Shown here: in pieces, positions 1-64,000 of the stretch | How the letters are laid out: each line of letters opens with the position of its first letter | Position numbering within the stretch: the first letter of the stretch is position 1 | Source of the DNA: Sulfuricurvum sp. MLSB | GTDB lineage: Bacteria > Campylobacterota > Campylobacteria > Campylobacterales > Sulfurimonadaceae | DNA length: 64,000 nt | NCBI RefSeq assembly: GCF_000747095.1 | Contig: NZ_JQGL01000006.1 | Location: forward strand, 1-64,000 | Reading direction: 5' to 3' | Position numbers and translations under genes: made by a program | Notes under the pieces: generated by a model | Database searches by the model: none | Told to the model about the DNA's origin: nothing | The model's input: the letters and a program-made list of their open reading frames with translations, nothing else

Positions 1-1
1 A

Positions 2-817
2 CGGGTATTGCGCAAAGAGCAGCTTTATTTTGATATGGTGTGCGAGTGGATCAACCGCCGTAGCCTCTTTAAAATGCACTGGGGATACAAACGTGCCGGC
101 ATGGACGCCAATGAGTATAAAAAGCTCCTTGAGAGCAAAGTGTATCCCGCGTATGAGCGGATCAAAAAAGAGATCGTCAAACGGGGACTGTTTGACCCTA
201 CGGTAATTTACGGATACTATCCCGTACGCAGCAGCGACCAAGAGCTGCTGATTTTCGATGAAAGCTGCGGGTGGAATAGTGACGAAAATGCGAATCGACA
301 GCCGTTGGATGCAGTGATCGGCAATGCCAAATACGTCTTCGAATTTCCGCGTCAGCGCAAAGCGCCTCACCGCGCGCTGAGTGATTTTTTCGCCCATACG
401 CGCGATGATGTTTTGCCGCTTACCTGTGTGAGCGTGGGGGATAGATTTAGCGAGTATGAAAAAGAGCTGTACGCCAATAATGAATATCTCGAATACAACA
501 TGGTGCACGGATTTGGGGTGGAGCTGGCTGAGGCTTTGGCGGAAGTGGCGCACAAACAAATCCGGTTAGACCTGAACATCGCGCACGACGATGAAGGGTT
601 CAGCCTGCGCGACGTCCGATTGAACCGCTATCAGGGGGCACGTTATTCCTTCGGCTACCCTGCATGCCCTGATTTGGAACAAAGCCGAATCATCTTTGAT
701 CTGTTGCGCCCCGAAGAGTTCGGGATCACCCTCAGCGAAACCTTCCAGATTCACCCGGAACAGAGCACGACGGCGCTCGTCGTCCATCACAAAGAGGCGA
801 CGTATTACAGCATCTAA
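2..817 (+). CDS. metH: Methionine synthase MetH, C-terminal part (partial)
   Basis: The frame is open at the left edge, so this is the last ~271 residues of a longer protein; the TTG at position 8 is not a start. It matches the AdoMet-binding reactivation domain of cobalamin-dependent methionine synthase, which reductively remethylates cob(II)alamin so the enzyme can keep transferring methyl groups from methyltetrahydrofolate to homocysteine. Visible marks are the family-typical VIYGYYPVRS segment and, near the end, YSFGYPACPD, which corresponds to the AdoMet-binding RxxxGYxxCPD motif, with R replaced by another spacing (GARYSFGYPACPD). The upstream B12 and homocysteine domains lie outside the window. 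Followed by a palindromic hairpin at 829-854. Cytoplasmic. Confidence 0.93.
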   Translation, partial: RVLRKEQLYFDMVCEWINRRSLFKMHWGYKRAGMDANEYKKLLESKVYPAYERIKKEIVKRGLFDPTVIYGYYPVRSSDQELLIFDESCGWNSDENANRQPLDAVIGNAKYVFEFPRQRKAPHRALSDFFAHTRDDVLPLTCVSVGDRFSEYEKELYANNEYLEYNMVHGFGVELAEALAEVAHKQIRLDLNIAHDDEGFSLRDVRLNRYQGARYSFGYPACPDLEQSRIIFDLLRPEEFGITLSETFQIHPEQSTTALVVHHKEATYYSI

Positions 818-828
818 ATCCTTATGTC

Positions 829-854
829 CCTTTTTTTGTTCCGGCAAAAAAAGG
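829..854. terminator. Hairpin between the convergent metH and rarA genes
   Basis: A perfect 10-bp inverted repeat (CCTTTTTTTG / CAAAAAAAGG) with a six-base TTCCGG loop lies 11 bases after the metH stop. The stem itself is T/A-rich and is not followed by a clean T run, so it may be a weak bidirectional terminator or an intergenic palindrome. The rest of 855-945 is non-coding and contains no feature I recognise apart from GCGC-rich short repeats. Confidence 0.45.
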
Positions 855-945
855 AACCAAAAAAACCTCATCTGACTGATGGTTCGCTACGCGCGACTCT
901 CGCACTACTGCTTCGCGCGCGGCTCATTTACATCATTCAGATTTC

Positions 946-2121
946 TTACTCTTTGGAACTGTTCCACACTTTTGCAATCCACTCCCCCATCTTCGCTTCG
1001 TAACCGATCGGTTTGAATTCAACGAATTTGAGCGGCTTGGAGAGATATTTTTGGTTCACCCATCCGCCTGCGTCGTGCGGATACAGATACCCTTTGTGCT
1101 GTTGGCGCAAGTGTTCGGGAATTTCGAGGATAACGCCGTTTCTGACAGCCTGCTGTGCGGCATTGATTGCGTTGTAGGCCGAGTTTGATTTCGGTGAGGC
1201 ACACAGGTAGATGACCGCCTGAGAGAGGATGATCCGCGCTTCGGGATAGCCGATCTGCTTCACGCTCGTCATGGCCGAAGTCGTCAGCGTCAGCGCCTGC
1301 GGATTGGCATTTCCCACATCCTCGCTGGCAAGGATCACGAGACGTCTGGCGATAAATTCGGGAGGTTCTCCCCCCTCGATCAGACGGGCGAGGTAATAGA
1401 CCGCCGCATCGGGGTCTGAGCCTCGAATGCTCTTAATGAGGGCGGAAGCAAGGTCGTAATGCACCCCCGCTTCGGAGCTTCCCCGTGCCTGTGCGGCGGG
1501 GCGGAGCGATTTGAGCAATTTCACCGTAATCGGTTTGTTGAGCGCCACTGCGACTTCAAGCAGTTTGAGCATCGCCCGGGCGTCTCCGCCCGAACTTGCC
1601 ACCAGATATTCGCGCGCTTCTTCGTCCGTTTCCACGCCTGTTCTGGCTAACAGATTTTCTAACGCATCCAAACCGATTTCGCGCAGTTCGAATAAAAGCG
1701 AGCGCGAGCGCATCGCCGCATTTAGCGAAAAATAGGGGTTTTCGGTCGATGCCCCGATAACTAACACGCTGTTTTTTTCCATAACCGGCAATAACACTTC
1801 CTGCTGATTCTTTGCAAGGCGGTGTACCTCATCGATGAAAATCAGCGGCCGGGTCAATGCCCCTTCGTATTGGTCGAAAATTTTGCGAAGCTGCTCGATT
1901 TTGAGCGAGGTCGCGTTGAATTCGTAAAACGGCAAATCCATCACGTCAGCGATGATACGCGCCAGAGAGGTCTTGCCCGAACCGGGAGGACCGTAGAAAA
2001 AAGAGTGGGTAAGATTTCCCCCTTCGCACAAAGTGCGCAGAGGAGCATCGGATGAGCATAAATGATCCTGCCCGACAACTTCGTCGAAGCTTTTAGGGCG
2101 GAGGAGGTAGGTGAAGTCCAA
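946..2121 (-). CDS. rarA: Replication-associated recombination protein RarA (MgsA), AAA+ ATPase
   Basis: A clamp-loader-like AAA+ ATPase of the RarA/MgsA/WRNIP1 family, which acts at stalled replication forks. The protein (~391 residues) opens with the family-typical LLRPKSFDEVVGQDHL, followed by Walker A GPPGSGKTSLA, Walker B FIDEVHR and sensor 1 GASTENPYFSL; the C-terminal oligomerisation domain includes a SEDVGNANPQALTLT-like stretch. The ORF track extends to 2205, but that would overlap yjbQ by ~80 bases. I chose the TTG at 2121, five bases after the yjbQ stop, since the family N-terminus begins there. Likely the last gene of a leftward run kdsD-rluB-yjbQ-rarA. Convergent with metH. Confidence 0.92.
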   Translation of the reverse strand: MDFTYLLRPKSFDEVVGQDHLCSSDAPLRTLCEGGNLTHSFFYGPPGSGKTSLARIIADVMDLPFYEFNATSLKIEQLRKIFDQYEGALTRPLIFIDEVHRLAKNQQEVLLPVMEKNSVLVIGASTENPYFSLNAAMRSRSLLFELREIGLDALENLLARTGVETDEEAREYLVASSGGDARAMLKLLEVAVALNKPITVKLLKSLRPAAQARGSSEAGVHYDLASALIKSIRGSDPDAAVYYLARLIEGGEPPEFIARRLVILASEDVGNANPQALTLTTSAMTSVKQIGYPEARIILSQAVIYLCASPKSNSAYNAINAAQQAVRNGVILEIPEHLRQQHKGYLYPHDAGGWVNQKYLSKPLKFVEFKPIGYEAKMGEWIAKVWNSSKE

Positions 2122-2126
2122 AAACG

Positions 2127-2525
2127 TTATCCCGCAATAACCTTGATGACTACTTCGCGTTCCTGTCTTGGGCCGTCGAATTCGCCGAAAAACACTCCCT
2201 GCCATTTCCCGAACATCGGGCGCCCGCCATGGACCGGGATCGTCACGGATGCGCCCATGCGCGAAGATTTCAGGTGGGCGGCGGCATTGGAGCCTACATG
2301 GGTGTAATGCTCGTCGCTGGGAATTGTTTTGGACAATGCAGCCAGCAGATCGCGGCGAAGATTCGGATCGGCATTTTCAAACAAAAATACGCTTCCCGTC
2401 GTGTGGGGGGTAAAAACGACACAAATGCCCTCTTTGACACCTGATGTAATGACCGCTTCACTCACCTCATTGCTGATATCCATTAGCTGCGTTTTGTGGC
2501 TGGTCGGAAATTTCAATGTTTTCAT
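2127..2525 (-). CDS. yjbQ: YjbQ/UPF0047 family protein
   Basis: A 132-residue cytoplasmic protein of the YjbQ (UPF0047) family, also called the secondary thiamine-phosphate synthase family because some members complement thiE loss; the true role is unsettled. Family marks are GICVVFTPHTTGSVFLFE near residue 35, NADPNLRRDLLAAL, then HLKSSRMGASVTIPVHGGR and the terminal GEFDGPRQEREVVIKVI. His residues in HTTG and the SDEHYTH region form the family's metal site. Length is normal. The gene overlaps the upstream pseudouridine synthase by four bases and sits just before rarA. No thiamine gene is adjacent, although thiG lies 4 kb away, so a thiamine role is not supported by context. Confidence 0.88.
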   Translation of the reverse strand: MKTLKFPTSHKTQLMDISNEVSEAVITSGVKEGICVVFTPHTTGSVFLFENADPNLRRDLLAALSKTIPSDEHYTHVGSNAAAHLKSSRMGASVTIPVHGGRPMFGKWQGVFFGEFDGPRQEREVVIKVIAG

Positions 2526-3493
2526 TTTTTGCGTTCACCTTGTGTAAATTTTTTTTCCGGTTTGTATTTATTTGTGCTGAAAGAATCATTCGCCGGCTTG
2601 GATTTAGATTTTGCCTTCTCTTTGCTGAAAGCTCTTTTTTCCGGCTTCGGTTTTTCTTTTAGGAACTTCGGTTCAGATTCCCCTTCGGCTTTGGGAAACT
2701 TCTTCTCCGATTTTTGTTTGGTTTTTTCCGATTTTTCAACCGCATCCAAGAATTCCCGCAAAGAGACGTATTCGTTGCGTTCTAAAAAGCGAACTTTTCC
2801 GGTCGGAAGATTATTCAGGTCGATTCCCCCGAAACTGAGCCGTTTGAGGTCAACGACTTCGGCACCGAAATGGGCGAAAAAACGGCGGAGTTCGCGGTTT
2901 TGCCCCTCGCCGATCGCGACTTTGAGCACCGAAAAATCACCCTGGTTTTTCTGGATCTGGTAAGCGTAAAAAGGGGCGAAATTCATCGATCCGATTTCCG
3001 AATGCTCATGTGCCCCGGCGCTGGCATCTTCGAGTTCGAGCCCTTCGCCCATCGCAACCTTCATCGCATCCGTAACGGGGCCTTTGATCTTGATCTTGTA
3101 CACCCGCTCCATCTTCGACGTCATCAATGCCGTCGCAACGCGCGATGCGTCGGTAAGAAGCAGCAAGCCTTCCGAAGCGTAGTCGAGCCGTCCGACGGGG
3201 ATGAAATGGCGGTACTGCTTTGCAAGCGAATCGTAAATGGTCTTGCGCCCCTGCGGGTCTTTTTTCGTTACCAGTTCACCGCGCGGCTTGTTATAGACGA
3301 TCACGGTAAACTGATCGTGTGCGGTCACCTTGTTGCCGCTGATACTGACGTTTGCCGTCCGCTCATCCACCTGTGTCGCGGGATTTTTTTCGATCTCGCC
3401 GTCGATACGGACATATCCGTCCAAAATAGCCTGATCGGCTTCGCGGCGCGAATACGTCGAGTAGTGGGCGATAAATTTGTTCAGACGCATCAT
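2522..3493 (-). CDS. rluB: rRNA large-subunit pseudouridine synthase, RluB/RsuA family
   Basis: A 323-residue RsuA/RluB-type enzyme that isomerises specific uridines in rRNA to pseudouridine. An S4 RNA-binding domain fills residues ~1-60 (MRLNKFIAHYSTYSRREAD), followed by the catalytic domain with GRLDYASEGLLLLTD, whose Asp is the catalytic nucleophile. After ~residue 240 comes a long Lys/Glu/Pro-rich, low-complexity tail that probably is disordered and may help bind RNA; such a tail is not part of the core fold. The start ATG at 3493 overlaps the kdsD stop (ATGA), so translation of the two is probably coupled. RluB versus RluE or RsuA cannot be decided from the sequence alone. Confidence 0.85.
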   Translation of the reverse strand: MMRLNKFIAHYSTYSRREADQAILDGYVRIDGEIEKNPATQVDERTANVSISGNKVTAHDQFTVIVYNKPRGELVTKKDPQGRKTIYDSLAKQYRHFIPVGRLDYASEGLLLLTDASRVATALMTSKMERVYKIKIKGPVTDAMKVAMGEGLELEDASAGAHEHSEIGSMNFAPFYAYQIQKNQGDFSVLKVAIGEGQNRELRRFFAHFGAEVVDLKRLSFGGIDLNNLPTGKVRFLERNEYVSLREFLDAVEKSEKTKQKSEKKFPKAEGESEPKFLKEKPKPEKRAFSKEKAKSKSKPANDSFSTNKYKPEKKFTQGERKK

Positions 3494-4458
3494 GAGATAC
3501 CTGCTTCCACGAGAGTATGAAGGTGCAGAGCACCCTGAATGACGCCGGTTTTGTCCGTAACGACCAGCAACTGGATTTTTTTGTTCTCGATCAGCACCAA
3601 CGCATCGCTGGCCAACATCGTCGCATCGTCAATCACAAGCGGATTTTTCGTAGCATAAGCCGATGCCGGAGCATCAAGCGAGAACGATTCGTTCATCAGC
3701 GCACGGCGAATATCCCCGTCGCTGAGAAGCCCGGAGAGTTTCCCCTGCGCGTCACGCAGCATCACCGTCCCCAAACGTCCCTCGCTCAGAGCCAAAATGG
3801 CTTCTTTGAGCGACGTGCTTTCCTCGACGATCGGAAGGTTTTCCGTCCGCATCAAATCAGAAACTTTGACAAACAACCGTTTGCCGAGTGAGCCGCCGGG
3901 ATGAAACGAGGCAAAATCCTCTTTTTGAAAATTGCGCGCCCTCATCAGGCACACCGCAAGGGCATCACCCATTGCCAGCGTCAGAGTCGTCGAGCTGGTA
4001 GGCGCCGCATCGAGAGGACACGCTTCTTTGCTGACGTTGATGTTGATCACCACGTCGCTGGTGCGTCCGAGGGTCGAAGCATTATTACGGGTCATCCCGA
4101 TCAAAGGGATATCAAAACGCTTGATATGGGGAAGGATTGAGCTGAGTTCCTCGCTCTCGCCGCTGTAGCTGATCGCAAGGACAGCATCCTCTTTCCCGAT
4201 CATTCCCAGATCGCCGTGAAGAGCCTCGGTAGGATGGAGGAAAAAACTCGGCGTTCCGGTCGACGCAAACGTCGCGGCGATTTTGGCCCCGATAAGACCC
4301 GATTTTCCGACACCGGTCACGATCAGTTTTCCTTTGCACGAAAGAATGATCTCTACGGCACGGATGATTTCTCCGTCTAACCGCTCCATCGCTTCGCGGA
4401 GCATGGCCGCTTCGATTTCAAGTGTGTTTTTGGCTATTGCGATATAATCGTTGTTCAT
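3490..4458 (-). CDS. kdsD: D-arabinose 5-phosphate isomerase KdsD (KpsF/GutQ family)
   Basis: Interconverts D-ribulose 5-phosphate and D-arabinose 5-phosphate, the first committed step towards Kdo for lipopolysaccharide. The 322-residue protein has the full family layout: an N-terminal SIS sugar-isomerase domain (VTGVGKSGLIGAKIAATFAS, then HPTEALHGDLGM with the catalytic His) and two CBS domains from ~residue 205 to the end. Length matches E. coli KdsD. A TATAAT hexamer on the minus strand at 4466-4471 lies only eight bases before the ATG at 4458, which would give a leaderless or nearly leaderless mRNA if used. First gene of the leftward run and divergent from nnrD. Confidence 0.92.
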   Translation of the reverse strand: MNNDYIAIAKNTLEIEAAMLREAMERLDGEIIRAVEIILSCKGKLIVTGVGKSGLIGAKIAATFASTGTPSFFLHPTEALHGDLGMIGKEDAVLAISYSGESEELSSILPHIKRFDIPLIGMTRNNASTLGRTSDVVININVSKEACPLDAAPTSSTTLTLAMGDALAVCLMRARNFQKEDFASFHPGGSLGKRLFVKVSDLMRTENLPIVEESTSLKEAILALSEGRLGTVMLRDAQGKLSGLLSDGDIRRALMNESFSLDAPASAYATKNPLVIDDATMLASDALVLIENKKIQLLVVTDKTGVIQGALHLHTLVEAGIS

Positions 4459-4502
4459 AAAAATAATTATAGCCGAATAACCTTATTAATTCAGGTCTTG
4501 AC

Positions 4503-5894
4503 ATGCGCAACCTTTATCTTGAAGTCAGTTCACTCGATCAACGTGCCGTCTCCAAATTCGGTCTGTCCGAAGAGATTATGATGGAACATGCCGCCCTAGC
4601 GCTGAAAGCGGCTATCTGCCGTCGTTTTCCTGCCGGTTTGAGAGTTTTGATCGTGTGCGGCAGCGGCAATAACGGAGCCGACGGGCTTGCACTGGCACGG
4701 CTGCTGCTTGGGGAATACGACGTTTGCGTTCATCTCCCCTTTGGGGCTTCTTCTCCTCTCGCACAGCTGCAGCGCTCCCGCCTTGAAGCACTGGAGATCA
4801 ACCATACCGAGATAGGGAATGCCTACGACGTGATTGTCGATGCGATGTTCGGCAGCGGCCTCTCGCGGCCTCTTGGCCCCACCGCAGCGGAAGTGATCGA
4901 TCGGATCAACGCGATGGAGGGATTCAAAATCGCGTGCGACGTTCCCAGCGGGCTTTATCCGAACGGTACGCATGAGAGTCATGTCTTTCGTGCCGATCTG
5001 ACCGTGACGATGGGCGGTCTCAAACGGGGGCTGTTCAGCGACGCGGCCAAAGAGGTTGCAGGCGAGATCGATTCATGCGACCTGGGAGTTCCGCGCTCTT
5101 TTTACGAAACCCCGTCTTCATGGCAGTTGCTGGAAGAATCGGATTTAAACCTTCCTCGACGCATCCATGCCTCGGCGCACAAAGGGCACTACGGCCATCT
5201 ATCGGTCGTGTGCGGCGAGAAAACGGGAGCGGCAGTGATCGCCGGCTCCGCGGCGTTACGGTTCGGTGCCGGACTGGTTAGCCTGATCAGCAACGAAAAC
5301 GTCCGTATCCCTTACGAACTGATGCAAAGCCATTCCCTCCCCGCTACGACAACCGCCATTGCGGTGGGAATGGGGCTGGGGAGCGAATTCGACGACGAAG
5401 AGCTCGCGCAACTGCTGGAGAACGAACTGCCGATGGTATTGGATGCCGATATTTTGACTCATCCGATACTCGCCAGATTGCTGAAGCGGCAACGGATCAT
5501 TTTGACCCCCCATCCCAAAGAGTTCACACGGCTTCTGCGGTGCTGCGAAATCGCCGACATCGACGTCGACACTCTCCAAAACGACCGCTTCGGTTACGCC
5601 GAACGGTTCTGCACCGCCTATCCCAATGCCGTTTTGGTGCTAAAAGGTTCCAATGTCATCATCGGACACCATGAGCGTTTTTACGTCAATCCGCACGGTA
5701 CCGTTGCCTTGGCTAAAGGGGGAAGCGGCGATGTACTCGGAGGACTGATCGGCGCCCTGCTGGCACAAGGATATGAGCCTCTTGACGCCGCCGTTCAAGG
5801 ATCGCTTGCCCATACGTTCGGCGCTAAAAGCTGGGATCGCGGCAACTATGCCCTGACACCGTTTGACCTTATTGAAAGAATTACCCATTTATGA
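4503..5894 (+). CDS. nnr: Bifunctional NAD(P)H-hydrate repair enzyme Nnr (YjeF/NnrD)
   Basis: Repairs damaged NAD(P)HX. The N-terminal YjeF_N half (residues ~1-200) is the epimerase, with VCGSGNNGADGLALARLL and DVPSGL; the C-terminal half is the ADP- or ATP-dependent dehydratase of the ribokinase-like fold, with LTPHPKEFTRLL, KGSNVIIG and the catalytic GGSGDVLGG near residue 410. The total of 463 residues is slightly short of E. coli YjeF but both halves have their key motifs. Starts at an ATG right after the divergent spacer with kdsD. Its stop overlaps the purN start (ATGA), so the two form an operon. Confidence 0.93.
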   Translation: MRNLYLEVSSLDQRAVSKFGLSEEIMMEHAALALKAAICRRFPAGLRVLIVCGSGNNGADGLALARLLLGEYDVCVHLPFGASSPLAQLQRSRLEALEINHTEIGNAYDVIVDAMFGSGLSRPLGPTAAEVIDRINAMEGFKIACDVPSGLYPNGTHESHVFRADLTVTMGGLKRGLFSDAAKEVAGEIDSCDLGVPRSFYETPSSWQLLEESDLNLPRRIHASAHKGHYGHLSVVCGEKTGAAVIAGSAALRFGAGLVSLISNENVRIPYELMQSHSLPATTTAIAVGMGLGSEFDDEELAQLLENELPMVLDADILTHPILARLLKRQRIILTPHPKEFTRLLRCCEIADIDVDTLQNDRFGYAERFCTAYPNAVLVLKGSNVIIGHHERFYVNPHGTVALAKGGSGDVLGGLIGALLAQGYEPLDAAVQGSLAHTFGAKSWDRGNYALTPFDLIERITHL

Positions 5895-6448
5895 AACGCA
5901 TTGTGACCTTGTTTAGCGGCGAGGGGACTAACCTCGCCAACCTGATCGAAAAGCTCCACCTCAAGCATTGCGCGATCATCGCTGCCATCACCAACAATCC
6001 CGAAGCCGGAGGAATTGCCAAAGCCCGTTCCGCTGGAATTCCCGTCGAAATTCTGGATCATCGCGAATTTGAAAGCCGGGAGAGTTACGATGCGGCGTTG
6101 GTCGAACTGATCGGCGAATACGACCCGGATTTGGTCGTTCTGTGCGGATTCATGCGGATCCTCACCCCCGTCTTTACATCGCAAGTCCGCTCGATTAACC
6201 TTCATCCCGCACTGCTCCCCGCATTCAAAGGAGCCCGCGCCATCGAACGCAGCTTCGAGAGTGACGAGAAAATATGCGGGGTGAGCGTACACTGGGTCAC
6301 CGACGAGCTCGATGGCGGGGAAGTCATCATGCAGCGATCCTTCGCTAAAAGCGACGGTGAGACCCTTGAGAGCTTCACGACGAAAATCCGTGCCATCGAG
6401 CATGAAATTTTACCCTTAAGCATTATCAGTCTGCTCAAAGAATCGTAG
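5891..6448 (+). CDS. purN: Phosphoribosylglycinamide formyltransferase PurN
   Basis: Transfers a formyl group from 10-formyltetrahydrofolate to GAR, the third step of purine synthesis. The 185-residue protein has the catalytic Asn-His-Asp triad: N and H in [17 protein letters not shown] and D in [14 protein letters not shown]. The [11 protein letters not shown] loop at the N-terminus binds the substrate phosphate. Length is typical for short bacterial PurN. It overlaps nnr by four bases. purM lies elsewhere in this window (57.2 kb), so purine genes are scattered here. Confidence 0.95.
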
Positions 6449-6503
6449 AATTCCTAAGATTTTCTATGCTATAAACCCCACATTAATTCAAAGGAGCCTA
6501 TCC

Positions 6504-7280
6504 ATGCATACTTTGCAAATCGGCAAATACACTCTCGGCAGCCGTTTGATCGTCGGCAGCGGTAAATACGATTCGTTTGAGATGACCAAAGCGGCTACGC
6601 TAGCCTCTGGCTCCGAACTCATTACCGTAGCGGTCCGCCGCCTCAACATCACCAACCCGAACGAACCGAATCTGCGCGACACGTTTGCGGGTACCAACGT
6701 CAAATTCCTTCCCAACTCGGCAGGATGCACGACGGCCGAAGAGGCGATTACCCTTTTTCGTCTCACCCGCGAAGCGACGGGGATTGATCTGATCAAACTC
6801 GAAGTGATCGGAGATACCCAGAAAACCCTCTATCCCGATGTCCTCGAAACGATCAAAGCGTGTGAAGTGTTGGCCAAAGACGGCTTTACGATCATGGCCT
6901 ACACCTCGGATGATCCGATCATGGCGCGCCGTCTCGAAGACGCGGGAGCGCACGCGATCATGCCTCTCGCCGCCCCGATCGGAAGCGGTCTTGGCGTGCA
7001 AAATCGCTATAACATCGTGTTTGTACGCGAAGCGGTCAAGGTGCCTATCATCGTTGATGCGGGAATTGGGTGTGCTTCTGATGCGGCATTGGCAATGGAG
7101 CTGGGTGCGGATGGCGTATTGACTAACACGGCGATTGCACAGGCGCAAAATCCGATGTTGATGGCCGAAGCTATGAAGAATGCGGTGATCGCGGGGCGAT
7201 TAAGCTACCTGGCGGGACGGATTCCGAAACGTCCGTACGCTACGGCTTCGTCACCTATCGACGGGATGATTCAGTTTTAA
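6504..7280 (+). CDS. thiG: Thiazole synthase ThiG
   Basis: Builds the thiazole phosphate part of thiamine from 1-deoxyxylulose 5-phosphate, dehydroglycine and ThiS-thiocarboxylate. The 258-residue TIM-barrel protein opens with the typical [16 protein letters not shown] and carries LIKLEVIGD, whose Lys forms the Schiff base, then [11 protein letters not shown] and [29 protein letters not shown]. Good start at 6504 with AAAGGAG upstream (spacing about 8). A TATAAA-like -10 near 6470 suggests its own promoter. No TPP riboswitch fold is seen in the ~55-base gap before it, and thiS/thiH are not adjacent. Confidence 0.96.
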
Positions 7281-7289
7281 TACCTTCTA

Positions 7290-7315
7290 TACTTTTCTCG
7301 CTAAAGAGAAAAGTA
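7290..7315. terminator. Hairpin between convergent thiG and MFS genes
   Basis: Perfect 10-bp inverted repeat TACTTTTCTC / GAGAAAAGTA with a six-base loop sits between the two convergent stop codons, 9 bases after thiG and 2 before the MFS stop. Position suggests a bidirectional terminator; the T run is inside the stem rather than after it, so strength is uncertain. Confidence 0.5.
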
Positions 7316-7317
7316 CA

Positions 7318-8541
7318 TCACGCCTCTATGTAATCCAAATCCTCATGAAACGTTTCCCGCGTGTAATACAGCGCAATCAACGCAATCGAAAACGTCACTA
7401 CGCCGACCACAGCGGCTGATCCCAAAACTCCCATACTCTCTTTGAGAAGCATAAAGCTCGACGTGATGGGAACCACCGCGCCGCGGACGAAATTGGGAAC
7501 CGTGGTTGCGACGGTAGCGCGTATATTCGTTCCGAACTGCTCCGCCGCCATCGTAATAAAGAGCGCCCAGTAACCGCAGAACACCCCCAGAAAAAACGCG
7601 GCCATATAAAACATTTCCGCGCTCGCCCCGCTCAGTGTAAAATAGTACAGGACACTGACGACGGAAAACCCCATAAAAACGGCATACGCTTTTTTACGGC
7701 TTCTCATCTGCTGGGAGAGGTAACCACTGGCCAGATCGCCGACCGAGAGTCCGATGTAGGTGTACATCAGCGCCGCTCCGGCACTCACCTCCCCCTGGAT
7801 CGATAGCGCCTGCGCAAATTCGGGAGAAAACATCACCAAAACCCCGACAACATACCACAGCGGCATCCCGATTACAATCGCTTTGATGTATTTTGCAAAA
7901 AGTTTTTTATGGGCAAAAAGGGCGAAAAACTGCCCCCGTTTGATATCGTCGCTCACATGATGCTCAAACATCGCCGATTCCCGGACACGGAACCGCAAAA
8001 CAAGGAGCATAAAGCCCAATACCCCGCCGATGATATAGGCATTACGCCATGCAAAATGCTCTGCGACGATATTGGCCGCGACAACCCCAAGAACACCGAA
8101 CGCCGCGATCGTCATGACCCCGTATCCGCGCAGCTCTTTGGGGAGAATTTCGGCGACCAGCGTCACCCCAGCACCCAGTTCGCCGGCCAGGCCGATCCCT
8201 GCGATAAAACGAAGAATCGCGTACTGCTCTACATCGGTGACAAACGCATTGAGCAGATTCGCAACCGAATAGAGGATGATCGAGGCAAACAGCACCGACA
8301 ACCGCCCTTTTTTATCTCCGAGGATCCCCCATAATATCCCCCCTATCAACATTCCCGCCATCTGGGCGTTGAGGATGATCGATCCCCAATAGGTAATCCC
8401 CTCTTTGTCTAATCCGAGTTCGGTGAGACTCTCCACCCGAACGACGCCGAATAAAATCAGATCGTATATGTCGACAAAATACCCCATCGCGATGACGATG
8501 ACAGGCAGCGTCAGCACCTGCCGCAACGTAGATATACTCAT
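7318..8541 (-). CDS. MFS transporter, metabolite:H+ symporter-like
   Basis: A 407-residue inner-membrane protein with about 12 hydrophobic spans, typical of major-facilitator carriers. It resembles the metabolite:H+ symporter/sugar-porter branch: LGDKKGRLSVLFASI after TM2 is the MFS loop motif A, RFIAGIGLAGELGAGVTLVAE in TM4 and GYGVMTIAAFGVLG in TM5 follow that subgroup. The ORF track start at 8622 lies inside the upstream permease; I chose the ATG at 8541, which overlaps the permease stop as ATGA and gives a normal N-terminus. Substrate cannot be told from sequence. Co-transcribed with the APC permease upstream. Confidence 0.85.
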   Translation of the reverse strand: MSISTLRQVLTLPVIVIAMGYFVDIYDLILFGVVRVESLTELGLDKEGITYWGSIILNAQMAGMLIGGILWGILGDKKGRLSVLFASIILYSVANLLNAFVTDVEQYAILRFIAGIGLAGELGAGVTLVAEILPKELRGYGVMTIAAFGVLGVVAANIVAEHFAWRNAYIIGGVLGFMLLVLRFRVRESAMFEHHVSDDIKRGQFFALFAHKKLFAKYIKAIVIGMPLWYVVGVLVMFSPEFAQALSIQGEVSAGAALMYTYIGLSVGDLASGYLSQQMRSRKKAYAVFMGFSVVSVLYYFTLSGASAEMFYMAAFFLGVFCGYWALFITMAAEQFGTNIRATVATTVPNFVRGAVVPITSSFMLLKESMGVLGSAAVVGVVTFSIALIALYYTRETFHEDLDYIEA

Positions 8542-9908
8542 CCCTCTTCCTTCGCACGTTTGGCACCGTAAAAGGCATAAATCATCATACCGATGATCGA
8601 CCATCCGATAAAACGCAACCACGTATCAAACGGCAGTCCCGCCATCATAAATATGATCAGGATGAAATTGAGCGGCATAAGAATCTTGAACGCAGGGACT
8701 TTAAACACCGGCTGAATGATATTTTGGCGTCGCAAAACGATGATCGCCACCGCTACCATCAGATAAGCGAACAATGTTCCGATATTAACCAATTCCGCAA
8801 GCGTTTTAAGAGGAACGAGTCCTGCCATAACGCTCAGTAATACGCCCCCGATCAGAGTTGCTTTATACGGCGTATTGTATTTCGGATGAATTTCACTCAG
8901 TGATTTGGGCAAAAGCCCGTCGCGTGCGAGGGCAAAAAAGATGCGGGTAAAGCCAAGCCCCATAACGATCATAACGGTCGTAATCGTAATGACCGCTCCC
9001 AATGCAATCACATTGGCGGCAAAGGGTTCATTTACTTTATACAGCGCAAACGCAAGGGCATCGGGAACATTCAATTCTTGGTAGGGGACGATTGCGGTAA
9101 GGGTAAAGCTTACGAGGATAAAAAAGACAACGCTAAGAGCCAACGAGAGCATCAAGCCCAACGGAATATTACGGGTGGGATTTTTCGTCTCCTCCGCTAC
9201 CGTACTGATCGCGTCAAATCCGAGATACGCAAAAATAATCAGAGCGGCTCCATGCCAAACCCCTTCCCATCCGAATGGGAAAAAATCGACAAGATTATTA
9301 AAATCGACGTGGGGAAGACCGACCACGACAAACGTCACCAGAACGGATAGTTTAATCAAGACAATAGCCGTATTGACCTTTGCACTCTCTTTAATCCCGA
9401 TCGCCAGAAGGACGAAAATAGCTAAAATAATCCCGAACGCACTGATGTCGATATACGTTCCGGCGCCGGGGTTATACGCACCGCTGAGAGCCAAAGGTAT
9501 TTCTATTCCCATGCTGTTTTCTAAAAAACGGCGCAAATAGCCCGACCATCCGGTCGCCACGGCTGCCGTAGCCACTCCGTATTCCAACAGCAGATTCCAC
9601 CCGACAAACCACGCGAACACTTCACCCAGCGACGCGAACGTAAAACTATAGGCACTTCCCGCTACCGGATAAGCCGAGCTAAGCTCCGCATAGATGAGCG
9701 CCGTAATGCCGATCATAACGGCACCCAGTAAAAACGAAAGGACAATAGCGGGCCCGGCCATCGTAGCTGCCGCCTGACCGGTAATAACAAAAATACCGGC
9801 TCCGATAACCGCTCCGACGCCGATGAAAGTAACGTCCATCAGCCCCAATCGACGCTGGAATTCCCCGTTTACGCCGGACATATCTTTTTTACGAAAATAC
9901 TTCTTCAT
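8538..9908 (-). CDS. APC-superfamily amino acid permease (CAT/YhdG-like)
   Basis: A 456-residue amino acid/polyamine/organocation permease with 12 or so membrane spans. TM1 carries the family GVGAVIGAGIFVITGQAA signature, followed by AGPAIVLSFLLGAVMIGITALIYAELSSAYPVAGSAY, close to cationic amino acid transporters. The ATG at 9908 is preferred over the track start at 9932 because GAGGTG lies 9-14 bases upstream of it. First gene of a two-gene operon with the MFS carrier. Likely imports or exchanges an amino acid; the exact substrate is not predictable. Confidence 0.87.
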   Translation of the reverse strand: MKKYFRKKDMSGVNGEFQRRLGLMDVTFIGVGAVIGAGIFVITGQAAATMAGPAIVLSFLLGAVMIGITALIYAELSSAYPVAGSAYSFTFASLGEVFAWFVGWNLLLEYGVATAAVATGWSGYLRRFLENSMGIEIPLALSGAYNPGAGTYIDISAFGIILAIFVLLAIGIKESAKVNTAIVLIKLSVLVTFVVVGLPHVDFNNLVDFFPFGWEGVWHGAALIIFAYLGFDAISTVAEETKNPTRNIPLGLMLSLALSVVFFILVSFTLTAIVPYQELNVPDALAFALYKVNEPFAANVIALGAVITITTVMIVMGLGFTRIFFALARDGLLPKSLSEIHPKYNTPYKATLIGGVLLSVMAGLVPLKTLAELVNIGTLFAYLMVAVAIIVLRRQNIIQPVFKVPAFKILMPLNFILIIFMMAGLPFDTWLRFIGWSIIGMMIYAFYGAKRAKEEG

Positions 9909-10060
9909 TCTTTTTTTGCACCTCATCCACAAGCAATATATTCTGATACAACCCCAGCAATAATAAGTCCCGATTATACATTAATTTCAAGTTGGTTCCT
10001 TCATCAAATCCCTTTTTTACAATGTTTCTGCCGAAACCATTACGATTATAAACACGTCTC

Positions 10061-10089
10061 TTGACAATATTCTTGCTTTCCGATATAAT
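10061..10089 (+). promoter_or_regulatory. Sigma70-type promoter of the tRNA cluster
   Basis: TTGACA (10061-10066) and TATAAT (10084-10089) are both exact consensus hexamers with a 17-bp spacer, ending 45 bases before the first tRNA. Strong promoters of this kind are expected for stable-RNA operons. Confidence 0.9.
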
Positions 10090-10134
10090 TTCGCCTCACT
10101 AATTAAGCTCACTTGGGTTAGATTAGATGAAGGT

Positions 10135-10212
10135 CGGGGCGTAGCTCAGTATGGTTAGAGTACTTGGTTTGGGACCAAGGGGCCGGAGGTTCGAGTCCTC
10201 TCGCCCCGACCA
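10135..10212 (+). tRNA. tRNA-Pro (TGG)
   Basis: Cloverleaf can be drawn: acceptor CGGGGCG pairs with CGCCCCG, D-arm GTAGCTCAG, anticodon loop TTTGGGA giving TGG, and T-arm GGTTCGAGTCC. The 3' CCA is encoded. First gene of the five-tRNA cluster. Confidence 0.95.
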
Positions 10213-10266
10213 TGTTTTTTTCTTTTTGTATCTTATTTTCAAACACAGATTCTTTATTACGTGAAT

Positions 10267-10344
10267 GGTGGAATTAGCTCAGTCGGTTAGAGCATCAGGT
10301 TGTGGTTCTGAGGGTCGTGGGTTCGATTCCCATATTCCACCCCA
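10267..10344 (+). tRNA. tRNA-His (GTG)
   Basis: Acceptor GTGGAAT pairs with ATTCCAC; an extra encoded G at 10267 faces C73, the hallmark G-1:C73 pair of tRNA-His. Anticodon loop TTGTGGT gives GTG. CCA is encoded. Confidence 0.95.
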
Positions 10345-10397
10345 TTTGTTTCTGGTTTGAAACTCCTTTGATACACGATATTTTAGAAGGTGATTGT

Positions 10398-10474
10398 GCG
10401 TTCGTAGCTCAACTGGATAGAGTAACGGACTTCGGATCCGTAGGTTATAGGTTCGAACCCTATCGGGCGCACCA
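10398..10474 (+). tRNA. tRNA-Arg (TCG)
   Basis: Acceptor GCGTTCG pairs with CGGGCGC through two G-T wobbles; anticodon stem ACGGA/TCCGT with loop CTTCGGA gives anticodon TCG. T-arm GGTTCGAACCC and CCA are encoded. Confidence 0.94.
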
Positions 10475-10485
10475 TATAGTCTTTC

Positions 10486-10562
<77 letters not shown>

Positions 10563-10583
10563 CCTTAGACTTTTTTTTGTTAT

Positions 10584-10668
10584 GCGGACGTGGTGAAATT
10601 GGTAGACACGCCAGACTTAGGATCTGGTGCCTCACGGTGTGAAGGTTCAAGTCCTTTCGTCCGCACCA
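10584..10668 (+). tRNA. tRNA-Leu (TAG), integration site of the island
   Basis: Class II tRNA with a long variable arm (TGCCTCACGGTGT region), acceptor GCGGACG paired with CGTCCGC, and anticodon stem CCAGA/TCTGG with loop CTTAGGA giving TAG. CCA is encoded. Bases 10612 onward, from the anticodon stem to past the 3' end, recur exactly at 34418-34479, so the 3' half present here was supplied by the island while the gene stayed intact. Last gene of the tRNA cluster. Confidence 0.95.
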
Positions 10669-10673
10669 CCCTT
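10612..10673 (+). repeat. attL: 62-bp direct repeat from tRNA-Leu 3' half
   Basis: Identical to 34418-34479 over 62 bases, beginning in the anticodon stem (CAGACTTAGG) and running five bases past CCA. The flanks differ on both sides. This is the signature of tyrosine-integrase insertion into a tRNA gene. Confidence 0.95.
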
Positions 10674-10731
10674 AAATAGGGACTTTCAAAGCTTTTTCTT
10701 CATTTTTTAAGAATTCACAAAAAACTTTTTT

Positions 10732-10749
10732 TACTACATTTTTACTACA
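10732..10749 (+). repeat. Paired TACTACA sites near attL (putative integrase arm sites)
   Basis: TACTACA at 10732-10738 and 10743-10749, each preceded by a T run, about one helical turn apart. The same pair with the same orientation occurs near attR at 34274-34292, and a reverse-oriented GTAGTAA lies near 10840. Paired, phased short repeats next to both att sites are what arm-type binding sites of a lambda-family integrase look like. Inference only. Confidence 0.55.
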
Positions 10750-10932
10750 AACATCAATCTGAGTTCAACCTTTTCAATCCACGATAATTTTATATCTTCA
10801 AAAAACCTTCCCTTTCAGCTACGTTCATGAAAAAATTCGTAGTAATATGAAACGTTTTGATACGCTTTGACAGCCTGTGAAAATATATTAACATAGCTCA
10901 TTTTTTCAACTATGATTTCCCCGTTACGATTA

Positions 10933-11021
10933 TTCAACGGGGTACCAAGTGTTCAATCACTCCCAAGTGATGGAAGCCTCTCGGCTTCCCGTTGAGTAAT
11001 TCAATTGGGACACTTGGTACC
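10933..11021 (+). ncRNA. Candidate structured RNA or DNA element with nested and alternative hairpins
   Basis: A 12-bp perfect inverted repeat (GGTACCAAGTGT at 10941-10952 with ACACTTGGTACC at 11010-11021, extendable by T-G and C-G pairs) encloses two more hairpins: ATCACT/AGTGAT (10956-10971) and GGAAGC/GCTTCC (10972-10989). A further stem TTCAACGGG/CCCGTTGAG (10933-10941 with 10988-10996) crosses the outer stem, so the element can form a pseudoknot or switch between two folds. A possible -35 (TTGACA) lies 60 bases upstream. Could be an expressed RNA, a replication or processing site, or a recombination site; not matched to a known family. Confidence 0.4.
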
Positions 11022-11297
11022 TGTTCCCTTACTCACAAATCCATTCCCATTGTTCAATATATGAAAGGCGTATCATCAAGCGTCTGGTGAAGTATATATT
11101 TTGATTGTGACCATCATAGTCTCTGCTCATAATGCAGTACCCGAAATATAGAAAAAAGAGTAGAAGTTGATGCGGCTGCGGCTGGCTCTCACAGGGAAAC
11201 CAAAAGGGGGATCGATCACACGCGAAAAGTAGCGCTGTGGTAGATACTATGCTCTCTGCACCTTCTCATACCGACCTAAATCCAAGACTCTCACATA

Positions 11298-11409
11298 ATG
11301 GACACGGAACAAACTGAACAGCACAACCGACAGTTGATGGTATGCTCTTGCCGAGCGTGAAAAAGGCGAAGAGGCTATTCGACGATCAATCGAAACGACG
11401 GAATTATAA
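11298..11409 (+). pseudogene. Possible frameshifted small reading frame
   Basis: ATG at 11298 opens MDTEQTEQHNRQLM, then leaves frame; in the +1 frame the text continues as YALAEREKGEEAIRRSIETTEL and a TAA at 11407-11409. Both pieces have charged, protein-like composition, and a one-base change would join them. No ribosome site is seen and I know no homologue, so this is weak. Confidence 0.2.
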
Positions 11410-11540
11410 CGTAAATGTAGTTAGTAGAATTTCAAGTGCGGAGAAGTATGCCCAAAATTTTGGGAGCTTTGAAGCCCCTAACTGCGTCATCTCCTCCCTT
11501 CTCACTCTGGAATTTGACTTGCTATCATTCTCTTAGACTT

Positions 11541-14500
11541 TCATAACCCTGCTTGGCGATATTTTTTAAAATTCTCAGCTTGCTCAAAAATCTCTTTATA
11601 CACTTCATCTCTATCAATTGGCGGATAATCGTTTTCTGCCAGCAGGATAATCAGATCGGCTTTGAGCTCAGCTTTGATATCATCACGTTGACTCCAGTCG
11701 GTATATTTGGCTTTGTCATCCACGACGAGTTTGACCTCTTTGGCCAGATGGAGCAGTTTTTCTTCGGGATAGTAAAAATCATAGCGGTGTGCCATCGCCT
11801 TTAGGATGTCATAAAACGCTTTTTCTTCGAAATCGATGCCCATGTCGGCAAACGACTCTTTTTCTTTTTTCAGGGCATGATACAAGTCGATAATTTGATC
11901 GGTAAAGTCTTCGAGGACTTCACTGCGCAATACATCTGCTTCTTTACGTTCATTGTACATGTCAACCAGCGCTTTGAACTTTTGGGAAAAGTCGATCCCT
12001 TTGGTTTTGTTCACTTTTTTGAAATCGTTGATCGCTTTGGTCAAAAGCTGCTGCAACAGTTTGATTTTGGTATTGGGGAGCTTGATTTTCTCGATCTTTG
12101 CCAGATACTCATCATCGAAAATATCGATTTGCGATTGCTGTGCGTCACCGAGTTTAAAAATCTCCTCGACCCCGTCGCTTTCCAAAGCGTCTTTGATCAT
12201 ATCCCGGACTTTGGCGTTCATCTGCGCGACGTCGGGAGCATTGCCCTTGGTCAGTTTGAATACGATCGAACGAACCGCCAGATAAAAGTGGATCGTATCG
12301 CGTTCACTTTGGCTAAAGACTTCACTTCCGCTGCAAATATCGTAGGCTGCTTTGAGGCGCTTGACCAGATACATAAACCGCTTTTCGATCTCCTGAGTGA
12401 TCTGCACGTATTCCGCTGCCATATTCAGCGTTTGGAGCTGCTGCAACGGTGATCCTCGGAAATACAAAGCCGCATCAAAATGGTGAAAAATTTTTCCGAT
12501 CAAATCGAGATGATCTTTGACCACCACGATCGACTGCTCGATCTCTTCGAAATTGGTACTTTCTCCTTTCGAATAGTGGGCAAGTGCCAGGTTCATCTGC
12601 CTTTTGATCCCGATATAATCGACGACAAGCCCTTTTTCTTTCCCCTCGAATTTGCGGTTGACGCGCGAAATCGTCTGAATGAGGTTATGCCGCTGGATCG
12701 GTTTGTCAATGTAGATCGTATCGAGAAAAGGGACATCGAATCCCGTCAGCCACATATCGACGACGATCGCGATTTTAAAATTGGATTTGGCGTTTTTAAA
12801 CTGCCGGTCCAGCTCTTTGCGATCCTCTTTGGTCCCCAGCATACGATACAGCTCTTCGGAATCGTCCTTGTTCCGCGTCATGATCATTTTGATCCGCTCC
12901 ATCGGTTTGATCTCCTGGCGCTCTTTTTCGCTCAGTTCGGCACCTTCGTCGCATACTCGGATTTCTGCCCACTCCGGACGCAGTGCAATGACCTCTTTGT
13001 AGAACTGATAGGCGATCGGACGGCTGCTGCATACGAACATCGCTTTGCCTTTGACCGTCGAGCCTTCTGAAACGCGCTTTTCGTAATGGGCTACAAAATC
13101 TCCCGCCAGCGCTTTGATCCGATCCGGATCGCCCAGGATAACATTCATTTTGGCGTTGGCTTTTTTGCTCTTTTCGATCTGATATTCGCTGGTTCCCTCT
13201 TCGGCGCATTCGTTGTAATAGTTTTCGATCTCTTTGAGCTTGCCGTTGTCGAGAAGCACTTTTGCCGCACGCCCTTCATAGACGATACGGACGGTAATCT
13301 CATCCTTGACCGATTCGCTCATCGTATACGAATCGACGACCTCCCCGAATACGTCGAGAGTGGCATCGACCGGCGTCCCTGTAAATCCGACGTACGTTGC
13401 ATTCGGAAGCGAATCGTGCAGATATTTGGCAAATCCGTAGCTTCGTTTGACCCCTTTTTCGGTGACGCTTACTTTCTGATCCAGATTGGTCTGTGACCTG
13501 TGGGCTTCATCCGAAATACAGATGATGTTGTTGCGTTCGCTCAGCAGCTCGGTGTCTTCGGTAAATTTGTGGATCGTCGTCAAAAAGACTCCGCCGCTGG
13601 AACGTCCTTTGAGGAGTTCACGCAGCTGCGCCCGGCTCTCCACGCTGATGATCGCATCGTCGCCGACGTAGCCTTTGGCATTGGTAAACTGATCGGAGAG
13701 CTGATCGTCCAGATCGGTTCGATCGGTGATGAGGACGATGGTCGGACTCGCGAAATCGACGCTTTTCATCAGCAAACGGCTCAGATAGAGCATCGTATAG
13801 CTTTTACCGCACCCCGTCGCACCGAAATACGTCCCCCCTTTCCCGTCTCCTTCGGGTTTGCGGTGTTTCATGATATTGGCATAGAGTTTTGTGGCCGCGT
13901 AGTACTGCGGATAGCGGCATACGACCTTTTCCTCTTTTTTGGAGGTGTCGGGGAAATAGATGAAATGGCGGATGATATCGCACAATCGATCCCGCCCAAA
14001 GAGCCCTTTGATCATCGTATAGAGCGAATCGATCCCATCGCGTTCGATCGACTCATCACCCGTGATCTTGCGCCACGCATAGAAAAATTCATACGGAGCG
14101 AAAAACGACCCCGCTTTGCTGTTTACCCCGTCGCTGATGACGCACAGCGCATTGTATTTGAACAGTTCTGGGATATCCCGCCGATACCGTACGGTGAGCT
14201 GGATAAACGCATCGTGAATCGTTGCCTCTTCACGAATCGCGCTTTTGAATTCGAATACCACGAGCGGCAATCCGTTGATATAGAGAATGCCATCGGGGAT
14301 ACGCAGTTCATACCCCTGAATCTCCAGCTGATTGACGATTTTGAAATGGTTTCGATCGACATCCGTATAATCGATCAGCTGAACATAGAGATCTTTTTGG
14401 GAGCGATCTTCGCGTTTGAGGAGAAATCCGTCAGAGACTATCTTCATAATCGCTTTATTGCTCTCATACAGATCCGAGTGGGGGAGGAGTTCCAGCTTGC

Positions 14501-14696
14501 GGATCAGCCCATCGATTTCATTGGGTGTGATCCCATCGGATGCGTATCGTGTGGATAAAAAGGATCGCAGATCCTCTTCGATCAAAACGCCCTGCGGATC
14601 TCTGATGATCGTTTCACCCGATACGTGCGTAATCTGCTCTTCGCCCAGCAGCTCGATGATCGCCTGTTCCAGCCGCCCTTCGGTAAACCTACTCAC
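11541..14696 (-). CDS. hsdR: Type I restriction endonuclease, HsdR subunit
   Basis: The 1051-residue motor and nuclease subunit of a type I restriction system; with HsdM2S it translocates and cuts unmethylated foreign DNA. An N-terminal PD-(D/E)XK nuclease region (PDGILYINGLPLVVFEFKS near 135-155) precedes an SF2 helicase with Walker A GATGCGKSYT (~295), DEAH box CISDEAHRSQ and later TGFDVPFLDT and QTISRVNR motifs; an alpha-helical C-terminal part follows. Start is GTG at 14696, with a near-perfect GGAGGTGA ribosome site inside the end of the AlbA_2 gene, which it overlaps by eight bases. Last gene of the six-gene hsd operon. Appears intact. Confidence 0.95.
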   Translation of the reverse strand: MSRFTEGRLEQAIIELLGEEQITHVSGETIIRDPQGVLIEEDLRSFLSTRYASDGITPNEIDGLIRKLELLPHSDLYESNKAIMKIVSDGFLLKREDRSQKDLYVQLIDYTDVDRNHFKIVNQLEIQGYELRIPDGILYINGLPLVVFEFKSAIREEATIHDAFIQLTVRYRRDIPELFKYNALCVISDGVNSKAGSFFAPYEFFYAWRKITGDESIERDGIDSLYTMIKGLFGRDRLCDIIRHFIYFPDTSKKEEKVVCRYPQYYAATKLYANIMKHRKPEGDGKGGTYFGATGCGKSYTMLYLSRLLMKSVDFASPTIVLITDRTDLDDQLSDQFTNAKGYVGDDAIISVESRAQLRELLKGRSSGGVFLTTIHKFTEDTELLSERNNIICISDEAHRSQTNLDQKVSVTEKGVKRSYGFAKYLHDSLPNATYVGFTGTPVDATLDVFGEVVDSYTMSESVKDEITVRIVYEGRAAKVLLDNGKLKEIENYYNECAEEGTSEYQIEKSKKANAKMNVILGDPDRIKALAGDFVAHYEKRVSEGSTVKGKAMFVCSSRPIAYQFYKEVIALRPEWAEIRVCDEGAELSEKERQEIKPMERIKMIMTRNKDDSEELYRMLGTKEDRKELDRQFKNAKSNFKIAIVVDMWLTGFDVPFLDTIYIDKPIQRHNLIQTISRVNRKFEGKEKGLVVDYIGIKRQMNLALAHYSKGESTNFEEIEQSIVVVKDHLDLIGKIFHHFDAALYFRGSPLQQLQTLNMAAEYVQITQEIEKRFMYLVKRLKAAYDICSGSEVFSQSERDTIHFYLAVRSIVFKLTKGNAPDVAQMNAKVRDMIKDALESDGVEEIFKLGDAQQSQIDIFDDEYLAKIEKIKLPNTKIKLLQQLLTKAINDFKKVNKTKGIDFSQKFKALVDMYNERKEADVLRSEVLEDFTDQIIDLYHALKKEKESFADMGIDFEEKAFYDILKAMAHRYDFYYPEEKLLHLAKEVKLVVDDKAKYTDWSQRDDIKAELKADLIILLAENDYPPIDRDEVYKEIFEQAENFKKYRQAGL

Positions 14697-16026
14697 CTGT
14701 CACCTCCCAATGCCCGCCTTTGGCCGATCCGATCCGTCTGATAATCCCCTCGGATTTGAGTTTTTGGATCTGCCATTCGATCCCTTTGGTGCTGATGCCC
14801 GCGGCCTCAGCCAACTCTTCCATCGTAACGGAAGGGGTTTTTCTCATAGTTTCGAGAATGTTCTCCCTAGTTTTTCCCCTAGTTTTTCCCCTAGTTTCTA
14901 CCGCTTCATCGGCTGCCGGTATAAACCCAAAAGAAATCCACAGACCGTTATCGTATCGAAGGGTCGGCTCGACACGGTTGTAGGCTACCGATTCGCTGAT
15001 GATTTTATCGATACCGCGCCCCCAGGATTCGATAAGCCCTGCGAGGAAAAAGATATGGGCGATATCGGGGTTAAACGGCTTGGACGGGTGCTTTTGTTTC
15101 AGCGTCTCCACGCTCCACCCCTGCGGGAGATCCCCGGCATTCCAAATCATCAGCTTGTCATCGTACACGCTGATCTGGATCGGGGTACCGCTGCCGTAAT
15201 CCTTGTGCGCCACGGCATTGATGAGCGCTTCACGCAAAGCGAGTTTTGAGACCGGGAACGTCTCGATCCTCTGTATCCCCTCGTAGGTGATATCGGCTTT
15301 GAGGTATTTGGTATAGAGCAGATCGATCGTCTTTTCGATCTGATCGAACAGATTGCCGTGGATCTCATCGTGAAAGCGCAAATCGCTGTCTGTTTTAAAA
15401 TACCCGATCTTGATGTAGGCACCGGTGATGTATCTTTCGGCATCTTTGGCAAACAGCAGTACCGAGGCACGCTTGAGATACTCCCCGTCGATGAGATGAA
15501 GTTTGTCGATCAGTTCCTCGTCCGTTTCGTTCAGGATATCGACATCCAGACGCTCTTTCTTGGCGGCACGCTGGCGAAACGTCTCGATCGCCGAGGGGTC
15601 CAAATCGGTGCGCTTGATATACGGTATCGGTACACCGTCCCACCGTTTCCCCTGTTTTTCGAGTAAAAACCGATCCAGCGCTGCGCCTTTGAGCTCTTGT
15701 TTGGTGCTACCGGTACGGTAATGGTATTGCCCCTTATAGCTGACGGGATACGGATAGGGTTCGGTAGCGATGGAGAGGTATTGTCGCCCCTGCGCTTCAT
15801 CCATCTGGACATCGACGATGATGCCGAGCAGATCGCGGACTTTGTTGGGGATGTCTTCGAGCAGTTTTTTGGCATTGTCGATCCCGACGATCTCACCCAC
15901 ATCATCGACACCGATGTAGATCGTACCCCCCTTGGCATTGGCAAATCCGCAGATCCACTGGATATACTCGTCGCGCCAGGATTGTTTAAATTCGGTGTCG
16001 TGGTTTTCGTGTGCGGTGAGTTTCAT
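14689..16026 (-). CDS. AlbA_2 (Schlafen-like)/GHKL-type ATP-binding, winged-helix protein
   Basis: A 445-residue protein of the family formerly called AAA_4 / divergent AlbA-2. The N-terminal AlbA_2 domain shows ENHDTEFKQSW and ICGFANAKGGTIYIGVDD, a likely nucleic-acid-binding fold shared with Schlafen proteins. The centre has a GHKL-like ATP-binding region (LREALINAVAHKDY, then VYDDKLMIWNAGDLP and GLIESWGRGI), and the C-terminus after TRGKTRGKTRE has a winged helix-turn-helix (MEELAEAAGISTKGIEWQIQKLKSEGIIRRIG). Family members often lie inside type I loci; their role is not settled and could be regulatory or defensive. ATG at 16026 overlaps the upstream stop (ATGA); the track start at 16044 is less likely. 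Confidence 0.85.
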   Translation of the reverse strand: MKLTAHENHDTEFKQSWRDEYIQWICGFANAKGGTIYIGVDDVGEIVGIDNAKKLLEDIPNKVRDLLGIIVDVQMDEAQGRQYLSIATEPYPYPVSYKGQYHYRTGSTKQELKGAALDRFLLEKQGKRWDGVPIPYIKRTDLDPSAIETFRQRAAKKERLDVDILNETDEELIDKLHLIDGEYLKRASVLLFAKDAERYITGAYIKIGYFKTDSDLRFHDEIHGNLFDQIEKTIDLLYTKYLKADITYEGIQRIETFPVSKLALREALINAVAHKDYGSGTPIQISVYDDKLMIWNAGDLPQGWSVETLKQKHPSKPFNPDIAHIFFLAGLIESWGRGIDKIISESVAYNRVEPTLRYDNGLWISFGFIPAADEAVETRGKTRGKTRENILETMRKTPSVTMEELAEAAGISTKGIEWQIQKLKSEGIIRRIGSAKGGHWEVTGE

Positions 16027-17195
16027 AAATTGATCCCAGAACAAAAAGCTCTTATCGGATGTATCAAAACTTCAAAAAAATGAGGAGAAGCCAAATCAAT
16101 CAAATATATAGCCATTAGAATAAAACCGACCGTAAAAACAATAACGACCGATTGATATATACTCGTAAGTTTTAAAATGCTTCGAACTCTTCCGTTTACT
16201 CCATCTTGTTCTTTAACCAATACCTCTTTATCAATTCCAGATTTTTCCGAAATCAACTGAAATACATGATCAAATCTCACTTTTAAATCAGAAATACCTT
16301 TTTTCATTGTGCTAATGGTGAAGAAACTAAAAAGGCTCCAAACAAAAATTATGCCAGAAGCAATCAATAGAGGATACGGTTCTTTTTCAAATCTAAATAA
16401 TAGATAAATATATACTCCAAACTGTATTGGAAGTGAGTTCACTTTAGATAAAAATTCGGAGAGTGAATCCTGTAACGTTTTAAAATATTTGTCCTTTTCC
16501 TCATCTAACTTTGATTGGAATTCTTCAAATGAAAATTTGTTTTTATAAAGTTCAAATTCTCTATTGGCTTTTTCTACAATTTTTGCCAAATTTTCCAAAG
16601 CAGTAATGAAGCGGTAGTTAATATCTTTGCAATCCTGAACTTTTTCAATCATATTGTCTCGAAAAAAACTCAAATATTCATTTTCCTGACATTTTATAGA
16701 CAGCTTGTGATAGAGTTCTTTTAACTCATGATTCCTTTCATAGAAATCCAAAGATTTGTCTTTGTAACCAACCTCTATCTTGCCTCTCTTCTCTGATAAA
16801 AAAATAAATTTTTCATGCAATATATCGTGGTATGAAGCAATCTCTTTTTCAATAAGAAGTTTTTGTATTTTGGATGCAAAAATCAAGTTTTCAAAAAATA
16901 GATTTTCATCGGCATGACCATCTTGAAAATAGATTTGATCTTGAAGGATGATAATAGGCTTATCGGACGTTTGATCTGCATAATGCAATAAACAATCTTT
17001 TTTTGTTTTGTAGATATGTAATGGCTGAATAGATAAGTCGATATAAATGCCTTCAGCATGCTTCTCATACGTTATCGAATATTCAGCAAGAATTTCAGTT
17101 GAATTTTCGAGTTCTTTTGAAACGATTTCCAGGTCATTGTCTGAAATGTCATTACATTGTACGAGAAGATTAAATAGCTTTGAAACGTCATTCAT
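16023..17195 (-). CDS. Unknown membrane protein with coiled-coil domain, in hsd operon
   Basis: 390 residues with no domain I recognise. The first ~250 residues are soluble and rich in Glu/Lys/Asn with long helical, probably coiled-coil stretches (around 160-250, e.g. FEEFQSKLDEEKDKYFKTLQ). The C-terminal part has about three membrane spans: IQFGVYIYLLFRF, YPLLIASGIIFVWSLFSFFTI, and VVIVFTVGFILMAIYLIDLA. The gene lies three bases after the NA37 stop and overlaps the AlbA_2 start, so it is cotranslated with them. It is strongly A+T-rich unlike hsdM and hsdR. A DNA-binding partner next to a membrane-anchored coiled-coil protein suggests a sensor/effector pair, but the function is unknown. Confidence 0.75.
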   Translation of the reverse strand: MNDVSKLFNLLVQCNDISDNDLEIVSKELENSTEILAEYSITYEKHAEGIYIDLSIQPLHIYKTKKDCLLHYADQTSDKPIIILQDQIYFQDGHADENLFFENLIFASKIQKLLIEKEIASYHDILHEKFIFLSEKRGKIEVGYKDKSLDFYERNHELKELYHKLSIKCQENEYLSFFRDNMIEKVQDCKDINYRFITALENLAKIVEKANREFELYKNKFSFEEFQSKLDEEKDKYFKTLQDSLSEFLSKVNSLPIQFGVYIYLLFRFEKEPYPLLIASGIIFVWSLFSFFTISTMKKGISDLKVRFDHVFQLISEKSGIDKEVLVKEQDGVNGRVRSILKLTSIYQSVVIVFTVGFILMAIYLIDLASPHFFEVLIHPIRAFCSGINL

Positions 17196-17197
17196 TT

Positions 17198-18178
17198 TTA
17201 ATCGGTTCTTCCGTGATTATTCAATGCATTTTGAATTTGCTGGACTAAGCCTGGAGAATTGATGACTACGGAGCCATCAACTATTCGAATTGCATTGGGG
17301 TTAAAACTACTTCTGGGAGCAGTAAGTTCAATGTTATCAGCTTTTACAGAGACCTTATAAAACTTTTGCAAGTTGCTACCAGTGAGTTTAAACTCTCCAT
17401 CGATGTCAATATTATTTTCTGAGCAGAAGTTTGAAATCTTATTTTCATCTGCATACAAGTATTGACTGAGTTCTCGCAGATTAATCACTCGGTCTCTATG
17501 ACTTTTGGTGTAGTCAAAAATCTTTTTCTTGAGTTCTTCTCTCGTTACACCTGCTGGCAAATCGATTTGATTAGCAACATCATATAAAGCTTCAGCATCT
17601 TTATTTTCCTGCTTCGTATCATCAAGTCCTATCCAGCCTTCAAAGTAATGCGATATATCAGTATTACCACGGACAAGGGAAACGTACCTGTCTTCTGACG
17701 TACCATTCAAAATTGAAAGATTGATTTTTGCACCCATTGCAAAATGTTCAACATCGAGATATTGCGTAGAATTCAGATCCCAGCTACCAGCATTGGGCGT
17801 CAATTTGGATCCATCCGTATTTCTTACAAGGAAAAGTGCTAAGAAATCATGATTTGAAGCATACTCTGCAAAAACAAGATAACCGCCTTTTGCTGCCGAA
17901 ATACCATCTATACGGTCTTTCAGATTTTCAGTCAAATTGCGAGAAAGAGATAAAATTTCAAAACTTTCGAATGACTCTACACGATCTTGAAATCCTCCAT
18001 CGGCGAACTTCGCTCGTTTAACAGTTTTTCTTGCAAAAGATTCTTCAAGAGAATTGACAATTCTTTTAACATTTTCATTCGTAACATCTAAGGTATCATT
18101 TGAAAGATATATACTCGCACTATTGGTACTGCCTGCTTCTTTGGTAATCTCGTGAATTACAATGGATTTTAATGTCAT
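17198..18178 (-). CDS. NA37/NdpA (YejK-like) nucleoid-associated protein
   Basis: A 326-residue homologue of the 37-kDa nucleoid-associated protein family (NdpA, E. coli YejK). Shared landmarks are IVIHEITK at the start, KGGYLVFAEYASNHDFLALFLV, TQYLDVEHFAMGAKINL and YVSLVRGNTDISHYFEGWIGLDD, all in the family's order and spacing. YejK binds DNA and has been linked to topoisomerase regulation; chromosomal copies are usually not found inside restriction loci. I chose the ATG at 18178, one base after the hsdS stop, rather than the track start at 18229. A+T-rich. Its placement between hsdS and a membrane protein suggests it recognises DNA on behalf of a defence module; that is inference. Confidence 0.85.
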   Translation of the reverse strand: MTLKSIVIHEITKEAGSTNSASIYLSNDTLDVTNENVKRIVNSLEESFARKTVKRAKFADGGFQDRVESFESFEILSLSRNLTENLKDRIDGISAAKGGYLVFAEYASNHDFLALFLVRNTDGSKLTPNAGSWDLNSTQYLDVEHFAMGAKINLSILNGTSEDRYVSLVRGNTDISHYFEGWIGLDDTKQENKDAEALYDVANQIDLPAGVTREELKKKIFDYTKSHRDRVINLRELSQYLYADENKISNFCSENNIDIDGEFKLTGSNLQKFYKVSVKADNIELTAPRSSFNPNAIRIVDGSVVINSPGLVQQIQNALNNHGRTD

Positions 18179-18179
18179 A

Positions 18180-19343
18180 TCAATCCCTTTCTTTCGGTAT
18201 TTCAACTTCAATCGTTGCCATTTTCGCAAGCAAAATTTGTCGCATGGTATTCAAAAGCTGAGTCTCTTTAGATTTGGCTTTTATGCGTTCAAAAATTGGC
18301 TGAACAAATTCATGAAATTTTTGCATTGTATTCAAATCGATTTTCATAATCGGATATTCATTTAAATAATCACTATGCACACGTTCTCTTCCTGAAGAAC
18401 CTATCATACTGCTGATTGCATAAGTTCTGAACTGCTCATCTCTGGCAAAACAATAGATCCAAAACGGGCTAATGGCATTTTTAGCACGCATTACAATAAA
18501 TTCAGTCGAGCCAAAAGCTATTTCACCATCTTCTAAACAATCGACAAATGCCGTTTTACCATTTTCAAGACACGGAGTTATTCGTGCCAGCAATGTATCA
18601 CCATTTTGAAATTTAGAGCCGGCAGTATAAGGACGCTTGGCTACCTGTTTAATACTTAGACTGTCTTCCTGTACGTCAGCCATTTCTACATAACTACATA
18701 AAGTGTCTTTTTTGATTGAATGTGTCGGATTAAACTCGATATATTGTTCCAATGTCGTACTATTTTCTGTATCAATGACTTCGTCCATATTAAACCACTG
18801 CCGATAGAGCGCTTGTGCTGTCTCTTCAAGTTTTTGGTTCAACTGTTCGTTAAGGCGGATACACTCGGTGATCGTATGATACTCCCGCACGATCTCGCGC
18901 TGTTTTTCGATCGAGGGGATAGGAAGTTCAATATCACACATCTCTTCCCAGCCAAAAATCTCCCGCACGCTGCCGTGTGACATATAACGGGCATAACGAT
19001 CGAATTCGGGACGGCGAAACCACATCATCAAATATTCGGGAAGTAATTCTTCAGAATCGATAATTTCAAAAACCGTATAAGCTTGAGAAACCAAAGCTTC
19101 TTCATGTGTTTCCAACATTGCAATTCCAATTTTATCACCACGGCGTGAAGTATCTGGAACGTAGGTAAACTGATACTTTTTAACAACTTTATATTTCTTG
19201 AAATCAGTTCCAACCGTATTTGCTATAGATTCAATAAATTTTTTTTGCGTTGAAACACCTAAGAGATTTTCTTGCTTATCTTCAACATTGCGAGTATCTA
19301 CTTGACGAATATATTTGCCAAGATCCTTATAGTTCGATCGCAT
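18180..19343 (-). CDS. hsdS: Type I restriction system specificity subunit HsdS
   Basis: 387 residues with two target-recognition domains, each followed by a conserved helical spacer: PIPSIEKQREIVREYHTITECIRLNEQLNQKLEETAQ-type text after the first and a helical FVQPIFERIKAKSKETQLLNTMRQILL after the second. It sets the DNA sequence that HsdM methylates and HsdR cuts. The central spacer is visibly richer in G+C than the two recognition domains, as expected if recognition domains are swapped by recombination. ATG at 19343 overlaps the end of hsdM by 17 bases. The TRD sequence itself does not let me predict the target site. Confidence 0.93.
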   Translation of the reverse strand: MRSNYKDLGKYIRQVDTRNVEDKQENLLGVSTQKKFIESIANTVGTDFKKYKVVKKYQFTYVPDTSRRGDKIGIAMLETHEEALVSQAYTVFEIIDSEELLPEYLMMWFRRPEFDRYARYMSHGSVREIFGWEEMCDIELPIPSIEKQREIVREYHTITECIRLNEQLNQKLEETAQALYRQWFNMDEVIDTENSTTLEQYIEFNPTHSIKKDTLCSYVEMADVQEDSLSIKQVAKRPYTAGSKFQNGDTLLARITPCLENGKTAFVDCLEDGEIAFGSTEFIVMRAKNAISPFWIYCFARDEQFRTYAISSMIGSSGRERVHSDYLNEYPIMKIDLNTMQKFHEFVQPIFERIKAKSKETQLLNTMRQILLAKMATIEVEIPKERD

Positions 19344-20898
19344 AACCCAACTCTTTGAACACGTTTAACAACTCTTTTTTCGATTCCTCTTCGGCTCGGA
19401 GCAAGTCGGCAAATTCAAATTGCAACGTCTGCATCTTCTCATCAAAATCGATGTTTTCATCGCGGTTGACAAACGCGATGTATTTGCTGGGGACGAGAGA
19501 ATAATCTTTGGCTTTGATCTCCTGGATCGTGGCGCTGTAGCAGTATTCGGGGATGTTTTCGTATCCCTCTTCGACACACTGCCACGTGTGATAGGTACGG
19601 GCGATATCGCGGATATGCGCTTCGCTGAACTGCACGAATTTTTTCTCGAACGGCTCACCGACCTGGCGCAAGTCCATAAAAAGCACTTCATCTTCACGGT
19701 CACGATAACGGCGAACGACATCGCCGTGCTCTACCGTATGGGCTTTTTTGTTTTTGTTTAGAATCCAAAGCGTAACACTGATATCCGTCGTGTAGAACAT
19801 ATCTCTTGGCAAAATAACAATCGCTTCGACCAAACGGTTCTCGATCAGCTTCGCCCGGATCGCCTTTTCGACTCCGTCACCCGAGAGGGCGCCGTTGGCG
19901 AGGATAAATCCGGCGACCCCGTTTTGGGAGAGCTTGGAGACCATGTGCAAAATCCACGCGTAGTTAGCGTTGGACGTCGGCGGAACCTCGTAACCGCTCC
20001 AGCGCGGATCGTCGGTGAGTTCATTATCCGCACGCCAGTCTTTTTGGTTGAACGGAGGGTTGGCCATGATGAAATCGGCTTTGAGATCGGTATGGAGGTC
20101 TTTACTAAACGTATTGGCGGCGTTGTCTCCGAGATTTCCGCTGATCCCCCGAATGGCGAGATTCATTTTCGCCAGTTTGAGGGTGGTGGAAGTCCCCTCT
20201 TGTCCGTAGACGGAGATGTCTTTTTTGTTTCCTTGGTGGTTGTCGACGAATTTCATCGACTGCACGAACATCCCCCCCGAACCGCAGCACGGATCGTAGA
20301 TCTTGCCCCGGTAGGGCTCGATCATCTCGGCGATCAGATTGACGATGCTTTTGGGGGTATAGAACTCCCCTTTCCCTTTTCCCTCGGCGAGGGCGAAGTT
20401 GGAGAGAAAATACTCATACACCCGCCCGATGATGTCGTGGGATTTGTCATTGAGGGTGTCGATGTTATTGATCGTATCGATTAGGGTCGCGAGTTTACTG
20501 ACATCCAGATCCAGACGGGAAAAATAGTTATCGGGGAGCGCCCCTTTGAGCGCTTTGTTGTTTTTTTCGACGGTGTAGAGAGCGGTATCGATCTTGACCG
20601 CGATATCGTCTTGTTTCGCGTTTTCGCTGATGTAGCTCCATCTCGCTTCCGGCGGGAGGAAAAAGACGTTTTTCATCGCGTAGAACTCGACGAATTCGAG
20701 ATATTTTTCTTTTCCTTCGGCGATGAGTTCCCCACGGCGCTCTTCGAATTTGTCACTGGCGAATTTGAGGAAGATGAGACTGAGGACGACGTGCTTGTAT
20801 TCGGACGGTTCGACCGTCCCGCGTAGCTTATTGGCAGAGTCCCAGAGGGTCTCCTCGATATTTTTTTGTTTTTTAGGGGCGGCGGCTTTTTTTGCCAT
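19327..20898 (-). CDS. hsdM: Type I DNA methyltransferase subunit HsdM
   Basis: A 523-residue N6-adenine methyltransferase. HsdM_N helices occupy residues ~15-150 (EETLWDSANKLRGTVEPSEYKHVVLSLIFLKF), then the Rossmann-fold MTase domain with the AdoMet motif YDPCCGSGGMFVQS and catalytic FIMANPPFNQ. Key residues are present. The ATG at 20898 has AAGGA eight bases upstream; the track start at 20916 has none. First gene of the six-gene operon hsdM-hsdS-NA37-TM-AlbA_2-hsdR. Confidence 0.96.
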   Translation of the reverse strand: MAKKAAAPKKQKNIEETLWDSANKLRGTVEPSEYKHVVLSLIFLKFASDKFEERRGELIAEGKEKYLEFVEFYAMKNVFFLPPEARWSYISENAKQDDIAVKIDTALYTVEKNNKALKGALPDNYFSRLDLDVSKLATLIDTINNIDTLNDKSHDIIGRVYEYFLSNFALAEGKGKGEFYTPKSIVNLIAEMIEPYRGKIYDPCCGSGGMFVQSMKFVDNHQGNKKDISVYGQEGTSTTLKLAKMNLAIRGISGNLGDNAANTFSKDLHTDLKADFIMANPPFNQKDWRADNELTDDPRWSGYEVPPTSNANYAWILHMVSKLSQNGVAGFILANGALSGDGVEKAIRAKLIENRLVEAIVILPRDMFYTTDISVTLWILNKNKKAHTVEHGDVVRRYRDREDEVLFMDLRQVGEPFEKKFVQFSEAHIRDIARTYHTWQCVEEGYENIPEYCYSATIQEIKAKDYSLVPSKYIAFVNRDENIDFDEKMQTLQFEFADLLRAEEESKKELLNVFKELGYAIEL

Positions 20899-21032
20899 AA
20901 AAATCCTTGAATTCACGGGGGAAAAGTTGCATTTAAAATAGATTCGATTATAGCGGATTGATACTTAGATCGTGTTAGAAGATATGATAAGAAGTGGTTT
21001 GATACTTTATCAAACCACCCTACGGAAACTTT

Positions 21033-21713
21033 TTAATCGGCAATTTTAACTGTGTCAGTTCCATTGTAATAATCGTTTAATTTAATATCCCAAGATAAAG
21101 CTTTTGATTTTAGCTGTTCTATCACAATATCCGGGTTATGCAGAAGATAGTAGCAATCCTTGTTATTTATATTTTCTAATAATGCATATAACTCTTTTTT
21201 TACGTCTTTTAAAAAGGCTGATGTATCGTAAAACTCCTCGATTTTATCTCGAAGAAAATTTTTAGAATCTTCCTTCGAACCAAAGTATTTGTAACTTTTC
21301 AAGATTTTTATAAGTACAAAATGAACTCTATTCCCAAATTTGTGAGATTTCCTTTTGAATAGAAAGAAACCTTTTTCTTGTTTGTAAAACTTTTCTAAAA
21401 TTTTTTTGACAATCTCTTTTCTAACGAGATCTACTTCTCCCCCATATTCCTGGAAATCAAGTATCAGATCTGTTAACTTGATCTTATTTTCATTCTCTTC
21501 TATCTTCATATTTCCTTCTCCAAAAATAAGCCAATTAGGATCAATCTTAAATTTATGTTTCAAAATAGTCACTTCTTCAATCTGCAATCTACGTTTTCCG
21601 TGTTCGAGGTTATTATAGATTTGTTTTGAATAATTAAACTCTTGTGCCATTTCCACCTGTGTTTTACCAATTTTTTCTCGTGCTTCTTTTAATCTTTTGG
21701 CGATTTCTTGCAT
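21033..21713 (-). CDS. Phage-type transcriptional repressor, XRE family
   Basis: 226 residues. The N-terminal helix-turn-helix (AKRLKEAREKIGKTQVEMAQEFNYSKQIYNNLEHGKRR) is of the Cro/CI type, followed by KHKFKIDPNWLIFGEGN, a phrase typical of prophage repressors. The remaining ~140 residues are Lys/Glu-rich and show no LexA-like peptidase motif, so it is probably not cleaved by RecA. The ATG at 21713 has GGAG seven bases upstream; the track start lies four codons earlier. Divergent from a three-gene operon; the two dyads at 21734-21750 and 21785-21800 are its likely operators, so it probably represses itself and those genes. Confidence 0.8.
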   Translation of the reverse strand: MQEIAKRLKEAREKIGKTQVEMAQEFNYSKQIYNNLEHGKRRLQIEEVTILKHKFKIDPNWLIFGEGNMKIEENENKIKLTDLILDFQEYGGEVDLVRKEIVKKILEKFYKQEKGFFLFKRKSHKFGNRVHFVLIKILKSYKYFGSKEDSKNFLRDKIEEFYDTSAFLKDVKKELYALLENINNKDCYYLLHNPDIVIEQLKSKALSWDIKLNDYYNGTDTVKIAD

Positions 21714-21733
21714 AAGTTTCTCCATATTTTTAG

Positions 21734-21800
21734 GTCAATATTTTATTGACTGTCATGAATCATATCGAAAACAAATCATACAAATCAATATTTTATTGAC
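21734..21800. promoter_or_regulatory. Two dyad operators between repressor and divergent operon
   Basis: GTCAATATTTTATTGAC at 21734-21750 and TCAATATTTTATTGAC at 21785-21800 are nearly identical copies of a dyad (TCAAT/ATTGA around ATATTTT), about 50 bp apart. They lie between the repressor ATG and the first gene of the divergent operon. Best explained as repressor binding sites controlling both directions. Confidence 0.75.
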
Positions 21801-21891
21801 TTTAGACCGCAAGCGAAAATGCTCCTGTAAGCTTGTGAAATCGTACGAAATAAAACATAAGCAAAAAGGCCTTTTTGAAAAAGAGAAAATC

Positions 21892-22158
21892 GTGACCGAA
21901 AAAGAGGTTGTTGAAAAGATGTATGAAAAACATCAAAAATGGGTGTTGGATGCCAAAGAAGCGCCCAAAGAATGGGGACGAAGTTACTCATATTTGAGCA
22001 AACTATTTGGTGGGAAGGATTCGATTCCAGACTCAATTATTTTGGAAAAGCAAATAATCCCTCCGTGGATTATGTATGGGGAAAGGCGGATGTGGAAGAT
22101 CACCGACATCGCTAATTGGATCGTAAATACAGAACTAAAAGGAGAGACAAAACAATGA
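21892..22158 (+). CDS. Small unknown protein, first gene of divergent phage-like operon
   Basis: 88 residues from a GTG at 21892, chosen because the protein-like text begins there (VTEKEVVEKMYEKHQKW) and AGAGAAA lies upstream; the track ORF start at 21697 runs through the operators and the repressor start. The text WGRSYSYLSKLFGGKDSIPDSIILEKQIIPPWIMYGERRMWKITDIANWI looks like a small winged or MerR-like DNA-binding domain of the excisionase/AlpA kind, with a C-terminal 'WKITDIANWI' helix. Not assigned with confidence. Stop overlaps the next start (ATGA). Confidence 0.6.
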   Translation: MTEKEVVEKMYEKHQKWVLDAKEAPKEWGRSYSYLSKLFGGKDSIPDSIILEKQIIPPWIMYGERRMWKITDIANWIVNTELKGETKQ

Positions 22159-22682
22159 ATGAACGTTTAAATTCATTACAACAACTAATCAAACTCAGTC
22201 AAGACGATCAGAGAAGACATCTTAACTATTTAGCAAAATGCCCAATGGAAACGAGGTTGGCACTGTTTGAGAAGCAAAAAGAGATTTTTTATTCTTTGCT
22301 GCAAAAATACAAAGGGGTCATAACAACAAGTGATATCACCTATGCTGCACTTATTTTAGCTATCGGTGTAACACGTTCCTTGGAAAAAAAACTGACGAAA
22401 AAAAGTTTTGGTGAGTTGTCGCTGGATGAAATACGTGAGCTCTCAGCATCACGTGCAGTATCATTCAAAAATACACTGACCAAGAAATCCCCTACACATG
22501 AAAAACTGATGGGATATTGGGCAATCATCCGCACACTTCGACTGGATCACATGTACAGTTACGAGCGGATAGCCCTGTATCTAAAAAAGAAACATCGCTT
22601 TTCAGTTGCACAGTCAACCATTCAAAAAAAATGGAAAGAACTCGAAGTCTCAATAACAAATCAAAAGGAAAACACCAAATGA
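22155..22682 (+). CDS. Unknown protein, second gene of the operon
   Basis: 175 residues from the ATG at 22155, which overlaps the previous stop by four bases; the track start at 22116 is inside the previous gene. Helical and basic, no signal peptide or membrane span. The last third (SYERIALYLKKKHRFSVAQSTIQKKWKELE) reads like a helix-turn-helix and suggests DNA binding. I do not recognise the family. Confidence 0.65.
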   Translation: MNERLNSLQQLIKLSQDDQRRHLNYLAKCPMETRLALFEKQKEIFYSLLQKYKGVITTSDITYAALILAIGVTRSLEKKLTKKSFGELSLDEIRELSASRAVSFKNTLTKKSPTHEKLMGYWAIIRTLRLDHMYSYERIALYLKKKHRFSVAQSTIQKKWKELEVSITNQKENTK

Positions 22683-23233
22683 GTACGTATCAGCATGTAG
22701 AAACAGCCATCGTCCCACTAGATGCACAAGAGGATTTCAAACTTTACTTAATCTCGCAACCCAACAATCCAAAAAAACCAACTTTATTGGGAATGTTTTT
22801 AACCTATAAAGATCTTTATACTTCGCCAAGCATTCAAGTGTCTAATCATATCAGATCGGCATTTCGGCTGTTTGGGAACGAAAAGCTTCGAAAAATGGAG
22901 TCAAACAAATATTTCAGTATTGTAAAACGAACTATTGAAAATGATACGTTCACATCGCTGCATTGTACATTTATTCAGGGTGAGAACGTTTATATCGATT
23001 TATTGCGTGCCTATGAGATCACACAAGCGTGGGACCATGTGCTAAGTGAATATTACTTGCGGCATCTGTACAGCACCAAAGATAAGCTGTTGGTTGTTGC
23101 ACACGGAGATGGAATCAGCAAAAGTTTTTCTTCTGAATGGAATGATTCTGACATACAGAAAAAATCTATTCCAAAAATTCCGGATACTGTAAATACATTT
23201 TTGAAAGAAATAGTGCACACGGAAAAAATTTGA
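22679..23233 (+). CDS. Unknown protein, third gene of the operon
   Basis: 184 residues from the ATG at 22679, which overlaps the previous stop (ATGA). No membrane span, signal peptide or known motif; the centre (FTSLHCTFIQGENVYIDLLRAYEITQAWDHVL) looks like a mixed alpha/beta fold. The track start at 22517 is a shadow of the preceding gene. The strict ATGA overlaps of the three genes imply a fixed stoichiometry or a shared pathway. Confidence 0.6.
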   Translation: MSTYQHVETAIVPLDAQEDFKLYLISQPNNPKKPTLLGMFLTYKDLYTSPSIQVSNHIRSAFRLFGNEKLRKMESNKYFSIVKRTIENDTFTSLHCTFIQGENVYIDLLRAYEITQAWDHVLSEYYLRHLYSTKDKLLVVAHGDGISKSFSSEWNDSDIQKKSIPKIPDTVNTFLKEIVHTEKI

Positions 23234-23604
23234 CGTTTTCATATCCGTTTGAAAACCATTTCTTTCGGCATTTTCATACGCCATTTCGCTAAACTCTCCT
23301 AATCCCCTCCATTGGGGATTGCAAGCTATATTTTTCTGCAAAATAGAAACCGAGCACTTTTAAAACCTACCGATACAAAACTCTCCGAGTAAAATCGAAT
23401 GAATTTCCATGTTACAGTTCCCTCGTTTTTATATTATGAATCTAAAAATCGATGGAGCTCAGAATGACCCAAGGGTCATCCGTACCACCGTAACCAAAAG
23501 AGCCGTGATTACTCTTTACACGTAAATAATAAATGAAGATTGACTTAACAAACCTGCCGGACGGCGGCTAAATCCGTTCACTATTTCTGTAGCGAGAAGA
23601 CCAC
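23234..23604. other. Intergenic leader before the second tyrosine-recombinase-like gene
   Basis: 371 bases without a gene. Two short perfect hairpins stand out: AATCCCC/GGGGATT (23301-23320) and ATGACCC/GGGTCAT (23464-23479), plus a G+C-rich CTGCCGGACGGCGGC patch near 23560. No clear T-run terminator. It might hold a terminator, a long 5' leader or recombinase-binding sites. Confidence 0.5.
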
Positions 23605-24528
23605 ATGCGAGGATCTGTTTATTACCAATCGGCGGAACTGATTAAAGTTATCTTTGTCGAAGGTGCCAAAAAAACAGAACGTGTCGATAAGACACATCCT
23701 CATTACCAATGCATAACTTCATATAAGACCGCCAAAGCGTACCGCGAAGTTTTCAATAATTTCTTTCACTATCTGCGTGAACATTGGAAAATCAAAGATC
23801 CATTGTTGATTACGGGTGAAATGGTCGCTTCTTATATGGAGTACAAGTCAGAATACCATGTTAGTAAGCAATATTTAGAGAAGATATCTTCAGCCATGGC
23901 CAAATTAGAAATTGCGCTAAAACGTCATACCTTGTCTAAATACGGTGAAGCAGGTGATTATGATTTTTCGGTTCGACAAAAAATTTTAGATAGTTCGCGA
24001 GACTTGAAACTGGTAGCAGATAATTATCACAACCGCACCTATAAACATCCCCACGTACTTATCGCATCACTAACACAACCAGAACATCGGATTGCAGCTA
24101 CTATTCAGCATGAAGGCGGTGCACGAATCGAAGGGGTAACACTCATCAAATCGGATCAACTGCACGGCATACGATTCGATTCTATCACCGGTACAGATAA
24201 GGGAGTTATTTTTACCAAAGAAAAAGGAGGAAAGGAAGGTGACGTACTGGTTTCAACAACTACCTACAATCGTCTTTTGCACCATTTGCAAACCAATAAA
24301 CATTTCAAAATAAATCGACAAAAATACAGTCATGATATTCGTACAACTTGCGAAAAAATAGGGATTAGTGCTGAGGGATCGCACGGGCTGAGATGGAATT
24401 TTGCGAAGCGTCGTATGATGGAATACGCCAAAGCAGGCTATACATATGAGCAGAGCCTGCAAGCAGTTTCGTGGGAAATGAAACATAATCGTGCGAGCAT
24501 TACCACTCATTATTTGGGGGGATTTTAG
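23605..24528 (+). CDS. Tyrosine recombinase-like protein
   Basis: 307 residues with the layout of a tyrosine site-specific recombinase: an N-terminal SAM-like arm domain (KTAKAYREVFNNFFHYLREHW) and a catalytic domain in which I can match box I Arg (HEGGARIEGVTL), the beta-hairpin Lys (TKEKGGKEGD), HGLR (HxxR) and a final HYL Tyr (SITTHYLGGF). Spacing is loose compared with the island integrase and the box II His/Trp position reads MKHNRAS. ATG at 23605 has a GAGAAG upstream. It could be a second integrase, a resolvase of island dimers, or a phage-derived remnant that still has its catalytic set. Confidence 0.72.
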   Translation: MRGSVYYQSAELIKVIFVEGAKKTERVDKTHPHYQCITSYKTAKAYREVFNNFFHYLREHWKIKDPLLITGEMVASYMEYKSEYHVSKQYLEKISSAMAKLEIALKRHTLSKYGEAGDYDFSVRQKILDSSRDLKLVADNYHNRTYKHPHVLIASLTQPEHRIAATIQHEGGARIEGVTLIKSDQLHGIRFDSITGTDKGVIFTKEKGGKEGDVLVSTTTYNRLLHHLQTNKHFKINRQKYSHDIRTTCEKIGISAEGSHGLRWNFAKRRMMEYAKAGYTYEQSLQAVSWEMKHNRASITTHYLGGF

Positions 24529-24534
24529 AAATAG

Positions 24535-25128
24535 TTATTTCCCAAAATTTTTAATATCCTTGGCTGCAGAAGACGCCGCATCGTTTTTTTGAGACATAAA
24601 CGCCACTTCTCTGGCTTTATCCGTAAAACTCAACGATACGAACTGAGCCCCTTGAAAATATCCAGAATCGATAATATCGAGTTTTTCGTCAATATTGGGA
24701 TCATTGTCCAATAATTCTGAAAGTGTCTGTTTAAATTGCTGAATATCGTTTTGATTATGAGTATGGCGTGATGTCAAAACAATTTTATAGATTTGCCCAT
24801 TTTTATCCAGATGAGTCTGTATCCCGTTGATAGTCCCGTTATTATTGATGGACTGATAGCTGTTTTTTATAGCTTCAGGGTGGGTATATATTTCACAATA
24901 GCCTGAATAGGCCAATGAACCGCAATCAAACCCTTTTTTCAATAGTGTTTGTTTATCCATCCCCATTATCAAATCCAGAACTTTATATTGAGTCGGTTCG
25001 ATTTTGGATGATGTTTGTTGCATATCTTTCTTTACTGTAGAATTGATATTCTTATTTTCGTGATTGTCAGAACAACCGATCATAAGTGCTGCACCCAAGA
25101 AAAGTGCAATCGATTTTGTATTGATCAT
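24535..25128 (-). CDS. Putative lipoprotein, unknown function
   Basis: 197 residues. N-terminus SIALFLGAALMIGCSDN is a clear lipobox signal (Leu/Met-Ile-Gly-Cys), so the protein is probably lipid-anchored in the periplasm. The mature part is hydrophilic, with no repeat or catalytic motif I recognise. It overlaps the upstream gene by four bases (ATGA), and is the last gene of a three-gene leftward set of exported proteins. Convergent with the recombinase-like gene, seven bases apart. A+T-rich. Confidence 0.72.
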   Translation of the reverse strand: MINTKSIALFLGAALMIGCSDNHENKNINSTVKKDMQQTSSKIEPTQYKVLDLIMGMDKQTLLKKGFDCGSLAYSGYCEIYTHPEAIKNSYQSINNNGTINGIQTHLDKNGQIYKIVLTSRHTHNQNDIQQFKQTLSELLDNDPNIDEKLDIIDSGYFQGAQFVSLSFTDKAREVAFMSQKNDAASSAAKDIKNFGK

Positions 25129-26156
25129 TGATTCGTTTCCTTTGTTTTATTATTTTTAGCACTGACCATCTGCTCAGTCATCTTAACAATATCCTTCTCC
25201 AGCAGCAATGGAGGGAGATTATCCTCAAACGTTTTATCCGCCATATTCCATCCGACAAACGAGCTGTACACTAATTTTTCAATTTCTTGATAAGAACCTA
25301 TATCTATCGGCTGGCCTTCTTTATGCGTATTTTTGGTAATTACTAGTGGATAAAATTCCAATGTTTTTTTTTCTTTACCGCTAAACGTCACATGATAGCG
25401 GATCATATCTCGCTCTTGCTGTGCCTTTGTCATAAGCCAATTTGCCATATTCAACGCCAAGCCAACCCCAGCTACTGCCATCCCTGCATTTCCGCCACCA
25501 TTTGGTGTTCCCAACTGCGCAGTCGATCCTGCACGCATCAGGTCATTACCTAAACTTGAGTTTGACCCATTGGAAGATGCTGTTTGATTCTTGACTTTTA
25601 ATGCTGAATTTTTTTGAATATACTCTTTATATTCATTCTCAGCCATACAAACATCAATACCAATTTTTATTGTCAAGTCGGGATTTTCATTTTCTTTCAC
25701 AAGTTGATAACCGCTTTCTTCAAACCCTTTTGCCAGATAGTTATGGTTATAGCATCCCCTGTAGGGATTGATAACATATCCAAGTGACTTATCACCAAAA
25801 AATAGATTGGTCGCAAGAATACTAAAGCGTCCTGAATAGGGAACATTTGTCGCTTCAATGGCGTTTCTGACTGCTATTGCGGCCACATCTCTTTCATAAT
25901 GGGCTTGAGATGCATTATCTGTAGCTGTTTGCACATCAATAACTTCCCCAAAGATTTTTGCGCTGCCAAGCTTTGCGGATTTCAGTTCACCGGTCTGAGT
26001 CAGTTTCGAAAAAAGATCAAATGCTTTATGGAATAATTCCTGAGGTGTTTTCCCTTCTTCGTACACGATTGCTAATTTTTTCCTGGGCAACTCTTCTCCA
26101 TGCAATCCTATGAGAAGTGCTGACAAAGATGAAATGAATAAGAGTTTCTTTGGCAT
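25125..26156 (-). CDS. Exported protein, unknown function
   Basis: 343 residues with a signal peptide (KKLLFISSLSALLIGLHGEE). The mature part has a conserved-looking NPYRGCYNHNYLAKGFEESGYQLV stretch, a central low-complexity Ser/Gly/Asn region (SSNGSNSSLGNDLM) and a short hydrophobic, Gly-rich GMAVAGVGLALNMANWLM segment that could be a membrane-active helix. No family recognised. Sits between two lipoprotein genes with overlapping or near-touching ends, so the three are likely one operon acting in the envelope. Confidence 0.7.
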   Translation of the reverse strand: MPKKLLFISSLSALLIGLHGEELPRKKLAIVYEEGKTPQELFHKAFDLFSKLTQTGELKSAKLGSAKIFGEVIDVQTATDNASQAHYERDVAAIAVRNAIEATNVPYSGRFSILATNLFFGDKSLGYVINPYRGCYNHNYLAKGFEESGYQLVKENENPDLTIKIGIDVCMAENEYKEYIQKNSALKVKNQTASSNGSNSSLGNDLMRAGSTAQLGTPNGGGNAGMAVAGVGLALNMANWLMTKAQQERDMIRYHVTFSGKEKKTLEFYPLVITKNTHKEGQPIDIGSYQEIEKLVYSSFVGWNMADKTFEDNLPPLLLEKDIVKMTEQMVSAKNNKTKETNQ

Positions 26157-26167
26157 AAAAGCTCTTT

Positions 26168-26704
26168 TTATTTGAATTCTGAATAGCTCGGGGCTTCTTT
26201 AGCCTCTATCATTAGCTGCTTTGATTTTAGGTATTCTATCACTTCGCTTGCATCCAATACGGCCACGGTGTCGGCAGGTTTCTCTTTATACATACGAATT
26301 GCACCCGATGAACCTTTATCGGTTACAAACATACCACAAGCATCATTTGAGAAGAGCCTTCCTGCAGCTGCTTGCAATAAAACATTTCCTGCAGCATTGT
26401 TTTGAGTGCATTTTTCTAAATATTGTTCCGGCGTAGTGATGGACATATCTTTAACGACTTTAGGAATGGACAATTCAAAGTAGCGATAACCAGAGCGAAG
26501 AGTTTCTTCTGCCGCAATTTGAAGATAGCGGGTATTAGTTGTATTAATAGAACGCGAACTTGCAAAGGTTGATGTAGGCGTTACAGACAAACCTCTTATA
26601 TTTTCTTTTGTTCCTAATCCTTTGGCTATATAAGCCTCTTTAACCGAACATCCGCTTAGCAACAAAATTCCGATAACTCCAATAGCCGATATTATTGAAT
26701 TCAT
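26168..26704 (-). CDS. Putative lipoprotein, unknown function
   Basis: 178 residues, signal with lipobox IGILLLSGCSVKEAY. Mature part contains RYLQIAAEETLRSGYRYFELSIPK and a Cys pair (EKCTQNNAAG and NDACGMF) that could form a disulphide. Not recognised; the 'AAEETLRSGYRYF' phrase is like small outer-membrane-associated lipoproteins that collect in CC0125/CC1285-type families, but I would not assign it. First gene of the three-gene exported set, divergent from a small XRE gene. Confidence 0.72.
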   Translation of the reverse strand: MNSIISAIGVIGILLLSGCSVKEAYIAKGLGTKENIRGLSVTPTSTFASSRSINTTNTRYLQIAAEETLRSGYRYFELSIPKVVKDMSITTPEQYLEKCTQNNAAGNVLLQAAAGRLFSNDACGMFVTDKGSSGAIRMYKEKPADTVAVLDASEVIEYLKSKQLMIEAKEAPSYSEFK

Positions 26705-26759
26705 GCGTATCCTTTTTTTAAATTAATCGCGAAAATTTTATCTTCGCTATTCTTTGCGC

Positions 26760-26773
26760 TCACTTAATAGTGA
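26760..26773. promoter_or_regulatory. Dyad TCACT-TAAT-AGTGA in divergent spacer
   Basis: Perfect 5-bp dyad with a four-base centre in the 116-bp gap between the lipoprotein operon and the XRE gene; a second AGTGA half-site abuts the XRE start codon (26816-26820). A plausible operator for that regulator. Confidence 0.4.
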
Positions 26774-26820
26774 TTGTTTATATTTGATCCATTTCATTAG
26801 AATCACCCATCTTTTAGTGA

Positions 26821-27093
26821 GTGAAATTTGATTTGTCCAAAGAAGAACATCCTGACATCAAAGCGTATTATGATGCATTGACCGAACATATCAAACTGCT
26901 CCGAAAAGAACGGGGAATCAGTCAGTTAAAATTGGCCAATATTCTGGGTCACAACTCCACTTCATTTATTGCCCGGATTGAACTGCGTCAGAACAAGGCC
27001 AATTACAATCTTGCCCATCTTGTTCTTTTGGCAAAAGAATGGAGCCTGGAGGTCAAAGACCTCCTTCCTGATTACCCAGTCCTCTTCAAATAA
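26821..27093 (+). CDS. Small XRE-family helix-turn-helix regulator
   Basis: 90 residues, essentially one HTH domain: LTEHIKLLRKERGISQLKLANILGHNSTSFIARIELRQNK. Start is GTG at 26821 (no ATG is available in this frame); ribosome site weak. Divergent from the exported-protein operon and convergent with the nine-gene operon, so it could control either. Similar to antitoxin-type or element-maintenance regulators in size. Confidence 0.72.
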   Translation: MKFDLSKEEHPDIKAYYDALTEHIKLLRKERGISQLKLANILGHNSTSFIARIELRQNKANYNLAHLVLLAKEWSLEVKDLLPDYPVLFK

Positions 27094-27120
27094 AACATTT
27101 ATCTTACTTGGATTATCCGC

Positions 27121-27408
27121 TCATACTTTATTAAAGTGCTCTTTTTCCTCTATTCGTTTCAACGCCTTATCTACCCGTTTGTTCATGAGATGCCTCAGAT
27201 ACAGCAGCGCCAGGATCACTACCGTCTCTACGGCGATCACGACCCCTTTTTTTCCATTGATCAGATATCCCGCGTAACTCGAGGAAAAATAGGCAAGCGT
27301 ATAGATAACAACGGGATACCATTTTTTGAGGGCTGATAGAAGATACAGCCCAACGAGATACATCAGCCCAAAAAGTCCCATCGGCAGATAGAGCTCAAAC
27401 GTTTCCAT
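27121..27408 (-). CDS. Small membrane protein, ninth gene of unknown operon
   Basis: 95 residues from the ATG at 27408, overlapping the upstream gene by 14 bases. Two or three membrane spans (YLPMGLFGLMYLVGLYLLSAL, VVIYTLAYFSSSYAGYLI, GVVIAVETVVILALLYL) and a basic Lys/Arg tail. No family recognised. Track start at 27534 is inside the previous gene. Confidence 0.62.
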   Translation of the reverse strand: METFELYLPMGLFGLMYLVGLYLLSALKKWYPVVIYTLAYFSSSYAGYLINGKKGVVIAVETVVILALLYLRHLMNKRVDKALKRIEEKEHFNKV

Positions 27409-27928
27409 GATCGTCTTCTCTCTTTTCTTCAGACCGCCGGTTGCGTTTTTCGGCATAGGATTGAAAGTCGAATGTTTTACATTCCGCGCCCGTTCCAATC
27501 CTCTCCTCGATGATCCTCGCACACTCGGCGTCATCGGCCAGCTCTTCCATCAGGTGTTCAATAGAGAGCTCGATCGAGCGTTTGACGCGATAGGCGGTTT
27601 CACTATTTTCCCCGAAAGCGAGGCTGAGTTCCCTCATCGCCGCATCGGGCAGGATAAGCCTCCATGCCTCCCGGCTATATGGCACCCCTTGTAGATTCCG
27701 ATCTTCGGGAGGAATGAAAGGTTTTGATGGGGGGAAATCTTCTTGGGCAACATACTTGTAATGCTCGATCATCCGGGGATCATTGCCGGCTCTTTCCCAG
27801 CGTTCGAGTTCTTCTTGATCTTTGACATGTTTTTGCTGTACACGTACCTGATTTTCGTGATAGAACCAATAAATTACTATACCCGACGCTATGGTGAAAG
27901 CCATGATCGCAATAACATAGAGCTCCAT
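27395..27928 (-). CDS. Single-span membrane protein, eighth gene of unknown operon
   Basis: 177 residues from the ATG at 27928. One N-terminal span (ELYVIAIMAFTIASGIVIYWFY), then a soluble, acidic and helical part (VKDQEELERWERAGNDP; SIELSIEHLMEELADDAECARIIEERIG). Looks like an anchored cytoplasmic domain. Start lies just after the preceding stop at 27930. Not recognised. Confidence 0.65.
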   Translation of the reverse strand: MELYVIAIMAFTIASGIVIYWFYHENQVRVQQKHVKDQEELERWERAGNDPRMIEHYKYVAQEDFPPSKPFIPPEDRNLQGVPYSREAWRLILPDAAMRELSLAFGENSETAYRVKRSIELSIEHLMEELADDAECARIIEERIGTGAECKTFDFQSYAEKRNRRSEEKREDDHGNV

Positions 27929-27929
27929 A

Positions 27930-28343
27930 TCAGTCTCCGTTGAGACAATAGACCGGACGGATCCCTGAAGCGGCCGCCAGGGCAACAAACAGCGCGATGA
28001 GTCCCAGCAGCGTCATCGGGATATAGAGGATGCTCTGTGCTAGGCTTCCTGCCAGTGCAACAAGCGGCCGGGTGTGTTTGAAATTGTTCCGAATCTGGAC
28101 AATGAATATCCACAGACCGATGAAGAGAATAATCATCCCATTCAGCGGATCACCCTGCCAGTTGGACCTGGCCATATGGTATCCCGCATACATCGCCACA
28201 TACGAGGCGGCGTACCATCCGAAGCTGTATGTTGTAAAGAAGTGGTATTTCGCTTCCTTGTAGGTGAAGCTATTGAACCACAGCATAAACCGATAGAGTG
28301 CGATCACTGCAGCAAACGCTGCGATTATTTTTAAAATAAACAT
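27930..28343 (-). CDS. Polytopic membrane protein, seventh gene of unknown operon
   Basis: 137 residues with about four membrane spans (LKIIAAFAAVIALYRFMLWF; YAASYVAMYAGYHMA; LNGMIILFIGLWIFIVQI; ILYIPMTLLGLIALFVALAAA). No known motif. Spaced by one base or so from the next gene, indicating cotranslation. Confidence 0.65.
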   Translation of the reverse strand: MFILKIIAAFAAVIALYRFMLWFNSFTYKEAKYHFFTTYSFGWYAASYVAMYAGYHMARSNWQGDPLNGMIILFIGLWIFIVQIRNNFKHTRPLVALAGSLAQSILYIPMTLLGLIALFVALAAASGIRPVYCLNGD

Positions 28344-28352
28344 GGTTTCTCC

Positions 28353-28613
28353 TTACGTTTCATTCTTTTGGGGGCGGTACCCCTTTTTAGTTTTTTGAAG
28401 CAGAAGGATCTGTAAGTATTCTTCTGCTTGTTCCTGATTCCCGTAATAGGTTTTTATGACCCCTTTGGGGGAGATTTTGGAGGAGGATCCAAAGGTTCGG
28501 ATCACCACCCACTCCCCAAACAGAGAGGAGACAAGCTCGATGGTGTATCGGCGCTCTTTGCCTTTGACACTACGATAGAGTGTTCTCATCATCGTCGTAT
28601 TCACTCTGATCAT
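28353..28613 (-). CDS. Stand-alone WGR-like protein
   Basis: 86 residues from the ATG at 28613 (a second ATG pair at 28595 is possible). The core YTIELVSSLFGEWVVIRTFG, followed by GVIKTYYGNQEQAEEYLQILLLQKTKKGYR, matches the WGR fold (YxLxLxxxLFGxWxLxRxWGR...A...KxxKGY), except that the signature Trp-Gly-Arg reads T-F-G. WGR domains bind nucleic acids in PARPs and in some plasmid- or defence-linked proteins. Sixth gene of the operon; the only predicted nucleic-acid binder besides the RNase H-like one. Confidence 0.65.
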   Translation of the reverse strand: MIRVNTTMMRTLYRSVKGKERRYTIELVSSLFGEWVVIRTFGSSSKISPKGVIKTYYGNQEQAEEYLQILLLQKTKKGYRPQKNET

Positions 28614-28722
28614 TCTCTTGATCTTTTCTCTCAAGATACAACCCGTACAGCCCAAACAGACCGATCCATATCATGCTGCCCAGCAGAATAACTGCGGGAT
28701 TGAATACACTGTTAAATTCCAT
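28570..28722 (-). CDS. 50-residue membrane protein, fifth gene of unknown operon
   Basis: From the ATG at 28722 (GAGGAAGGA-type ribosome site upstream) it encodes one membrane helix (PAVILLGSMIWIGLFGLYGLYL) followed by a highly charged tail (RKDQENDQSEYDDDEN). It overlaps the WGR gene start. Below the usual size cut-off, but position, ribosome site and composition support it. Confidence 0.55.
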   Translation of the reverse strand: MEFNSVFNPAVILLGSMIWIGLFGLYGLYLERKDQENDQSEYDDDENTLS

Positions 28723-28733
28723 TCCTTCCTCCT

Positions 28734-29435
28734 CTATGCGCACACCAGGGCGCGGCATTCGTTTCTGGCATCCTCTATCCAGCTCTCATCGAACCGCACT
28801 TCTCTTAGAAAGTTATCCAGAGCAATCCGTTTAATCGCATGGACATTTCCGAAGCGCTCATGGAGTTTGTCTCTGAGCGTCTTTGAGCCCAGTTGTCTGA
28901 GCAGCGATAGGACCAGCTTGTTCGCGTTGTTCATCCCTTTGGGCAGCTCTTTGTAAAAAGGGGCCGCCTGGCTGATGGAGCAGAGAAACCCGTAGGTATC
29001 GCCCCGGGCAAGGGGCATGAACATCGCCACCAGCATTTGCTCGCTCAAGGAGCCAAGATGCGATTCCAGCAATGCAAGATGGGGCAGCTTCTCTTTTTTA
29101 GGCCGTGCCTGCGATGCCAGGCGGTCCACCGTTTTTAGGTATTCGCGCTTGAACCACATGAACTGGATCTTCTCGAACATCGGCGCATAAAATCCCTTTA
29201 ATGCTTCGGTATCGATGTTGATGTTGTCATAGACAAAGACACTGTTGCGATGGTTATTCAAGAGCGCATGCTCGATCGCGCAGATCAGGGCCATCTCTTC
29301 AGCCTCGTTGACTCCCGTAGCGCAGAGGCTGAGGGAGTGGGTCTGGCCGCTGGAGAGGTTTTTGATGCCGATGCCGGCATGGCCGGTATCAGGATCAAAC
29401 GACGCGTCGCTCAGATAGATGACGTTGGGCTGCAT
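28734..29435 (-). CDS. RNase H-fold protein of unknown function
   Basis: 233 residues from the ATG at 29435. The first ~80 residues match an RNase HI-like fold: strand NVIYLSDASFDPDTGHAGIGIKNL with the first acidic residue, GVNEAEEMALICAIEHAL with the Glu, and SVFVYDNINID with the next Asp. Three of the four usual catalytic acids are thus placed; the C-terminal ~150 residues are helical and unlike RNase HI. It may be an active nuclease or a binding module. Fourth gene of the operon and its only likely enzyme. Confidence 0.7.
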   Translation of the reverse strand: MQPNVIYLSDASFDPDTGHAGIGIKNLSSGQTHSLSLCATGVNEAEEMALICAIEHALLNNHRNSVFVYDNINIDTEALKGFYAPMFEKIQFMWFKREYLKTVDRLASQARPKKEKLPHLALLESHLGSLSEQMLVAMFMPLARGDTYGFLCSISQAAPFYKELPKGMNNANKLVLSLLRQLGSKTLRDKLHERFGNVHAIKRIALDNFLREVRFDESWIEDARNECRALVCA

Positions 29436-29764
29436 GGGTGTTCTCCTTTTGCGCACGCCTCAAGCAGGTGTACCTTCAATCCGAGCTCCTGAAGCTCCAG
29501 CTTCTTGAGTCGCTGTTTTTCCATCAGGATCATCGCGGTATCGAACTCCCTGACCCGGAGAAGCTCTTCGACAATCGATTCGATCCTCTCCTGGATCCTT
29601 TCGGGTAGCTCTGATGCCCCCCGTTTCATGAAACCGGTTTCAAAGATCGTGTTCCATCCCACCTTGATCATCAGGATCACCAGGATCATCGCCCCGCTCA
29701 TGAGTGCGAACACCAGAAAGATTTCAAAAAAATGGTGCAGTTGAAGCCAATCAAGAACGCGCAT
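29411..29764 (-). CDS. Membrane protein, third gene of unknown operon
   Basis: 117 residues. One N-terminal span (FFEIFLVFALMSGAMILVILMIKVGW), then a helical cytoplasmic part with coiled-coil character (LPERIQERIESIVEELLRVREFDTAMILMEKQRLKKLELQEL). Overlaps the upstream gene by 14 bases and the RNase H-like gene by ~25, so translation is closely coupled. Confidence 0.65.
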   Translation of the reverse strand: MRVLDWLQLHHFFEIFLVFALMSGAMILVILMIKVGWNTIFETGFMKRGASELPERIQERIESIVEELLRVREFDTAMILMEKQRLKKLELQELGLKVHLLEACAKGEHPCSPTSSI

Positions 29765-30272
29765 CGTTCACCTCCTGGGGATTGGTCTTTTCAGTGCTTT
29801 TAATCACTCTTTTGCCCGACCAGTAGGATAGTCCCGTTCCCGCACGTATCCCAAGACGGGCCAACAGCGACATGGCCGTCGAGAAAAGGAAAAAGATCAG
29901 CGGTTCAAACGCCATAGACGAGGGAAACTCTTTGCCCCGGACGCTGCAGAGTCCCGCATCGTTCAAGACGGTATCGCCTTTGATGAACTGTCCCTCTACA
30001 AGAATCCACCCGTTGGCCGGATCGGCGATGGTTCGTGTTCCTCTCCACAACCCGCACTCGATGCTGTGGCCTTGTTTAAACTCCTCATAAACGAACCGCT
30101 TGTTGGCCTCATCCTCAAGATTGCTCTGAAGGATCAGGGTATTCATGAAAAGAATAAGGATCCCCAGTAACGCGACAGCTGTGTTGGCGAACATAGTCAT
30201 CCCCATACCGATCATGACCGTTCCATAGAACACCCATGTGAACGGATCGCTGAAATTCAGTACCGTTTCCAT
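29751..30272 (-). CDS. Membrane protein, second gene of unknown operon
   Basis: 173 residues. Two N-terminal spans (FTWVFYGTVMIGMGMTMFAN; TAVALLGILILFMNTLIL), a central soluble stretch with two Cys (SIECGLWRG; NDAGLCSVRG) and a third span (FEPLIFFLFSTAMSLLARLGI). The central part (ADPANGWILVEGQFIKGDTV) may face the periplasm. Not recognised. Confidence 0.65.
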   Translation of the reverse strand: METVLNFSDPFTWVFYGTVMIGMGMTMFANTAVALLGILILFMNTLILQSNLEDEANKRFVYEEFKQGHSIECGLWRGTRTIADPANGWILVEGQFIKGDTVLNDAGLCSVRGKEFPSSMAFEPLIFFLFSTAMSLLARLGIRAGTGLSYWSGKRVIKSTEKTNPQEVNDARS

Positions 30273-30273
30273 C

Positions 30274-30681
30274 CTAACACTCCTTTATTATGGTCTGTTC
30301 GATCACTTCAAGACGCTCATGGATCCGATACTGCTCGTGCTTACACAGATAATGGCTGCGGATGTCACGCTTCATGATCCCACATACGGTGTACCAGGTA
30401 AAGCCCAAAAAGCTTTTTTTGACGATCAGCTCCTCAGGATGGCAGCACAAAAGCTTTTCATAATCCCACCCGCTCTCTTTATGCTCCGTATAAAGGGTCT
30501 GTTCCCCCTCGATCTCGTAGCGATTCTTCTCGGCATCGTAGTGCAATATGGCGTTGCGGAATATCTTGTCCTGTTCATGGCACTCCACAAAGTAAAATCT
30601 CTCCCCCCTGGGATTGATCAGTATCTCTTTACGCGCTTCATCGATCAGTAGATCGATCTCTTTATACATAACCTCGCTCAT
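30274..30681 (-). CDS. Unknown soluble protein, first gene of nine-gene operon
   Basis: 135 residues, ATG at 30681 with GGAGA six bases upstream. Soluble, with four Cys including CCHPEE and CKHEQYR, which with nearby His could bind a metal, and a likely beta-rich N-terminal half (PRGERFYFVECHEQDKIF). No family recognised. One base separates its stop from the next gene. Confidence 0.65.
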   Translation of the reverse strand: MSEVMYKEIDLLIDEARKEILINPRGERFYFVECHEQDKIFRNAILHYDAEKNRYEIEGEQTLYTEHKESGWDYEKLLCCHPEELIVKKSFLGFTWYTVCGIMKRDIRSHYLCKHEQYRIHERLEVIEQTIIKEC

Positions 30682-31008
30682 GTCTGTCTCCCATTTTTAA
30701 GCGATTGTTACACCATCAAAAAAACAACGCCAGGCCGGAAAATTTCCTGAAAGAACACTCCTTCAGACAATACGACATTCTCCCCGATCGGGCCATTTTT
30801 TCAATCTGGTGTAGACAATGAATGAAAGCGCCTGTTCCGGATGCAAGGCGCCTGTAATGTAAGAAAGCCGATTCGGCAGCTACCCCGAATCATGTTTCAC
30901 CGAAAATATTTGAGAGTACTCCCGGTCGCGACTGAGGAAATTGTAGAATATTTTTTAAAGAAGCACAATAGCTCGAAATTATTCAAAAAAACACTGAATA
31001 TAGGGGTA

Positions 31009-31036
31009 TTGACAAACAAAATGTATTGGCTAAAAT
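31009..31036 (+). promoter_or_regulatory. Promoter for the serine recombinase
   Basis: TTGACA (31009-31014) and TAAAAT (31031-31036) with 16-bp spacing, reading towards the recombinase; the predicted start would lie just before the 11-bp inverted repeat at 31062-31085, so a protein bound there would block transcription. Confidence 0.6.
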
Positions 31037-31060
31037 AAGTGATTTTTCCAATTTTTATCT

Positions 31061-31174
31061 ATACGAAAAACAGTTGTTTTTCGTACATCGCTTCCAAATC
31101 TTTCAAATCAATCTGTCAAATAGCAATAAAATATACGAAAAACACTGTCGGAATAATATAATATACGAATACTG
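31061..31174. repeat. Repeated ATACGAAAAACA half-sites (putative res site/operator)
   Basis: A perfect 11-bp inverted repeat TACGAAAAACA/TGTTTTTCGTA with a two-base centre lies at 31062-31085. The same half-site recurs at 31133-31144 and, shortened (ATATACGAATAC), at 31161-31172, the latter 20-odd bases before the recombinase ATG. On the complementary strand all carry a CAGT...TTCGTATA core. Multiple half-sites upstream of a resolvase gene are typical of a res site that also autoregulates. Confidence 0.65.
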
Positions 31175-31193
31175 AAATTTGAGGTTTTCCGAC

Positions 31194-31775
31194 ATGCTGA
31201 TAGGATATATGCGCGTTTCGACTGACGGTGATCGGCAGAGTACAGATCTTCAACGTGATGCATTGATAAGTGCCGGGGTGGATGAGCGGCATATATTTGA
31301 AGACAAGGCTTCCGGATCCAAAGATGATCGTGCCGGGTTGGCACAGGCACTGGAATATTTTAAATCAGGAGACACCCTTGTCGTTTGGAAACTGGATCGT
31401 CTTGGGCGATCACTCCCCCATCTGATCGAAATCGTCAATCAGCTCAAATCCAGGGGAGTCGGATTCAAGTCTCTCACTGAGGGAATGGATACCTCCAGCC
31501 CTTCGGGTGAACTTCTATTTCATGTTTTCGGTGCATTGGCGCAGTTTGAGCGTTCATTGATCCAGGAACGGGTCAATGCCGGATTGGCAGCTGCGAAGAA
31601 GCGGGGGCGAATCGGTGGACGACCGCGAGCGATCCCTCAAGAGAAGATGGATGCTATTTTAGAGGCATTAAACAACGGAATGTCGAAAGCAGCGGTGTGT
31701 CGAACATTTGAAGTAAAGCGCTCCACATTAATTGATACCCTTAATCGAAAATCTGCAGAAAAATTCGCATATTAA
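31194..31775 (+). CDS. Serine recombinase (resolvase/DNA-invertase family)
   Basis: 193 residues from the ATG at 31194, with GAGG upstream. Catalytic N-terminal domain: MLIGYMRVSTDGDRQSTDLQ carries the nucleophilic Ser, and WKLDRLGRSLPHL the conserved Asp-Arg...Arg; linker helix region SPSGELLFHVFGALAQFERSLIQERV; C-terminal helix-turn-helix GGRPRAIPQEKMDAILEALNNGMSKAAVCRTFEVKRSTLIDTL. All key residues are present. Size fits small Pin/Tn3-type enzymes. No invertible segment is obvious next to it; it may resolve multimers of the excised island. Confidence 0.92.
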   Translation: MLIGYMRVSTDGDRQSTDLQRDALISAGVDERHIFEDKASGSKDDRAGLAQALEYFKSGDTLVVWKLDRLGRSLPHLIEIVNQLKSRGVGFKSLTEGMDTSSPSGELLFHVFGALAQFERSLIQERVNAGLAAAKKRGRIGGRPRAIPQEKMDAILEALNNGMSKAAVCRTFEVKRSTLIDTLNRKSAEKFAY

Positions 31776-31782
31776 GCCCCTA

Positions 31783-31796
31783 TCTAATGAATTAGA
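31783..31796. repeat. Dyad TCTAAT-GA-ATTAGA after recombinase gene
   Basis: Six-base perfect arms with a two-base centre, 8 bases after the recombinase stop and 57 bases before the Fic start. Either a small terminator without a T run or an operator of the Fic gene. Confidence 0.3.
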
Positions 31797-31852
31797 GATA
31801 AAATCAAAAATTCTTCATAAACTGAGCGATGTGTAATCATTAAGGAATCTCA

Positions 31853-32929
31853 ATGTTTGATCGAAACCTACCTTACAACGATTTGCCACTTCTGCCACCA
31901 GCAGTTGAACTCGAAACAAAAGCCATTCTCAAACAAGCCATTGCTGCTTCAAGAGCAGTTGCTGACTTAAAAGGGAAAGCTCAACAAATCCCAAACCAAC
32001 GTATGATGATCGATTCCATTGTATTACAAGAAGCCCGTCTATCAAGTGAAATTGAAAATATTGTTACTACCAATGATGAACTTTACCGTGCGGCAGCTGA
32101 TATGGACGGGCTTTTTGATAGTCATACCAAAGAAGTTCTTCGGTACCGACAAGCAATTTGGTATGGATATGAACAAATTCATAAACGCCCATTGAGTGCT
32201 AATCTTTTTGTCGAAATCGTTCGAATCATCAAACAAATCCATATGGACGTGAGGAAGACTACAGGAACCAAACTCTCCGGACCTAATGGTGAAATTGTTT
32301 ATACTCCACCTGAAGGAGAACCAATTATTCGTGAAAAATTGGCAAATCTTGAACAATTCATTTATTCTGAAGACGACCTTGACCCACTTGTGAAATTAGC
32401 GGTTATGCATTACCAATTTGAAGCTATTCATCCATTCGCAGATGGCAACGGACGTACAGGGAGAATTCTAAATATCCTTTTTCTTGTAGAGCAAAAGCTA
32501 TTGGATATGCCCGTTCTGTTTCTTTCGCGTTATATCCTCGAAAATAAAGGCGACTACTATGATGGACTTCGTGGAGTTACAGAAAATGGTCTCTGGGAAG
32601 ATTGGATTTTATATGTTCTAAAAGGGATCGAACTTACCGCCAAACAAACTTCAGAACAGATAGATGCCATATTGGAACTCACGGAAGCTGTCAAAGACAT
32701 AATGAGAGACAAGGCTGAAAAGATATACAGCAAAGAGTTGCTTGAGATGATTTTCATGCACCCATACTGTAAAATCAAATTTTTGGAACAAAGCGGTATT
32801 GCCAAACGTCAAACTGCCTCAACCTATCTACAGACCTTGTCTGATATTGGAATTTTGAGAACCGAGAAAATTGGAAGAGAAAACTATTATATCAATGATG
32901 CACTGCTACATATTTTGATGAATCGATAA
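31853..32929 (+). CDS. Fic-domain protein with N-terminal inhibitory motif
   Basis: 358 residues. The Fic core carries HPFADGNGRTGRI (HxFxDGNGRxxR), the active site that transfers AMP, or a related nucleotide, to a target hydroxyl. The N-terminal part holds SSEIEN (near residue 63), which fits the (S/T)xxxE(G/N) inhibitory helix that keeps the enzyme off in class II Fic proteins. The C-terminus is a winged helix (IAKRQTASTYLQTLSDIGILRTEKIGRENYYIN). No antitoxin gene is beside it, consistent with self-inhibition. Usual length for this class. Targets unknown. Confidence 0.93.
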   Translation: MFDRNLPYNDLPLLPPAVELETKAILKQAIAASRAVADLKGKAQQIPNQRMMIDSIVLQEARLSSEIENIVTTNDELYRAAADMDGLFDSHTKEVLRYRQAIWYGYEQIHKRPLSANLFVEIVRIIKQIHMDVRKTTGTKLSGPNGEIVYTPPEGEPIIREKLANLEQFIYSEDDLDPLVKLAVMHYQFEAIHPFADGNGRTGRILNILFLVEQKLLDMPVLFLSRYILENKGDYYDGLRGVTENGLWEDWILYVLKGIELTAKQTSEQIDAILELTEAVKDIMRDKAEKIYSKELLEMIFMHPYCKIKFLEQSGIAKRQTASTYLQTLSDIGILRTEKIGRENYYINDALLHILMNR

Positions 32930-32940
32930 TATAATGATCC

Positions 32941-33008
32941 AATCGACATATTTTAAAAACATGTCGAAAAACAAACAAAAAATCGACATATTTTAAAAAC
33001 ATGTCGAA
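32941..33008. repeat. Two 28-bp dyad repeats exactly 40 bp apart
   Basis: Copies at 32941-32968 and 32981-33008 are identical and each is a dyad with TCGACAT/ATGTCGA arms around an A/T-rich centre. They separate the 3' ends of the Fic gene and the integrase. Too short and too few for a CRISPR array. They could be protein-binding sites, for a directionality factor or plasmid-type partition/replication protein, or a bidirectional terminator. Confidence 0.6.
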
Positions 33009-33019
33009 ATAGTGTATAT

Positions 33020-34168
33020 TTAAGAAAATAGCTTCATTGTCATGTCATGTCTAATATTGGGAATCAGATGGGCGTATCGCATCGTCATTTCGATATGTTT
33101 GTGCCCGAGTTGTTCTTTGATCTGCAAAATATCCAGCCCGGCTTCTGCAAGCCAACTCGCATGAGTATGCCGCAGTGAATGGGCAGTGATTTTGTATTTC
33201 GTATCTCGCTTCTTATTTCCAGGGATGACGATTTCTACCGCCGTAGCAAAATAGTCCGGCATTCTCAAGATGATCCCACCATCGCTGTTGTTGATAACGT
33301 TTTCATTGACCCTGTTTTCATAGAGATAATCGATCGTTTCGCGAAGGATCTCATTCATTGCGATATGGCGCTCATTGCCATTTTTGGTCTTTTTGAAAAA
33401 AATCGTATTGTTGGCGAAATTGACATCAGCCCATTTCAACCGGGTATCGATACCTGTTTTGTTTTTCTGAGATGAGGCACCCGTAATTTCACTGAACCGT
33501 GCGCCCGTAAAAAGGAGCAGCACCGTCAAATGATACATCAAAGGGTGTGCCGATTTCAAAATCTCTAAAATTTTTTTGGCCTGGTCTTTCGTTAGATAAC
33601 CTTGCCGCTTGTTATCTATGTCCGGCATCTTGACTTTTCCTTCACCCATAGGATTGGCAAAGTTTTTGAGTATGTTATGTTTGATCGCATAATTAATGAT
33701 CGTTCGGATGAGTGTCATCTGATGCTTGACCGTCTGCGGCTCCAGCCCTTTTGCTGTAAGATCCTGCTTGAATTTTTCGAAATCCAAAGAGGTCAAATCT
33801 TTCACACTCTTATGCCCGAAAACAGGCTTGATGTGCTTCTTATAATTCTTTTCGTCCATTAGATATGACTTCTTATTTGCCTTGGCATAGCTGTAAAATT
33901 CTTCCCAAATAGTGTCAAATTTTAGTTTTGAAGTTCTGCCCGCTTTAATCGTCGGTTCTTCATCATGCTGAAGTTTATACTTCATTTCAATCAGTTTTGC
34001 ATAGGCATCTTTTACGGTGAAATCAGAAATTCTTGTTTTTTTACCTACAAGTACTTTAACCGGCTTACCGTGATCATCACGATAATTAATGTAAAAGGAT
34101 ATATCGCCATTTTTTAGCTCATTGACCCAGACACCCTCATATCGTCCACCAACTGCCTTCAATGCCAT
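33020..34168 (-). CDS. int: Island integrase, tyrosine recombinase family
   Basis: 382 residues from the ATG at 34168; the track start 15 codons upstream is less likely. N-terminal arm-binding domain (SFYINYRDDHGKPVKVLVGKKT), core-binding SAM-like domain (~80-170), then the catalytic domain with Arg in TGARFSEI, Lys in KKTKNGNERHI, HSLRHTH (HxxR), LGHKHIEMT (box II His) and the Tyr nucleophile in MRYAHL. Complete. It sits 250 bases from attR and reads into the island; it almost certainly catalysed insertion into tRNA-Leu. It lies at the opposite end from the intact tRNA. Confidence 0.95.
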   Translation of the reverse strand: MALKAVGGRYEGVWVNELKNGDISFYINYRDDHGKPVKVLVGKKTRISDFTVKDAYAKLIEMKYKLQHDEEPTIKAGRTSKLKFDTIWEEFYSYAKANKKSYLMDEKNYKKHIKPVFGHKSVKDLTSLDFEKFKQDLTAKGLEPQTVKHQMTLIRTIINYAIKHNILKNFANPMGEGKVKMPDIDNKRQGYLTKDQAKKILEILKSAHPLMYHLTVLLLFTGARFSEITGASSQKNKTGIDTRLKWADVNFANNTIFFKKTKNGNERHIAMNEILRETIDYLYENRVNENVINNSDGGIILRMPDYFATAVEIVIPGNKKRDTKYKITAHSLRHTHASWLAEAGLDILQIKEQLGHKHIEMTMRYAHLIPNIRHDMTMKLFS

Positions 34169-34273
34169 GTTATAAGTCCCCTGTTTTGAAAGAAAATTAC
34201 TTTTTATCCACAATAGATCATTTTTTCGTTGAAAAAGTATAACAAAGTTTTCGTAATAGGAAGTGGCTTTTTT

Positions 34274-34292
34274 TACTACAATTTTTACTACA
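34274..34292 (+). repeat. Paired TACTACA sites near attR (putative integrase arm sites)
   Basis: TACTACA at 34274-34280 and 34286-34292, same orientation and T-rich context as the pair near attL. Located between the integrase start and attR. Confidence 0.55.
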
Positions 34293-34417
34293 AAGTTTGA
34301 AAAATGATGAAAAAAGATGCATATAAATGAAAAACAATAAAGGCGATTAAACCCCTAAATATATGGATTTTGAAAGGATTTGAAAAGATTTAAGAAATTA
34401 TGAAAAATGTCAAAAAA

Positions 34418-34479
34418 CAGACTTAGGATCTGGTGCCTCACGGTGTGAAGGTTCAAGTCCTTTCGTCCGCACCACCCTT
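34418..34479 (+). repeat. attR: tRNA-Leu 3' fragment (62-bp direct repeat)
   Basis: Exact copy of 10612-10673. It lacks the 5' half of the tRNA so it is not a gene. It is followed by a T-rich stretch (TTCTCTTTTTTTATTT) that was probably the original downstream end of the tRNA operon before insertion. Confidence 0.95.
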
Positions 34480-34563
34480 TCTCTTTTTTTATTTAATCCC
34501 TGTTTATTAACTCATTAATTCGCTTGGCTATAATAGTTGTCAATCCTTGTCAAAAGGCGGCAC

Positions 34564-37122
34564 ATGGAACTTCCGAAATCTCCTTGGTCTCAAAGCCCGC
34601 AAGTACTTTTTGATCAATTGCGTACCTCGTCCGAAGGGCTGAATGCTGTCGATGCCGAAGAACGACTGGAGCATTTCGGCCCGAATACCCTCAAAGAAGA
34701 ACAACGCTCCGGGATTTCCCTTTTTATCGGCCAGTTTGCCAGCCCCATCGTGATTATCCTCGTTGTTGCCGCCGTCATAAGTTTTGCGATGGATCACACC
34801 AAAGACGGGATTATTATCCTGGCCATCCTTATTATCAACGCTCTGCTCGGATTTTATCAGGAGCTTAAAGCCGAAACGTCGATTCGGGCGCTACAGCGGC
34901 TTACCGAGAGCCATGTACGGGTCTTGCGAAACGGCATCGAAGCGTTGATCCCGTCGCGCGAACTGGTACCGGGAGACATCGTTATCCTCGCCGAGGGGGA
35001 TATCGTCCCCGCCGACATTCGCCTCATTGATTCGCATGCTCTTCAGGCAGACGAAGCCGTTTTGACCGGCGAATCACTTCCCTGCGACAAAAATTCCCAC
35101 ATCGTGCCGGATCATGCCGCACCGATATTCGAACGCCGCAACATCCTCTTTTCGGGAACGTCGATACTTCGCGGCAAAACGACCTCTATCGTAGTGGCCA
35201 CCGGAGAATCGACCGAAATCGCCCGCATAGCGCGATCCGCACAGGAGGATTCCCCCCAATCGCCTCTGACACGTTCCATACAGCACTTTTCCAAACTCCT
35301 TCTGATCGCCATCATTCTTATCCTCTCTTTTCTTGCGTTCATTGCACTGATGCAGGGACGCGGCATCGACGAAGTAGCGACATTCATGCTCGCACAGCTC
35401 GTTTCCGCTGTGCCCGAAGGGCTTCCCATCGTCATCACCCTCATCCTGGCTATCGGTGCCTATCGGCTAAGCCGGCATAAAATCCTTGTTCGGCATCTTC
35501 CTTCCGTCGAATCGCTCGGAAGCGCGACCCTCATAGCTACCGACAAAACAGGAACCGTCACGGAAGGAGTTTTGTCGGTCAAGGAAGAAATCGCCCTGGA
35601 TTCATCCGCGCTGAGGATATGCGCCGCATTGTGCAATGACGCCAAGAACGGGCATGGAGACGGCGTCGACGTCGCTCTTGCCAAATGGCTCGGAGACGAT
35701 TTTGAGGCAACGAATCTTCGGTACGAGCGGGTTTTCTACCACCCTTTCGACCCCGTGACCCGTATGATGGCAACCGTCAACCGATTCGACGGTTCCGAAA
35801 AACTGTACGTCAAAGGAGCGTACGAAGCGCTGCTGCCGCTATCGGTCAACCCCGACGACGAGCTTTTATACCTCAAAACCGCCCACAATGAAATGGCTTC
35901 ACAGGGGCTTCGGGTATTGGCGTTCGGCGTCAGCGACCGCCATTGGGAAGACCCCTCATCCGCGCCCATTGTCCTTACCGGACTGGTCGCTTTTGCCGAT
36001 CGCCCGAAAGCGGGAGCCGCAGAAGCCATAGCCCTCGCCAAAAAAGCGGGGATACGGTTTATCATGATCACCGGGGACAACCCGATCACGGCGCACGTCA
36101 TTGCCCGTGAAGTCGGAATGGCGGAAGCCGACCTGCACATTCTCACAGGAGCCGATATCGACCGCATGGACGATATCGCATTGCAAAAAGCCCTCAAAAA
36201 CACCTCTGTCATCGCGCGTGCGATGCCGGAACACAAATACCGCATCGTCCAGACGCTTCAGCATGATGGGGAAATTGTCGCCGTAACCGGAGACGGGGTC
36301 AATGACGTGCCTGCACTTAAAGCCGCCGATCTTGGGATCGCCATGGGCAACGGCAGCGAAGCGGCGAAATCGTCGGCCAAAATGGTACTGGTGGACAACA
36401 ATCTGGGGGTTATCGTCGATGCGATACGCCAGGGACGCGTCATCGCCGATAACCTGCGCAAAGTCCTCTTTTACCTGCTATCAACGAGCCTTGGGGAAAT
36501 CATGATTATCAGTGTTGCCATTCTGATGGCGCTTCCTCTGCCGCTCCATCCGACCCAGATCCTATGGATCAACATCGTCACCGACGGAGTAAACGACAAA
36601 ATGTTTTCCATGTGCAAAGAAGAAGGAAACGTTATGACGCGGGGTGTACGTGGCCTGAAACAGCAGTTTTTCGATAGGGCAACGCTGCTGCGTCTGGTCT
36701 GGTTTGCGTTTGCGACCGCGCTGATGTCCATCTCTCTTTTCTTGTACCTTCTCTCAACCGACCATCCCTACGAAACGGCATTGACCGCAACGTTTTGTAC
36801 GGTCGTCGTCGCGCAGTGGATCAACGCCGTTTTTGCCCAAAAAGAATCCGAACCTTTGTTAAAAAACATCAGACGCACCCTTACGATCAATCCATGGATA
36901 TGGATGGGGATCACCACGGGAGTCGCTTTGCAGGGGATCGCGTTGTACATCATCCCGGAATGGTTTCACGTCATCCCCCCCTCCGCAGAGATACTGGGAT
37001 ACGTTTTTATCGCTTCGACGGGGATTTTTATCCTCGAGGAGGGGTACAAATGGGGAGAATATTGGCTGAAACGACGCAGTACTTCCACTCACTCTTCAAT
37101 CAGCACGGCCGCAGGTTCGTAA
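34564..37122 (+). CDS. P-type cation ATPase (P2A, Ca2+-type)
   Basis: 852 residues from the ATG at 34564 (AAAGGCGG upstream); a TATAAT lies at 34529-34534. Inner-membrane ATP-driven cation pump. Visible: N-terminal cation_ATPase_N region (SSEGLNAVDAEERLEHFGPNTL), actuator LTGESLPCDK, membrane motif VPEGLPIVITLILA in TM4 (PEGLP is typical for Ca2+ pumps), phosphorylated Asp in DKTGTVTEG (Val where most have Leu), ITGDNPITAHVIARE and the hinge GDGVNDVPALKAADLGIAMG. Intact. Ca2+ or Mn2+ is likely, but the ion is not certain. First core gene after the island; its 3' end overlaps the convergent c-di-GMP gene by 34 bases. Confidence 0.92.
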   Translation: MELPKSPWSQSPQVLFDQLRTSSEGLNAVDAEERLEHFGPNTLKEEQRSGISLFIGQFASPIVIILVVAAVISFAMDHTKDGIIILAILIINALLGFYQELKAETSIRALQRLTESHVRVLRNGIEALIPSRELVPGDIVILAEGDIVPADIRLIDSHALQADEAVLTGESLPCDKNSHIVPDHAAPIFERRNILFSGTSILRGKTTSIVVATGESTEIARIARSAQEDSPQSPLTRSIQHFSKLLLIAIILILSFLAFIALMQGRGIDEVATFMLAQLVSAVPEGLPIVITLILAIGAYRLSRHKILVRHLPSVESLGSATLIATDKTGTVTEGVLSVKEEIALDSSALRICAALCNDAKNGHGDGVDVALAKWLGDDFEATNLRYERVFYHPFDPVTRMMATVNRFDGSEKLYVKGAYEALLPLSVNPDDELLYLKTAHNEMASQGLRVLAFGVSDRHWEDPSSAPIVLTGLVAFADRPKAGAAEAIALAKKAGIRFIMITGDNPITAHVIAREVGMAEADLHILTGADIDRMDDIALQKALKNTSVIARAMPEHKYRIVQTLQHDGEIVAVTGDGVNDVPALKAADLGIAMGNGSEAAKSSAKMVLVDNNLGVIVDAIRQGRVIADNLRKVLFYLLSTSLGEIMIISVAILMALPLPLHPTQILWINIVTDGVNDKMFSMCKEEGNVMTRGVRGLKQQFFDRATLLRLVWFAFATALMSISLFLYLLSTDHPYETALTATFCTVVVAQWINAVFAQKESEPLLKNIRRTLTINPWIWMGITTGVALQGIALYIIPEWFHVIPPSAEILGYVFIASTGIFILEEGYKWGEYWLKRRSTSTHSSISTAAGS

Positions 37123-39545
37123 AAATAATACCCTTGCGAAGCATCGATCCCGATCGCTTTGACGCGCTCAAAAATCTCTTCGCTCGCCACAAATTCCGCT
37201 ACGGTAGTGATTCCCATTTCATGGGCAAATTCGGCAATATGCTTGACGAATATCTGGGCGTTCCGGTCATGCGGAAGATTTTTGATCAACGTTCCGTCAA
37301 TTTTGAGCGTATCGACATTGAGTCTCAGGAGGTGGTCAAAATTCGAGTATCCCGCACCGAAATCATCGATCGCGAAACGGCATCCGATCGATTTAAACCG
37401 GTCGATAAATCCGCAGACCGCATCGTAATTTTCAAACCCTTCGCTCTCCAAAATCTCAAAAATGATCAATTTTCCCATCCCTTCGGTCAGAATGGTCGAT
37501 TCAAGATAATCCGCCAAATCCGGATTCGTCAAATCCTGAGTGGAAAGATTCAGACTCACCGGCAAAGACCGCCCTTTAAATTCTTTGATCACTTTATCGA
37601 TCATCATTTTGGTCAATTCGGGATAAATTTTCGTTTTTTTGGCAATATCCAGAAACAGATACGGCGAAATCACTTTGCCGTCATGATCGATAAGGCGGAC
37701 AAGTGCTTCATATTTGGTAATTTTTTGGGTAGCATTATCGACGATCGGCTGAAAATAGGGAACGATGCGCGATTCCTCGACCGCTTCTTTAATCCGTTTG
37801 TACCAGGCGATGTTGTTCCCCTGTTCTTGCTTGAATTCAAACGAGAACACTTCCAGACTGTGCCGTTTTAGTTTTGCCTGTTTCAATGCGGCGGTGGCAT
37901 GCTCGAGCACCCGATCCGAAGCCGGGGCGATACCGACCGTAATTGTCAGAACAATCTCGATCCCCTCAATCACAAACGACTCTTTTTGCGTCAGAGTAAT
38001 CAGTTTGTCGAGAAATTCGATGCACCGGCTCATGTCACTGCAATCATCGTACACCAAGGCATATTCATCATTCCCCATTTTGTATAGGGAAATATTTTTC
38101 TCGGTAGCGAGTATTCTTCTGAGCCAATGTCCGTATCCCGACAAAATAGCATCACCGATTGCAATCCCGTACACGTCGTTGATATCGCTGAACCGGTCAA
38201 TATTGATGATAGCCAATGCGGATACGCTTTCTTGCGCAAGTGCTTCCACTAGCGAAAACCGGTTGGGAAGATCGGTTACCGAATCGGTCGTAAGATGGTA
38301 TTGCAGCTGCCGACGCTGGGTAAATGAGCCGATGGCAAATCCGATATCGCCGGCCAGTTCTTCGAGCATGGCAATCTCTTTGGGCTCAAAACCCTGCGAA
38401 TGTTTGGCATAAATCGTTATGGCTCCCATCGGAGGCTTATCAATGTTCTCCACAAGCGGAATGGCAATAACCGAACCGAATCTTCCTTTTTCGGCAATGT
38501 AGCGCCATGCCCCTAGTGACGTATTATGTTCCAGATGATCGACAATGATCGTCTCTCTGTCTTTTACAGCCAGCACCGAGGGTTCCAGATCATCTGCCTG
38601 GTCCTGATTCAGATCGATTTTCATCCCCGGATAAAGGTATCCCGTCGTATCTTCGGAAAACGCTTCGACGACAAGGGTATCCTCTTTTTTAAGGGTAATA
38701 TGACACAGCGCATACCCCGGATGTTCGGAGAGCCGTGTGCACGAATGGCTCAACAGTTCATGTATGTCTTTCGCCGTCAACAAATATTGATTGATATCGG
38801 CCACGGTCCGAAGGATTCCATCAAGATAGCGGGTCTCATCCAACGCTTCTTTAAGGTGGTCTTGCTGCATTTTCATGGAACCGAAAGATTCGCTTAACGT
38901 TTTGTCCAGTAAAGAGAATTCCTCAATCAAGTGCTTTTGGTAGCCCGTTTCCTGCTTTTCGGCCCGTGAAGCAATCTGCTCCAACGGTGAGATAATCCAT
39001 CGGCGGACTACCAAGAAAGCACTCAACGCCAAAACGGCAAACACCAGAAACAATGCGATACCGTAAAACAGCGCGATTTGCTTCAGCCGACCGAAAATGA
39101 ATTCTTCATTCAAATCGATCAGCAGCAAAGCGCTTTCCTGCTGCGCCTCGGGAAAATAGGTCAACTTAACCGCATAGAGCAGATGATGCTCCCGTATCCC
39201 CCGTTGAATGTCGGCAATCGGGCGATACCCCTCGCCGATCAACTTCCCGCTCAACGAGCGCGAAGAAGACATGGTTATCGTTTTACCATCCACAGAGAGG
39301 GAAAAAACCTCCACGGCATCATCAATGGCGGCGGATTGATCCAACAACGTCTGAACCGCATCGGCATGATTGCTTTGGAGCGCTTTGGTCAAATCCTCTT
39401 CAAGATTAAAAATACTTTGATTCAATGCGGTTCCCACATATTTCAACGTCATCGTCCGTTCAACATAGTAAAAACCTGCCGAAACGACGGCAATGGCCAA
39501 AAAAACGATGGCGATGTTTATGAGGATAAAACGCTGGATTTTCAC
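37089..39545 (-). CDS. Membrane GAF-GGDEF-EAL protein, probable c-di-GMP phosphodiesterase
   Basis: 818 residues. Span at ~7-28, periplasmic sensor to ~155, second span (LFYGIALFLVFAVLALSAFLVV), then a HAMP-like linker, GAF domain (~240-395), GGDEF (~410-545) and EAL (~570-810). The GGDEF motif reads GNDEY, so cyclase activity is unlikely. The EAL half has EALVRL, NLSTQD, FEILESE, IDDFGAGYS, LKIDG and QGYYF, i.e. all key residues, so it should hydrolyse c-di-GMP. It overlaps the substrate-binding-like gene by four bases, suggesting that protein passes a periplasmic signal to it. Confidence 0.88.
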   Translation of the reverse strand: MKIQRFILINIAIVFLAIAVVSAGFYYVERTMTLKYVGTALNQSIFNLEEDLTKALQSNHADAVQTLLDQSAAIDDAVEVFSLSVDGKTITMSSSRSLSGKLIGEGYRPIADIQRGIREHHLLYAVKLTYFPEAQQESALLLIDLNEEFIFGRLKQIALFYGIALFLVFAVLALSAFLVVRRWIISPLEQIASRAEKQETGYQKHLIEEFSLLDKTLSESFGSMKMQQDHLKEALDETRYLDGILRTVADINQYLLTAKDIHELLSHSCTRLSEHPGYALCHITLKKEDTLVVEAFSEDTTGYLYPGMKIDLNQDQADDLEPSVLAVKDRETIIVDHLEHNTSLGAWRYIAEKGRFGSVIAIPLVENIDKPPMGAITIYAKHSQGFEPKEIAMLEELAGDIGFAIGSFTQRRQLQYHLTTDSVTDLPNRFSLVEALAQESVSALAIINIDRFSDINDVYGIAIGDAILSGYGHWLRRILATEKNISLYKMGNDEYALVYDDCSDMSRCIEFLDKLITLTQKESFVIEGIEIVLTITVGIAPASDRVLEHATAALKQAKLKRHSLEVFSFEFKQEQGNNIAWYKRIKEAVEESRIVPYFQPIVDNATQKITKYEALVRLIDHDGKVISPYLFLDIAKKTKIYPELTKMMIDKVIKEFKGRSLPVSLNLSTQDLTNPDLADYLESTILTEGMGKLIIFEILESEGFENYDAVCGFIDRFKSIGCRFAIDDFGAGYSNFDHLLRLNVDTLKIDGTLIKNLPHDRNAQIFVKHIAEFAHEMGITTVAEFVASEEIFERVKAIGIDASQGYYFYEPAAVLIEE

Positions 39546-40444
39546 GGCAGCAACCTGTCTGTTTTAACCTGTTGGCTATTTAGATGGGCTACGATAGTCT
39601 CGGGTACGGTGTCGTTCAGCCACTCTATCCCTTCGGTACTCGCCATAAACTCTTCATACGTTTGTCCTTCCAGATATCCTTTGATCGTCGCGTAATATTC
39701 TTTCGGATCTTCTCTGAAACGTTTGATCGCCAAGCTCAAGATCTCTTTGAGCCGGATAAATTCCTGCTTATTTGCGTCGATCACTTTTTCATCGACGAAG
39801 AGCGCATCAATGACATAAAAGCTGTTCATGGTCTGGGTTGAGGCTATCGTCTGATACCCTTTTTTGGTCAGTTCCGAAAGATACGGCGCATAGGAAATAA
39901 TAATGACGGGGTCTTCTCGCATGGGCAATGTGCCGATATTTTTTTGGGACGCGTCTATTTGGCTGAAAACAAGTGATTCCATTTTTTGCTCTTTGACGAA
40001 AGCTTCAAAAAAATCTTCATTGAGCGACCCGCGTTCCAGAAAAACTTTGATCGGGCTTTTCACGGAACGCAGTTCTTCCAAGGTTCGGTTTGAGAGGATG
40101 GCATCGGCCCCATACGAATGATCAATCAGGAAAACGGGCTTGATAGCATGCTGTTCTTTGAAATGCATCAATTCGTATTGCGTTGCGGTAAACCCCTGCG
40201 TAAATCCCCGCTGGTAAAGACGGGCGTTGTCGGTGAGGTCGACAAGCCACATGAAGCGAAACGGCGTCTTTTCCAGCCACCCTTTCTCCTGAGCATAGAT
40301 AAACGGGGTAAAACCAACCCACGGATTCGTGGAAATCCGGATTTCGGAGGACGTTTGGGGACGACTCATATAGTAATACAGAGAAACGGCGACAATCGAT
40401 ATCAACAAAACGATAACAACGCTGATAGCATAAGCTTTTTTCAT
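39542..40444 (-). CDS. Membrane-anchored NMT1/SsuA-like substrate-binding protein
   Basis: About 300 residues. A single N-terminal hydrophobic helix (YAISVVIVLLISIVAVSLYYYM) without a lipobox probably anchors it; the rest is a periplasmic binding fold of the nitrate/sulfonate/taurine type (RISTNPWVGFTPFIYAQEKGWL, then GFTATQYELMHFKEQ and VIIISYAPYLSELTKKGYQTI). No ABC permease or ATPase is adjacent. Its stop overlaps the start of the GAF-GGDEF-EAL gene, so it is likely a ligand sensor for c-di-GMP signalling rather than an uptake protein. The track start at 40474 is also possible. Confidence 0.8.
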   Translation of the reverse strand: MKKAYAISVVIVLLISIVAVSLYYYMSRPQTSSEIRISTNPWVGFTPFIYAQEKGWLEKTPFRFMWLVDLTDNARLYQRGFTQGFTATQYELMHFKEQHAIKPVFLIDHSYGADAILSNRTLEELRSVKSPIKVFLERGSLNEDFFEAFVKEQKMESLVFSQIDASQKNIGTLPMREDPVIIISYAPYLSELTKKGYQTIASTQTMNSFYVIDALFVDEKVIDANKQEFIRLKEILSLAIKRFREDPKEYYATIKGYLEGQTYEEFMASTEGIEWLNDTVPETIVAHLNSQQVKTDRLLP

Positions 40445-40620
40445 ACGGTATGCTCTTGATTTAAAATATTTCATTGCCCTATTGTTAACATAGTAACATA
40501 ATTTTCGTCATTCACAGATACGCACGCAATGAAACAATCTTGTATCACGATATATACCCTGGACCGTTTTCACTGCCATAATGCTACAATTACATTTATT
40601 TTTGGTTCGGGAGTACCTGC

Positions 40621-41463
40621 GTGCACTATCTGTTAATGGTTTTTTTACTCATCGCTGCGACAGGATGGAGCAATGACGCTTTCACCGGAAAAAGTACCGT
40701 CATCATTCTTCCTTCCCCGGCGGGACAGGTATCTGCACCGGATAAAAATCTGAGCGTCGTCATGCATCCGCTGGATCGTTCCAAAGGAATCGTTATTGTC
40801 CCGGTCGATTATTATGCCTCTGCGGGAGACTACAATTTGACCTGGAATACCCCGGGCCGGAAAGTACCGTTGCCGCTGAGTATCAAGACTGTTTCCTACC
40901 CTGCCGAAACCCTTAGCGTCGATCCCTCAAAAGTGACTCCCCCGCCCGAAGCGCTGGAGAGGATAGCGCAGGAGCAGGCCGAAGCGATGTCCATCTATAA
41001 CACCTTCACGCCGATCCGTTATTGGGATAAACCTTTTATCCGACCGCTGGAAAGCAACATTACCAGCGAATACGGCTCTGCGCGCACCTATAACGGCACA
41101 CTTAAAAGCTATCACGGCGGGGTTGATTTCCGCGCACGGACACCGCTTTCTATCCTGGCGGCAAATGACGGTATCGTCGTTTTGGCCAAAGAGCGTTATT
41201 ACGCCGGAGGAACCGTTATCATCGATCACGGAGAAGGGCTTTACAGCTGCTATTTTCACCTCAGCCGTTTTGACGTCAACGTCGGCGATCAGGTGAAACA
41301 GGGACAATCTATCGGGCTAACCGGTGCAACGGGACGGATTACGGGACCTCATCTGCATTTCGGGATCATGGCACATGCTCATCAAACCGATCCTCTGTAC
41401 CTGATCGAACAAATCAACATGCTTTTTAAACAAGAATCCCAAGGGCAGCTTGCCACCCGTTAG
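40621..41463 (+). CDS. M23-family peptidase (LytM-type), exported
   Basis: 280 residues, GTG start with GGGAG upstream and a signal peptide (YLLMVFLLIAATGWSNDAF). N-terminal beta-rich part of ~130 residues, then a LytM/peptidase_M23 domain with zinc ligands in YHGGVDFRA (HxxxD) and GPHLHFGI (HxH). Such enzymes cut peptidoglycan cross-links; in Campylobacterota related proteins (Csd/Pgp type) shape the cell. All zinc residues are present, so it should be active. Which of the shape or septum enzymes it corresponds to is not clear. Confidence 0.9.
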   Translation: MHYLLMVFLLIAATGWSNDAFTGKSTVIILPSPAGQVSAPDKNLSVVMHPLDRSKGIVIVPVDYYASAGDYNLTWNTPGRKVPLPLSIKTVSYPAETLSVDPSKVTPPPEALERIAQEQAEAMSIYNTFTPIRYWDKPFIRPLESNITSEYGSARTYNGTLKSYHGGVDFRARTPLSILAANDGIVVLAKERYYAGGTVIIDHGEGLYSCYFHLSRFDVNVGDQVKQGQSIGLTGATGRITGPHLHFGIMAHAHQTDPLYLIEQINMLFKQESQGQLATR

Positions 41464-41471
41464 CATCCTTG

Positions 41472-41567
41472 TTAATCTTTCTTAATGGCGGCCCAGATAA
41501 AGCCGCCCAGCCCGATCCCCACGACAAGTACCAAAAATCCCACCTGGAACCAATCCATCGCGCTCAT
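41472..41567 (-). CDS. 31-residue single-span microprotein
   Basis: An ORF missed by the track: ATG at 41567 overlaps the rlmN stop (ATGA) and has a strong AAAGGAGG ribosome site eight bases upstream, inside rlmN. The product is one membrane helix ([23 protein letters not shown]) with a short MSAMD start and a KKD end. Good ribosome site, exact overlap and clean hydrophobic pattern make it credible. Function unknown. Confidence 0.7.
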
Positions 41568-42640
41568 TGTCCCGCCTCCTTTAAATCTTTTTCTTTAAGT
41601 TGACCGCACGCGGCGCTGATGTCCAGACCCTTTGAATCTCGGATCGTGCAGAGTACCCCGTGCTTGATCAGGTATTCCTGAAACGCGACCATGTCGGCAC
41701 GAGAAGGACGCTGATAATCGCTTCCGGGATAGGGGTTGAAATAGATCAAATTCACCTTCGCCTTGATCCCGTGCAGCAGCTTCACAAGCTTTTTGGCCGA
41801 GCCGAGGTCGTCGTTTTTGCCCTTGATGACGAGGTATTCGAACATGACCCGCTTACGGGTATCGATCGGGAACCGTTTCACTGCGTCGATGATCGAGGCG
41901 ATATTGTAGGCTTTGTTCATCGGGATCAGCTCGCTGCGCAGCTCATCGTCGACGGCGTGAAGGCTGATCGCGATATGGACGCCCAGATCCATCTGCCCCA
42001 GCTTGTCGATCTTGGTACTCAGACCGCTCGTCGAGACTGTCTGACGTTTCCCTGAAATACTCAAACCTTCTTCGTCTTTCAATATCTGTATCGCACGTGC
42101 TAGATTATCGAGGTTATCCAGCGGCTCCCCCATCCCCATATAGACGATGTTGAGACGGCGATGGGCGGCGAGGTCGTTGTCCATTTTAACGGCCAGCACC
42201 TGTGCAACGATCTCCCCGGCACTCAGATCGCGGGTGAATCCCCCCTTGGCGGTGAGGCAGAACGAACATCCCACTTTGCACCCCACCTGCGTCGAGACGC
42301 ACACGGTAAAGCGGGCTTCATGTTCGATGTTCCCTTCCTCGTCGATACTTTCGTCTTTCATCTTGAGCCACACCGTCTCGACCGTTTTACCGTCACTCAG
42401 CTCGAAAAGATATTTGATCGTCCCGTCGGTTGAACACTCTTTACGGGCAATTTTAAGGGGCATAATCTCATACTGAGACGCTAATTCTTCGCGCATCGCC
42501 TTGGGGAGATTCGCCATCGTCTCAAAGCTCATTGCGTATTGATGGTAGATCCATCCCCATATCTGCTTCGCCCGAAATGAGGGCTTCACCATCTGGGCGA
42601 GTTCGGCTTTGGTGTAGTCAAGGATACATTTTTTAACCAC
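41564..42640 (-). CDS. rlmN: Dual-specificity RNA methyltransferase RlmN
   Basis: Radical-SAM enzyme that methylates C2 of A2503 in 23S rRNA (and A37 in some tRNAs). 358 residues. The CxxxCxxC iron-sulfur motif is in [14 protein letters not shown], the GEPL-type [11 protein letters not shown] follows, and the C-terminal Cys involved in resolving the RNA adduct is in DISAACGQL. Standard length. Overlaps the preceding nucleosidase-like gene by eight bases. Confidence 0.96.
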
Positions 42641-43169
42641 GTATCATCCCTTTTGTCTGCATGTGTTCACGCAGCAATACTTTGGCGAACCCGTGATTGG
42701 CGATAAAGTCGCGGTGGGCGTTCGCATCGCAGTAATTCGTGACGCAAAACACTCCGCCCGCCGGAATGCCGAATACCTGCGCCACCCGCATCACACTGAA
42801 AAATTCCATATTTTCCAATCCGATACCGAGCGATCTCATCTGCTCCATAGCCCGGGTGCTTGTCGTGATGTAGTTCGAGGAGTTGACGATAACGTCTTTG
42901 ATCTCCTCCGTTTGCGCCGAAACGACGTTGTCGATGGGGGTGTAGGCATTCTTGTCCAAAAAGCCCAGTTCGATGTTAGAGGCCGTTTTGGACTCGACGA
43001 TCTCATGAATCCCGTAATCGCCGTAGCTCCCGGCACTCCCGACGAAAAGGAGAAATTCGGGTTTCTCGATCAGACAGTGCCGCGTCAGATTGATCGCGCT
43101 GTCGATCAGCCCCACTCCGATCGGGGTCGCAAAATCAAACGTCTCGTTATTCCCCGCGCACAAGATCAT
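42633..43169 (-). CDS. Phosphorylase/nucleosidase superfamily protein (PNP/MTAN fold)
   Basis: 178 residues with a purine-nucleoside phosphorylase/nucleosidase-like fold: [12 protein letters not shown] (glycine-rich strand turn), [32 protein letters not shown] (the ENME motif is the ribose-binding Met-Glu in this family). Short for the superfamily (usually ~230). It lies between rlmN and hisF with overlaps at both ends. Could be a nucleosidase in SAH/MTA or futalosine salvage; substrate not determined. Confidence 0.78.
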
Positions 43170-43927
43170 AAGCGTACCGGAATCCCGTTGGCGCTGAGAT
43201 AGCGCTTGAGATCCATGATGTCGATCTCTTTGTAGTGGAAGATGCTTGCCGCGAGCGCCGCATCGGCGCCGTGATCGAATGCCTCTTTGATGTGCTCCAT
43301 CGTCCCCGCCCCGCCGCTGGCGATAACCGGGACGTTCACGGTGCGGCTGATCTGCTCGGTGATGGAGAGATCAAATCCCGCTTTGGTTCCGTCGGCGTCC
43401 ATCGACGTCAGAAGTATCTCTCCGGCTCCGCGATCTACTACCTCTTTCGCCCATTCAAGCGCATTAATCCCCGTATCGACGCGGCCGCCGTTGAGATAGA
43501 CGTTGTATTGATCCCCCGTTTTTTTGACGTCGATGGCGACAACGATGCATTGGCTGCCGAACCGCTTTGCCCCTTCGTCGATGAGCTCGGGGCGCTTGAT
43601 CGCCGCAGAGTTGACGCTCACTTTGTCGCATCCGACCGCGAGGAGCCGGTAAATGTCGTCGAGCTTGCGGATACCGCCACCGACGGTAAGGGGGATAAAG
43701 ACCTCTTTCGCTACCTGTTCGACGATGTGGACGATCGTATCACGCTCTTCGTGCGAGGCGGTAATATCCAAAAAGGTGAGCTCATCGGCCCCCTCTTCGT
43801 TATACCGTTTAGCCACCTCGACCGGATCACCGGCATCTTTGAGCCCGACGAAATTGACTCCCTTGACGACGCGGCCGTCTTTGACATCGAGACACGGAAT
43901 AATCCGTTTTGCAAAAAAATTATCCAT
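43166..43927 (-). CDS. hisF: Imidazole glycerol phosphate synthase subunit HisF
   Basis: The cyclase subunit of the HisF-HisH complex, converting PRFAR and ammonia to IGP and AICAR in histidine synthesis. 253 residues, (beta/alpha)8 barrel; catalytic Asp in [18 protein letters not shown] and in [12 protein letters not shown]; phosphate motifs VGGGIR and ASGGAG are in place. Complete. hisH is not adjacent. Start overlaps the downstream nucleosidase-like gene's frame by four bases (ATGA). Confidence 0.96.
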
Positions 43928-43997
43928 TTGATACCTTCAACGCAATCATTACGGAAGTATATCGACGATTACCAAAAGTAACGATAAATCGGTTGCA

Positions 43998-44027
43998 TTG
44001 ACTTTCTTCGCTTAAACCGCTTATAAT
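43998..44027 (+). promoter_or_regulatory. Promoter of rsmA
   Basis: TTGACT (43998-44003) and TATAAT (44022-44027) with an 18-bp spacer, ~57 bases before the rsmA ATG, in the divergent gap with hisF. Confidence 0.7.
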
Positions 44028-44083
44028 TTGCTTCTTTTATGATTTAATAGGGGATTAACACTTTCTGCGATAGAATGTGAGCA

Positions 44084-44860
44084 ATGCAAAACCGTGCCGC
44101 CATAGCCAAAAAGAAATTTGGCCAGAATTTTTTACGCGACGAAGCCGTTTTGGCCGAAATCATCCAATCGATGCCCGATACGCCTTATCGTATCGCTGAA
44201 ATCGGGCCTGGATTAGGTGATTTGACTAAATATTTAGTTGATGTCAAAAGTGTCACCGCTTTTGAGGTCGATACCGACTTGTGCAAGCATTTGGAGCACC
44301 ATTTTGCCGATGCCATCGCTACCAACGCTCTCACTCTCCGCTGCGGAGATGTGCTGGAGCATTGGAAGAGTGAGCTTTTGGATGAACCGTACGATCTAGT
44401 GGCCAATCTGCCCTATTACATCGCTACCAACATCATCCTCAAAGCCCTCGCCGATCCGGCGTGCCGAAACTTGCTTGTCATGATACAGCGTGAAGTGGCG
44501 GAGAAATTTTCCGCCGCACCCGGAGAGAGAGCTTTCGGAGCGCTCAGCGTCATTACGCAGAGTGTGGGAGAGGCGCGGATCGTGTTACACGTCCCCCCTA
44601 CCGCATTTGAGCCTGCTCCCAAAGTCGATTCAGCCGTACTGCTCATTCAAAAAACGGCGAATCGTAATGATGCGGGGTTTGAAGAGATGTTGCGCATCGC
44701 GTTTGCGCAGCCCAGAAAGACCCTGTACAAAAATCTCACTGCACGCTACGATGGAAAGACGTTGGGGCAAGCGTTTGAAACGCTTGAACTTGACCGCACC
44801 ATCCGACCTCATCAGCTTGGCACCTCCGACTATCACCGGCTCTACACCCTTTTGCACTAG
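44084..44860 (+). CDS. rsmA: 16S rRNA dimethyladenosine transferase RsmA (KsgA)
   Basis: Dimethylates A1518 and A1519 near the 3' end of 16S rRNA. 258 residues; AdoMet site IAEIGPGLGDLTKYLV, catalytic NLPYY, and the C-terminal helical domain (FAQPRKTLYKNLTARYDGKTLGQAF) are all recognisable. The N-terminal AKKKFGQNFLRD is the family signature. Upstream of the RNase J gene; the 82-base gap suggests the two may be cotranscribed. Confidence 0.96.
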   Translation: MQNRAAIAKKKFGQNFLRDEAVLAEIIQSMPDTPYRIAEIGPGLGDLTKYLVDVKSVTAFEVDTDLCKHLEHHFADAIATNALTLRCGDVLEHWKSELLDEPYDLVANLPYYIATNIILKALADPACRNLLVMIQREVAEKFSAAPGERAFGALSVITQSVGEARIVLHVPPTAFEPAPKVDSAVLLIQKTANRNDAGFEEMLRIAFAQPRKTLYKNLTARYDGKTLGQAFETLELDRTIRPHQLGTSDYHRLYTLLH

Positions 44861-44942
44861 CCGCTTTTTCGGCTTTTATCGACGGTAGGGCATTCGAGAA
44901 TCACAATTATTACGCGTCTAAGCGCCACAAGGAATGAACTAA

Positions 44943-47042
44943 ATGACAGACGAAACAACAGAACCACAATCATCACAGCCCCAGGGTGAAAACCGCTCAC
45001 GCAACCGCCGTCGGCCGTTTCGAAACCGTAACAACCGTCCGGCCGAAGGGGTACAGGAAACCCAGGAGGGAGAAGCACGCGCGCCGCGCGAAAACCGTTC
45101 TCCACGTAACGACAACCGCCCGCCGCGCAATGACAACCGTCCTCCGCGTAACGACAATCGTCCTCCACGCAACGATAACCGTCCTCCGCGCGGTGAACGC
45201 CCTGCCGAAGGGACAGAAGGCACCAACGAAGCCGAAACGAACCGTTCAGGCCGTGACCGCGGCCGCGGCGGGCGTCGCGGCGCTCCCAGCGCTCCGATCG
45301 ACAGCAATCTTCGCGAATTCGTCAACAAAAACGCCGAAGCGCATAAATCGCGTTTGAACCCCCATTTCAAGCTCGATTTAAACAGCAATGACAAAGTCCG
45401 TATCACACCGCTCGGAGGTCTCGGCGAGATCGGCGGAAACATTACCGTCATCGAAACGGAAAACGAAGCGATCGTCATCGATATCGGGATGAGTTTCCCG
45501 GATGAAGAGATGCACGGTGTTGATATCCTCGTCCCCGATTTCACCTATTTGCGCGAAATCCGCAAAAAGATCGTCGCCGTTATCATCACCCACGCTCACG
45601 AAGACCACATCGGCGGCGTGCCGTATTTTTTCAAAGAGATGCAGTTCCCGATCTACGGGACCCCGCTTCCTTTGGCCATGATCGGCAACAAATTCGACGA
45701 ACACCACATGCGTGATTTCCGCCGCTATTTCAATCCGATCGTTAAACGGGTGCCGTACAAAATCGGAAACGATTTCGAAATCGAATGGATGCACATGACC
45801 CACTCGATCATCGATTCCTCATCATTGGCGATCACAACCAAAGCCGGAACCATCATCCATACCGGCGACTTTAAAATCGACCACACTCCGGTTGATGGGT
45901 ATACGGCCGATCTGCACCGTCTGGCTCATTACGGCGAAAAAGGGGTTCTGTGTCTGCTCTCAGATTCAACGAACTCGTACAACAAAGACTGGACGCCGAG
46001 TGAACTGACGGTTGCCCCGGGATTTGACCGCATCTTCGCCAAATCCGAAGGGCGCATCATCATGTCGACGTTCAGCTCGAATATCCACCGTGTCTATCAA
46101 GCGATTCTGGCAGGGATCAAATACGGGCGCAAAGTGTGCGTTATCGGACGTTCAATGGAGCGCAACCTCGAAGTATGTATGCAATACGATTACATCAAAC
46201 TTCCGAAAAACATCTTCATCGATGCCGAAGAGGCCAACCGCATGAGCGACAAAGACGTCCTCATCGTCACGACCGGAAGCCAGGGGGAGCCGAGCTCTGC
46301 CCTTTTCCGTATGGCGATCGGCGAGCACCGCCACATCAAAATCAAACCGACCGATTTGATCGTTCTGTCTGCACGTGCGATTCCGGGGAACGAAGGATCG
46401 ATTTCAGGCATGCTCAACTATCTGCAGCGTGCGGGCGCCCGTGTCGCTAACGACCGCGACATCCACGTTTCCGGACACGCAAGCATGGAAGAGCAAAAAC
46501 TGATGCTCCGCCTGACCAATCCGAAGTTCTTCCTCCCGGTACACGGCGAGTACAACCATATCCAAAAACACAAAGAGACAGCGGTATCGTGCGGCGTTCC
46601 CGAACGCAATATCCTATTGATGTCCGACGGCGACTGCATCGAAGTCAGCGCGAAATTCATGCGCAAAGCCAAAACGGTTAAAACCGGCAAAACCTACATC
46701 GACAACCAAAACAACCACCAGATCGAAGACGATATCGTCATCGACCGCCAAAAAATGGCATCTGAGGGGATGGTCGTCCTCGTCGCTCAGGTTAGTGCGG
46801 CCGATTCACACCTATTGTCCAAACCGCTGGTTACAAGCTTCGGCCTCGTAGCAGACCGTCACGACAAAGCATTTGCGGCCGAGATGGAAGATGTCCTCGA
46901 GCACTTCCTCCTCAACCTCAAACCGGGGCTTATCGAAAACCCCAAAGCACTTGAAAACGACCTGCGCCAAATCGTGCGCAAACATATCTACCGCAAAATG
47001 AAAAAATACCCGCTTATCGTTCCTCACGTATTCGTCATGTAA
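44943..47042 (+). CDS. rnj: Ribonuclease J with Arg/Asn/Pro repeat extension
   Basis: 699 residues. The core (from ~135) is a metallo-beta-lactamase/beta-CASP nuclease: the zinc motif THAHEDHIGGVPYF (HxHxDH), then STFSSNIHRVYQA, a typical RNase J motif, and SGHASMEE and HGEYNHI (beta-CASP). It is a 5'-3' exo/endonuclease in mRNA decay and rRNA maturation. Before the core is a ~130-residue disordered extension with four or five NDNRPPR copies; Campylobacterota RNase J proteins (Helicobacter pylori) have such N-terminal basic extensions. Start ATG at 44943 follows a GGAATG-type weak site. Essential in related species. Confidence 0.94.
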   Translation: MTDETTEPQSSQPQGENRSRNRRRPFRNRNNRPAEGVQETQEGEARAPRENRSPRNDNRPPRNDNRPPRNDNRPPRNDNRPPRGERPAEGTEGTNEAETNRSGRDRGRGGRRGAPSAPIDSNLREFVNKNAEAHKSRLNPHFKLDLNSNDKVRITPLGGLGEIGGNITVIETENEAIVIDIGMSFPDEEMHGVDILVPDFTYLREIRKKIVAVIITHAHEDHIGGVPYFFKEMQFPIYGTPLPLAMIGNKFDEHHMRDFRRYFNPIVKRVPYKIGNDFEIEWMHMTHSIIDSSSLAITTKAGTIIHTGDFKIDHTPVDGYTADLHRLAHYGEKGVLCLLSDSTNSYNKDWTPSELTVAPGFDRIFAKSEGRIIMSTFSSNIHRVYQAILAGIKYGRKVCVIGRSMERNLEVCMQYDYIKLPKNIFIDAEEANRMSDKDVLIVTTGSQGEPSSALFRMAIGEHRHIKIKPTDLIVLSARAIPGNEGSISGMLNYLQRAGARVANDRDIHVSGHASMEEQKLMLRLTNPKFFLPVHGEYNHIQKHKETAVSCGVPERNILLMSDGDCIEVSAKFMRKAKTVKTGKTYIDNQNNHQIEDDIVIDRQKMASEGMVVLVAQVSAADSHLLSKPLVTSFGLVADRHDKAFAAEMEDVLEHFLLNLKPGLIENPKALENDLRQIVRKHIYRKMKKYPLIVPHVFVM

Positions 47043-47123
47043 GGTGTGCATCTGCACGCCTTAATCTTTTTTTCGCTATACTCTTTCAAATTTCAAGACA
47101 ATCCTCTCAGGTAAAGACGCGCC

Positions 47124-47756
47124 ATGAAAGTCACCCTTCATCACCATACTCCTCTTGTAATCTGTTCCGATGCGATCCGCACCTGTTGGCAAAGCTTCGA
47201 TAAAAGCGATAACGGCGGCGACAAAGATCGTGAATTGATCGACCGTGTCGGCAATAAGTTCAAACACGCTTCAACCTTGGAGCATCTGGTCTATAATTTT
47301 TATCTCGAAGGAATCAGCCGTGCCCTTTTGCAAGAACTTGCCCGCCATCGGATGGCAAGCCTTTCGGTCAAAAGCACCCGCTACACCCTCAAAGAGCTTA
47401 AAGATGAAGAGCCTTTTTCCATCGATCACAAAGAACGTGCTTCCAAATATCTCGTCATGACGGATGTTCCAATGGTCGACGAGATGAGCATCCGGGCCCT
47501 CGAAAACCTCCGAATCGTGCTAGTGGAAGGTATCAGTAACGACCGCGCCAAATACTGCCTACCGGAGAGCTATAAAACCGAACTGACCTGGACGATCAAC
47601 GCCCGAAGCCTTCAAAATTTTATTTCACTGCGCAGTGATAAAGCAGCCCTCTGGGAGATTCGAGATCTAGCCCGAGCCGTATATGAAGCATTGCCTGACG
47701 AACACCGCTATCTATTCGAAAATTCACTTAAAGAGGAACATTCTCATGAACACTAA
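47124..47756 (+). CDS. thyX: Flavin-dependent thymidylate synthase ThyX
   Basis: Makes dTMP from dUMP with methylenetetrahydrofolate and FAD/NADPH; replaces ThyA. 210 residues with the ThyX signature RHRMASLSVKS (RHRx7S), and ERMASxYL-like terminal helix. ThyX is the usual thymidylate synthase in this phylum. Start ATG at 47124 (AAGACGCGCC upstream, weak). Its 3' end overlaps a small lipoprotein gene by 11 bases. Confidence 0.95.
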   Translation: MKVTLHHHTPLVICSDAIRTCWQSFDKSDNGGDKDRELIDRVGNKFKHASTLEHLVYNFYLEGISRALLQELARHRMASLSVKSTRYTLKELKDEEPFSIDHKERASKYLVMTDVPMVDEMSIRALENLRIVLVEGISNDRAKYCLPESYKTELTWTINARSLQNFISLRSDKAALWEIRDLARAVYEALPDEHRYLFENSLKEEHSHEH

Positions 47757-47991
47757 ACTTGTACTTGCCGTATTGTCCGCCATCGGCCTGATGGTCAGCG
47801 GATGCGCTGAAAAACAACTGGTCGTCAACGGGATGATTTGCCCGTTAGGTGTTAATGAAGAACGGGTGCATGCTGATTTCACCGAATGCCGTGTTTACGA
47901 TCTGGAAGCCGCCACAAAAGCTTCTCGTGCACCGATTACCGTCGAATGCCAAAAATGCCTTGAAAGCAAAGGGTATAAAGTCGAGCAATAA
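47746..47991 (+). CDS. Small lipoprotein
   Basis: 81 residues from the ATG at 47746, with GAGGAAC upstream; the track start at 47683 is inside thyX. Lipobox LSAIGLMVSGCAEKQ. Four more Cys (GMICPLG, TECRVYD, VECQKCLES) may bind a metal or form disulphides. No known family. Ends before a strong terminator. Confidence 0.8.
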   Translation: MNTKLVLAVLSAIGLMVSGCAEKQLVVNGMICPLGVNEERVHADFTECRVYDLEAATKASRAPITVECQKCLESKGYKVEQ

Positions 47992-48048
47992 ATCGTTCTT
48001 TGAACGGTTTGCGCTGTACAATAAAAGGGATTGGTTAAAAAGAGGAGG

Positions 48049-48073
48049 CAAGACCCGAGGGTCTTGTTTTTTT
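48049..48073 (+). terminator. Rho-independent terminator after the lipoprotein gene
   Basis: CAAGACC/GGTCTTG stem (7 bp) with a CGAG-type loop followed by seven Ts. Sits between the lipoprotein and rplT, whose stop at 48072 faces it. Confidence 0.85.
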
Positions 48074-48425
48074 AGAGTGCTGCTTTAGCTTGAGCGGTGA
48101 GAGCTGTGAAAGCTGCTGCATCGTTCATTGCCATGTCAGCAAGGATTTTGCGATCCAGGTCGATGTTAGCACGTTTAAGACCGTTCATGAAGTTAGAGTA
48201 GTTCATACCGTTCAAACGGCAAGCCGCATTGATACGAATAATCCACAATTTACGGAAATCCCGTTTTTTCTGTTTACGGTCACGGAATGCGTATACAAGT
48301 GAGCGCTCGAGCTGCTCTTTCGCTTTACGGAAATGTTTGCGTCTTCCGCTGTAGAAACCGCGTGCAAGTTTCAATACTTTTTTGTGACGTCTGCGTCTTA
48401 CGACACCTGTTTTTACTCTTGGCAT
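48072..48425 (-). CDS. rplT: Ribosomal protein L20
   Basis: 117 residues; typical start [23 protein letters not shown] and [17 protein letters not shown]. Early assembly protein of the 50S subunit. Last gene of thrS-infC-rpmI-rplT. Confidence 0.98.
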
Positions 48426-48525
48426 TGTTTTCCTTTCTTTACCCGGTACATCTTAATTTTAATGACGGGGTGCCGCTTTTTGCGGTCTTGCCCAGACGAA
48501 TCTGGAGGGTATTATCGTGGCGTAA

Positions 48526-48720
48526 TTAGCCTACGATCATCTTTTTGATGGCTTTTTCATCGACTTTAGCAACCACTTTAGGAGTGTTTTGCTTGCGACG
48601 AGTAGTTGCATCTTGTTTTGTCAAAATGTGGCTGCGGAATGCTGTACCACGTTTGATGCTGCCGTTTTTCTTTACTTTGAAGCGTTTGACCGCTCCTTTT
48701 ACCGACTTCATTTTTGGCAT
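48526..48720 (-). CDS. rpmI: Ribosomal protein L35
   Basis: 64 residues with the [19 protein letters not shown] start and [14 protein letters not shown]-type core. Part of the infC-rpmI-rplT operon. Confidence 0.97.
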
Positions 48721-48844
48721 CGACTGGATCCTTTCGCAAAAATTCTCTAAAAGAGGGGCGAATTATACCATAAAAAAGATTGTATCATTATATTAATCGA
48801 GATTGGCCATGCCGAAGCATGGCACGAAGAACGGAAGGAGACGA

Positions 48845-49375
48845 TTACTTTTTATCGTCTTTTTTCGGAAGAATCATCATATTGCAGTAACGCCCTTCCA
48901 TTGCGGGGGCTTTATACATCGTACCGATGTCTTCGACCATCGGCCAGACACGTTGCAATACGGCTGCTGCCGCTTCTGGATGGGCCATTTCACGGCCGCG
49001 AAGGAATACGCGGAAATGAACGTGTTTTCCCTCTTCGAGGAATTCACGGGCGTGTTTTACTTTGTACCCGATGTCGTTGTCGGCGATCTTGACGGAAAGC
49101 TTGATCTCTTTGACTTCAACTTTGGTCTGCTTTTTACGCGCCTCTTTTTTCTTTTTTTCTTCTTGGTAATGAAACTTACCGTAGTCCATGATTTTTGCGA
49201 CGGGAGGCTTTGCATCCGGAGAAATGAGAACCAGATCCAGTCCCATATCGTTTGCTTTGTTCATCGCTTCCTGGATGGAGACGATACCTAACGCTTCACC
49301 GCCGTCGATGACGCAGCGTACCTCAGGGACCCTGATGTCTTCGTTCATCAGGACTCGGTCTTTTCTATTACTCAA
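48845..49375 (-). CDS. infC: Translation initiation factor IF-3, TTG start
   Basis: 176 residues; IF3_N ([43 protein letters not shown]) and IF3_C ([42 protein letters not shown]) are complete. Keeps the 30S subunit free and checks the start codon. The start is TTG at 49375, overlapping the thrS stop (TTGA); no nearby ATG would keep the full first domain. infC genes often use rare starts so that IF-3 represses its own translation. Confidence 0.95.
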
Positions 49376-51180
49376 AAATGTACCTCATTAATTTTTTCTT
49401 TAACCATCGAGAGGAATTCCGCCTCGCTCAGGTTGTATTGTTCGCGCGATCTGCGGTCACGAACCGCTACGCTCTTAGAGTTCACCTCTTCATCGCCTAA
49501 TACGATGATCATCGGAACACGCCCTTTTTCCGCCGTACGAATCCGTTTGTTGAGACTTTCGTTTTTATCGAAAATTTCAAAATCCGCACCCAAATCCATC
49601 AGTTTATCGGCCAACTCACGTGCGTAAGCCTCGTGTGTCGGGGCAATCGGAACGATCGCCACCTGCGTCGGAGCGATAAACATCGGGAATTCCCCAGCGT
49701 AATGCTCTGTCAATATACCAACAAATCGCTCAAATGAACCTAAAATCGCACGGTGAATCATCACCGGCTGTATTTTGGCGTTCTCTTCGCCGTTATATTC
49801 GAGCTCGAAACGCATCGGAAGGTTGAAATCGAGCTGGATCGTTCCGCACTGCCATTCACGTCCGATGGCATCGGTGATTTTAATGTCGATCTTCGGACCG
49901 TAAAACGCTCCGCCCCCTTCATCGATCTCATACGCGAGGTTGTGTTTTTCCATCGCCGTCTTCAGCGCATTCGTCGAGACTTCCCACACAGCATCGTCTC
50001 CGACCGCTTTTTCGGGTTTGGTGGAAATCATCATTTTGTAGTTAAATTCAAACGTACTCATGATTTTGTCAACAAAATCGACCACTTCAATGATCTGTTC
50101 TTCGATCTGATCGGCCGTACAGAAGATGTGTGCGTCATCTTGTGTAAACTCGCGTACCCGGAACAGTCCGTGAAGCGCTCCGGTCATCTCGTGGCGATGG
50201 ACAACGCCGTATTCGAAATATTTCAGCGGAAGATCGCGGTACGAATGCAAATCGTGTTCGTACACTTTGATATGGCCGACGCAGTTCATCGGTTTGACTC
50301 CGAATTCAAGTTCGTCGATGTGGGTGAAATACATGTTTTCGCCGTAGTTTTGGTAGTGACCGCTCACTTTCCAAAGATCAGAGCGAAGCATTTCAGGACC
50401 GCGTACCGGCTCATATCCGCGTTTGCGGTGGGCCTTGAAAAGAAGCTGCTCAAGTCGTGAACGCATCCGTGCACCCGCAGGAAGCCAGATCGGGAATCCC
50501 GCGCCCACCTCTTCGCGGAACGTAAACAATTTCATCTCCGCACCGATTTTGCGATGGTCGCGCTTTTCGGCCTCGGCAATCATATCGAGGTGTGCTTTGA
50601 GCGACTCTTTGTCGGCAAATGCGATACCGTAGATACGGGTCAGCATCTCGTTTTTGCTGTCCCCGCCCAGATAGGCCCCGGAAATTTTGGTCAGTTTGAA
50701 ATAGCGCAGCAAACCGACATTCGGCAAATGGGGACCGCGGCAAAGGTCTTCGAAGTCGCCTTGTTTGTAGATCGATACGGTATCGCTCGGGATGCGATCC
50801 ATAACCGCCTGCTTCAGATGATCGTTCGCAAATTTGGCGCGCGCTTCATCTTTGGTGATCTCGTAACGTTCAATCTTCTCTTTGCCTTTGGCAATATCGA
50901 GCATTTTTTTCTCGATGGTTTTCAAATCTTCTTCGCTGATGTGCTCATTGACTTTGAAATCGTAATAGAATCCCTCTTTGACGACGGGACCGACGAAGAA
51001 TTTCGCATCGGTGTAAAGCGCTTTGACCGCTTCGGCCATCAGGTGAGCACACGAGTGGCGGATCACTTCAAGTGCTTCGGGAGAGTTGTCGTAACCGATC
51101 TCTTCGCCGCTGATTCCCTGCGCCTGCGCAGTTTGCAAGTCGACGATCTGATCGTTATGTTTGATCGCAATAATATCCAT
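49372..51180 (-). CDS. thrS: Threonyl-tRNA synthetase
   Basis: 602 residues of a class II synthetase: short TGS-like N-terminus, editing domain ([15 protein letters not shown] and later the SCDxxH-like region), class II motifs 2 and 3 in the catalytic core ([35 protein letters not shown]) with zinc ligands, and an anticodon domain ([25 protein letters not shown]). Full length. First gene of the leftward thrS-infC-rpmI-rplT cluster. Confidence 0.97.
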
Positions 51181-51288
51181 AAGGGTAAACCTTGTGTGAG
51201 AAAATATCGCGGATTATACGAAATTGTTGATTGGATTGAGATTAAACGAGTTGAAAAATACGTAATTTTGGGGAAATTTAAGAAAGAA

Positions 51289-51364
51289 TGGTGGCCACAA
51301 CAGGACTTGAACCTGTGACCACTACCATGTCAAGGTAGTGCTCTACCAACTGAGCTATGCGACC
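51289..51364 (-). tRNA. tRNA-Val (GAC)
   Basis: On the minus strand, GGTCGCA pairs with TGTGGCC, D-arm TAGCTCAGTTGGTAGAG, anticodon loop TTGACAT giving GAC, T-arm GGTTCAAGTCC. CCA is encoded. Lies alone between thrS and lspA. Confidence 0.95.
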
Positions 51365-51407
51365 ATTAAGAGGGTGCAATTATAGCTGCTCAGAAGTTAA
51401 AAGTCAC

Positions 51408-51851
51408 TTAATTTTTACAGTAACGGGGGCGAAAATTCAAAATAAGTAGCCAGACAACCGCAATATCGATCATCACATCGGCAAAATTAAAGACGGCAAA
51501 GTCAAATCCACAGTGCCAGTACACGTAGTCGACAACCCCTCCGTGAACAAACCGGTCGTACACATTCGACGCTCCGGCTCCGACCATAATCCCGACGGGA
51601 AGGACGTAGCATGATTTCTTCAGCCACAGCGTATAGCCGACGACACCGGCGAGCAGCGCTATCTGTATCCATTTAAGCGCCTCCTCCAAAAAAGCGAACA
51701 TCGAAAAAGCGACCCCGCGGTTATAAACCAAAATCAGATCGATACAATTCGTGTAGTACCGAAGCCCTTCGACAAAAAGGGTTTTGATGTTCTGGTCGAT
51801 GATAAAAATACCGAGCGCGGCAAACGCCAGAACAACAAGAGGCCTAAGCAT
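51408..51851 (-). CDS. lspA: Lipoprotein signal peptidase LspA
   Basis: 147 residues, four membrane spans; cleaves signal peptides of diacylglyceryl-modified prolipoproteins. Both catalytic Asp motifs are visible: [20 protein letters not shown] and [12 protein letters not shown]. Overlaps glmM by eight bases, likely an operon. Confidence 0.95.
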
Positions 51852-53184
51852 TCAGCGCCTTTTCGAAAAACGCCACGAGACGCTCCATCGCTTTCTCCAT
51901 CGCTTTGGCATCTTTTCCTTCAAGCAGGATTCGAAGCTTGTTCTCCGTCCCGGAATAGCGGATCAGATGACGCATATGGAGCGCTTCGACCGCTTCAAGT
52001 TCGGCCGCCAGTCCGTCAATCTGCTCAAGCGGTTTTTTCGTCTTGACTTTGATGTTGACCAATTTTTGGGGATAGAGTTTAAACGGACGAAGCACCTTGC
52101 TCGCCTTCTCCCCCGATGTAAGGAGGAGGGCTAAAATCTGCAATGCGCTTACCAATCCGTCACCCGTTTTGGCGTAATCGTGCATAATGATGTGACCGCT
52201 TTGTTCACCGCCGAAATTGATACCGTTGTCGCGCATCACTTCCAGTACGTATTTGTCCCCGACGTTGGAACGGAAAAGTTTTAAACCGTTCTCACCCATC
52301 GTATCTTCCAACGCCTGATTGCTCATCACCGTTGCGACGATTCCGCCCCCTTTGAGCTGACCGCTGCGATGCAAAAACAACCCGAGCGCCCCCAGAACCT
52401 GATCGCCGTCGACCTCATCGCCGTTCTCATCCACGACAATAAGCCGATCGGCATCCCCATCAAGTGCAAGGCCTATGTCGGCGCGGTACTGCTTGACCGC
52501 TTCGCGCAAATCTTTAGTGTGGAGTGCGCCGCATCCTTCGTTGATGTTAAACCCGTTCGGTTTGTCGTGCAGAACGATCACTTCGGCACCCAGCTCTTCA
52601 AGGACCGTCGGTCCTACTTTGTAGCCTGCTCCGTTGGCGGTATCCAAAACGATCCGAAGCCCCTGCAATGTCAAATCGCGGCAAAACGAATTTTTGAGCT
52701 GGACGATGTAGCGTCCGATGACGTCGTCGATCCGCTTGGCACTTCCGATCTGTTTGCCGGTCACATGCCCCTCTTCCAAACGGATTTTGTCCTGAGCGAT
52801 CATCTCGATCTGCGCTTCGATCTCTTCGGAAAGCTTGTTACCGTGCGCGTCGAAAAATTTGATTCCGTTGTCTTCATAGGGGTTATGGCTTGCCGAGATC
52901 ATAATCCCCGCATCGCAGCGCATGTTCTCCGTCAGAAACGCGATTGCCGGCGTCGGCATCGGTCCGATCTGTACGACGTCGTAACCCACCGCCGTCAAAC
53001 CGCTGACGATCGCATTTTCGATCATATAACCGCTTCGGCGCGTATCTTTGCCGACCAGAATTTTTTTCGTCCGAGCATGGTCACGAAAATAGATTCCCGC
53101 CGCCATCGCTACGCGCATCGCGAGTTCCGCTGTCAGAAACGATCCTGCTTCCCCCCGTACCCCATCGGTTCCAAAAAGTTTCAT
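51844..53184 (-). CDS. glmM: Phosphoglucosamine mutase GlmM
   Basis: 446 residues; converts glucosamine 6-phosphate to 1-phosphate for peptidoglycan and LPS. Start [16 protein letters not shown] at 53184 (the track start at 53265 is a non-coding extension); phosphoserine in [16 protein letters not shown]; Mg loop [10 protein letters not shown]-terminal [15 protein letters not shown]. Complete. Its 5' leader can form a CTAAAACG/CGTTTTAG hairpin. Confidence 0.97.
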
Positions 53185-53216
53185 AAATTTTTCTTCCTTT
53201 TGTTTGATGTTATACG

Positions 53217-53260
53217 CTAAAACGAATTTATCCGTTTTAGCGGCAAGGACTAAAGTCCTT
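53217..53260. repeat. Two adjacent short hairpins in glmM/rpsT spacer
   Basis: CTAAAACG/CGTTTTAG (53217-53240, eight-base arms) and AAGGACT/AGTCCTT (53245-53260, seven-base arms) lie 33-76 bases upstream of glmM on its leader side. They may shape the glmM 5' leader. The remaining part of the 264-base spacer is A/T-rich and holds the rpsT promoter region; no gene seen. Confidence 0.4.
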
Positions 53261-53448
53261 TGCAATCCCCTAAAGCTACAAAAACTACCGTTTTTGAGAA
53301 TATTTAGAAGTATCTATTTATTTAAGAAATTCTTAGCATTAACAATTACTAAAACTTTTTTATGTCAAAATCTATAAATTTTAACTTAAATTTAATCATC
53401 TTTAAGGCAATATTCTACCCTAAAAAAAATTCGACAAGGATAAATGCC

Positions 53449-53712
53449 ATGGCAAACCATAAGTCAGCATTGAAACGTATCCGTCAGACCGAAAAGCGCA
53501 CTGAGCGTAACCGGTTCTACCGCACACGTGTAAAAAACATCGTTAAAGCAGTTCGCACTGCTGTAGAAGCAGGCAATAAAGAAGAGGCAAAAGCCGCTCT
53601 TATTATTGCTAACGCCAACCTTCACAAATATGTTAGCAAAGGTGTCTTGAAAAAAGAGACTGCCGCTCGCAAAGTTAGCCGCCTCCACCTCGCTGTCAAC
53701 AAATTAGCGTAA
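53449..53712 (+). CDS. rpsT: Ribosomal protein S20
   Basis: 87 residues beginning [20 protein letters not shown]; primary 16S rRNA-binding protein. Start at 53449 with AAGGATAAATGCC upstream; the track start at 53362 runs through the leader. A TTGCCTC/GAGGCAA hairpin (53727-53744) follows. Confidence 0.97.
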
Positions 53713-53726
53713 CCACCTTTTTTGCT

Positions 53727-53744
53727 TTGCCTCTTTTGAGGCAA
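53727..53744 (+). terminator. Hairpin between rpsT and prfA
   Basis: TTGCCTC-TTTT-GAGGCAA, seven-base stem, 14 bases after the rpsT stop. No T run directly after it, so it could attenuate or protect the rpsT 3' end rather than stop transcription. Confidence 0.45.
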
Positions 53745-53769
53745 CCCATCCCCTTTTTGGACTATCACC

Positions 53770-54837
53770 ATGCTAGCCGACAAACTCACCCCTTTCATCA
53801 ACCGTTACAACGAACTCACCGAGCTGCTTAGTTCACCCGATATCGGCAACGATATCAAGCGGATGACCGACCTTTCCAAAGAGCAATCGTCGCTGCAGCC
53901 GATTTACACCAAAGCGACCGAATACAAAAAGCTTCTTTCCGATATCGAGGAGAACAAAGCGCTCGCTTTCGATGCGGAGCTGGGAGAACTGGCCAAAGAG
54001 GAGCTTAAATCGCTGGAACCTCAGATAGAACCCCTCGAAGAAGAGATCAAAAAACTCCTGATCCCTGCCGATCCTAACGACAAGCGTAACATCTACATCG
54101 AGCTGCGTGCCGGCACCGGCGGAGATGAGGCGGCATTGTTCGTCGGCGATCTATTTAATGCTTACGTCCGTTACGCCGATGTCAAGGGATGGAAAATCGA
54201 ACTGATGAGTTCCAGCCCTTCCGATGCGGGAGGATACAAAGAGATCATCGCCCTGATCAAAGGGGAGCAGGTCTATTCACGTCTCAAATACGAGGCGGGA
54301 ACGCACCGCGTTCAGCGGGTTCCCGCAACCGAATCGCAAGGACGGGTCCACACTTCGGCGATCACCGTCGCGGTGATGCCCGAAGTCGATGACGTCGAGA
54401 TCACCATCAACGAAAACGAGCTCAAAATTGATGTCATGCGCTCCAGCGGATGCGGCGGCCAAAGCGTCAACACGACCGACTCGGCGGTTCGGATCACCCA
54501 TATCCCGACCGGAATCGTGGTTACCAATCAGGACGAAAAATCGCAGCACAAAAATAAAGACAAGGCGATGAAGATTCTCAAAGCGCGTCTGTATGAAATG
54601 CAGATTCAGGAAGCCAAAGAAAAAGAGATGAACGAGCGTAAAGAGCAGGTAGGAACCGGGGATCGTTCAGGGCGCATCCGCACCTATAACTATCCGCAAA
54701 ACCGAATCTCCGACCACCGTATCAACCTCACCCTCTACCGCCTCGATGAGATCATGCAGGGGGGATTGATGGATGACATCATCGAACCGCTGATCGCCGA
54801 TGCGCAGGCAAAGCTCATGGAGCAGAACGGGCTATAA
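53770..54837 (+). CDS. prfA: Peptide chain release factor 1
   Basis: 355 residues. Reads UAA and UAG. The GGQ loop is [21 protein letters not shown]; the N-terminal helical domain and [17 protein letters not shown] precede it. RF1 anticodon-like region is typical. Target of PrmC methylation at Gln in GGQ. Follows rpsT with a 57-base gap. Confidence 0.97.
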
Positions 54838-54841
54838 CCCC

Positions 54842-55591
54842 CTAGTCTCTCCAGAGCGTCTCAAATACCCCTTTCACTTCCCCTTTGAACGTAATCGTCC
54901 CCTCATCAAACCCCAGATACAGCGTCTCTGCGCTTTTCGGATAAACACGCGCATGATCCGCAACCAAACCCTCGATTGACGCACGATAAAAACACGCTGC
55001 CATCCCTGTTCCGCACGCTAGCGTCTCATCTTCTACCCCACGCTCATAGGTGCGCACCCGCATACTTCCATCAGCATTTATACCCGCAATGTTCACATTG
55101 GCATTGTATTTGTGACGAAGCTCTCTCGCCATCGAAATATTAAAATGTTCCATGTCGGCATCGAAGGTAACAAGATGAGGAACGCCCGTATCGATGAGCC
55201 ACCATGTCATTTCATGCTCTATAATCGCGTCGTTTATAACAAGCGGAGGGGTTAGATCACTCTGAACCATATCTCCCTCCACACTCGCTTTTATCAGCCC
55301 TGCACCCGTTAAAAACTCCATACTCTCACCGGCTAATCCAAAACGATGGGCATAATGAGCGCACGCGCGGCTTCCGTTGCCGCACATCGACGCGGTCGAG
55401 CCGTCGGCATTGTAAAATTCCCACTCGAAATCATGGCTCTCATGAGGAAGAAGGACAATTAGTCCATCCGCACCGATGCCGTTTTGACGATCACACAGGG
55501 TTCGGGCAAGTCCGGAACGATCTGCTCCGCAGAAAGCGTGAAAGATGACGAAATCGTTGCCGCTGGCGCAGTATTTGGCGATTTGAAGCAT
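54842..55591 (-). CDS. dapF: Diaminopimelate epimerase
   Basis: 249 residues; LL- to meso-DAP in lysine and peptidoglycan synthesis. Two catalytic Cys: MCGNGSRACAHY and ETLACGTGMAACFY. ATG at 55591 has AAGGATTCCTGT upstream; the track start at 55621 overlaps the coaE stop. Convergent with prfA, four bases apart. Confidence 0.94.
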   Translation of the reverse strand: MLQIAKYCASGNDFVIFHAFCGADRSGLARTLCDRQNGIGADGLIVLLPHESHDFEWEFYNADGSTASMCGNGSRACAHYAHRFGLAGESMEFLTGAGLIKASVEGDMVQSDLTPPLVINDAIIEHEMTWWLIDTGVPHLVTFDADMEHFNISMARELRHKYNANVNIAGINADGSMRVRTYERGVEDETLACGTGMAACFYRASIEGLVADHARVYPKSAETLYLGFDEGTITFKGEVKGVFETLWRD

Positions 55592-55620
55592 ACAGGAATC
55601 CTTCGGAAAAATATATGCCA

Positions 55621-56226
55621 TTATACCTTAGGGGCGGGATAGAGCGCTTTAATCGTGTCGACGAACTGTTCACACTCTTTCTGGAGGTGTTTGAGGTTGG
55701 AGGAGTTATCGATAACCCACGTCGCGCGCGCTTTTTTCTCCTCGATATCCATCTGGCTCTCGATGCGGCGAAGCGATTCCTCTTGCGAAAAGCCGTTACG
55801 CTTCATAAACCGCTCAAGCTGAATCGCTTTGGGGGTATAGACGACGACGGAATGCTCGATCGGGTAGGAGGACGTTTCAAAAAAGAGGGGAATGTCGATC
55901 AGATAAGGATACCCCAAACGATCCTGCTTTTCGCTCGCTTCTTCGATGGCCGCGCGGATTTTCGGATGTAAAAAAGCTTCGAGCTTTTTTTTCGCTTCGG
56001 GATCGGCAAAGATTTTTTTCCCCAGAAGAGGACGGTTGACTTTGGTACCGCTTACGTATTCTTCGCCGAAATGTTCTCGTACCCAAAGATGGTTTTCATC
56101 CAGAATACGATGTGCGATGGTATCGGCATCGATAATCCGAAGGCCGTTCAGGGTAAGCAGCGACGCGACACTGCTTTTTCCCGTCGCAATCCCTCCCGTC
56201 AAAGCGATAGCGTATTTAAAAGCCAT
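55621..56226 (-). CDS. coaE: Dephospho-CoA kinase
   Basis: 201 residues; last step of CoA synthesis. P-loop LTGGIATGKSSVASLL, DADTIAHRIL and PLLFF-type IDIPLFFETSSYPIEHSVVVYTP are in order. Overlaps the upstream gene by one base. Confidence 0.95.
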   Translation of the reverse strand: MAFKYAIALTGGIATGKSSVASLLTLNGLRIIDADTIAHRILDENHLWVREHFGEEYVSGTKVNRPLLGKKIFADPEAKKKLEAFLHPKIRAAIEEASEKQDRLGYPYLIDIPLFFETSSYPIEHSVVVYTPKAIQLERFMKRNGFSQEESLRRIESQMDIEEKKARATWVIDNSSNLKHLQKECEQFVDTIKALYPAPKV

Positions 56227-56783
56227 TAATTGCGGATAATGCCCAAATAATTTTTGCGGATATATTGCGGCATTGCGAACGCGGCGACATGGATATCGCA
56301 GTTATAATATTGGTGCCCTTCGAGAAGGTCGCTGCGCTGCAAGATCAAGTCGGCCGTCGGGTGGTATTCTTTGGAGCACAGCAACAACGTCGTGCCCTCT
56401 CCGACGTGATAGGGCATGATAATTTTGAAATAGTTGCCCAAAATCTGTATCAGTTTGGTATTTGCGGCCGTGTCGTCAAGACCCGGATGACGCACAACGC
56501 ACAATCCGTCTTCTTTGAGAATACGGTTAACATGAGCCAATGCCGCACTGTCTTCGCTGACGGTGCCGATCATAACGACATCCGCGCTGCTATCGGCTAC
56601 ATTACGCAAAGAACCAAGCAAATCGGAAGCAGGGGTATACGTAACTTCCACATCGCGATAACGGGCCAATTCACCTTTTAACGCAGCGGCATCGTTGCTT
56701 AAAACCAGAACTGACTGCGGATTTTTATGGGTACACATTGGAACATGAACCATCATTTCGGGGTAAATAAACGTTTTCATCAA
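56226..56783 (-). CDS. speE: Short spermidine-synthase-like protein
   Basis: 185 residues, aligned by memory to the SpeE-like proteins of Campylobacterota: PEMMVHVPMCTHKNPQSVLVL (the cut-down version of the family's PEMLVHPLFCHP), then SSADVVMIGTVSEDSAALAHVNRILKEDGLCVVRHP and MPQYIRKNYLGIIRN. Normal SpeE is ~260 residues with GGGDG motif for AdoMet; here that motif is not visible (VLVLSNDAAALKGELARY), so catalysis is doubtful. Probably a divergent member that lost the co-substrate site. Start at 56783 or 56780. Confidence 0.65.
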   Translation of the reverse strand: MMKTFIYPEMMVHVPMCTHKNPQSVLVLSNDAAALKGELARYRDVEVTYTPASDLLGSLRNVADSSADVVMIGTVSEDSAALAHVNRILKEDGLCVVRHPGLDDTAANTKLIQILGNYFKIIMPYHVGEGTTLLLCSKEYHPTADLILQRSDLLEGHQYYNCDIHVAAFAMPQYIRKNYLGIIRN

Positions 56784-56896
56784 TTCGGTTGTCTCGTCTT
56801 TGCAGAATTTTTGAGCGATTGTAACATGCGGAGATTAAAAGGTATTGAATATTCCTTGCCTACTCCGACGTTAAAGGTTATAACGTTCCGTTTTGA

Positions 56897-56902
56897 TATA
56901 AT
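56897..56902 (+). promoter_or_regulatory. -10 box before the small membrane protein gene
   Basis: TATAAT at 56897-56902, 37 bases before the ATG at 56939; preceded by a poor -35. An AACGGAG ribosome site follows. Confidence 0.55.
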
Positions 56903-56938
56903 TTCAACAGATCAATCCTATTCTAACGGAGTTTATAT

Positions 56939-57142
56939 ATGTGCGCAGAAAGAATTCAACGCTTCTTGATGGCGATCGTGCTGACGGTTTCGATGGTGCT
57001 GTTCGTAACCGGGCAAATGCAGTGGGCCGTCATCCTTCAAACGTTCGTCATCCTTATGGTTCTTGTATGGGCCTTTACCGATTTTTGCCCTTCACTATGG
57101 TTTTTTGGAAAACTTTTCGGAAAATATTCTCAAAAAGATTGA
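56939..57142 (+). CDS. Small membrane protein, DUF2892/YgaP-TM-like
   Basis: 67 residues. CAERIQRFLMAIVLTVSMVLFVTGQMQWAVILQTFVILMVLVWAFTDFCPSLWFFGKLFG: two membrane helices, and the FTDFCPSLWFFGKLFG end is typical for the DUF2892 (YgaP-like transmembrane) family. Function unknown, sometimes fused to rhodaneses in sulfur metabolism. Good ribosome site (AACGGAG). Confidence 0.78.
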   Translation: MCAERIQRFLMAIVLTVSMVLFVTGQMQWAVILQTFVILMVLVWAFTDFCPSLWFFGKLFGKYSQKD

Positions 57143-57185
57143 TTCCTAACAGCTCCCTCTAAATTTCCCCTAACTACTCTTGCGT

Positions 57186-57191
57186 TATAAT
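57186..57191 (+). promoter_or_regulatory. -10 box of purM
   Basis: TATAAT at 57186-57191, 30 bases before the purM ATG. -35 region is weak. A purine-repressor site is not evident. Confidence 0.5.
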
Positions 57192-57220
57192 TCCCTCACT
57201 ATTTTAGGTGAGGGATTTTT

Positions 57221-58216
57221 ATGAGCCAAATCAGCTACAAAGATGCCGGCGTCGATATCGATGCAGGGAACAGTTTCGTCGAAAACATCAAACCGCTGGT
57301 CAAATCGACCGTTGTCCCCGGAGTATTGGGCGGTATCGGCTCATTTGCGGGAGCTTTTGAACTCCCTACGGGGTATCGTGAACCGGTCATGCTTGCCGCA
57401 ACGGACGGCGTCGGAACTAAACTCAAACTGGCTATCGATTCAGGAATCCACAACACCGTCGGGATCGATCTCGTCGCAATGTGCGTCAATGACCTCATCT
57501 GTAATTTCGGTACCCCTTCGTTCTTCCTTGATTATTACGCAACGGGAAAACTGGATGTCGCTGCCGCAACGGCGGTTGTCGGCGGGATAGCCGAGGGATG
57601 CCGTCAGGCCGAATGTGCCCTTATCGGCGGTGAAACGGCGGAAATGCCGGGAATGTACCATTCGGATGATTACGATCTTGCCGGATTCGCCGTAGGGATC
57701 GGTGAAAAAAGCGAACTCGACCGTACGGGCAAAGTAACAGCCGGCGATATTCTGATCGCCCTTCCAAGTTCCGGGCTCCACTCAAACGGCTTCTCTCTCG
57801 CCCGCAAAGTACTCCTCGAAAAAATGGGGATGAAATTTGAAGACGAGTTCAACGGAAAACCGCTGATCGATACCTTGCTGACGCCGACGCGGATCTATGT
57901 CAAAACATTCAAAGCGCTGAAAAACAACATTCAGGCGCTTGCCCACATCACCGGCGGAGGAATCGTTGAAAACCTTCCCCGTGTCCTTCCCGAAGGGCTG
58001 CGCGCGGTAATCGACGAATCTTCGATCCGCGTCCTCCCTATTTTCGAACTGATCGGTCAGCATGTTGAACGTTCCGAAATGTTCCGTGCATTCAACATGG
58101 GTGTCGGTATGATCCTCGTTGTCCGCCCTGAAAACGTTGATCATGTCCTTGCCAACACCGACGGTTATGTCATCGGCCGCCTCGAAGAGGGCAAACGCGA
58201 AGCCGTCCTCGCTTAA
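57221..58216 (+). CDS. purM: Phosphoribosylformylglycinamidine cyclo-ligase PurM
   Basis: 331 residues; AIR synthetase, step five of purine synthesis. Family start SYKDAGVDIDAGNSFVENIKP, substrate/ATP motifs ATDGVGTKLKLAI, GGETAEMPGMY and HITGGGIVENLPR. Complete. Confidence 0.97.
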   Translation: MSQISYKDAGVDIDAGNSFVENIKPLVKSTVVPGVLGGIGSFAGAFELPTGYREPVMLAATDGVGTKLKLAIDSGIHNTVGIDLVAMCVNDLICNFGTPSFFLDYYATGKLDVAAATAVVGGIAEGCRQAECALIGGETAEMPGMYHSDDYDLAGFAVGIGEKSELDRTGKVTAGDILIALPSSGLHSNGFSLARKVLLEKMGMKFEDEFNGKPLIDTLLTPTRIYVKTFKALKNNIQALAHITGGGIVENLPRVLPEGLRAVIDESSIRVLPIFELIGQHVERSEMFRAFNMGVGMILVVRPENVDHVLANTDGYVIGRLEEGKREAVLA

Positions 58217-58371
58217 CTCTCTTTTTTTCCGCCGCTTACAAAGCGGGGAATCCTCTCTCTCACCGAAAACATCCATTATCCCGGCAAACGTATTCAGCGT
58301 GTTTTGACAACGAGTAGATATAGTCTTGATACGGCTATCAACAATAAAGAAATGGATTATATTAAAGAAAG

Positions 58372-58393
58372 AAAAGGGGCGCTAGGCCCCTTT
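58372..58393 (-). terminator. Terminator of ccoG
   Basis: On the minus strand, AAAGGGGC and GCCCCTTTT pair around a CTAGC loop and are followed by a T-rich stretch, five bases beyond the ccoG stop at 58398. Confidence 0.8.
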
Positions 58394-58397
58394 GGAA

Positions 58398-59837
58398 TTA
58401 TTTGAGCAGATCTGCCCGAGGGAATGTAAACGTTGATTCGCGGAATACGATGACTTTTTCTTTGTCATCGATTGCATACGCGCGGATAGTGATCGGGATG
58501 ACCGTATCTTTGCGATCATCGTTAACCAGCATCTCATCGGTGTAAAGAACCACCACTTTTTTCTTGACGACGCCCGGCTTGACTTTGAACGGTTTGGCAG
58601 GCTGATCGATTTTGATCTTTCCTTCCATTCCCGCCGGTGCGATTACGTCGAAATAGTACTCATGATCTTCGTTCAAGGTGTTTTGCAAAAGGAACGTATA
58701 GGCATTGTCTACCCGCGTTTTCCCCTCATCCGTCTGGTTGATGGAATACAGGCGGTTTTCTTTATTGATATTGAGGAGCATATACTCTTTTTTGCTTCCC
58801 ATCATCGCCAGAATGATGCTGACGATAACCAACACCGCGATATATCCGAGGATTTTCGGACGCAAATAATGGGTTTTACCCTTCATAAACAACGTCTCTT
58901 TTTCACTCGACCACTCGACAAGGCTCGGTTTACCGAGTTTGCCCATGACTTCCGTACAGGCATCGACGCATTCGAGGCAGTTGATGCACTCAAGCTGCAA
59001 CCCTTTACGGATATCAATGTGCGTCGGACATACCGTGACGCAGCTTTCGCACGTCGTACACTCGGCTTTTGGATTGACGCTTAAAAGGTCGTTTTGTTTT
59101 GTAAAGACTTTTTCTTTGTTCTCATTATAGATGTCGCCGCCGCGATTAGGGTTGTAAATCGCCATAACGGTGTCGTCGTCATACAAAACGGACTGAATAC
59201 GCGAATAAGGGCATACGTAGACACAAAAATTTTCTTTGAGAAAAATAACGTCATAAACCAAAAACGCGACGATAACAAGAATCGAACCCACTAATACCGG
59301 GTGTTCCGAAGGGTTTTGGATATACGCCAGGAAATCTTCGGGCGGAACGAAATACCACATCAAATCGGCCGCCGCGACGAAAGCCAATCCCGTCCACAGC
59401 AAAAGCGCTACGACACGTTTGATTTTATTTTCCAATTTCGAATAATCGGGTTCTTGCTGTTTGTTTTTGATCCGCTTGCGCAGTCCGAGCAGTTTTGTTT
59501 CGATCAAATCGCGGTAGACAACGCGGAAAATGGTCTGCGGGCACATCCATCCGCAGAAAACCCGTCCGCCGAGCACCGTCAAACCGAAAACGCCGATAAA
59601 AAGGATCATCAGCAAAAACGGCATTAGATAAAGTTCTTGCATGTCAAACTGCACAAACATCAAATGAAGTTTGAGCTTATCGAAGCTGAGCAAAAAGAGA
59701 TGATTCCCATCCACTTGAATCCACGGGATCACCAATGACAATACGGTTATAAGGCCGTAAAACCAATATCTTTTAATCCGCAGGGGTGTCCACCCGGCCA
59801 AATATTCTTTCCCTCTCGGGGTCGTTTCTTCGCTCAT
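58398..59837 (-). CDS. ccoG: Cytochrome c oxidase accessory protein CcoG
   Basis: 479 residues, several membrane spans and two [4Fe-4S] sites: CTTCESCVTVCPTHIDIRKG and CINCLECVDACTEVM; CGWMCPQTIFRVVY is the typical CGWxCPQ loop. CcoG (RdxA/FixG) helps copper delivery to cbb3 oxidase. Start ATG at 59837 overlaps the upstream stop by one base (TAATG) and has GGAGG upstream; the track start at 59873 is inside that gene. ccoNOP is not in this window. Confidence 0.95.
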   Translation of the reverse strand: MSEETTPRGKEYLAGWTPLRIKRYWFYGLITVLSLVIPWIQVDGNHLFLLSFDKLKLHLMFVQFDMQELYLMPFLLMILFIGVFGLTVLGGRVFCGWMCPQTIFRVVYRDLIETKLLGLRKRIKNKQQEPDYSKLENKIKRVVALLLWTGLAFVAAADLMWYFVPPEDFLAYIQNPSEHPVLVGSILVIVAFLVYDVIFLKENFCVYVCPYSRIQSVLYDDDTVMAIYNPNRGGDIYNENKEKVFTKQNDLLSVNPKAECTTCESCVTVCPTHIDIRKGLQLECINCLECVDACTEVMGKLGKPSLVEWSSEKETLFMKGKTHYLRPKILGYIAVLVIVSIILAMMGSKKEYMLLNINKENRLYSINQTDEGKTRVDNAYTFLLQNTLNEDHEYYFDVIAPAGMEGKIKIDQPAKPFKVKPGVVKKKVVVLYTDEMLVNDDRKDTVIPITIRAYAIDDKEKVIVFRESTFTFPRADLLK

Positions 59838-60496
59838 TAAACCTCCTTTGAGCTTGTTTCTACCATCGGGCAACGTATTGTCCCGATCACCATTGCTTCC
59901 GCTTCTTCGTCGTTGCCCGCGCCGAATACGCCGCTGACGACTTCTTTGAGTTCGCGCGATTCGACGTAATCTTTCAACGAGCTTCGGCTTACCCCTAAAA
60001 TGCGTGCGATTTCACTCACGCTGCGTCGTTGCTTGAGCAAGTCGATAATTTTTTCAAGATGAATATCGAATTTGGATGAGGACTTGGATCCTTTCGGACG
60101 CCCTATCCCTTTTTTTGCATCGTCTTGCAATACCTGACGAAGCTGATCGATCAGCCCCAAAACCACCATTGTATCACTTTTACGGTCAATTAAAACGCCG
60201 GGTTTGACCAGCTTGATCGTATTGCCGTTTTTGAGCAGGCAGCTGAGCATCTGCACCAGATCCTCAATATGGCTGCTAAGCGCCCATGTATCGTACACGA
60301 TCAGCATGTCATCGTGTAGGGAACGGAAAAACTGGACTACTTCAGTGCGTTCGGACAGCCGTTTGCTTTGAGAGGTTTGATCCACCATCTCTTCATCGAT
60401 CAACAATCCCTTTTGATCTGCGTAACCGTTAATCAGTTTGAGCTGTTCGTAAACGCAGTCAAAATCTTTATCGGAACGGATATAACTCACAATCAT
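59837..60496 (-). CDS. Resolvase-like HTH protein without catalytic serine, upstream of ccoG
   Basis: 219 residues with a resolvase/invertase-like N-domain and a helix-turn-helix C-terminus (DIHLEKIIDLLKQRRSVSEIARILGVSRSSLKDYVESREL). Where active enzymes have YxRVS the text reads SYIRSDKD, and the conserved DRLxR becomes DTWALSSHI, so recombination is unlikely. A regulator built from a recombinase is more likely, with ccoG as the immediate downstream target. Its own start is ATG at 60496. Confidence 0.8.
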   Translation of the reverse strand: MIVSYIRSDKDFDCVYEQLKLINGYADQKGLLIDEEMVDQTSQSKRLSERTEVVQFFRSLHDDMLIVYDTWALSSHIEDLVQMLSCLLKNGNTIKLVKPGVLIDRKSDTMVVLGLIDQLRQVLQDDAKKGIGRPKGSKSSSKFDIHLEKIIDLLKQRRSVSEIARILGVSRSSLKDYVESRELKEVVSGVFGAGNDEEAEAMVIGTIRCPMVETSSKEV

Positions 60497-60562
60497 TGTA
60501 ACGTATAAACCCTTTCAATTGTTGAGTTTCATCGTCATTCTACCCAACACTGACGATCAAAG

Positions 60563-61372
60563 TCAAGGGTAAATTATCATTTTTTCGTCAAATTTCAACT
60601 CTATGCTCACCACTTCGCATTGCAAATCAATGCCGAAAGCCTCTCTCACCCGACTTTGCGCTTCCGAGATTAAAGCCATTGCATCCTCGTACGTTCCGCC
60701 ACCGTAATTGACGAGGAAATTGGCATGCACCTCGCTAAATGCCATTGCCCCCTGCCGTTGCCCCTTCAGCCCGACCGCTTCGATCAGCCGTCCGGCATAA
60801 TCACCCGGCGGATTTTTAAAACAACTCCCGGCACTGGGCTCATGCGGCTGATTGGAACGCATCTGCGCAAACATTTCCAGACGCTCAGGCGAAAATCCTT
60901 TTTCCAGTTCGAATACCGCTTCGAATACGACCTCATTGATCGATGTTTTGCGGTAACCGTAGTCGATTTGTTCTTTGGGTATCCATCCGCTTTGGGTGCG
61001 GATCGCGATAAGATGGTTGAAAATCTCATACTCTTTAAGTCCCGCATTCATCTTCAGCATTCCGCCGAGCGTGCCGGGGAGCTTGGAGAGGTATTCGAAG
61101 TAGGCGATGTCGTTTTTTTTGCAAAAAGAGACGACCCTTCCGCCGGGTGTTGCCGCACCGATGCGCAGTCGGTCGTTTTCGATGCGGATAAAATCGTACT
61201 GTTTTGAGAGCATCATCAACGGCGGCGGATTCGGCGATACGAGAAGGTTGTTCGCGCTTCCGACGATCACGTGCCCTTCGGGAACAATATCGTCTTCGAT
61301 CAGTGCGACATCGACGGTCGGGCCGATACGGATAGAACTGAAAGTTGAGAAATTGACCGTTTTGGTATTCAT
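60563..61372 (-). CDS. murB: UDP-N-acetylenolpyruvoylglucosamine reductase MurB
   Basis: 269 residues; FAD enzyme of peptidoglycan synthesis. FAD-binding start and catalytic residues: AGSCFKNPPGDYAGRLIEAVGLKG and SEVHANFLVN. Short type as in Campylobacterota and Helicobacter. ATG at 61372 overlaps fliQ end (ATGA). Confidence 0.92.
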   Translation of the reverse strand: MNTKTVNFSTFSSIRIGPTVDVALIEDDIVPEGHVIVGSANNLLVSPNPPPLMMLSKQYDFIRIENDRLRIGAATPGGRVVSFCKKNDIAYFEYLSKLPGTLGGMLKMNAGLKEYEIFNHLIAIRTQSGWIPKEQIDYGYRKTSINEVVFEAVFELEKGFSPERLEMFAQMRSNQPHEPSAGSCFKNPPGDYAGRLIEAVGLKGQRQGAMAFSEVHANFLVNYGGGTYEDAMALISEAQSRVREAFGIDLQCEVVSIELKFDEKMIIYP

Positions 61373-61638
61373 TGCATAAACGTCGGAATCATATTAAAAA
61401 TGCGGATCGTGAAATCTTCCATCGTGTTCATCATCCACGGCATTGTCAGAATGATGACGACAACGATTCCGATGATTTTGGGGATAAAACTCAGTGTCAT
61501 CTCATTGATCTGGGTCGTTGCCTGAAATATACTCACCGCAAGCCCAAGAAACATCCCTACAAGCAATGCCGGAAGCGCAAGTATCAGCGCAATTTTGAAT
61601 GTTTCGATCCCTAACCCGATCAACTCTTCCTGTATCAT
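61369..61638 (-). CDS. fliQ: Flagellar export protein FliQ
   Basis: 89 residues, two membrane helices (FKIALILALPALLVGMFLGLAVSIFQATTQINEMTLSFIPKIIGIVVVIILTMPWMM). Type III export gate. Shows the organism makes flagella. Confidence 0.95.
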   Translation of the reverse strand: MIQEELIGLGIETFKIALILALPALLVGMFLGLAVSIFQATTQINEMTLSFIPKIIGIVVVIILTMPWMMNTMEDFTIRIFNMIPTFMQ

Positions 61639-62502
61639 TTACGAATACCTCAACTCAGTATATTCAAGAGGAATCATAAAGTCGCGCGGGTCGATCTTCG
61701 CGTCGAAGAACCCATGTTTGTATCCCAAATCAAACAACACTTCTATCGCTTTGTACTGGGTTTCGCTGAGGGTAATCGACTCATCGTTGGCATACAGTTC
61801 CAGATATTTTTCCAGCGTCGGGGCGTCGATCCGCACCAGTGAGCGCTCCAATAGCATTGTGGAGAGCGTCTCTTTATGATCGCGGGCGATCTGGACCGCT
61901 TTGGTCAAAATATTTTCATACTCAATCGCCGACGTTAGCGGCAATGAGCGGCGGATCGCCATTCCGCCCAACGGTAACGGCAGTTCGCGCCCCGCAAGCT
62001 CCTGCCAAACGTCCCACAGTTCGCGCTCGACTTCAAGGCTCTCATCGTATCCCAAAATACTCTCGTGTATCAGTACCCCGGCATCGACGACCCCCTCGAG
62101 CACCGCTTGTTCGATCTCCAAAAAATTCATATAGACGATTTTGGCATCGGGGTAGGCGATCCGAAACAACAGGGCGTTGGTCGTGAATTTTCCGCTGAGG
62201 GCGACTTTGAACCGCTTTTTAAGTACTGTCTCTTTTTTGCGGATCAGTTTTGGGCCATACCCTTGACCGAAACTCACGGCCGTTCGCAACAAAGCGTAAT
62301 CGTTTCGGATATGGGGATAGAGGCCGAAACTGATGGCGGTAATATCGTACGTCCCTTTGAGCGCTTCGGTGTTAAGGGTTTCAATATCAAGAGGGATATT
62401 GTCAAAAACAGTATCTTTTTTCCCTACCCACCCAAATTTTATGGCGTAATACATAAAAATGTCATCGGCGTCGGGGGAGTGGGCAATAACCGTTTTTTTC
62501 AC
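61639..62502 (-). CDS. mqnD: Menaquinone biosynthesis enzyme of the futalosine route (MqnD/MqnA family)
   Basis: 287 residues with SPDADDIFMYYAIKFGW, the start motif of the MqnA/MqnD family, then ITAISFGLYPHI, GYGPKLI and the mixed alpha/beta binding-protein fold. Probably 1,4-dihydroxy-6-naphthoate synthase (MqnD); MqnA is a close relative, so which one is uncertain. The route is the usual one for menaquinone in Campylobacterota. ATG at 62502 with a weak ribosome site. Adjacent to fliQ by chance of order in this group. Confidence 0.85.
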   Translation of the reverse strand: MKKTVIAHSPDADDIFMYYAIKFGWVGKKDTVFDNIPLDIETLNTEALKGTYDITAISFGLYPHIRNDYALLRTAVSFGQGYGPKLIRKKETVLKKRFKVALSGKFTTNALLFRIAYPDAKIVYMNFLEIEQAVLEGVVDAGVLIHESILGYDESLEVERELWDVWQELAGRELPLPLGGMAIRRSLPLTSAIEYENILTKAVQIARDHKETLSTMLLERSLVRIDAPTLEKYLELYANDESITLSETQYKAIEVLFDLGYKHGFFDAKIDPRDFMIPLEYTELRYS

Positions 62503-62588
62503 CTAGGGTTCCTTCATTTCTGGACAAATCAATTAAATTTTAACGAAATAACGATAAAATAATACCATTCCATTAGTGTGAATTTTAA

Positions 62589-62635
62589 TATTTCAATTTG
62601 TCATATTTTTAAAATGTATTTCAATTTGTCATATT
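62589..62635. repeat. Two 19-bp direct repeats upstream of recA
   Basis: TATTTCAATTTGTCATATT occurs at 62589-62607 and again exactly at 62617-62635, 28 bases apart start to start, 43-89 bases before the recA ATG. The phasing is close to 2.7 helical turns. Likely regulatory sites of recA or mqnD; no LexA box is seen. Confidence 0.55.
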
Positions 62636-62677
62636 ATTGCCTTATCTATAAACCTAATACAGAATCAGGAGCAACGC

Positions 62678-64000
<1,323 letters not shown>

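Follow-up and report, generated by a model that had tools for sequence, protein, structure and literature searches.

The nucleoid-associated protein NA37 and the membrane protein encoded directly after it (MEM) very probably form a self-contained two-gene anti-phage defense module. In Sulfuricurvum sp. MLSB this pair is exchangeable cargo, and the type I restriction (hsd) operon in which it lies is only its carrier. We read the pair as a defense module because it stays together in 18 of 19 loci with congruent gene trees, is homologous to DS1_1 and DS1_2 through its relatives, is carried by phages and plasmids and at Q-to-lysis prophage sites, has its slot taken by other defense modules in the nearest operon and the sister element, and coincides with a break in base composition. 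A system of this kind is already known; what is new is this divergent branch and its position. For the statement as a whole, that is, a DS-1-like module riding as hsd-slot cargo on an integrative element and acting by the mechanism proposed below, we see the case as evenly balanced.

A six-gene restriction operon with accessory genes

The operon lies in the window, the whole 64,000-nt stretch of DNA that was analyzed (contig NZ_JQGL01000006.1, positions 1 to 64,000), and runs hsdM-hsdS-NA37-MEM-AlbA_2/GHKL/wHTH-hsdR in one direction on the minus strand, with neighboring genes overlapping or standing 1 to 2 nt apart (Table 1). NA37 starts 1 nt past hsdS and MEM starts 2 nt past NA37, and the overlap between hsdR and the AlbA_2 gene is 8 nt. 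The AlbA_2 reading frame is open up to 16044 and stops at 14689; its likely start is the ATG at 16026, in an ATGA overlap with the MEM gene. Gene coordinates and domain matches confirmed the preliminary description of six genes in one direction with touching or overlapping ends, and its identification of the extra ORFs between hsdS and hsdR as NA37, a membrane protein, and an AlbA_2 gene was also correct. The carrier type I system is complete, as hsdM, hsdS, and hsdR all have the expected domains (Pfam, NCBIfam, and PADLOC matches). The AlbA_2/GHKL/wHTH gene is a second accessory gene in the hsdS-hsdR slot, and its relatives (58 to 60% identity) either stand by themselves or belong to a different type I operon or a type III operon.

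Table 1. Features of the restriction operon, its integrative element, and the E. coli prophage pairs
Feature	Position	Strand	Description
hsdM	20898..19327	-	Type I methyltransferase; HsdM_N and N6_Mtase
hsdS	19343..18180	-	Specificity subunit; Methylase_S; 17-nt overlap with hsdM
NA37	18178..17198	-	NA37/YejK-type nucleoid-associated protein, 326 aa; PF04245, E=3e-33
MEM	17195..16023	-	Membrane protein, 390 aa; second gene of the pair
AlbA_2 gene	16026..14689	-	SLFN_AlbA_2 (PF04326), HATPase_c_4 (PF13749), wHTH (PF13412); GHKL
hsdR	14696..11541	-	Type I restriction subunit; TIGR00348 above cut-off
Attachment-site repeat	10612..10673	+	tRNA-Leu(TAG) 3' end plus 5 nt; 62-bp exact direct repeat
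Second tRNA-Leu 3' end copy	34418..34479	+	Far end of the element
Tyrosine integrase	33020..34213	-	Phage_integrase, E=3e-22; 86% identical in sister element
Serine resolvase	31179..31775	+	PF00239; 92% identical in sister element
SoFic-type Fic (element cargo)	31853..32929	+	Fic_N, Fic, SoFic-like_C; 87% identical in sister element
Cro/CI-type HTH regulator	21033..21725	-	Element backbone, upstream of hsdM; HTH_3/HTH_19; 53% in sister element, there away from hsdM
E. coli prophage pairs	L029:5981-8352; L030:4121-6323		Very divergent NA37 plus MEM versions

NA37 and MEM recur as a unit

In 18 of 19 loci, profile scans identified NA37 as the gene immediately preceding a MEM homologue in the same orientation, the sole exception being a 204-aa MEM fragment in Cupriavidus. 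The 18 distinct loci comprise the window, genomes G248 and G241, a Methylococcales metagenome-assembled genome (MAG), and plasmid, phage, and E. coli prophage copies, and thus span Campylobacterota, alpha- and gammaproteobacteria, plasmids, and prophages. The G248 pair has the same gene order, with MEM 50% and NA37 67% identical to those of the window; the corresponding values for the Methylococcales pair are 34% and 49%. Seven plasmid or plasmid-listed records carry the pair (Sphingomonas, Methylobacterium, Methylobacter, Pseudoalteromonas, Pseudomonas, and two from Acinetobacter), as do six phage records that were examined. The Acinetobacter phage copy equals one plasmid-listed copy in all scores and was counted once. 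Some loci, such as those of Sphingomonas and Pseudoalteromonas, were found first via NA37 and then again by the MEM search, and the G241 pair was located through NA37 alone. When genome contigs were scanned, the full MEM alignment returned nothing and its conserved 74-residue block returned one locus; neither protein of the window pair had a close homologue in the viral contigs, nor did MEM have one in the plasmids. NA37 is itself rare in Campylobacterota, being present in 6 of 397 genomes.

The trees of the two proteins are congruent (patristic r=0.84; 0 of 10,000 permutations as good), and the linkage of NA37 and MEM is not due to chance. Both trees group the window with G248 and the Methylococcales MAG in a single clade, although these span two phyla: the pair travels as one piece. 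Only the window has hsd genes around the pair; the 17 other loci have none in flanks of 4 to 13 kb. The preliminary description would have been refuted had NA37 and MEM been neighbors in no other genome, but they are adjacent in 17 other loci, away from hsd genes, including plasmids, prophages, and genomic islands.

Divergent versions of the pair occupy one and the same site in two E. coli lambdoid prophages, the stretch that separates antiterminator Q from the lysis genes. Of 5,426 E. coli genomes, 40 gave DNA matches to the first version and 14 gave near-complete matches to the second. The Q-to-lysis interval of prophages is a frequent home of accessory cargo, and in the E. coli lambdoid prophages this position is an exchange site for the pair.

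The window pair is related to DS-1

The DefensePredictor paper (2026, PMC13092281) counts the YejK nucleoid-associated domain among those newly validated in defense, in systems tested by plaquing in E. coli MG1655, and a validated system with this domain argues for the defensive reading of the window pair. NCBIfam contains the families NF053868 (DS1_1, "nucleoid-associated anti-phage protein") and NF053869 (DS1_2, "anti-phage protein"), which, on our own reading of the family names, represent the DefensePredictor YejK system with two genes. On this reading, DS-1 is a described system of NA37 and a membrane partner, whereas the preliminary description knew of none.

The window NA37 scored 19.4 bits against NF053868 (E=4e-4) and the window MEM 15.8 bits against NF053869 (E=0.006), neither of which reached the curated cut-offs of 330 and 315 bits. 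The E. coli prophage pairs were likewise under the NF053869 cut-off at 70 to 100 bits. Other pairs, which are relatives of the window pair, match the DS1_1 and DS1_2 models strongly. In hhalign comparisons, the window branch of MEM aligned with the other pair partners over 289 columns (P=4e-12; reversed and shuffled controls, 0.027 to 0.96), and the window branch of NA37 aligned with the other pair NA37s (P=3e-30; reversed or column-shuffled controls, at least 0.11). Judged by sequence, then, the window pair is a distant, divergent relative of DS-1 and is not DS-1 by the curated cut-offs.

The window pair belongs to a DS-1-like superfamily in that MEM stands directly after NA37 on the same strand and is homologous to proteins matching DS1_2. 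As in DS-1, an NA37/YejK-domain protein is followed by a coiled-coil/membrane protein, the homology running via intermediate pairs. Unlike DS-1, the window pair branches off as a clade of its own, in which the N-terminal part of MEM is distinctive, and unlike the other pairs, which stand alone, it sits in a type I restriction operon. Our searches located two other E. coli variants and no E. coli DS-1 copy above the cut-off. DS1_2 matches in seven genomes of one Campylobacterota genus extended over approximately 65 positions (E approximately 1e-4) and were not counted as members. The DS-1-like family, dating from 2026 and barely characterized, now reaches beyond E. coli into Campylobacterota and other proteobacteria, as well as plasmids and many prophages.

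An integrative element and its sister exchange restriction operons

The operon lies within a 23.9-kb integrative element (10612 to 34479) that the preliminary description had overlooked. A sister element occupies the same tRNA-Leu in the genus-mate G404 (L080/L081; G404:C19:381000-405000) and lacks the NA37/MEM pair. Its type I operon is a different one, with HsdM 43% and HsdR 33% identical to those of the window, and it holds AbiTii between hsdM and hsdS. Between its hsdS and hsdR are a DUF3644 protein (PDC-S19), a trypsin-like protein (PDC-S45), a TIR protein, and Fic, the sister copy of the element's Fic standing before hsdR. One integrative-element family here exchanges whole restriction operons plus their inner defense cargo at one tRNA. 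The inner genes of the sister operon also include a 392-aa SH3-like protein. The element backbone of the window encodes a 307-aa protein (23605 to 24528) with no Pfam or PADLOC match, which is 57% identical in the sister element.

Carriage by an integrative element would also suit a role in regulating or stabilizing the mobile element rather than in defense, since NdpA2, encoded on the integrative and conjugative element PAPI-1, lifts the repression that MvaT exerts on conjugation pilus genes (PMC8565334). We consider this reading quite improbable: the MEM partner is constant, the prophage copies occupy cargo sites, the pair is homologous to an anti-phage system, and it is absent from the sister element.

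The hsdS-hsdR interval is a cargo site

Base composition changes abruptly within the operon. The GC content is 0.50 in hsdM, 0.52 in the AlbA_2 gene, and 0.49 in hsdR, versus 0.38 in hsdS, 0.37 in NA37, and 0.30 in MEM, and GC3 is 0.60 to 0.66 in the former three versus 0.27 to 0.33 in the latter three. This break marks hsdS-NA37-MEM as a block of recent arrival. The closest hsd operon, that of genome G037 (HsdM 76% and HsdR 74% identical), is without the pair, and its hsdS-hsdR slot contains a 685-aa protein, the defense candidates PDC-M01A and PDC-M01B, and a Fic-wHTH gene. The 685-aa protein (L043:5237-7294), which has no Pfam match and stands beside PDC-M01A/B, is a candidate for a hitherto unrecognized defense gene. 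Of the genes just before hsdR, the AlbA_2/GHKL gene of the window and the Fic gene of G037 (L043:9669-10658) share only a C-terminal winged helix (14689-14886 in the window; 43% identity across 65 aa), a pattern that looks like an exchange of the effector part.

Independent defense genes have been described at this position before. The prrC gene is embedded between hsdS and hsdR in EcoprrI (PMC3874165), and DarTG2 is embedded in the hsdS-hsdR interval in EPEC, where the site was termed a potential recombination hotspot (PMC12255303). As with prrC, DarTG2, and the PADLOC "PDC" candidates, the type I operon interval of the window serves as a cargo site for an independent defense module. The cargo differs, however, in being a DS-1-like pair plus an AlbA_2/GHKL gene, with NA37 and MEM having no PADLOC match. 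The module thus lies inside another defense system and is replaced by other modules in G037 and in the sister element. The earlier suggestion of a pair built into the restriction operon finds no support in the base composition, the G037 operon, or the sister element, and we rejected an integral role as the default because the pair occurs without hsd genes elsewhere.

A functional tie to restriction might nonetheless take the form of a guard, in which the pair is held silent by HsdMSR or senses its failure, so that disarmed restriction triggers a membrane-level abortive response. The pair occupies the prrC position of EcoprrI (PMC3874165), and there are translational overlaps inside the operon. 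Coupling of this PrrC type is nevertheless very unlikely because none of the 17 other pair loci has hsd genes in the examined flanks; in addition, the closest hsd operon does without the pair, and base composition shows its late arrival. We know of no membrane-acting guard of a restriction enzyme that has been described.

Parallels to this cargo occur in type III operons. An AlbA_2/GHKL gene 60% identical to that of the window lies between mod and res in G109 (L039:6739-13038), and NA37 with a 506-aa two-span protein occupies the same interval in G348 (L054:3282-10817); the two backbones are 53% (mod) and 71% (res) identical. The 506-aa partner resembles MEM only weakly (hhalign P=9e-4, against 0.07 for the reversed control) and falls outside the 18 pairs. 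The hsdS-hsdR and mod-res intervals are where further systems may be sought.

Proposed mechanism

MEM begins with a large N-terminal part, and its three hydrophobic segments follow in the later portion of the protein, which also has a coiled coil. Hydropathy is strong at approximately 273-297 and 340-374 and weaker around Pro256, a proline that is invariant across the family, and a long predicted helix joins the last two hydrophobic segments. The alignment shows this invariant proline together with a conserved FSF...Y...IP block. The AlphaFold models were built on two-sequence alignments and are poor (pLDDT of 57 and 43, the former for MEM). The description of MEM as a three-span protein with a long coiled coil nevertheless holds by hydropathy and the predicted helix (model pLDDT, 57). 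We infer that MEM passes the membrane three times, N-in, with its N-terminal part in the cytosol, and it is probably oligomeric. MEM matched no Pfam family and has no recognizable channel or enzyme domain, and a Pfam domain search found no nuclease domain in either protein. NA37/YejK proteins are nucleoid-associated, which suggests that the window NA37 binds DNA.

We propose that cytoplasmic NA37 would detect phage DNA or a replication or protein-DNA intermediate and then dock on MEM, either at its cytosolic N-terminal part or at its coiled coil. Activated MEM would damage or depolarize the inner membrane, and infection would abort. The restriction enzyme would form the initial barrier, behind which the pair, sharing its transcript, would act independently. 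The precedent is RexAB of phage lambda and P. putida prophage P1, a two-gene system of a DNA-binding and an inner-membrane protein in which RexA is thought to activate RexB (PMC12894663). Like RexAB, the window pair belongs to a two-gene, prophage-carried couple of a DNA-binding and a membrane protein, an anatomy that is compatible with this working; no sequence relation to RexAB was seen, nor was one expected, and the analogy is one of working and not of kinship. RexA is not known to belong to the NA37 family, nor RexB to have a long cytosolic N-terminal part.

Several points count against this explanation: both proteins score far under the DS-1 cut-offs, MEM has no domain that would identify it as a channel or enzyme, and DNA binding is assumed from the family. 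The preliminary idea of a DNA-binding sensor with a membrane effector in abortive-type defense agrees with the anatomy and the DS-1 homology, and its effector mechanism is a proposal; taken alone, we give the sensor/membrane-effector mechanism an even chance.

A different division of labor is offered by Kiwa, which consists of the membrane protein KwaA and the DNA-binding protein KwaB (PMC12904381). By analogy, MEM might sense DNA injection, or be stationed where it happens in the inner membrane, and tether NA37 there, which would coat the incoming DNA and block its replication and transcription so that the cell survives. We regard this as the main rival, possible but less likely than the sensor/effector mechanism. 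KwaA and KwaB have the same two-part anatomy, with KwaB binding DNA without cutting it (PMC12904381), and nucleoid association combined with the lack of a nuclease domain in both genes is in keeping with a tether. However, neither protein matched KwaA, KwaB, or any other PADLOC model (E<=1), and the topology of MEM, with its late hydrophobic segments and large N-terminal part, need not match that of KwaA. Gene order and protein families also differ from those of Kiwa, and membership of the pair in Kiwa was rejected on the missing PADLOC match. The likeness to Kiwa in the preliminary description is therefore retained as one of formal membrane/DNA-binding anatomy, without a KwaA/KwaB match, and prophage-borne RexAB serves at least as well as a formal analogue. 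The pair is an inherited unit, and its alignment offers residues to mutate.

NA37 also occurs in other company. In two genomes of one genus it stands alone, without MEM, in a conserved neighborhood (L052:8914-9954 and L053:7686-8726). In G117 (L055:5042-7096), the gene that begins 3 nt after NA37 encodes a protein with a match to the YjbM GTP diphosphokinase model (E=9e-15), perhaps a further pair of NA37 plus effector in a stretch that is possibly phage-like.

Follow-up and report, generated by a model that had tools for sequence, protein, structure and literature searches.

Tyrosine recombinases with an adjacent target site are familiar as plasmid resolvases, among them Cre/lox, ResD/rfsF, and Xer. 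Recombinase-type proteins also adjoin origins of transfer. SGI1 carries mpsA, mpsB, and an oriT, with an essential small RNA (sgm-sRNA) encoded between mpsA and the oriT (PMC6414798, PMC9299015), and the stem-loops of this oriT are conserved despite sequence divergence (PMC8409611). In pIGRK, the oriT lies just upstream of mobK, and the core-binding domain is absent from MobK, MpsA, and TcpM alike (PMC8152469).

The DNA considered here, positions 21734 to 23233 of the window (the whole stretch of 64,000 nucleotides analysed, from Sulfuricurvum sp. MLSB), contains two operator-like dyads and three genes, g1, g2, and g3, that face a repressor gene. By comparison of related loci this operon is half of a unit, the other half being a structured noncoding locus and a recombinase gene, tyr, which lie beyond position 23233 and travel with g2. 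Our favored reading, to which we give a probability of only about 0.4, is that these genes and dyads form the regulatory front of a mobility module on an integrative, probably mobilizable island, and that the repressor keeps mobilization silent. We favor it because the layout resembles the modules of MobK on pIGRK and of MpsAB, oriT, and sgm-sRNA on SGI1.

The resemblance to SGI1 lies in a recombinase-type protein with a small DNA-binding partner and a structured noncoding region just upstream, on an island that has a separate integrase and no classical relaxase. The differences are that MpsA has no core-binding domain (MpsB supplies it), whereas tyr seems to be full length; that the SGI1 partners and g1 to g3 are unrelated, judged by description; and that SGI1 responds to activators from a helper plasmid, whereas the operon here has a private repressor. 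With MobK of pIGRK, tyr shares the tyrosine recombinase catalytic set and occurrence on elements typed as non-mobilizable; the noncoding DNA immediately before the gene, the place of the MobK target site, here contains the candidate site. MobK, set beside tyr by description, differs in being short, in lacking the core-binding domain, and in working with RP4 functions and without counterparts of g1 to g3. Cre/lox, ResD/rfsF, and Xer resemble the module as plasmid-borne tyrosine recombinases adjoining a single conserved site, but here there are in addition a conserved HTH partner (g2), a covarying pseudoknot, and copies in integrated islands. Our literature searches returned no description of a module made of g2, the locus, and tyr.

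The repressor gene (21033..21725, minus strand) encodes an XRE-type protein of 230 aa with an N-terminal HTH and an unknown C-terminal domain. Its Pfam matches are all N-terminal and all to HTH families (HTH_19, 1.3e-8; HTH_3, 2.5e-8), and the Pfam search gave no match to an S24/LexA peptidase domain. An earlier note on this DNA, made from the sequence alone, had described a phage-type repressor without a LexA peptidase, which agrees with these matches; induction by DNA damage (an SOS switch), which it considered, finds no support in a repressor for which no cleavable peptidase domain was found. The sole close orthologue in 60 genomes, in the genome designated G009, is 53% identical and occupies the same place. 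Because the G009 protein begins MKEIAKRL, the true start of the repressor is probably the second ATG, giving MQEIAKRL.

The region between the repressor gene and g1 (21726-21891) contains both dyads, which the earlier note had correctly placed between the repressor and the three genes. The sequence TCAATATTTTATTGA is present in two exact copies (21735-21749 and 21785-21799) that, extended by one base per arm, become 17-bp dyads 50 bp apart. One of these, O1 (21734..21750; GTCAATATTTTATTGAC, GTCAATA-TTT-TATTGAC), is perfectly symmetrical, and the other, O2 (21784..21800; ATCAATATTTTATTGAC, ATCAATA-TTT-TATTGAC), has one outer base changed. The dyads are more than a chance feature: with up to one mismatch allowed, 60 genomes from the genus and the order contain just five matches to the 17-bp pattern (two here, two in G009, and one in G012), and a reversed control pattern matched twice. 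Paired dyads were found in just two places, each beside this repressor or its orthologue; the G009 pair has the same position and a spacing of 49, and the dyads are kept within intergenic DNA that has otherwise diverged. The G012 dyad is a single copy with no repressor nearby, and the dyads are absent at three loci that have g1 and no such repressor (L022, L031, and L033). Because the pairs are restricted in this way, O1 and O2 look like a private operator pair to which the repressor would bind. A wider regulon was considered and rejected, the operator pattern not being found elsewhere in the repressor's own genome. Promoter-like sites were as numerous in this DNA as in shuffles. An XRE repressor divergent from an operon across paired 17-bp dyads is also the plan of phage CI and RstR-type switches, from which the present arrangement differs in that a peptidase domain, a recognized Cro on the opposite side, and phage genes are all absent from the part studied. 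By themselves, the repressor and its dyads would be ordinary, and it is the conserved module behind them that deserves attention.

The three genes are joined by two 4-base ATGA junctions, and none reached a curated Pfam or NCBIfam cut-off or had a convincing PHROG match, so the picture of three ATGA-linked unknown genes stands. The first, g1 (21892..22158, plus strand; GTG start), encodes a protein of 88 aa. It has no direct Pfam match, but a profile from an alignment of nine relatives matched HTH_17-type proteins that fill this position at other loci (hhalign probability 95.9%, E 6e-9), and one such occupant, at locus L080, scores above the HTH_17 cut-off. Because its profile matches the proteins that take its place, g1 is likely a small DNA-binding protein, as had been suggested from its sequence. 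The second gene, g2 (22155..22682, plus strand), overlaps g1 and encodes the constant partner of tyr, a protein of 175 aa with an HTH-like C terminus. Its structure model is confident and all-helical (pLDDT 89.5), and the fold had no match in the PDB. Three members of the g2 family weakly matched DUF5338 (best E 0.0012), a family that we take to include the oriT-binding protein TraK. The third gene, g3 (22679..23233, plus strand), overlaps g2 and encodes a protein of 184 aa modeled as two beta-beta-beta-alpha repeats. A fold search with g3 returned PUR-alpha-like matches at E 0.006 but with a TM of about 0.3, a mere lead, and any resemblance to the PUR-alpha nucleic-acid-binding proteins is weak.

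The tyr gene (23605..24528, plus strand) starts 371 bp beyond g3 and encodes a protein of 307 aa. Its catalytic set (R174, K207, H260, R263, H294, and Y303) is conserved in all sequences that extend over these positions (56 to 57 of 57), which identifies tyr, at the level of sequence, as a tyrosine recombinase with a complete active site. It also seems to have a SAM-like core-binding domain: Phage_int_SAM_1 was matched by 10 of 17 family members, with a best E of 6.4e-5 and a value of only 0.22 for the tyr of the window. On account of this domain we do not file the module among the TR-like relaxases, a comparison made by description only.

A search with g2 found loci throughout the order, nearly all of which, where long enough, also encode tyr. 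The genome collection yielded 57 tyr loci, nearly all from Campylobacterota by title, and the distribution is patchy, with tyr in 18 of 298 genomes of the phylum at up to three copies each. Among the 46 informative loci, those with at least 3.5 kb of DNA upstream of tyr, g2 is present at 37, and at 29 of these it lies on the same strand, no more than 4 kb upstream of tyr. Relatives of tyr are also found on plasmids of Aliarcobacter, Sulfurospirillum, Trichlorobacter, and Pseudodesulfovibrio. Three of these four plasmids (pAFAEC, pGLOV01, and paDPRO, two of them from Thermodesulfobacteriota) carry a g2 relative as well, and 28 of the 32 plasmid records with a tyr relative are typed as non-mobilizable. 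What precedes g2 varies: besides this repressor, the position is taken by other XRE proteins, by a ParA-like gene, or by HTH_17 or AlpA genes together with a DUF3987 protein. Likewise, the DNA directly 3' of tyr is different at nearly every locus. Because gene content before g2 varies, the neighborhoods indicate that the constant part is g2 plus tyr and that the repressor and dyads are a regulatory front shared by this island and its relative in G009.

The candidate origin of the module as a prophage or satellite was rejected, relatives of tyr being absent from 50,697 phage records and from IMG/VR. Distant relatives, retrieved with the pCORI-2 protein as query, occur on small cryptic plasmids (L156, L157, L158, and L159; L158 is a 4.6-kb Klebsiella plasmid), and 116 of the 123 records returned by that query are typed as non-mobilizable. 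Four contigs binned as Gracilibacteria, Woesearchaeota, or Lutibacter (L045, L050, L057, and L068) carry a Campylobacterota-like tyr and are probably misbinned mobile contigs. At one locus, L027, a serine resolvase gene lies directly 5' of tyr.

The island that carries this copy of the module is bracketed by an exact 62-bp repeat of a tRNA-Leu, with the left copy inside the 3' end of the tRNA gene (10612..10673, plus strand) and the right copy at the island end (34418..34479, plus strand). The 23.9 kb so delimited (10612-34479) has the border repeats of a tRNA end and the integrase that define a tRNA-integrated genomic island. At the same tRNA, G009 carries a syntenic island whose repeat measures 57 bp, whose integrase end is 80% identical, and whose cargo differs. 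In G024, the tRNA-Leu is closely followed by chromosomal DNA of a kind that in the window is found far to the right, and no island DNA was detected. In the present island, a type I restriction system and a Fic protein are among the cargo. The integrase gene, int2 (33020..34213, minus strand; Pfam Phage_integrase, 3.3e-22), adjoins the right repeat, and tyr does not. Because int2 sits at the attachment site and tyr occurs on plasmids, tyr is probably not the integrase of the island, and we rejected it for that role.

The position of int2 also bears on excision, which the earlier note had suggested as one purpose of an inducible module. A local repressor-operator pair facing an island operon does survive from that suggestion, while induction by DNA damage and a part in replication found no support; as for excision, the integrase lies elsewhere (33020-34213), the comparisons point to a mobility module, and control of excision becomes one reading among several. 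On such a reading, g1 would be an excisionase-like directionality factor, the operon would set the balance between integration and excision by int2, and tyr would be an accessory recombinase. The HTH_17-like character of g1, a fold common to known excisionases, and the occurrence of the module in islands with a separate integrase are in its favor. We nevertheless consider it improbable, given that g2 and tyr are found on plasmids too, that int2-type integrases were detected at only 15 loci, and that the conserved unit is g2, the locus, and tyr, not g1 and an integrase.

In the gap between g3 and tyr, a conserved noncoding stretch (23310..23604, plus strand) is a candidate oriT, RNA, or recombination site. 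Its core, as covered by our covariance model (23502-23582), includes the motif GAAGATTGACTTAAC (23535-23549) and consists of a hairpin, often with an ATGC loop, then the motif GCAGAWTGACTYAAC, then an H-type pseudoknot. In the pseudoknot, GCC...GGC (or GCT...AGC) is crossed by a second helix that varies by locus (TGATAG...CTATCA, GGGCAG...CTGCCC, GAACAG...CTGTTC, or GAGCGG...CCGCTC). Across 29 sequences, 93.9% of the pseudoknot cells are paired, and in 35 cells both partners have changed. Shuffles gave 11.3 such cells, a comparison that relatedness among the sequences can inflate, and sliding the pairing gave at most 9, a control that retains this relatedness. A second clade has simpler hairpins downstream of the same motif. 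The covariance model, which was built from many of these loci, finds one locus per place, nearly always just upstream of tyr; in 60 genomes it made 12 matches, 11 of them at tyr. The twelfth (L161, G058:C47, locus 7584-7671) lies with an N-terminal fragment of g2 and Zorya-like genes, and tyr is absent from the stretch examined, as if the module there had decayed or been replaced. Rfam gave no match at the gathering score in the noncoding locus and none that was convincing at E<=5. An integron or cassette array was rejected, both the motif and the model occurring once per locus, whereas an integron has repeated attC sites around its array of cassettes.

Several wobble pairs fall within the pseudoknot when the tyr-sense strand is read, which would suit an RNA. 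One could take the locus to be only a cis-acting RNA leader that tunes tyr, or genes inserted before it, with the set serving some other role such as cargo exchange. At most loci the end of the conserved DNA is indeed a few tens of bases from the start of tyr, and the differing DNA after tyr, together with other genes that stand between or instead, would suit exchange of cargo. We find this quite improbable. At L049 (1323-3049) and L070 (8608-10001), AbiE-type toxin-antitoxin genes occupy about 1.4-1.7 kb between the locus and tyr, and because the locus is kept despite this insertion, it appears to be more than a ribosome-binding leader of tyr. As for cargo exchange, the motif occurs once per locus, so a second site flanking the cargo is absent.

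This leaves two likely jobs for tyr, to start conjugative mobilization or to resolve dimers, and dimer resolution is the main rival to our reading. The set would then be a stability module in which tyr acts as a resolvase at the locus, converting dimeric forms of the circular island or of plasmids to monomers, with g1, g2, and g3 as accessory, architectural, or regulatory proteins that are repressed while the island is integrated. A complete catalytic set with a probable core-binding domain, a single site adjoining the recombinase gene, residence on large plasmids, and ParA-like genes in the vicinity of some copies are all as a resolvase would have them. An integrated island would hardly need one, however, and a covarying pseudoknot with wobble pairs on one strand is unexpected in a site for double-strand recombination, and we consider this explanation rather unlikely.

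In favor of mobilization, the reading that we put at about 0.4, we count the private operators, the linkage of g2 and tyr on plasmids as well as islands, the conserved catalytic residues, and the covarying pseudoknot. To these we add the separate integrase, the lack of a recognized relaxase or coupling protein, and, as a weak link, the DUF5338 matches; against it stands the apparent core-binding domain of tyr, which is missing in MobK, MpsA, and TcpM. The repressor would bind O1 and O2 and hold both its own promoter and that of the operon low. Its release, by a route other than LexA-type cleavage, would allow g1, g2, and g3 to be made and to assemble with tyr on the structured locus, whose surroundings near GATTGACTTAAC are the candidate cut region. 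There tyr would cut one strand, much as MobK does at the oriT of pIGRK, or MpsA/MpsB at that of SGI1, and so start transfer through a helper's secretion system, with excision of the island left to int2 at the tRNA-Leu repeats. No relaxase, coupling protein, or secretion gene was recognized among the island genes searched, and in this genome no relaxase was recognized with PF03432 and no coupling protein with PF02534; given the latter result, another element would need to supply the helper.

What is new here is a conserved module with a structured locus outside Rfam and proteins outside the named families. Many plasmids and islands without a recognizable relaxase get typed as non-mobilizable. 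If the module starts transfer, it would explain how such elements move and would offer a signature for searches, made up of the pseudoknot locus, g2, and tyr, as well as a further case, beside SGI1, in which a recombinase-type mobilization protein has a structured noncoding stretch as its neighbor. Should dimer resolution prove to be its job, the module would remain a family without a name, and its structured site would still be new. A more ambitious proposal, which we regard as distinctly doubtful, is that the module represents a new class of system, in which a full-length tyrosine recombinase, a structured RNA or single-stranded DNA locus, and the HTH partner g2 serve mobilization or recombination on plasmids and islands of Campylobacterota and Thermodesulfobacteriota, here under a private repressor.

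Several other parts of the island also attract attention. Two adjacent genes (16023-18229) weakly match the NCBIfam DS-1 antiphage pair, below the cut-offs, and the protein of 17198-18229 has a further match, again below the cut-off, to the nucleoid-associated protein YejK. Near other copies of the module, a small HTH gene recurs along with a minus-strand block of small genes (26821-30681); the block includes several membrane-protein-like genes, one WGR gene, and one RNase H-like gene. At the left end, about 870 bp of noncoding DNA (10674-11540) is 91-93% conserved in L022, L030, and L033 and, for part of its extent, 77-79% conserved in L084 and L092, two loci of Sulfurimonas. Within it is a long inverted repeat, whose arms are GGTACCAAGTGT and ACACTTGGTACC; Rfam gave no match. 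Between the Fic gene and the integrase gene (32942-33009), ATCGACATATTTTAAAAACATGTCGAAA occurs twice, each copy an inverted repeat, and the two copies look like a second operator pair.

Follow-up and report, generated by a model that had tools for sequence, protein, structure and literature searches.

Sulfuricurvum are free-living relatives of Campylobacter and Helicobacter, and their large plasmids and islands carry an operon of small proteins yet no recognizable transfer genes. What does such an operon do for the elements that carry it? We address this question at one locus of Sulfuricurvum sp. MLSB, within a window of 64,000 nucleotides (the whole stretch of DNA analyzed, from contig NZ_JQGL01000006.1). 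ORF calling on the minus strand of 27121-30681 gives nine ORFs, g1 to g9:

30274..30681, minus strand: g1, 135 aa soluble beta-rich protein, family not recognized (AlphaFold2)
29751..30272, minus strand: g2, 173 aa inner-membrane protein with a C-GW-C domain (hydropathy, alignment)
29946..30080, minus strand: C-GW-C domain of g2, F65-C109, with C73 and C109 invariant (alignment)
29411..29764, minus strand: g3, 117 aa single-span membrane protein (hydropathy; relative in locus L029)
28734..29435, minus strand: g4, 233 aa RNase H-like protein (PF13456 RVT_3, E 5e-5)
28570..28722, minus strand: g5, 50 aa single-span membrane protein (hydropathy)
28353..28592, minus strand: g6, 79 aa WGR-domain protein (PF05406, E 9e-7)
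27930..28343, minus strand: g7, 137 aa membrane protein with ~3 spans (hydropathy)
27395..27928, minus strand: g8, 177 aa, N-terminal span and soluble helical region (hydropathy; low-confidence model)
27121..27408, minus strand: g9, 95 aa two-span membrane protein (hydropathy)

Gene starts were re-set by ATG and Shine-Dalgarno context to 30681, 30272, 29764, 29435, 28722, 28592, 28343, 27928, and 27408 for g1 to g9, respectively; this context displaced a TTG start at 27988 for g8 and a start at 27534 for g9. Junctions from g1 to g9 are, in order, +1, −14, −25, +11, −23, +9, +1, and −14 bases. The topology of operon proteins is taken from hydropathy, which predicts membrane helices in six of the nine proteins (g2, g3, g5, g7, g8, and g9) and none in g1, g4, and g6. 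In a profile search of the nine proteins, g1-g3, g5, and g7-g9 match nothing above a curated cut-off, and the membrane proteins are recognized by no profile library searched. The outline drawn by a sequence-only reading holds: the nine packed leftward genes are real (junctions of −25 to +11 bases, order kept in ~20 loci), six encode predicted membrane proteins, two encode nucleic-acid-type proteins (g4 and g6, both above cut-off), and the profile search recognized no ATPase or relaxase among the nine.

The block is confirmed as a conserved operon that is carried by a mobile island and encodes small unrecognized membrane proteins along with two nucleic-acid-type proteins. Family HMMs show the colinear order to be retained in ~20 Sulfuricurvum operons; linkage of the genes is preserved on other islands and plasmids, and no match to a known conjugation or plasmid-maintenance operon emerged. 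Across the Sulfuricurvum loci listed, in which genes were called with a simple caller, WGR is present in all, g2 in nearly all, g1 in most, and g4 in about two thirds, counts that do not represent independent events because many loci are related by descent. The position of g3 is taken in most loci by another small membrane protein, c7. Eleven of 41 genomes of the genus have g1, including plasmids pSULKU02 and pSULKU03, where partition and replication genes are close to the operon and a divergent HTH gene adjoins it. Values of dN/dS are 0.14-0.38 for seven genes compared between the window operon and the related operon L027 and 0.04-0.43 in other operon pairs; judged by these ratios, every gene tested is under purifying selection. 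Synonymous divergence is uneven between neighboring genes (for L025 versus L034, 0.01 in c7 and 1.41 in g8), and such jumps along operons indicate recombination within them, as in swapped cassettes. Many copies are down to two or three genes, and the minimal operons L100 and L103 keep g1, g2, and WGR without g4. One copy (L036:10487-12352) is decaying, with an in-frame loss of most of the g4 RNase H region and a broken g1. Neither the operon nor its g1 and g2 families turned up in our literature search.

The two nucleic-acid-type proteins both pass the gathering score of their families (g4, 23.6 bits against PF13456 with a cut-off of 21.6; g6, 29.3 bits against PF05406 with a cut-off of 22). 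In g4, D10, E44/E46/E47, D70, and D104 are invariant in 12 aligned sequences and account for all four acidic active-site residues; RNase H-like nuclease activity is predicted for g4. It shares with RNase HI and RVT_3 proteins the DEDD acidic residues and differs from them in a C-terminal region of ~125 residues, which matches no assigned type, and in its location in a membrane-protein operon. Relatives of g4 also occur in further genera of the family. In the set of papers searched, none joins a WGR domain, RNase H, and a plasmid.

The first protein, g1, is soluble and strongly conserved, and its AlphaFold2 model is confident and beta-rich (pLDDT 87.6). Neither the PDB nor a viral library provides a structural match to this fold (best E 0.16 and 0.027, respectively), sequence relatives are absent from the PDB search, and no relatives of g1 or g4 were found in viral contigs. 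Metal binding by Cys and His residues, which had been proposed for g1, is not supported: Cys113 is invariant in the alignment, whereas the other candidate ligands Cys34, His67, Cys79, and His81 are missing in some wider relatives. Among g1 relatives at L101:7173-8196, L102:7840-9421, and L097:10635-11315, those of L101 and L102 are followed directly by a zeta-like P-loop kinase; a Phd-like N-terminal part is present in one g1.

The C-GW-C domain, found in g2 and its paralogue X, is small and combines a Gly-Trp motif with a pair of invariant cysteines. Positive residues in X favor a periplasmic location of the domain, though the signal for g2 itself in a simple topology score is weak. The domain is present in 65 of 397 Campylobacterota genomes and 23 of 68 genera. 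Among 44 C-GW-C loci examined, all other than the chromosomal type, one particular small HTH gene is ≤1.7 kb away in 25, and int1, a recombinase-like gene described below, is ≤7 kb away in 12, across three families. A tie to mobile elements is seen in Sulfuricurvum, Sulfurimonas, and Arcobacter-like genomes, labels that for relatives rest on named records or kinship. In Sulfurimonas, the companions of g1 are other C-GW-C proteins and Phd/YefM-type proteins, joined at some loci by a NYN nuclease. In L234, an Arcobacter-like conjugative element, a C-GW-C protein is near VirB-like genes, and in the tra operon of L148 one is located between a TrwB/TraD coupling protein (E 1e-58) and a TrwC relaxase (E 9e-58). 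The latter tra region (L148:2409-14056) also has an S26 peptidase. Proximity to coupling proteins was read off the matches listed for the phylum, among which a C-GW-C protein is near a coupling protein in two loci only. A chromosomal C-GW-C protein of ~130 aa is present in L195:5944-6348 and in L196-L198, and adjoins NO-reductase-like genes in L196-L198. Because of this relative, C-GW-C is not specific to conjugation, and the domain alone does not give function. A role for C-GW-C as a general type IV secretion part was rejected on the same grounds and because most coupling-protein loci listed lack it.

Downstream of the operon are the following genes:

26821..27093, plus strand: convergent Cro/C1-type HTH regulator (HTH_19 and HTH_3 below cut-off; close relative in the same position on pSULKU01)
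26168..26704, minus strand: m1, lipoprotein related to the TraT-adjoining lipoprotein of pSULKU01 (E 2e-10; NF047637 below cut-off)
25125..26156, minus strand: m2, secreted 343 aa protein, family not recognized, not TraT by sequence
24535..25128, minus strand: m3, 197 aa predicted lipoprotein (sequence prediction)

A convergent HTH gene followed by secreted or lipoprotein genes is found in the window and in L033, L035, L036, L099, and L153; operons of the pSULKU02/03 type are without lipoprotein neighbors. On pSULKU01, a reduced operon is followed by the convergent HTH, a true TraT (L050:1889-2653; PF05818, E 6e-79; ~45% identical to F-like TraT), and an m1-type lipoprotein, and the annotated parts read show no conjugation genes. 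The S. kujiense plasmid TraT forms a separate TraT lineage (PMC11733297). PF05818 has no match in the window neighborhood, its match being confined to pSULKU01, and m2 was rejected as a TraT as it lacks this match and any relation that could be found.

The operon is within a 23.8-kb island in tRNA-Leu(UAG) that is bordered by exact 62-bp repeats:

10612..10673, plus strand: left 62-bp direct repeat, 3′ end of tRNA-Leu (repeat comparison)
34418..34479, plus strand: right 62-bp direct repeat, exact copy (repeat comparison)
33020..34213, minus strand: int2, tyrosine integrase adjoining the right repeat, 84-96% identical in other tRNA-Leu islands
21919..24528, plus strand: element module of small gene c53, c12, c54, and int1, common to other islands
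23605-24528, plus strand: int1, tyrosine-recombinase-like, weakly XerA-like (E 3e-4, below cut-off)
31194..31775, plus strand: serine resolvase bordering the cassette slot (PF00239; 92-96% identical in the G086 and G094 islands)

An integrase together with att repeats in tRNA-Leu identifies the island (10612-34479) as an integrative element, and its cargo comprises a type I restriction system, Fic, two tyrosine recombinases, and the resolvase. Genomes G037, G086, and G094 have int2-type islands at the same tRNA-Leu site. Sister islands share a frame of c53, int1, and resolvase in varying degree, with c53 alone in G037. The cassette slot, from int1 to the resolvase, is filled by the nine genes in the window, by g1-g2-WGR in G094, and by unrelated small membrane genes in G086. 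The G037 island encodes a coupling-protein ATPase (PF02534, E 2e-11) and a CloDF13-like MobC-type relaxase (NF041423, E 1e-9, below cut-off). These are arranged in that order at L224:12756-14969, as a CloDF13-like mobilization pair. With the same integrase in this sister, and with the 62-bp tRNA-Leu repeats, the island of the window appears to belong to a family of mobilizable elements. It resembles CloDF13-type MobB/MobC elements through this sister but differs in having c12-c54-int1 instead, with no relaxase recognized among the proteins scanned.

Of the three functions that had been offered for the operon, exclusion at the surface or at entry fits best. We tentatively favor a role as an exclusion-type envelope module that limits entry of competing DNA, a possibility somewhat short of an even chance. 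Neighboring TraT and lipoprotein genes, a g2 relative in a tra operon, and carriers of a mobilizable type are consistent with this role as far as sequence comparison goes, as are the differing small-membrane-protein sets in the cassette slot and the uneven synonymous divergence along operons. There is also precedent in Sfx, a functional surface-exclusion lipoprotein encoded on mobilizable elements that have no transfer machinery (PMC11493245). In such a module, g2 (paralogue X elsewhere) and the other small inner-membrane proteins would be located at the cytoplasmic membrane, perhaps as a complex, with the two-cysteine C-GW-C domain probably facing the periplasm. The neighboring lipoproteins, or TraT, would cover the outer membrane, and together the two sets would reduce DNA entry from competing elements. 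Cytosolic g4 and g6 may act on nucleic acid that still enters, for example RNA-DNA hybrids or primers on incoming single-stranded DNA. In a more elaborate form, which we regard as a long shot, the small-protein inner-membrane complex would recognize arriving DNA and pass it to the RNase H-like and WGR pair, which would destroy the RNA primers for conversion of the single strand, with simpler or richer versions across Campylobacterota mobile elements. Against this role weigh the missing relation to TraS and to named exclusion families, the difference between m2 and TraT, the chromosomal C-GW-C protein, the scarcity of C-GW-C proteins near the coupling-protein loci listed, and the pSULKU02/03-type operons without lipoprotein neighbors. 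The pressure for exclusion is not obvious because coupling proteins (PF02534) are rare in the genus, occurring in 3 of 41 genomes.

The same gene content allows other functions. A nuclease-like and a WGR protein accompanying membrane proteins would suit phage defense, with the membrane proteins sensing infection and g4 and g6 cutting nucleic acid, and defense genes are at hand, as the island has its type I restriction system and Fic and pSULKU01 has Qat. But PADLOC returns no match for the nine proteins or m2, the minimal operons L100 and L103 dispense with g4, and nothing ties the operon to phage; beyond the nuclease-like gene there is nothing positive for defense, which we consider rather unlikely. 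Proteins of the element could instead tune or report the state of the host membrane and take no action on incoming DNA, as might be expected from a set consisting mostly of small membrane proteins and lipoproteins and from the occurrence of C-GW-C in a chromosomal protein next to respiratory NO-reductase genes. Such envelope adaptation leaves unexplained both the RNase H-like and WGR genes and the mobile-element tie in Sulfuricurvum, Sulfurimonas, and Arcobacter-like genomes, and is improbable. Retention of the element in the cell by membrane-tethered antitoxin-like pieces is suggested by Sulfurimonas counterparts of g8 with Phd/YefM antitoxin domains (best E 4e-8), by the g1 with a Phd-like N-terminus, and by the location of g1 before a zeta-like kinase in L101/L102. 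This addiction function is quite improbable for the window, where no toxin or antitoxin is recognized among the operon proteins and g8, considered as ParD, RelB, or Phd, has a low-confidence model and no antitoxin profile match even at E 10.

The least probable reading, and a very doubtful one, is that the operon contributes to a machine of unknown type for DNA transfer or uptake. Replication, partition, or integrase genes do adjoin the operon on large plasmids and islands without a type IV secretion system, but many copies are cut to two or three genes, and DNA uptake as a complete machine is disfavored because no ATPase is recognized in the operon, nor is a relaxase. The PF02534 coupling ATPase is missing from the genome of the window (G000) and from each of the 11 genomes that have g1, and is encoded in 3 of 30 others in the genus, numbers too few to call a difference. 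With no coupling protein in these 11 genomes, the operon is therefore not part of, or accessory to, a resident conjugation system. A conjugation or secretion operon was rejected given the lack of coupling proteins in carrier genomes and of a recognized ATPase or relaxase in the operon.

If the operon is an exclusion module, it is unlike those described. Profile searches assign none of its proteins to a named exclusion family. The Sfx factor of IncC plasmids and IMEs (PMC11493245) is likewise found on mobilizable elements without transfer machinery and likewise involves a lipoprotein, but it is a single lipoprotein acting against TraN, with no inner-membrane array, RNase H-like gene, or WGR gene, and no sequence link to it is shown. 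The F TraS/TraT pair combines a small inner-membrane protein with an outer-membrane lipoprotein near traD, and on pSULKU01 a true TraT is likewise next to the reduced operon. The window, however, has no tra operon; its m2 shows no relation to TraT, and g2 none to F-type TraS (hhalign of alignment A6, probability 0.6%). Control of DNA entry by the operon would account for a barrier to gene flow in the phylum and add a type of exclusion or defense built from unnamed families. Members of the g1 and C-GW-C families serve as markers of such elements in many genomes and offer a way to detect further ones. Barely matched by profiles, int1 recurs with arrays of small membrane proteins in three Campylobacterota families.
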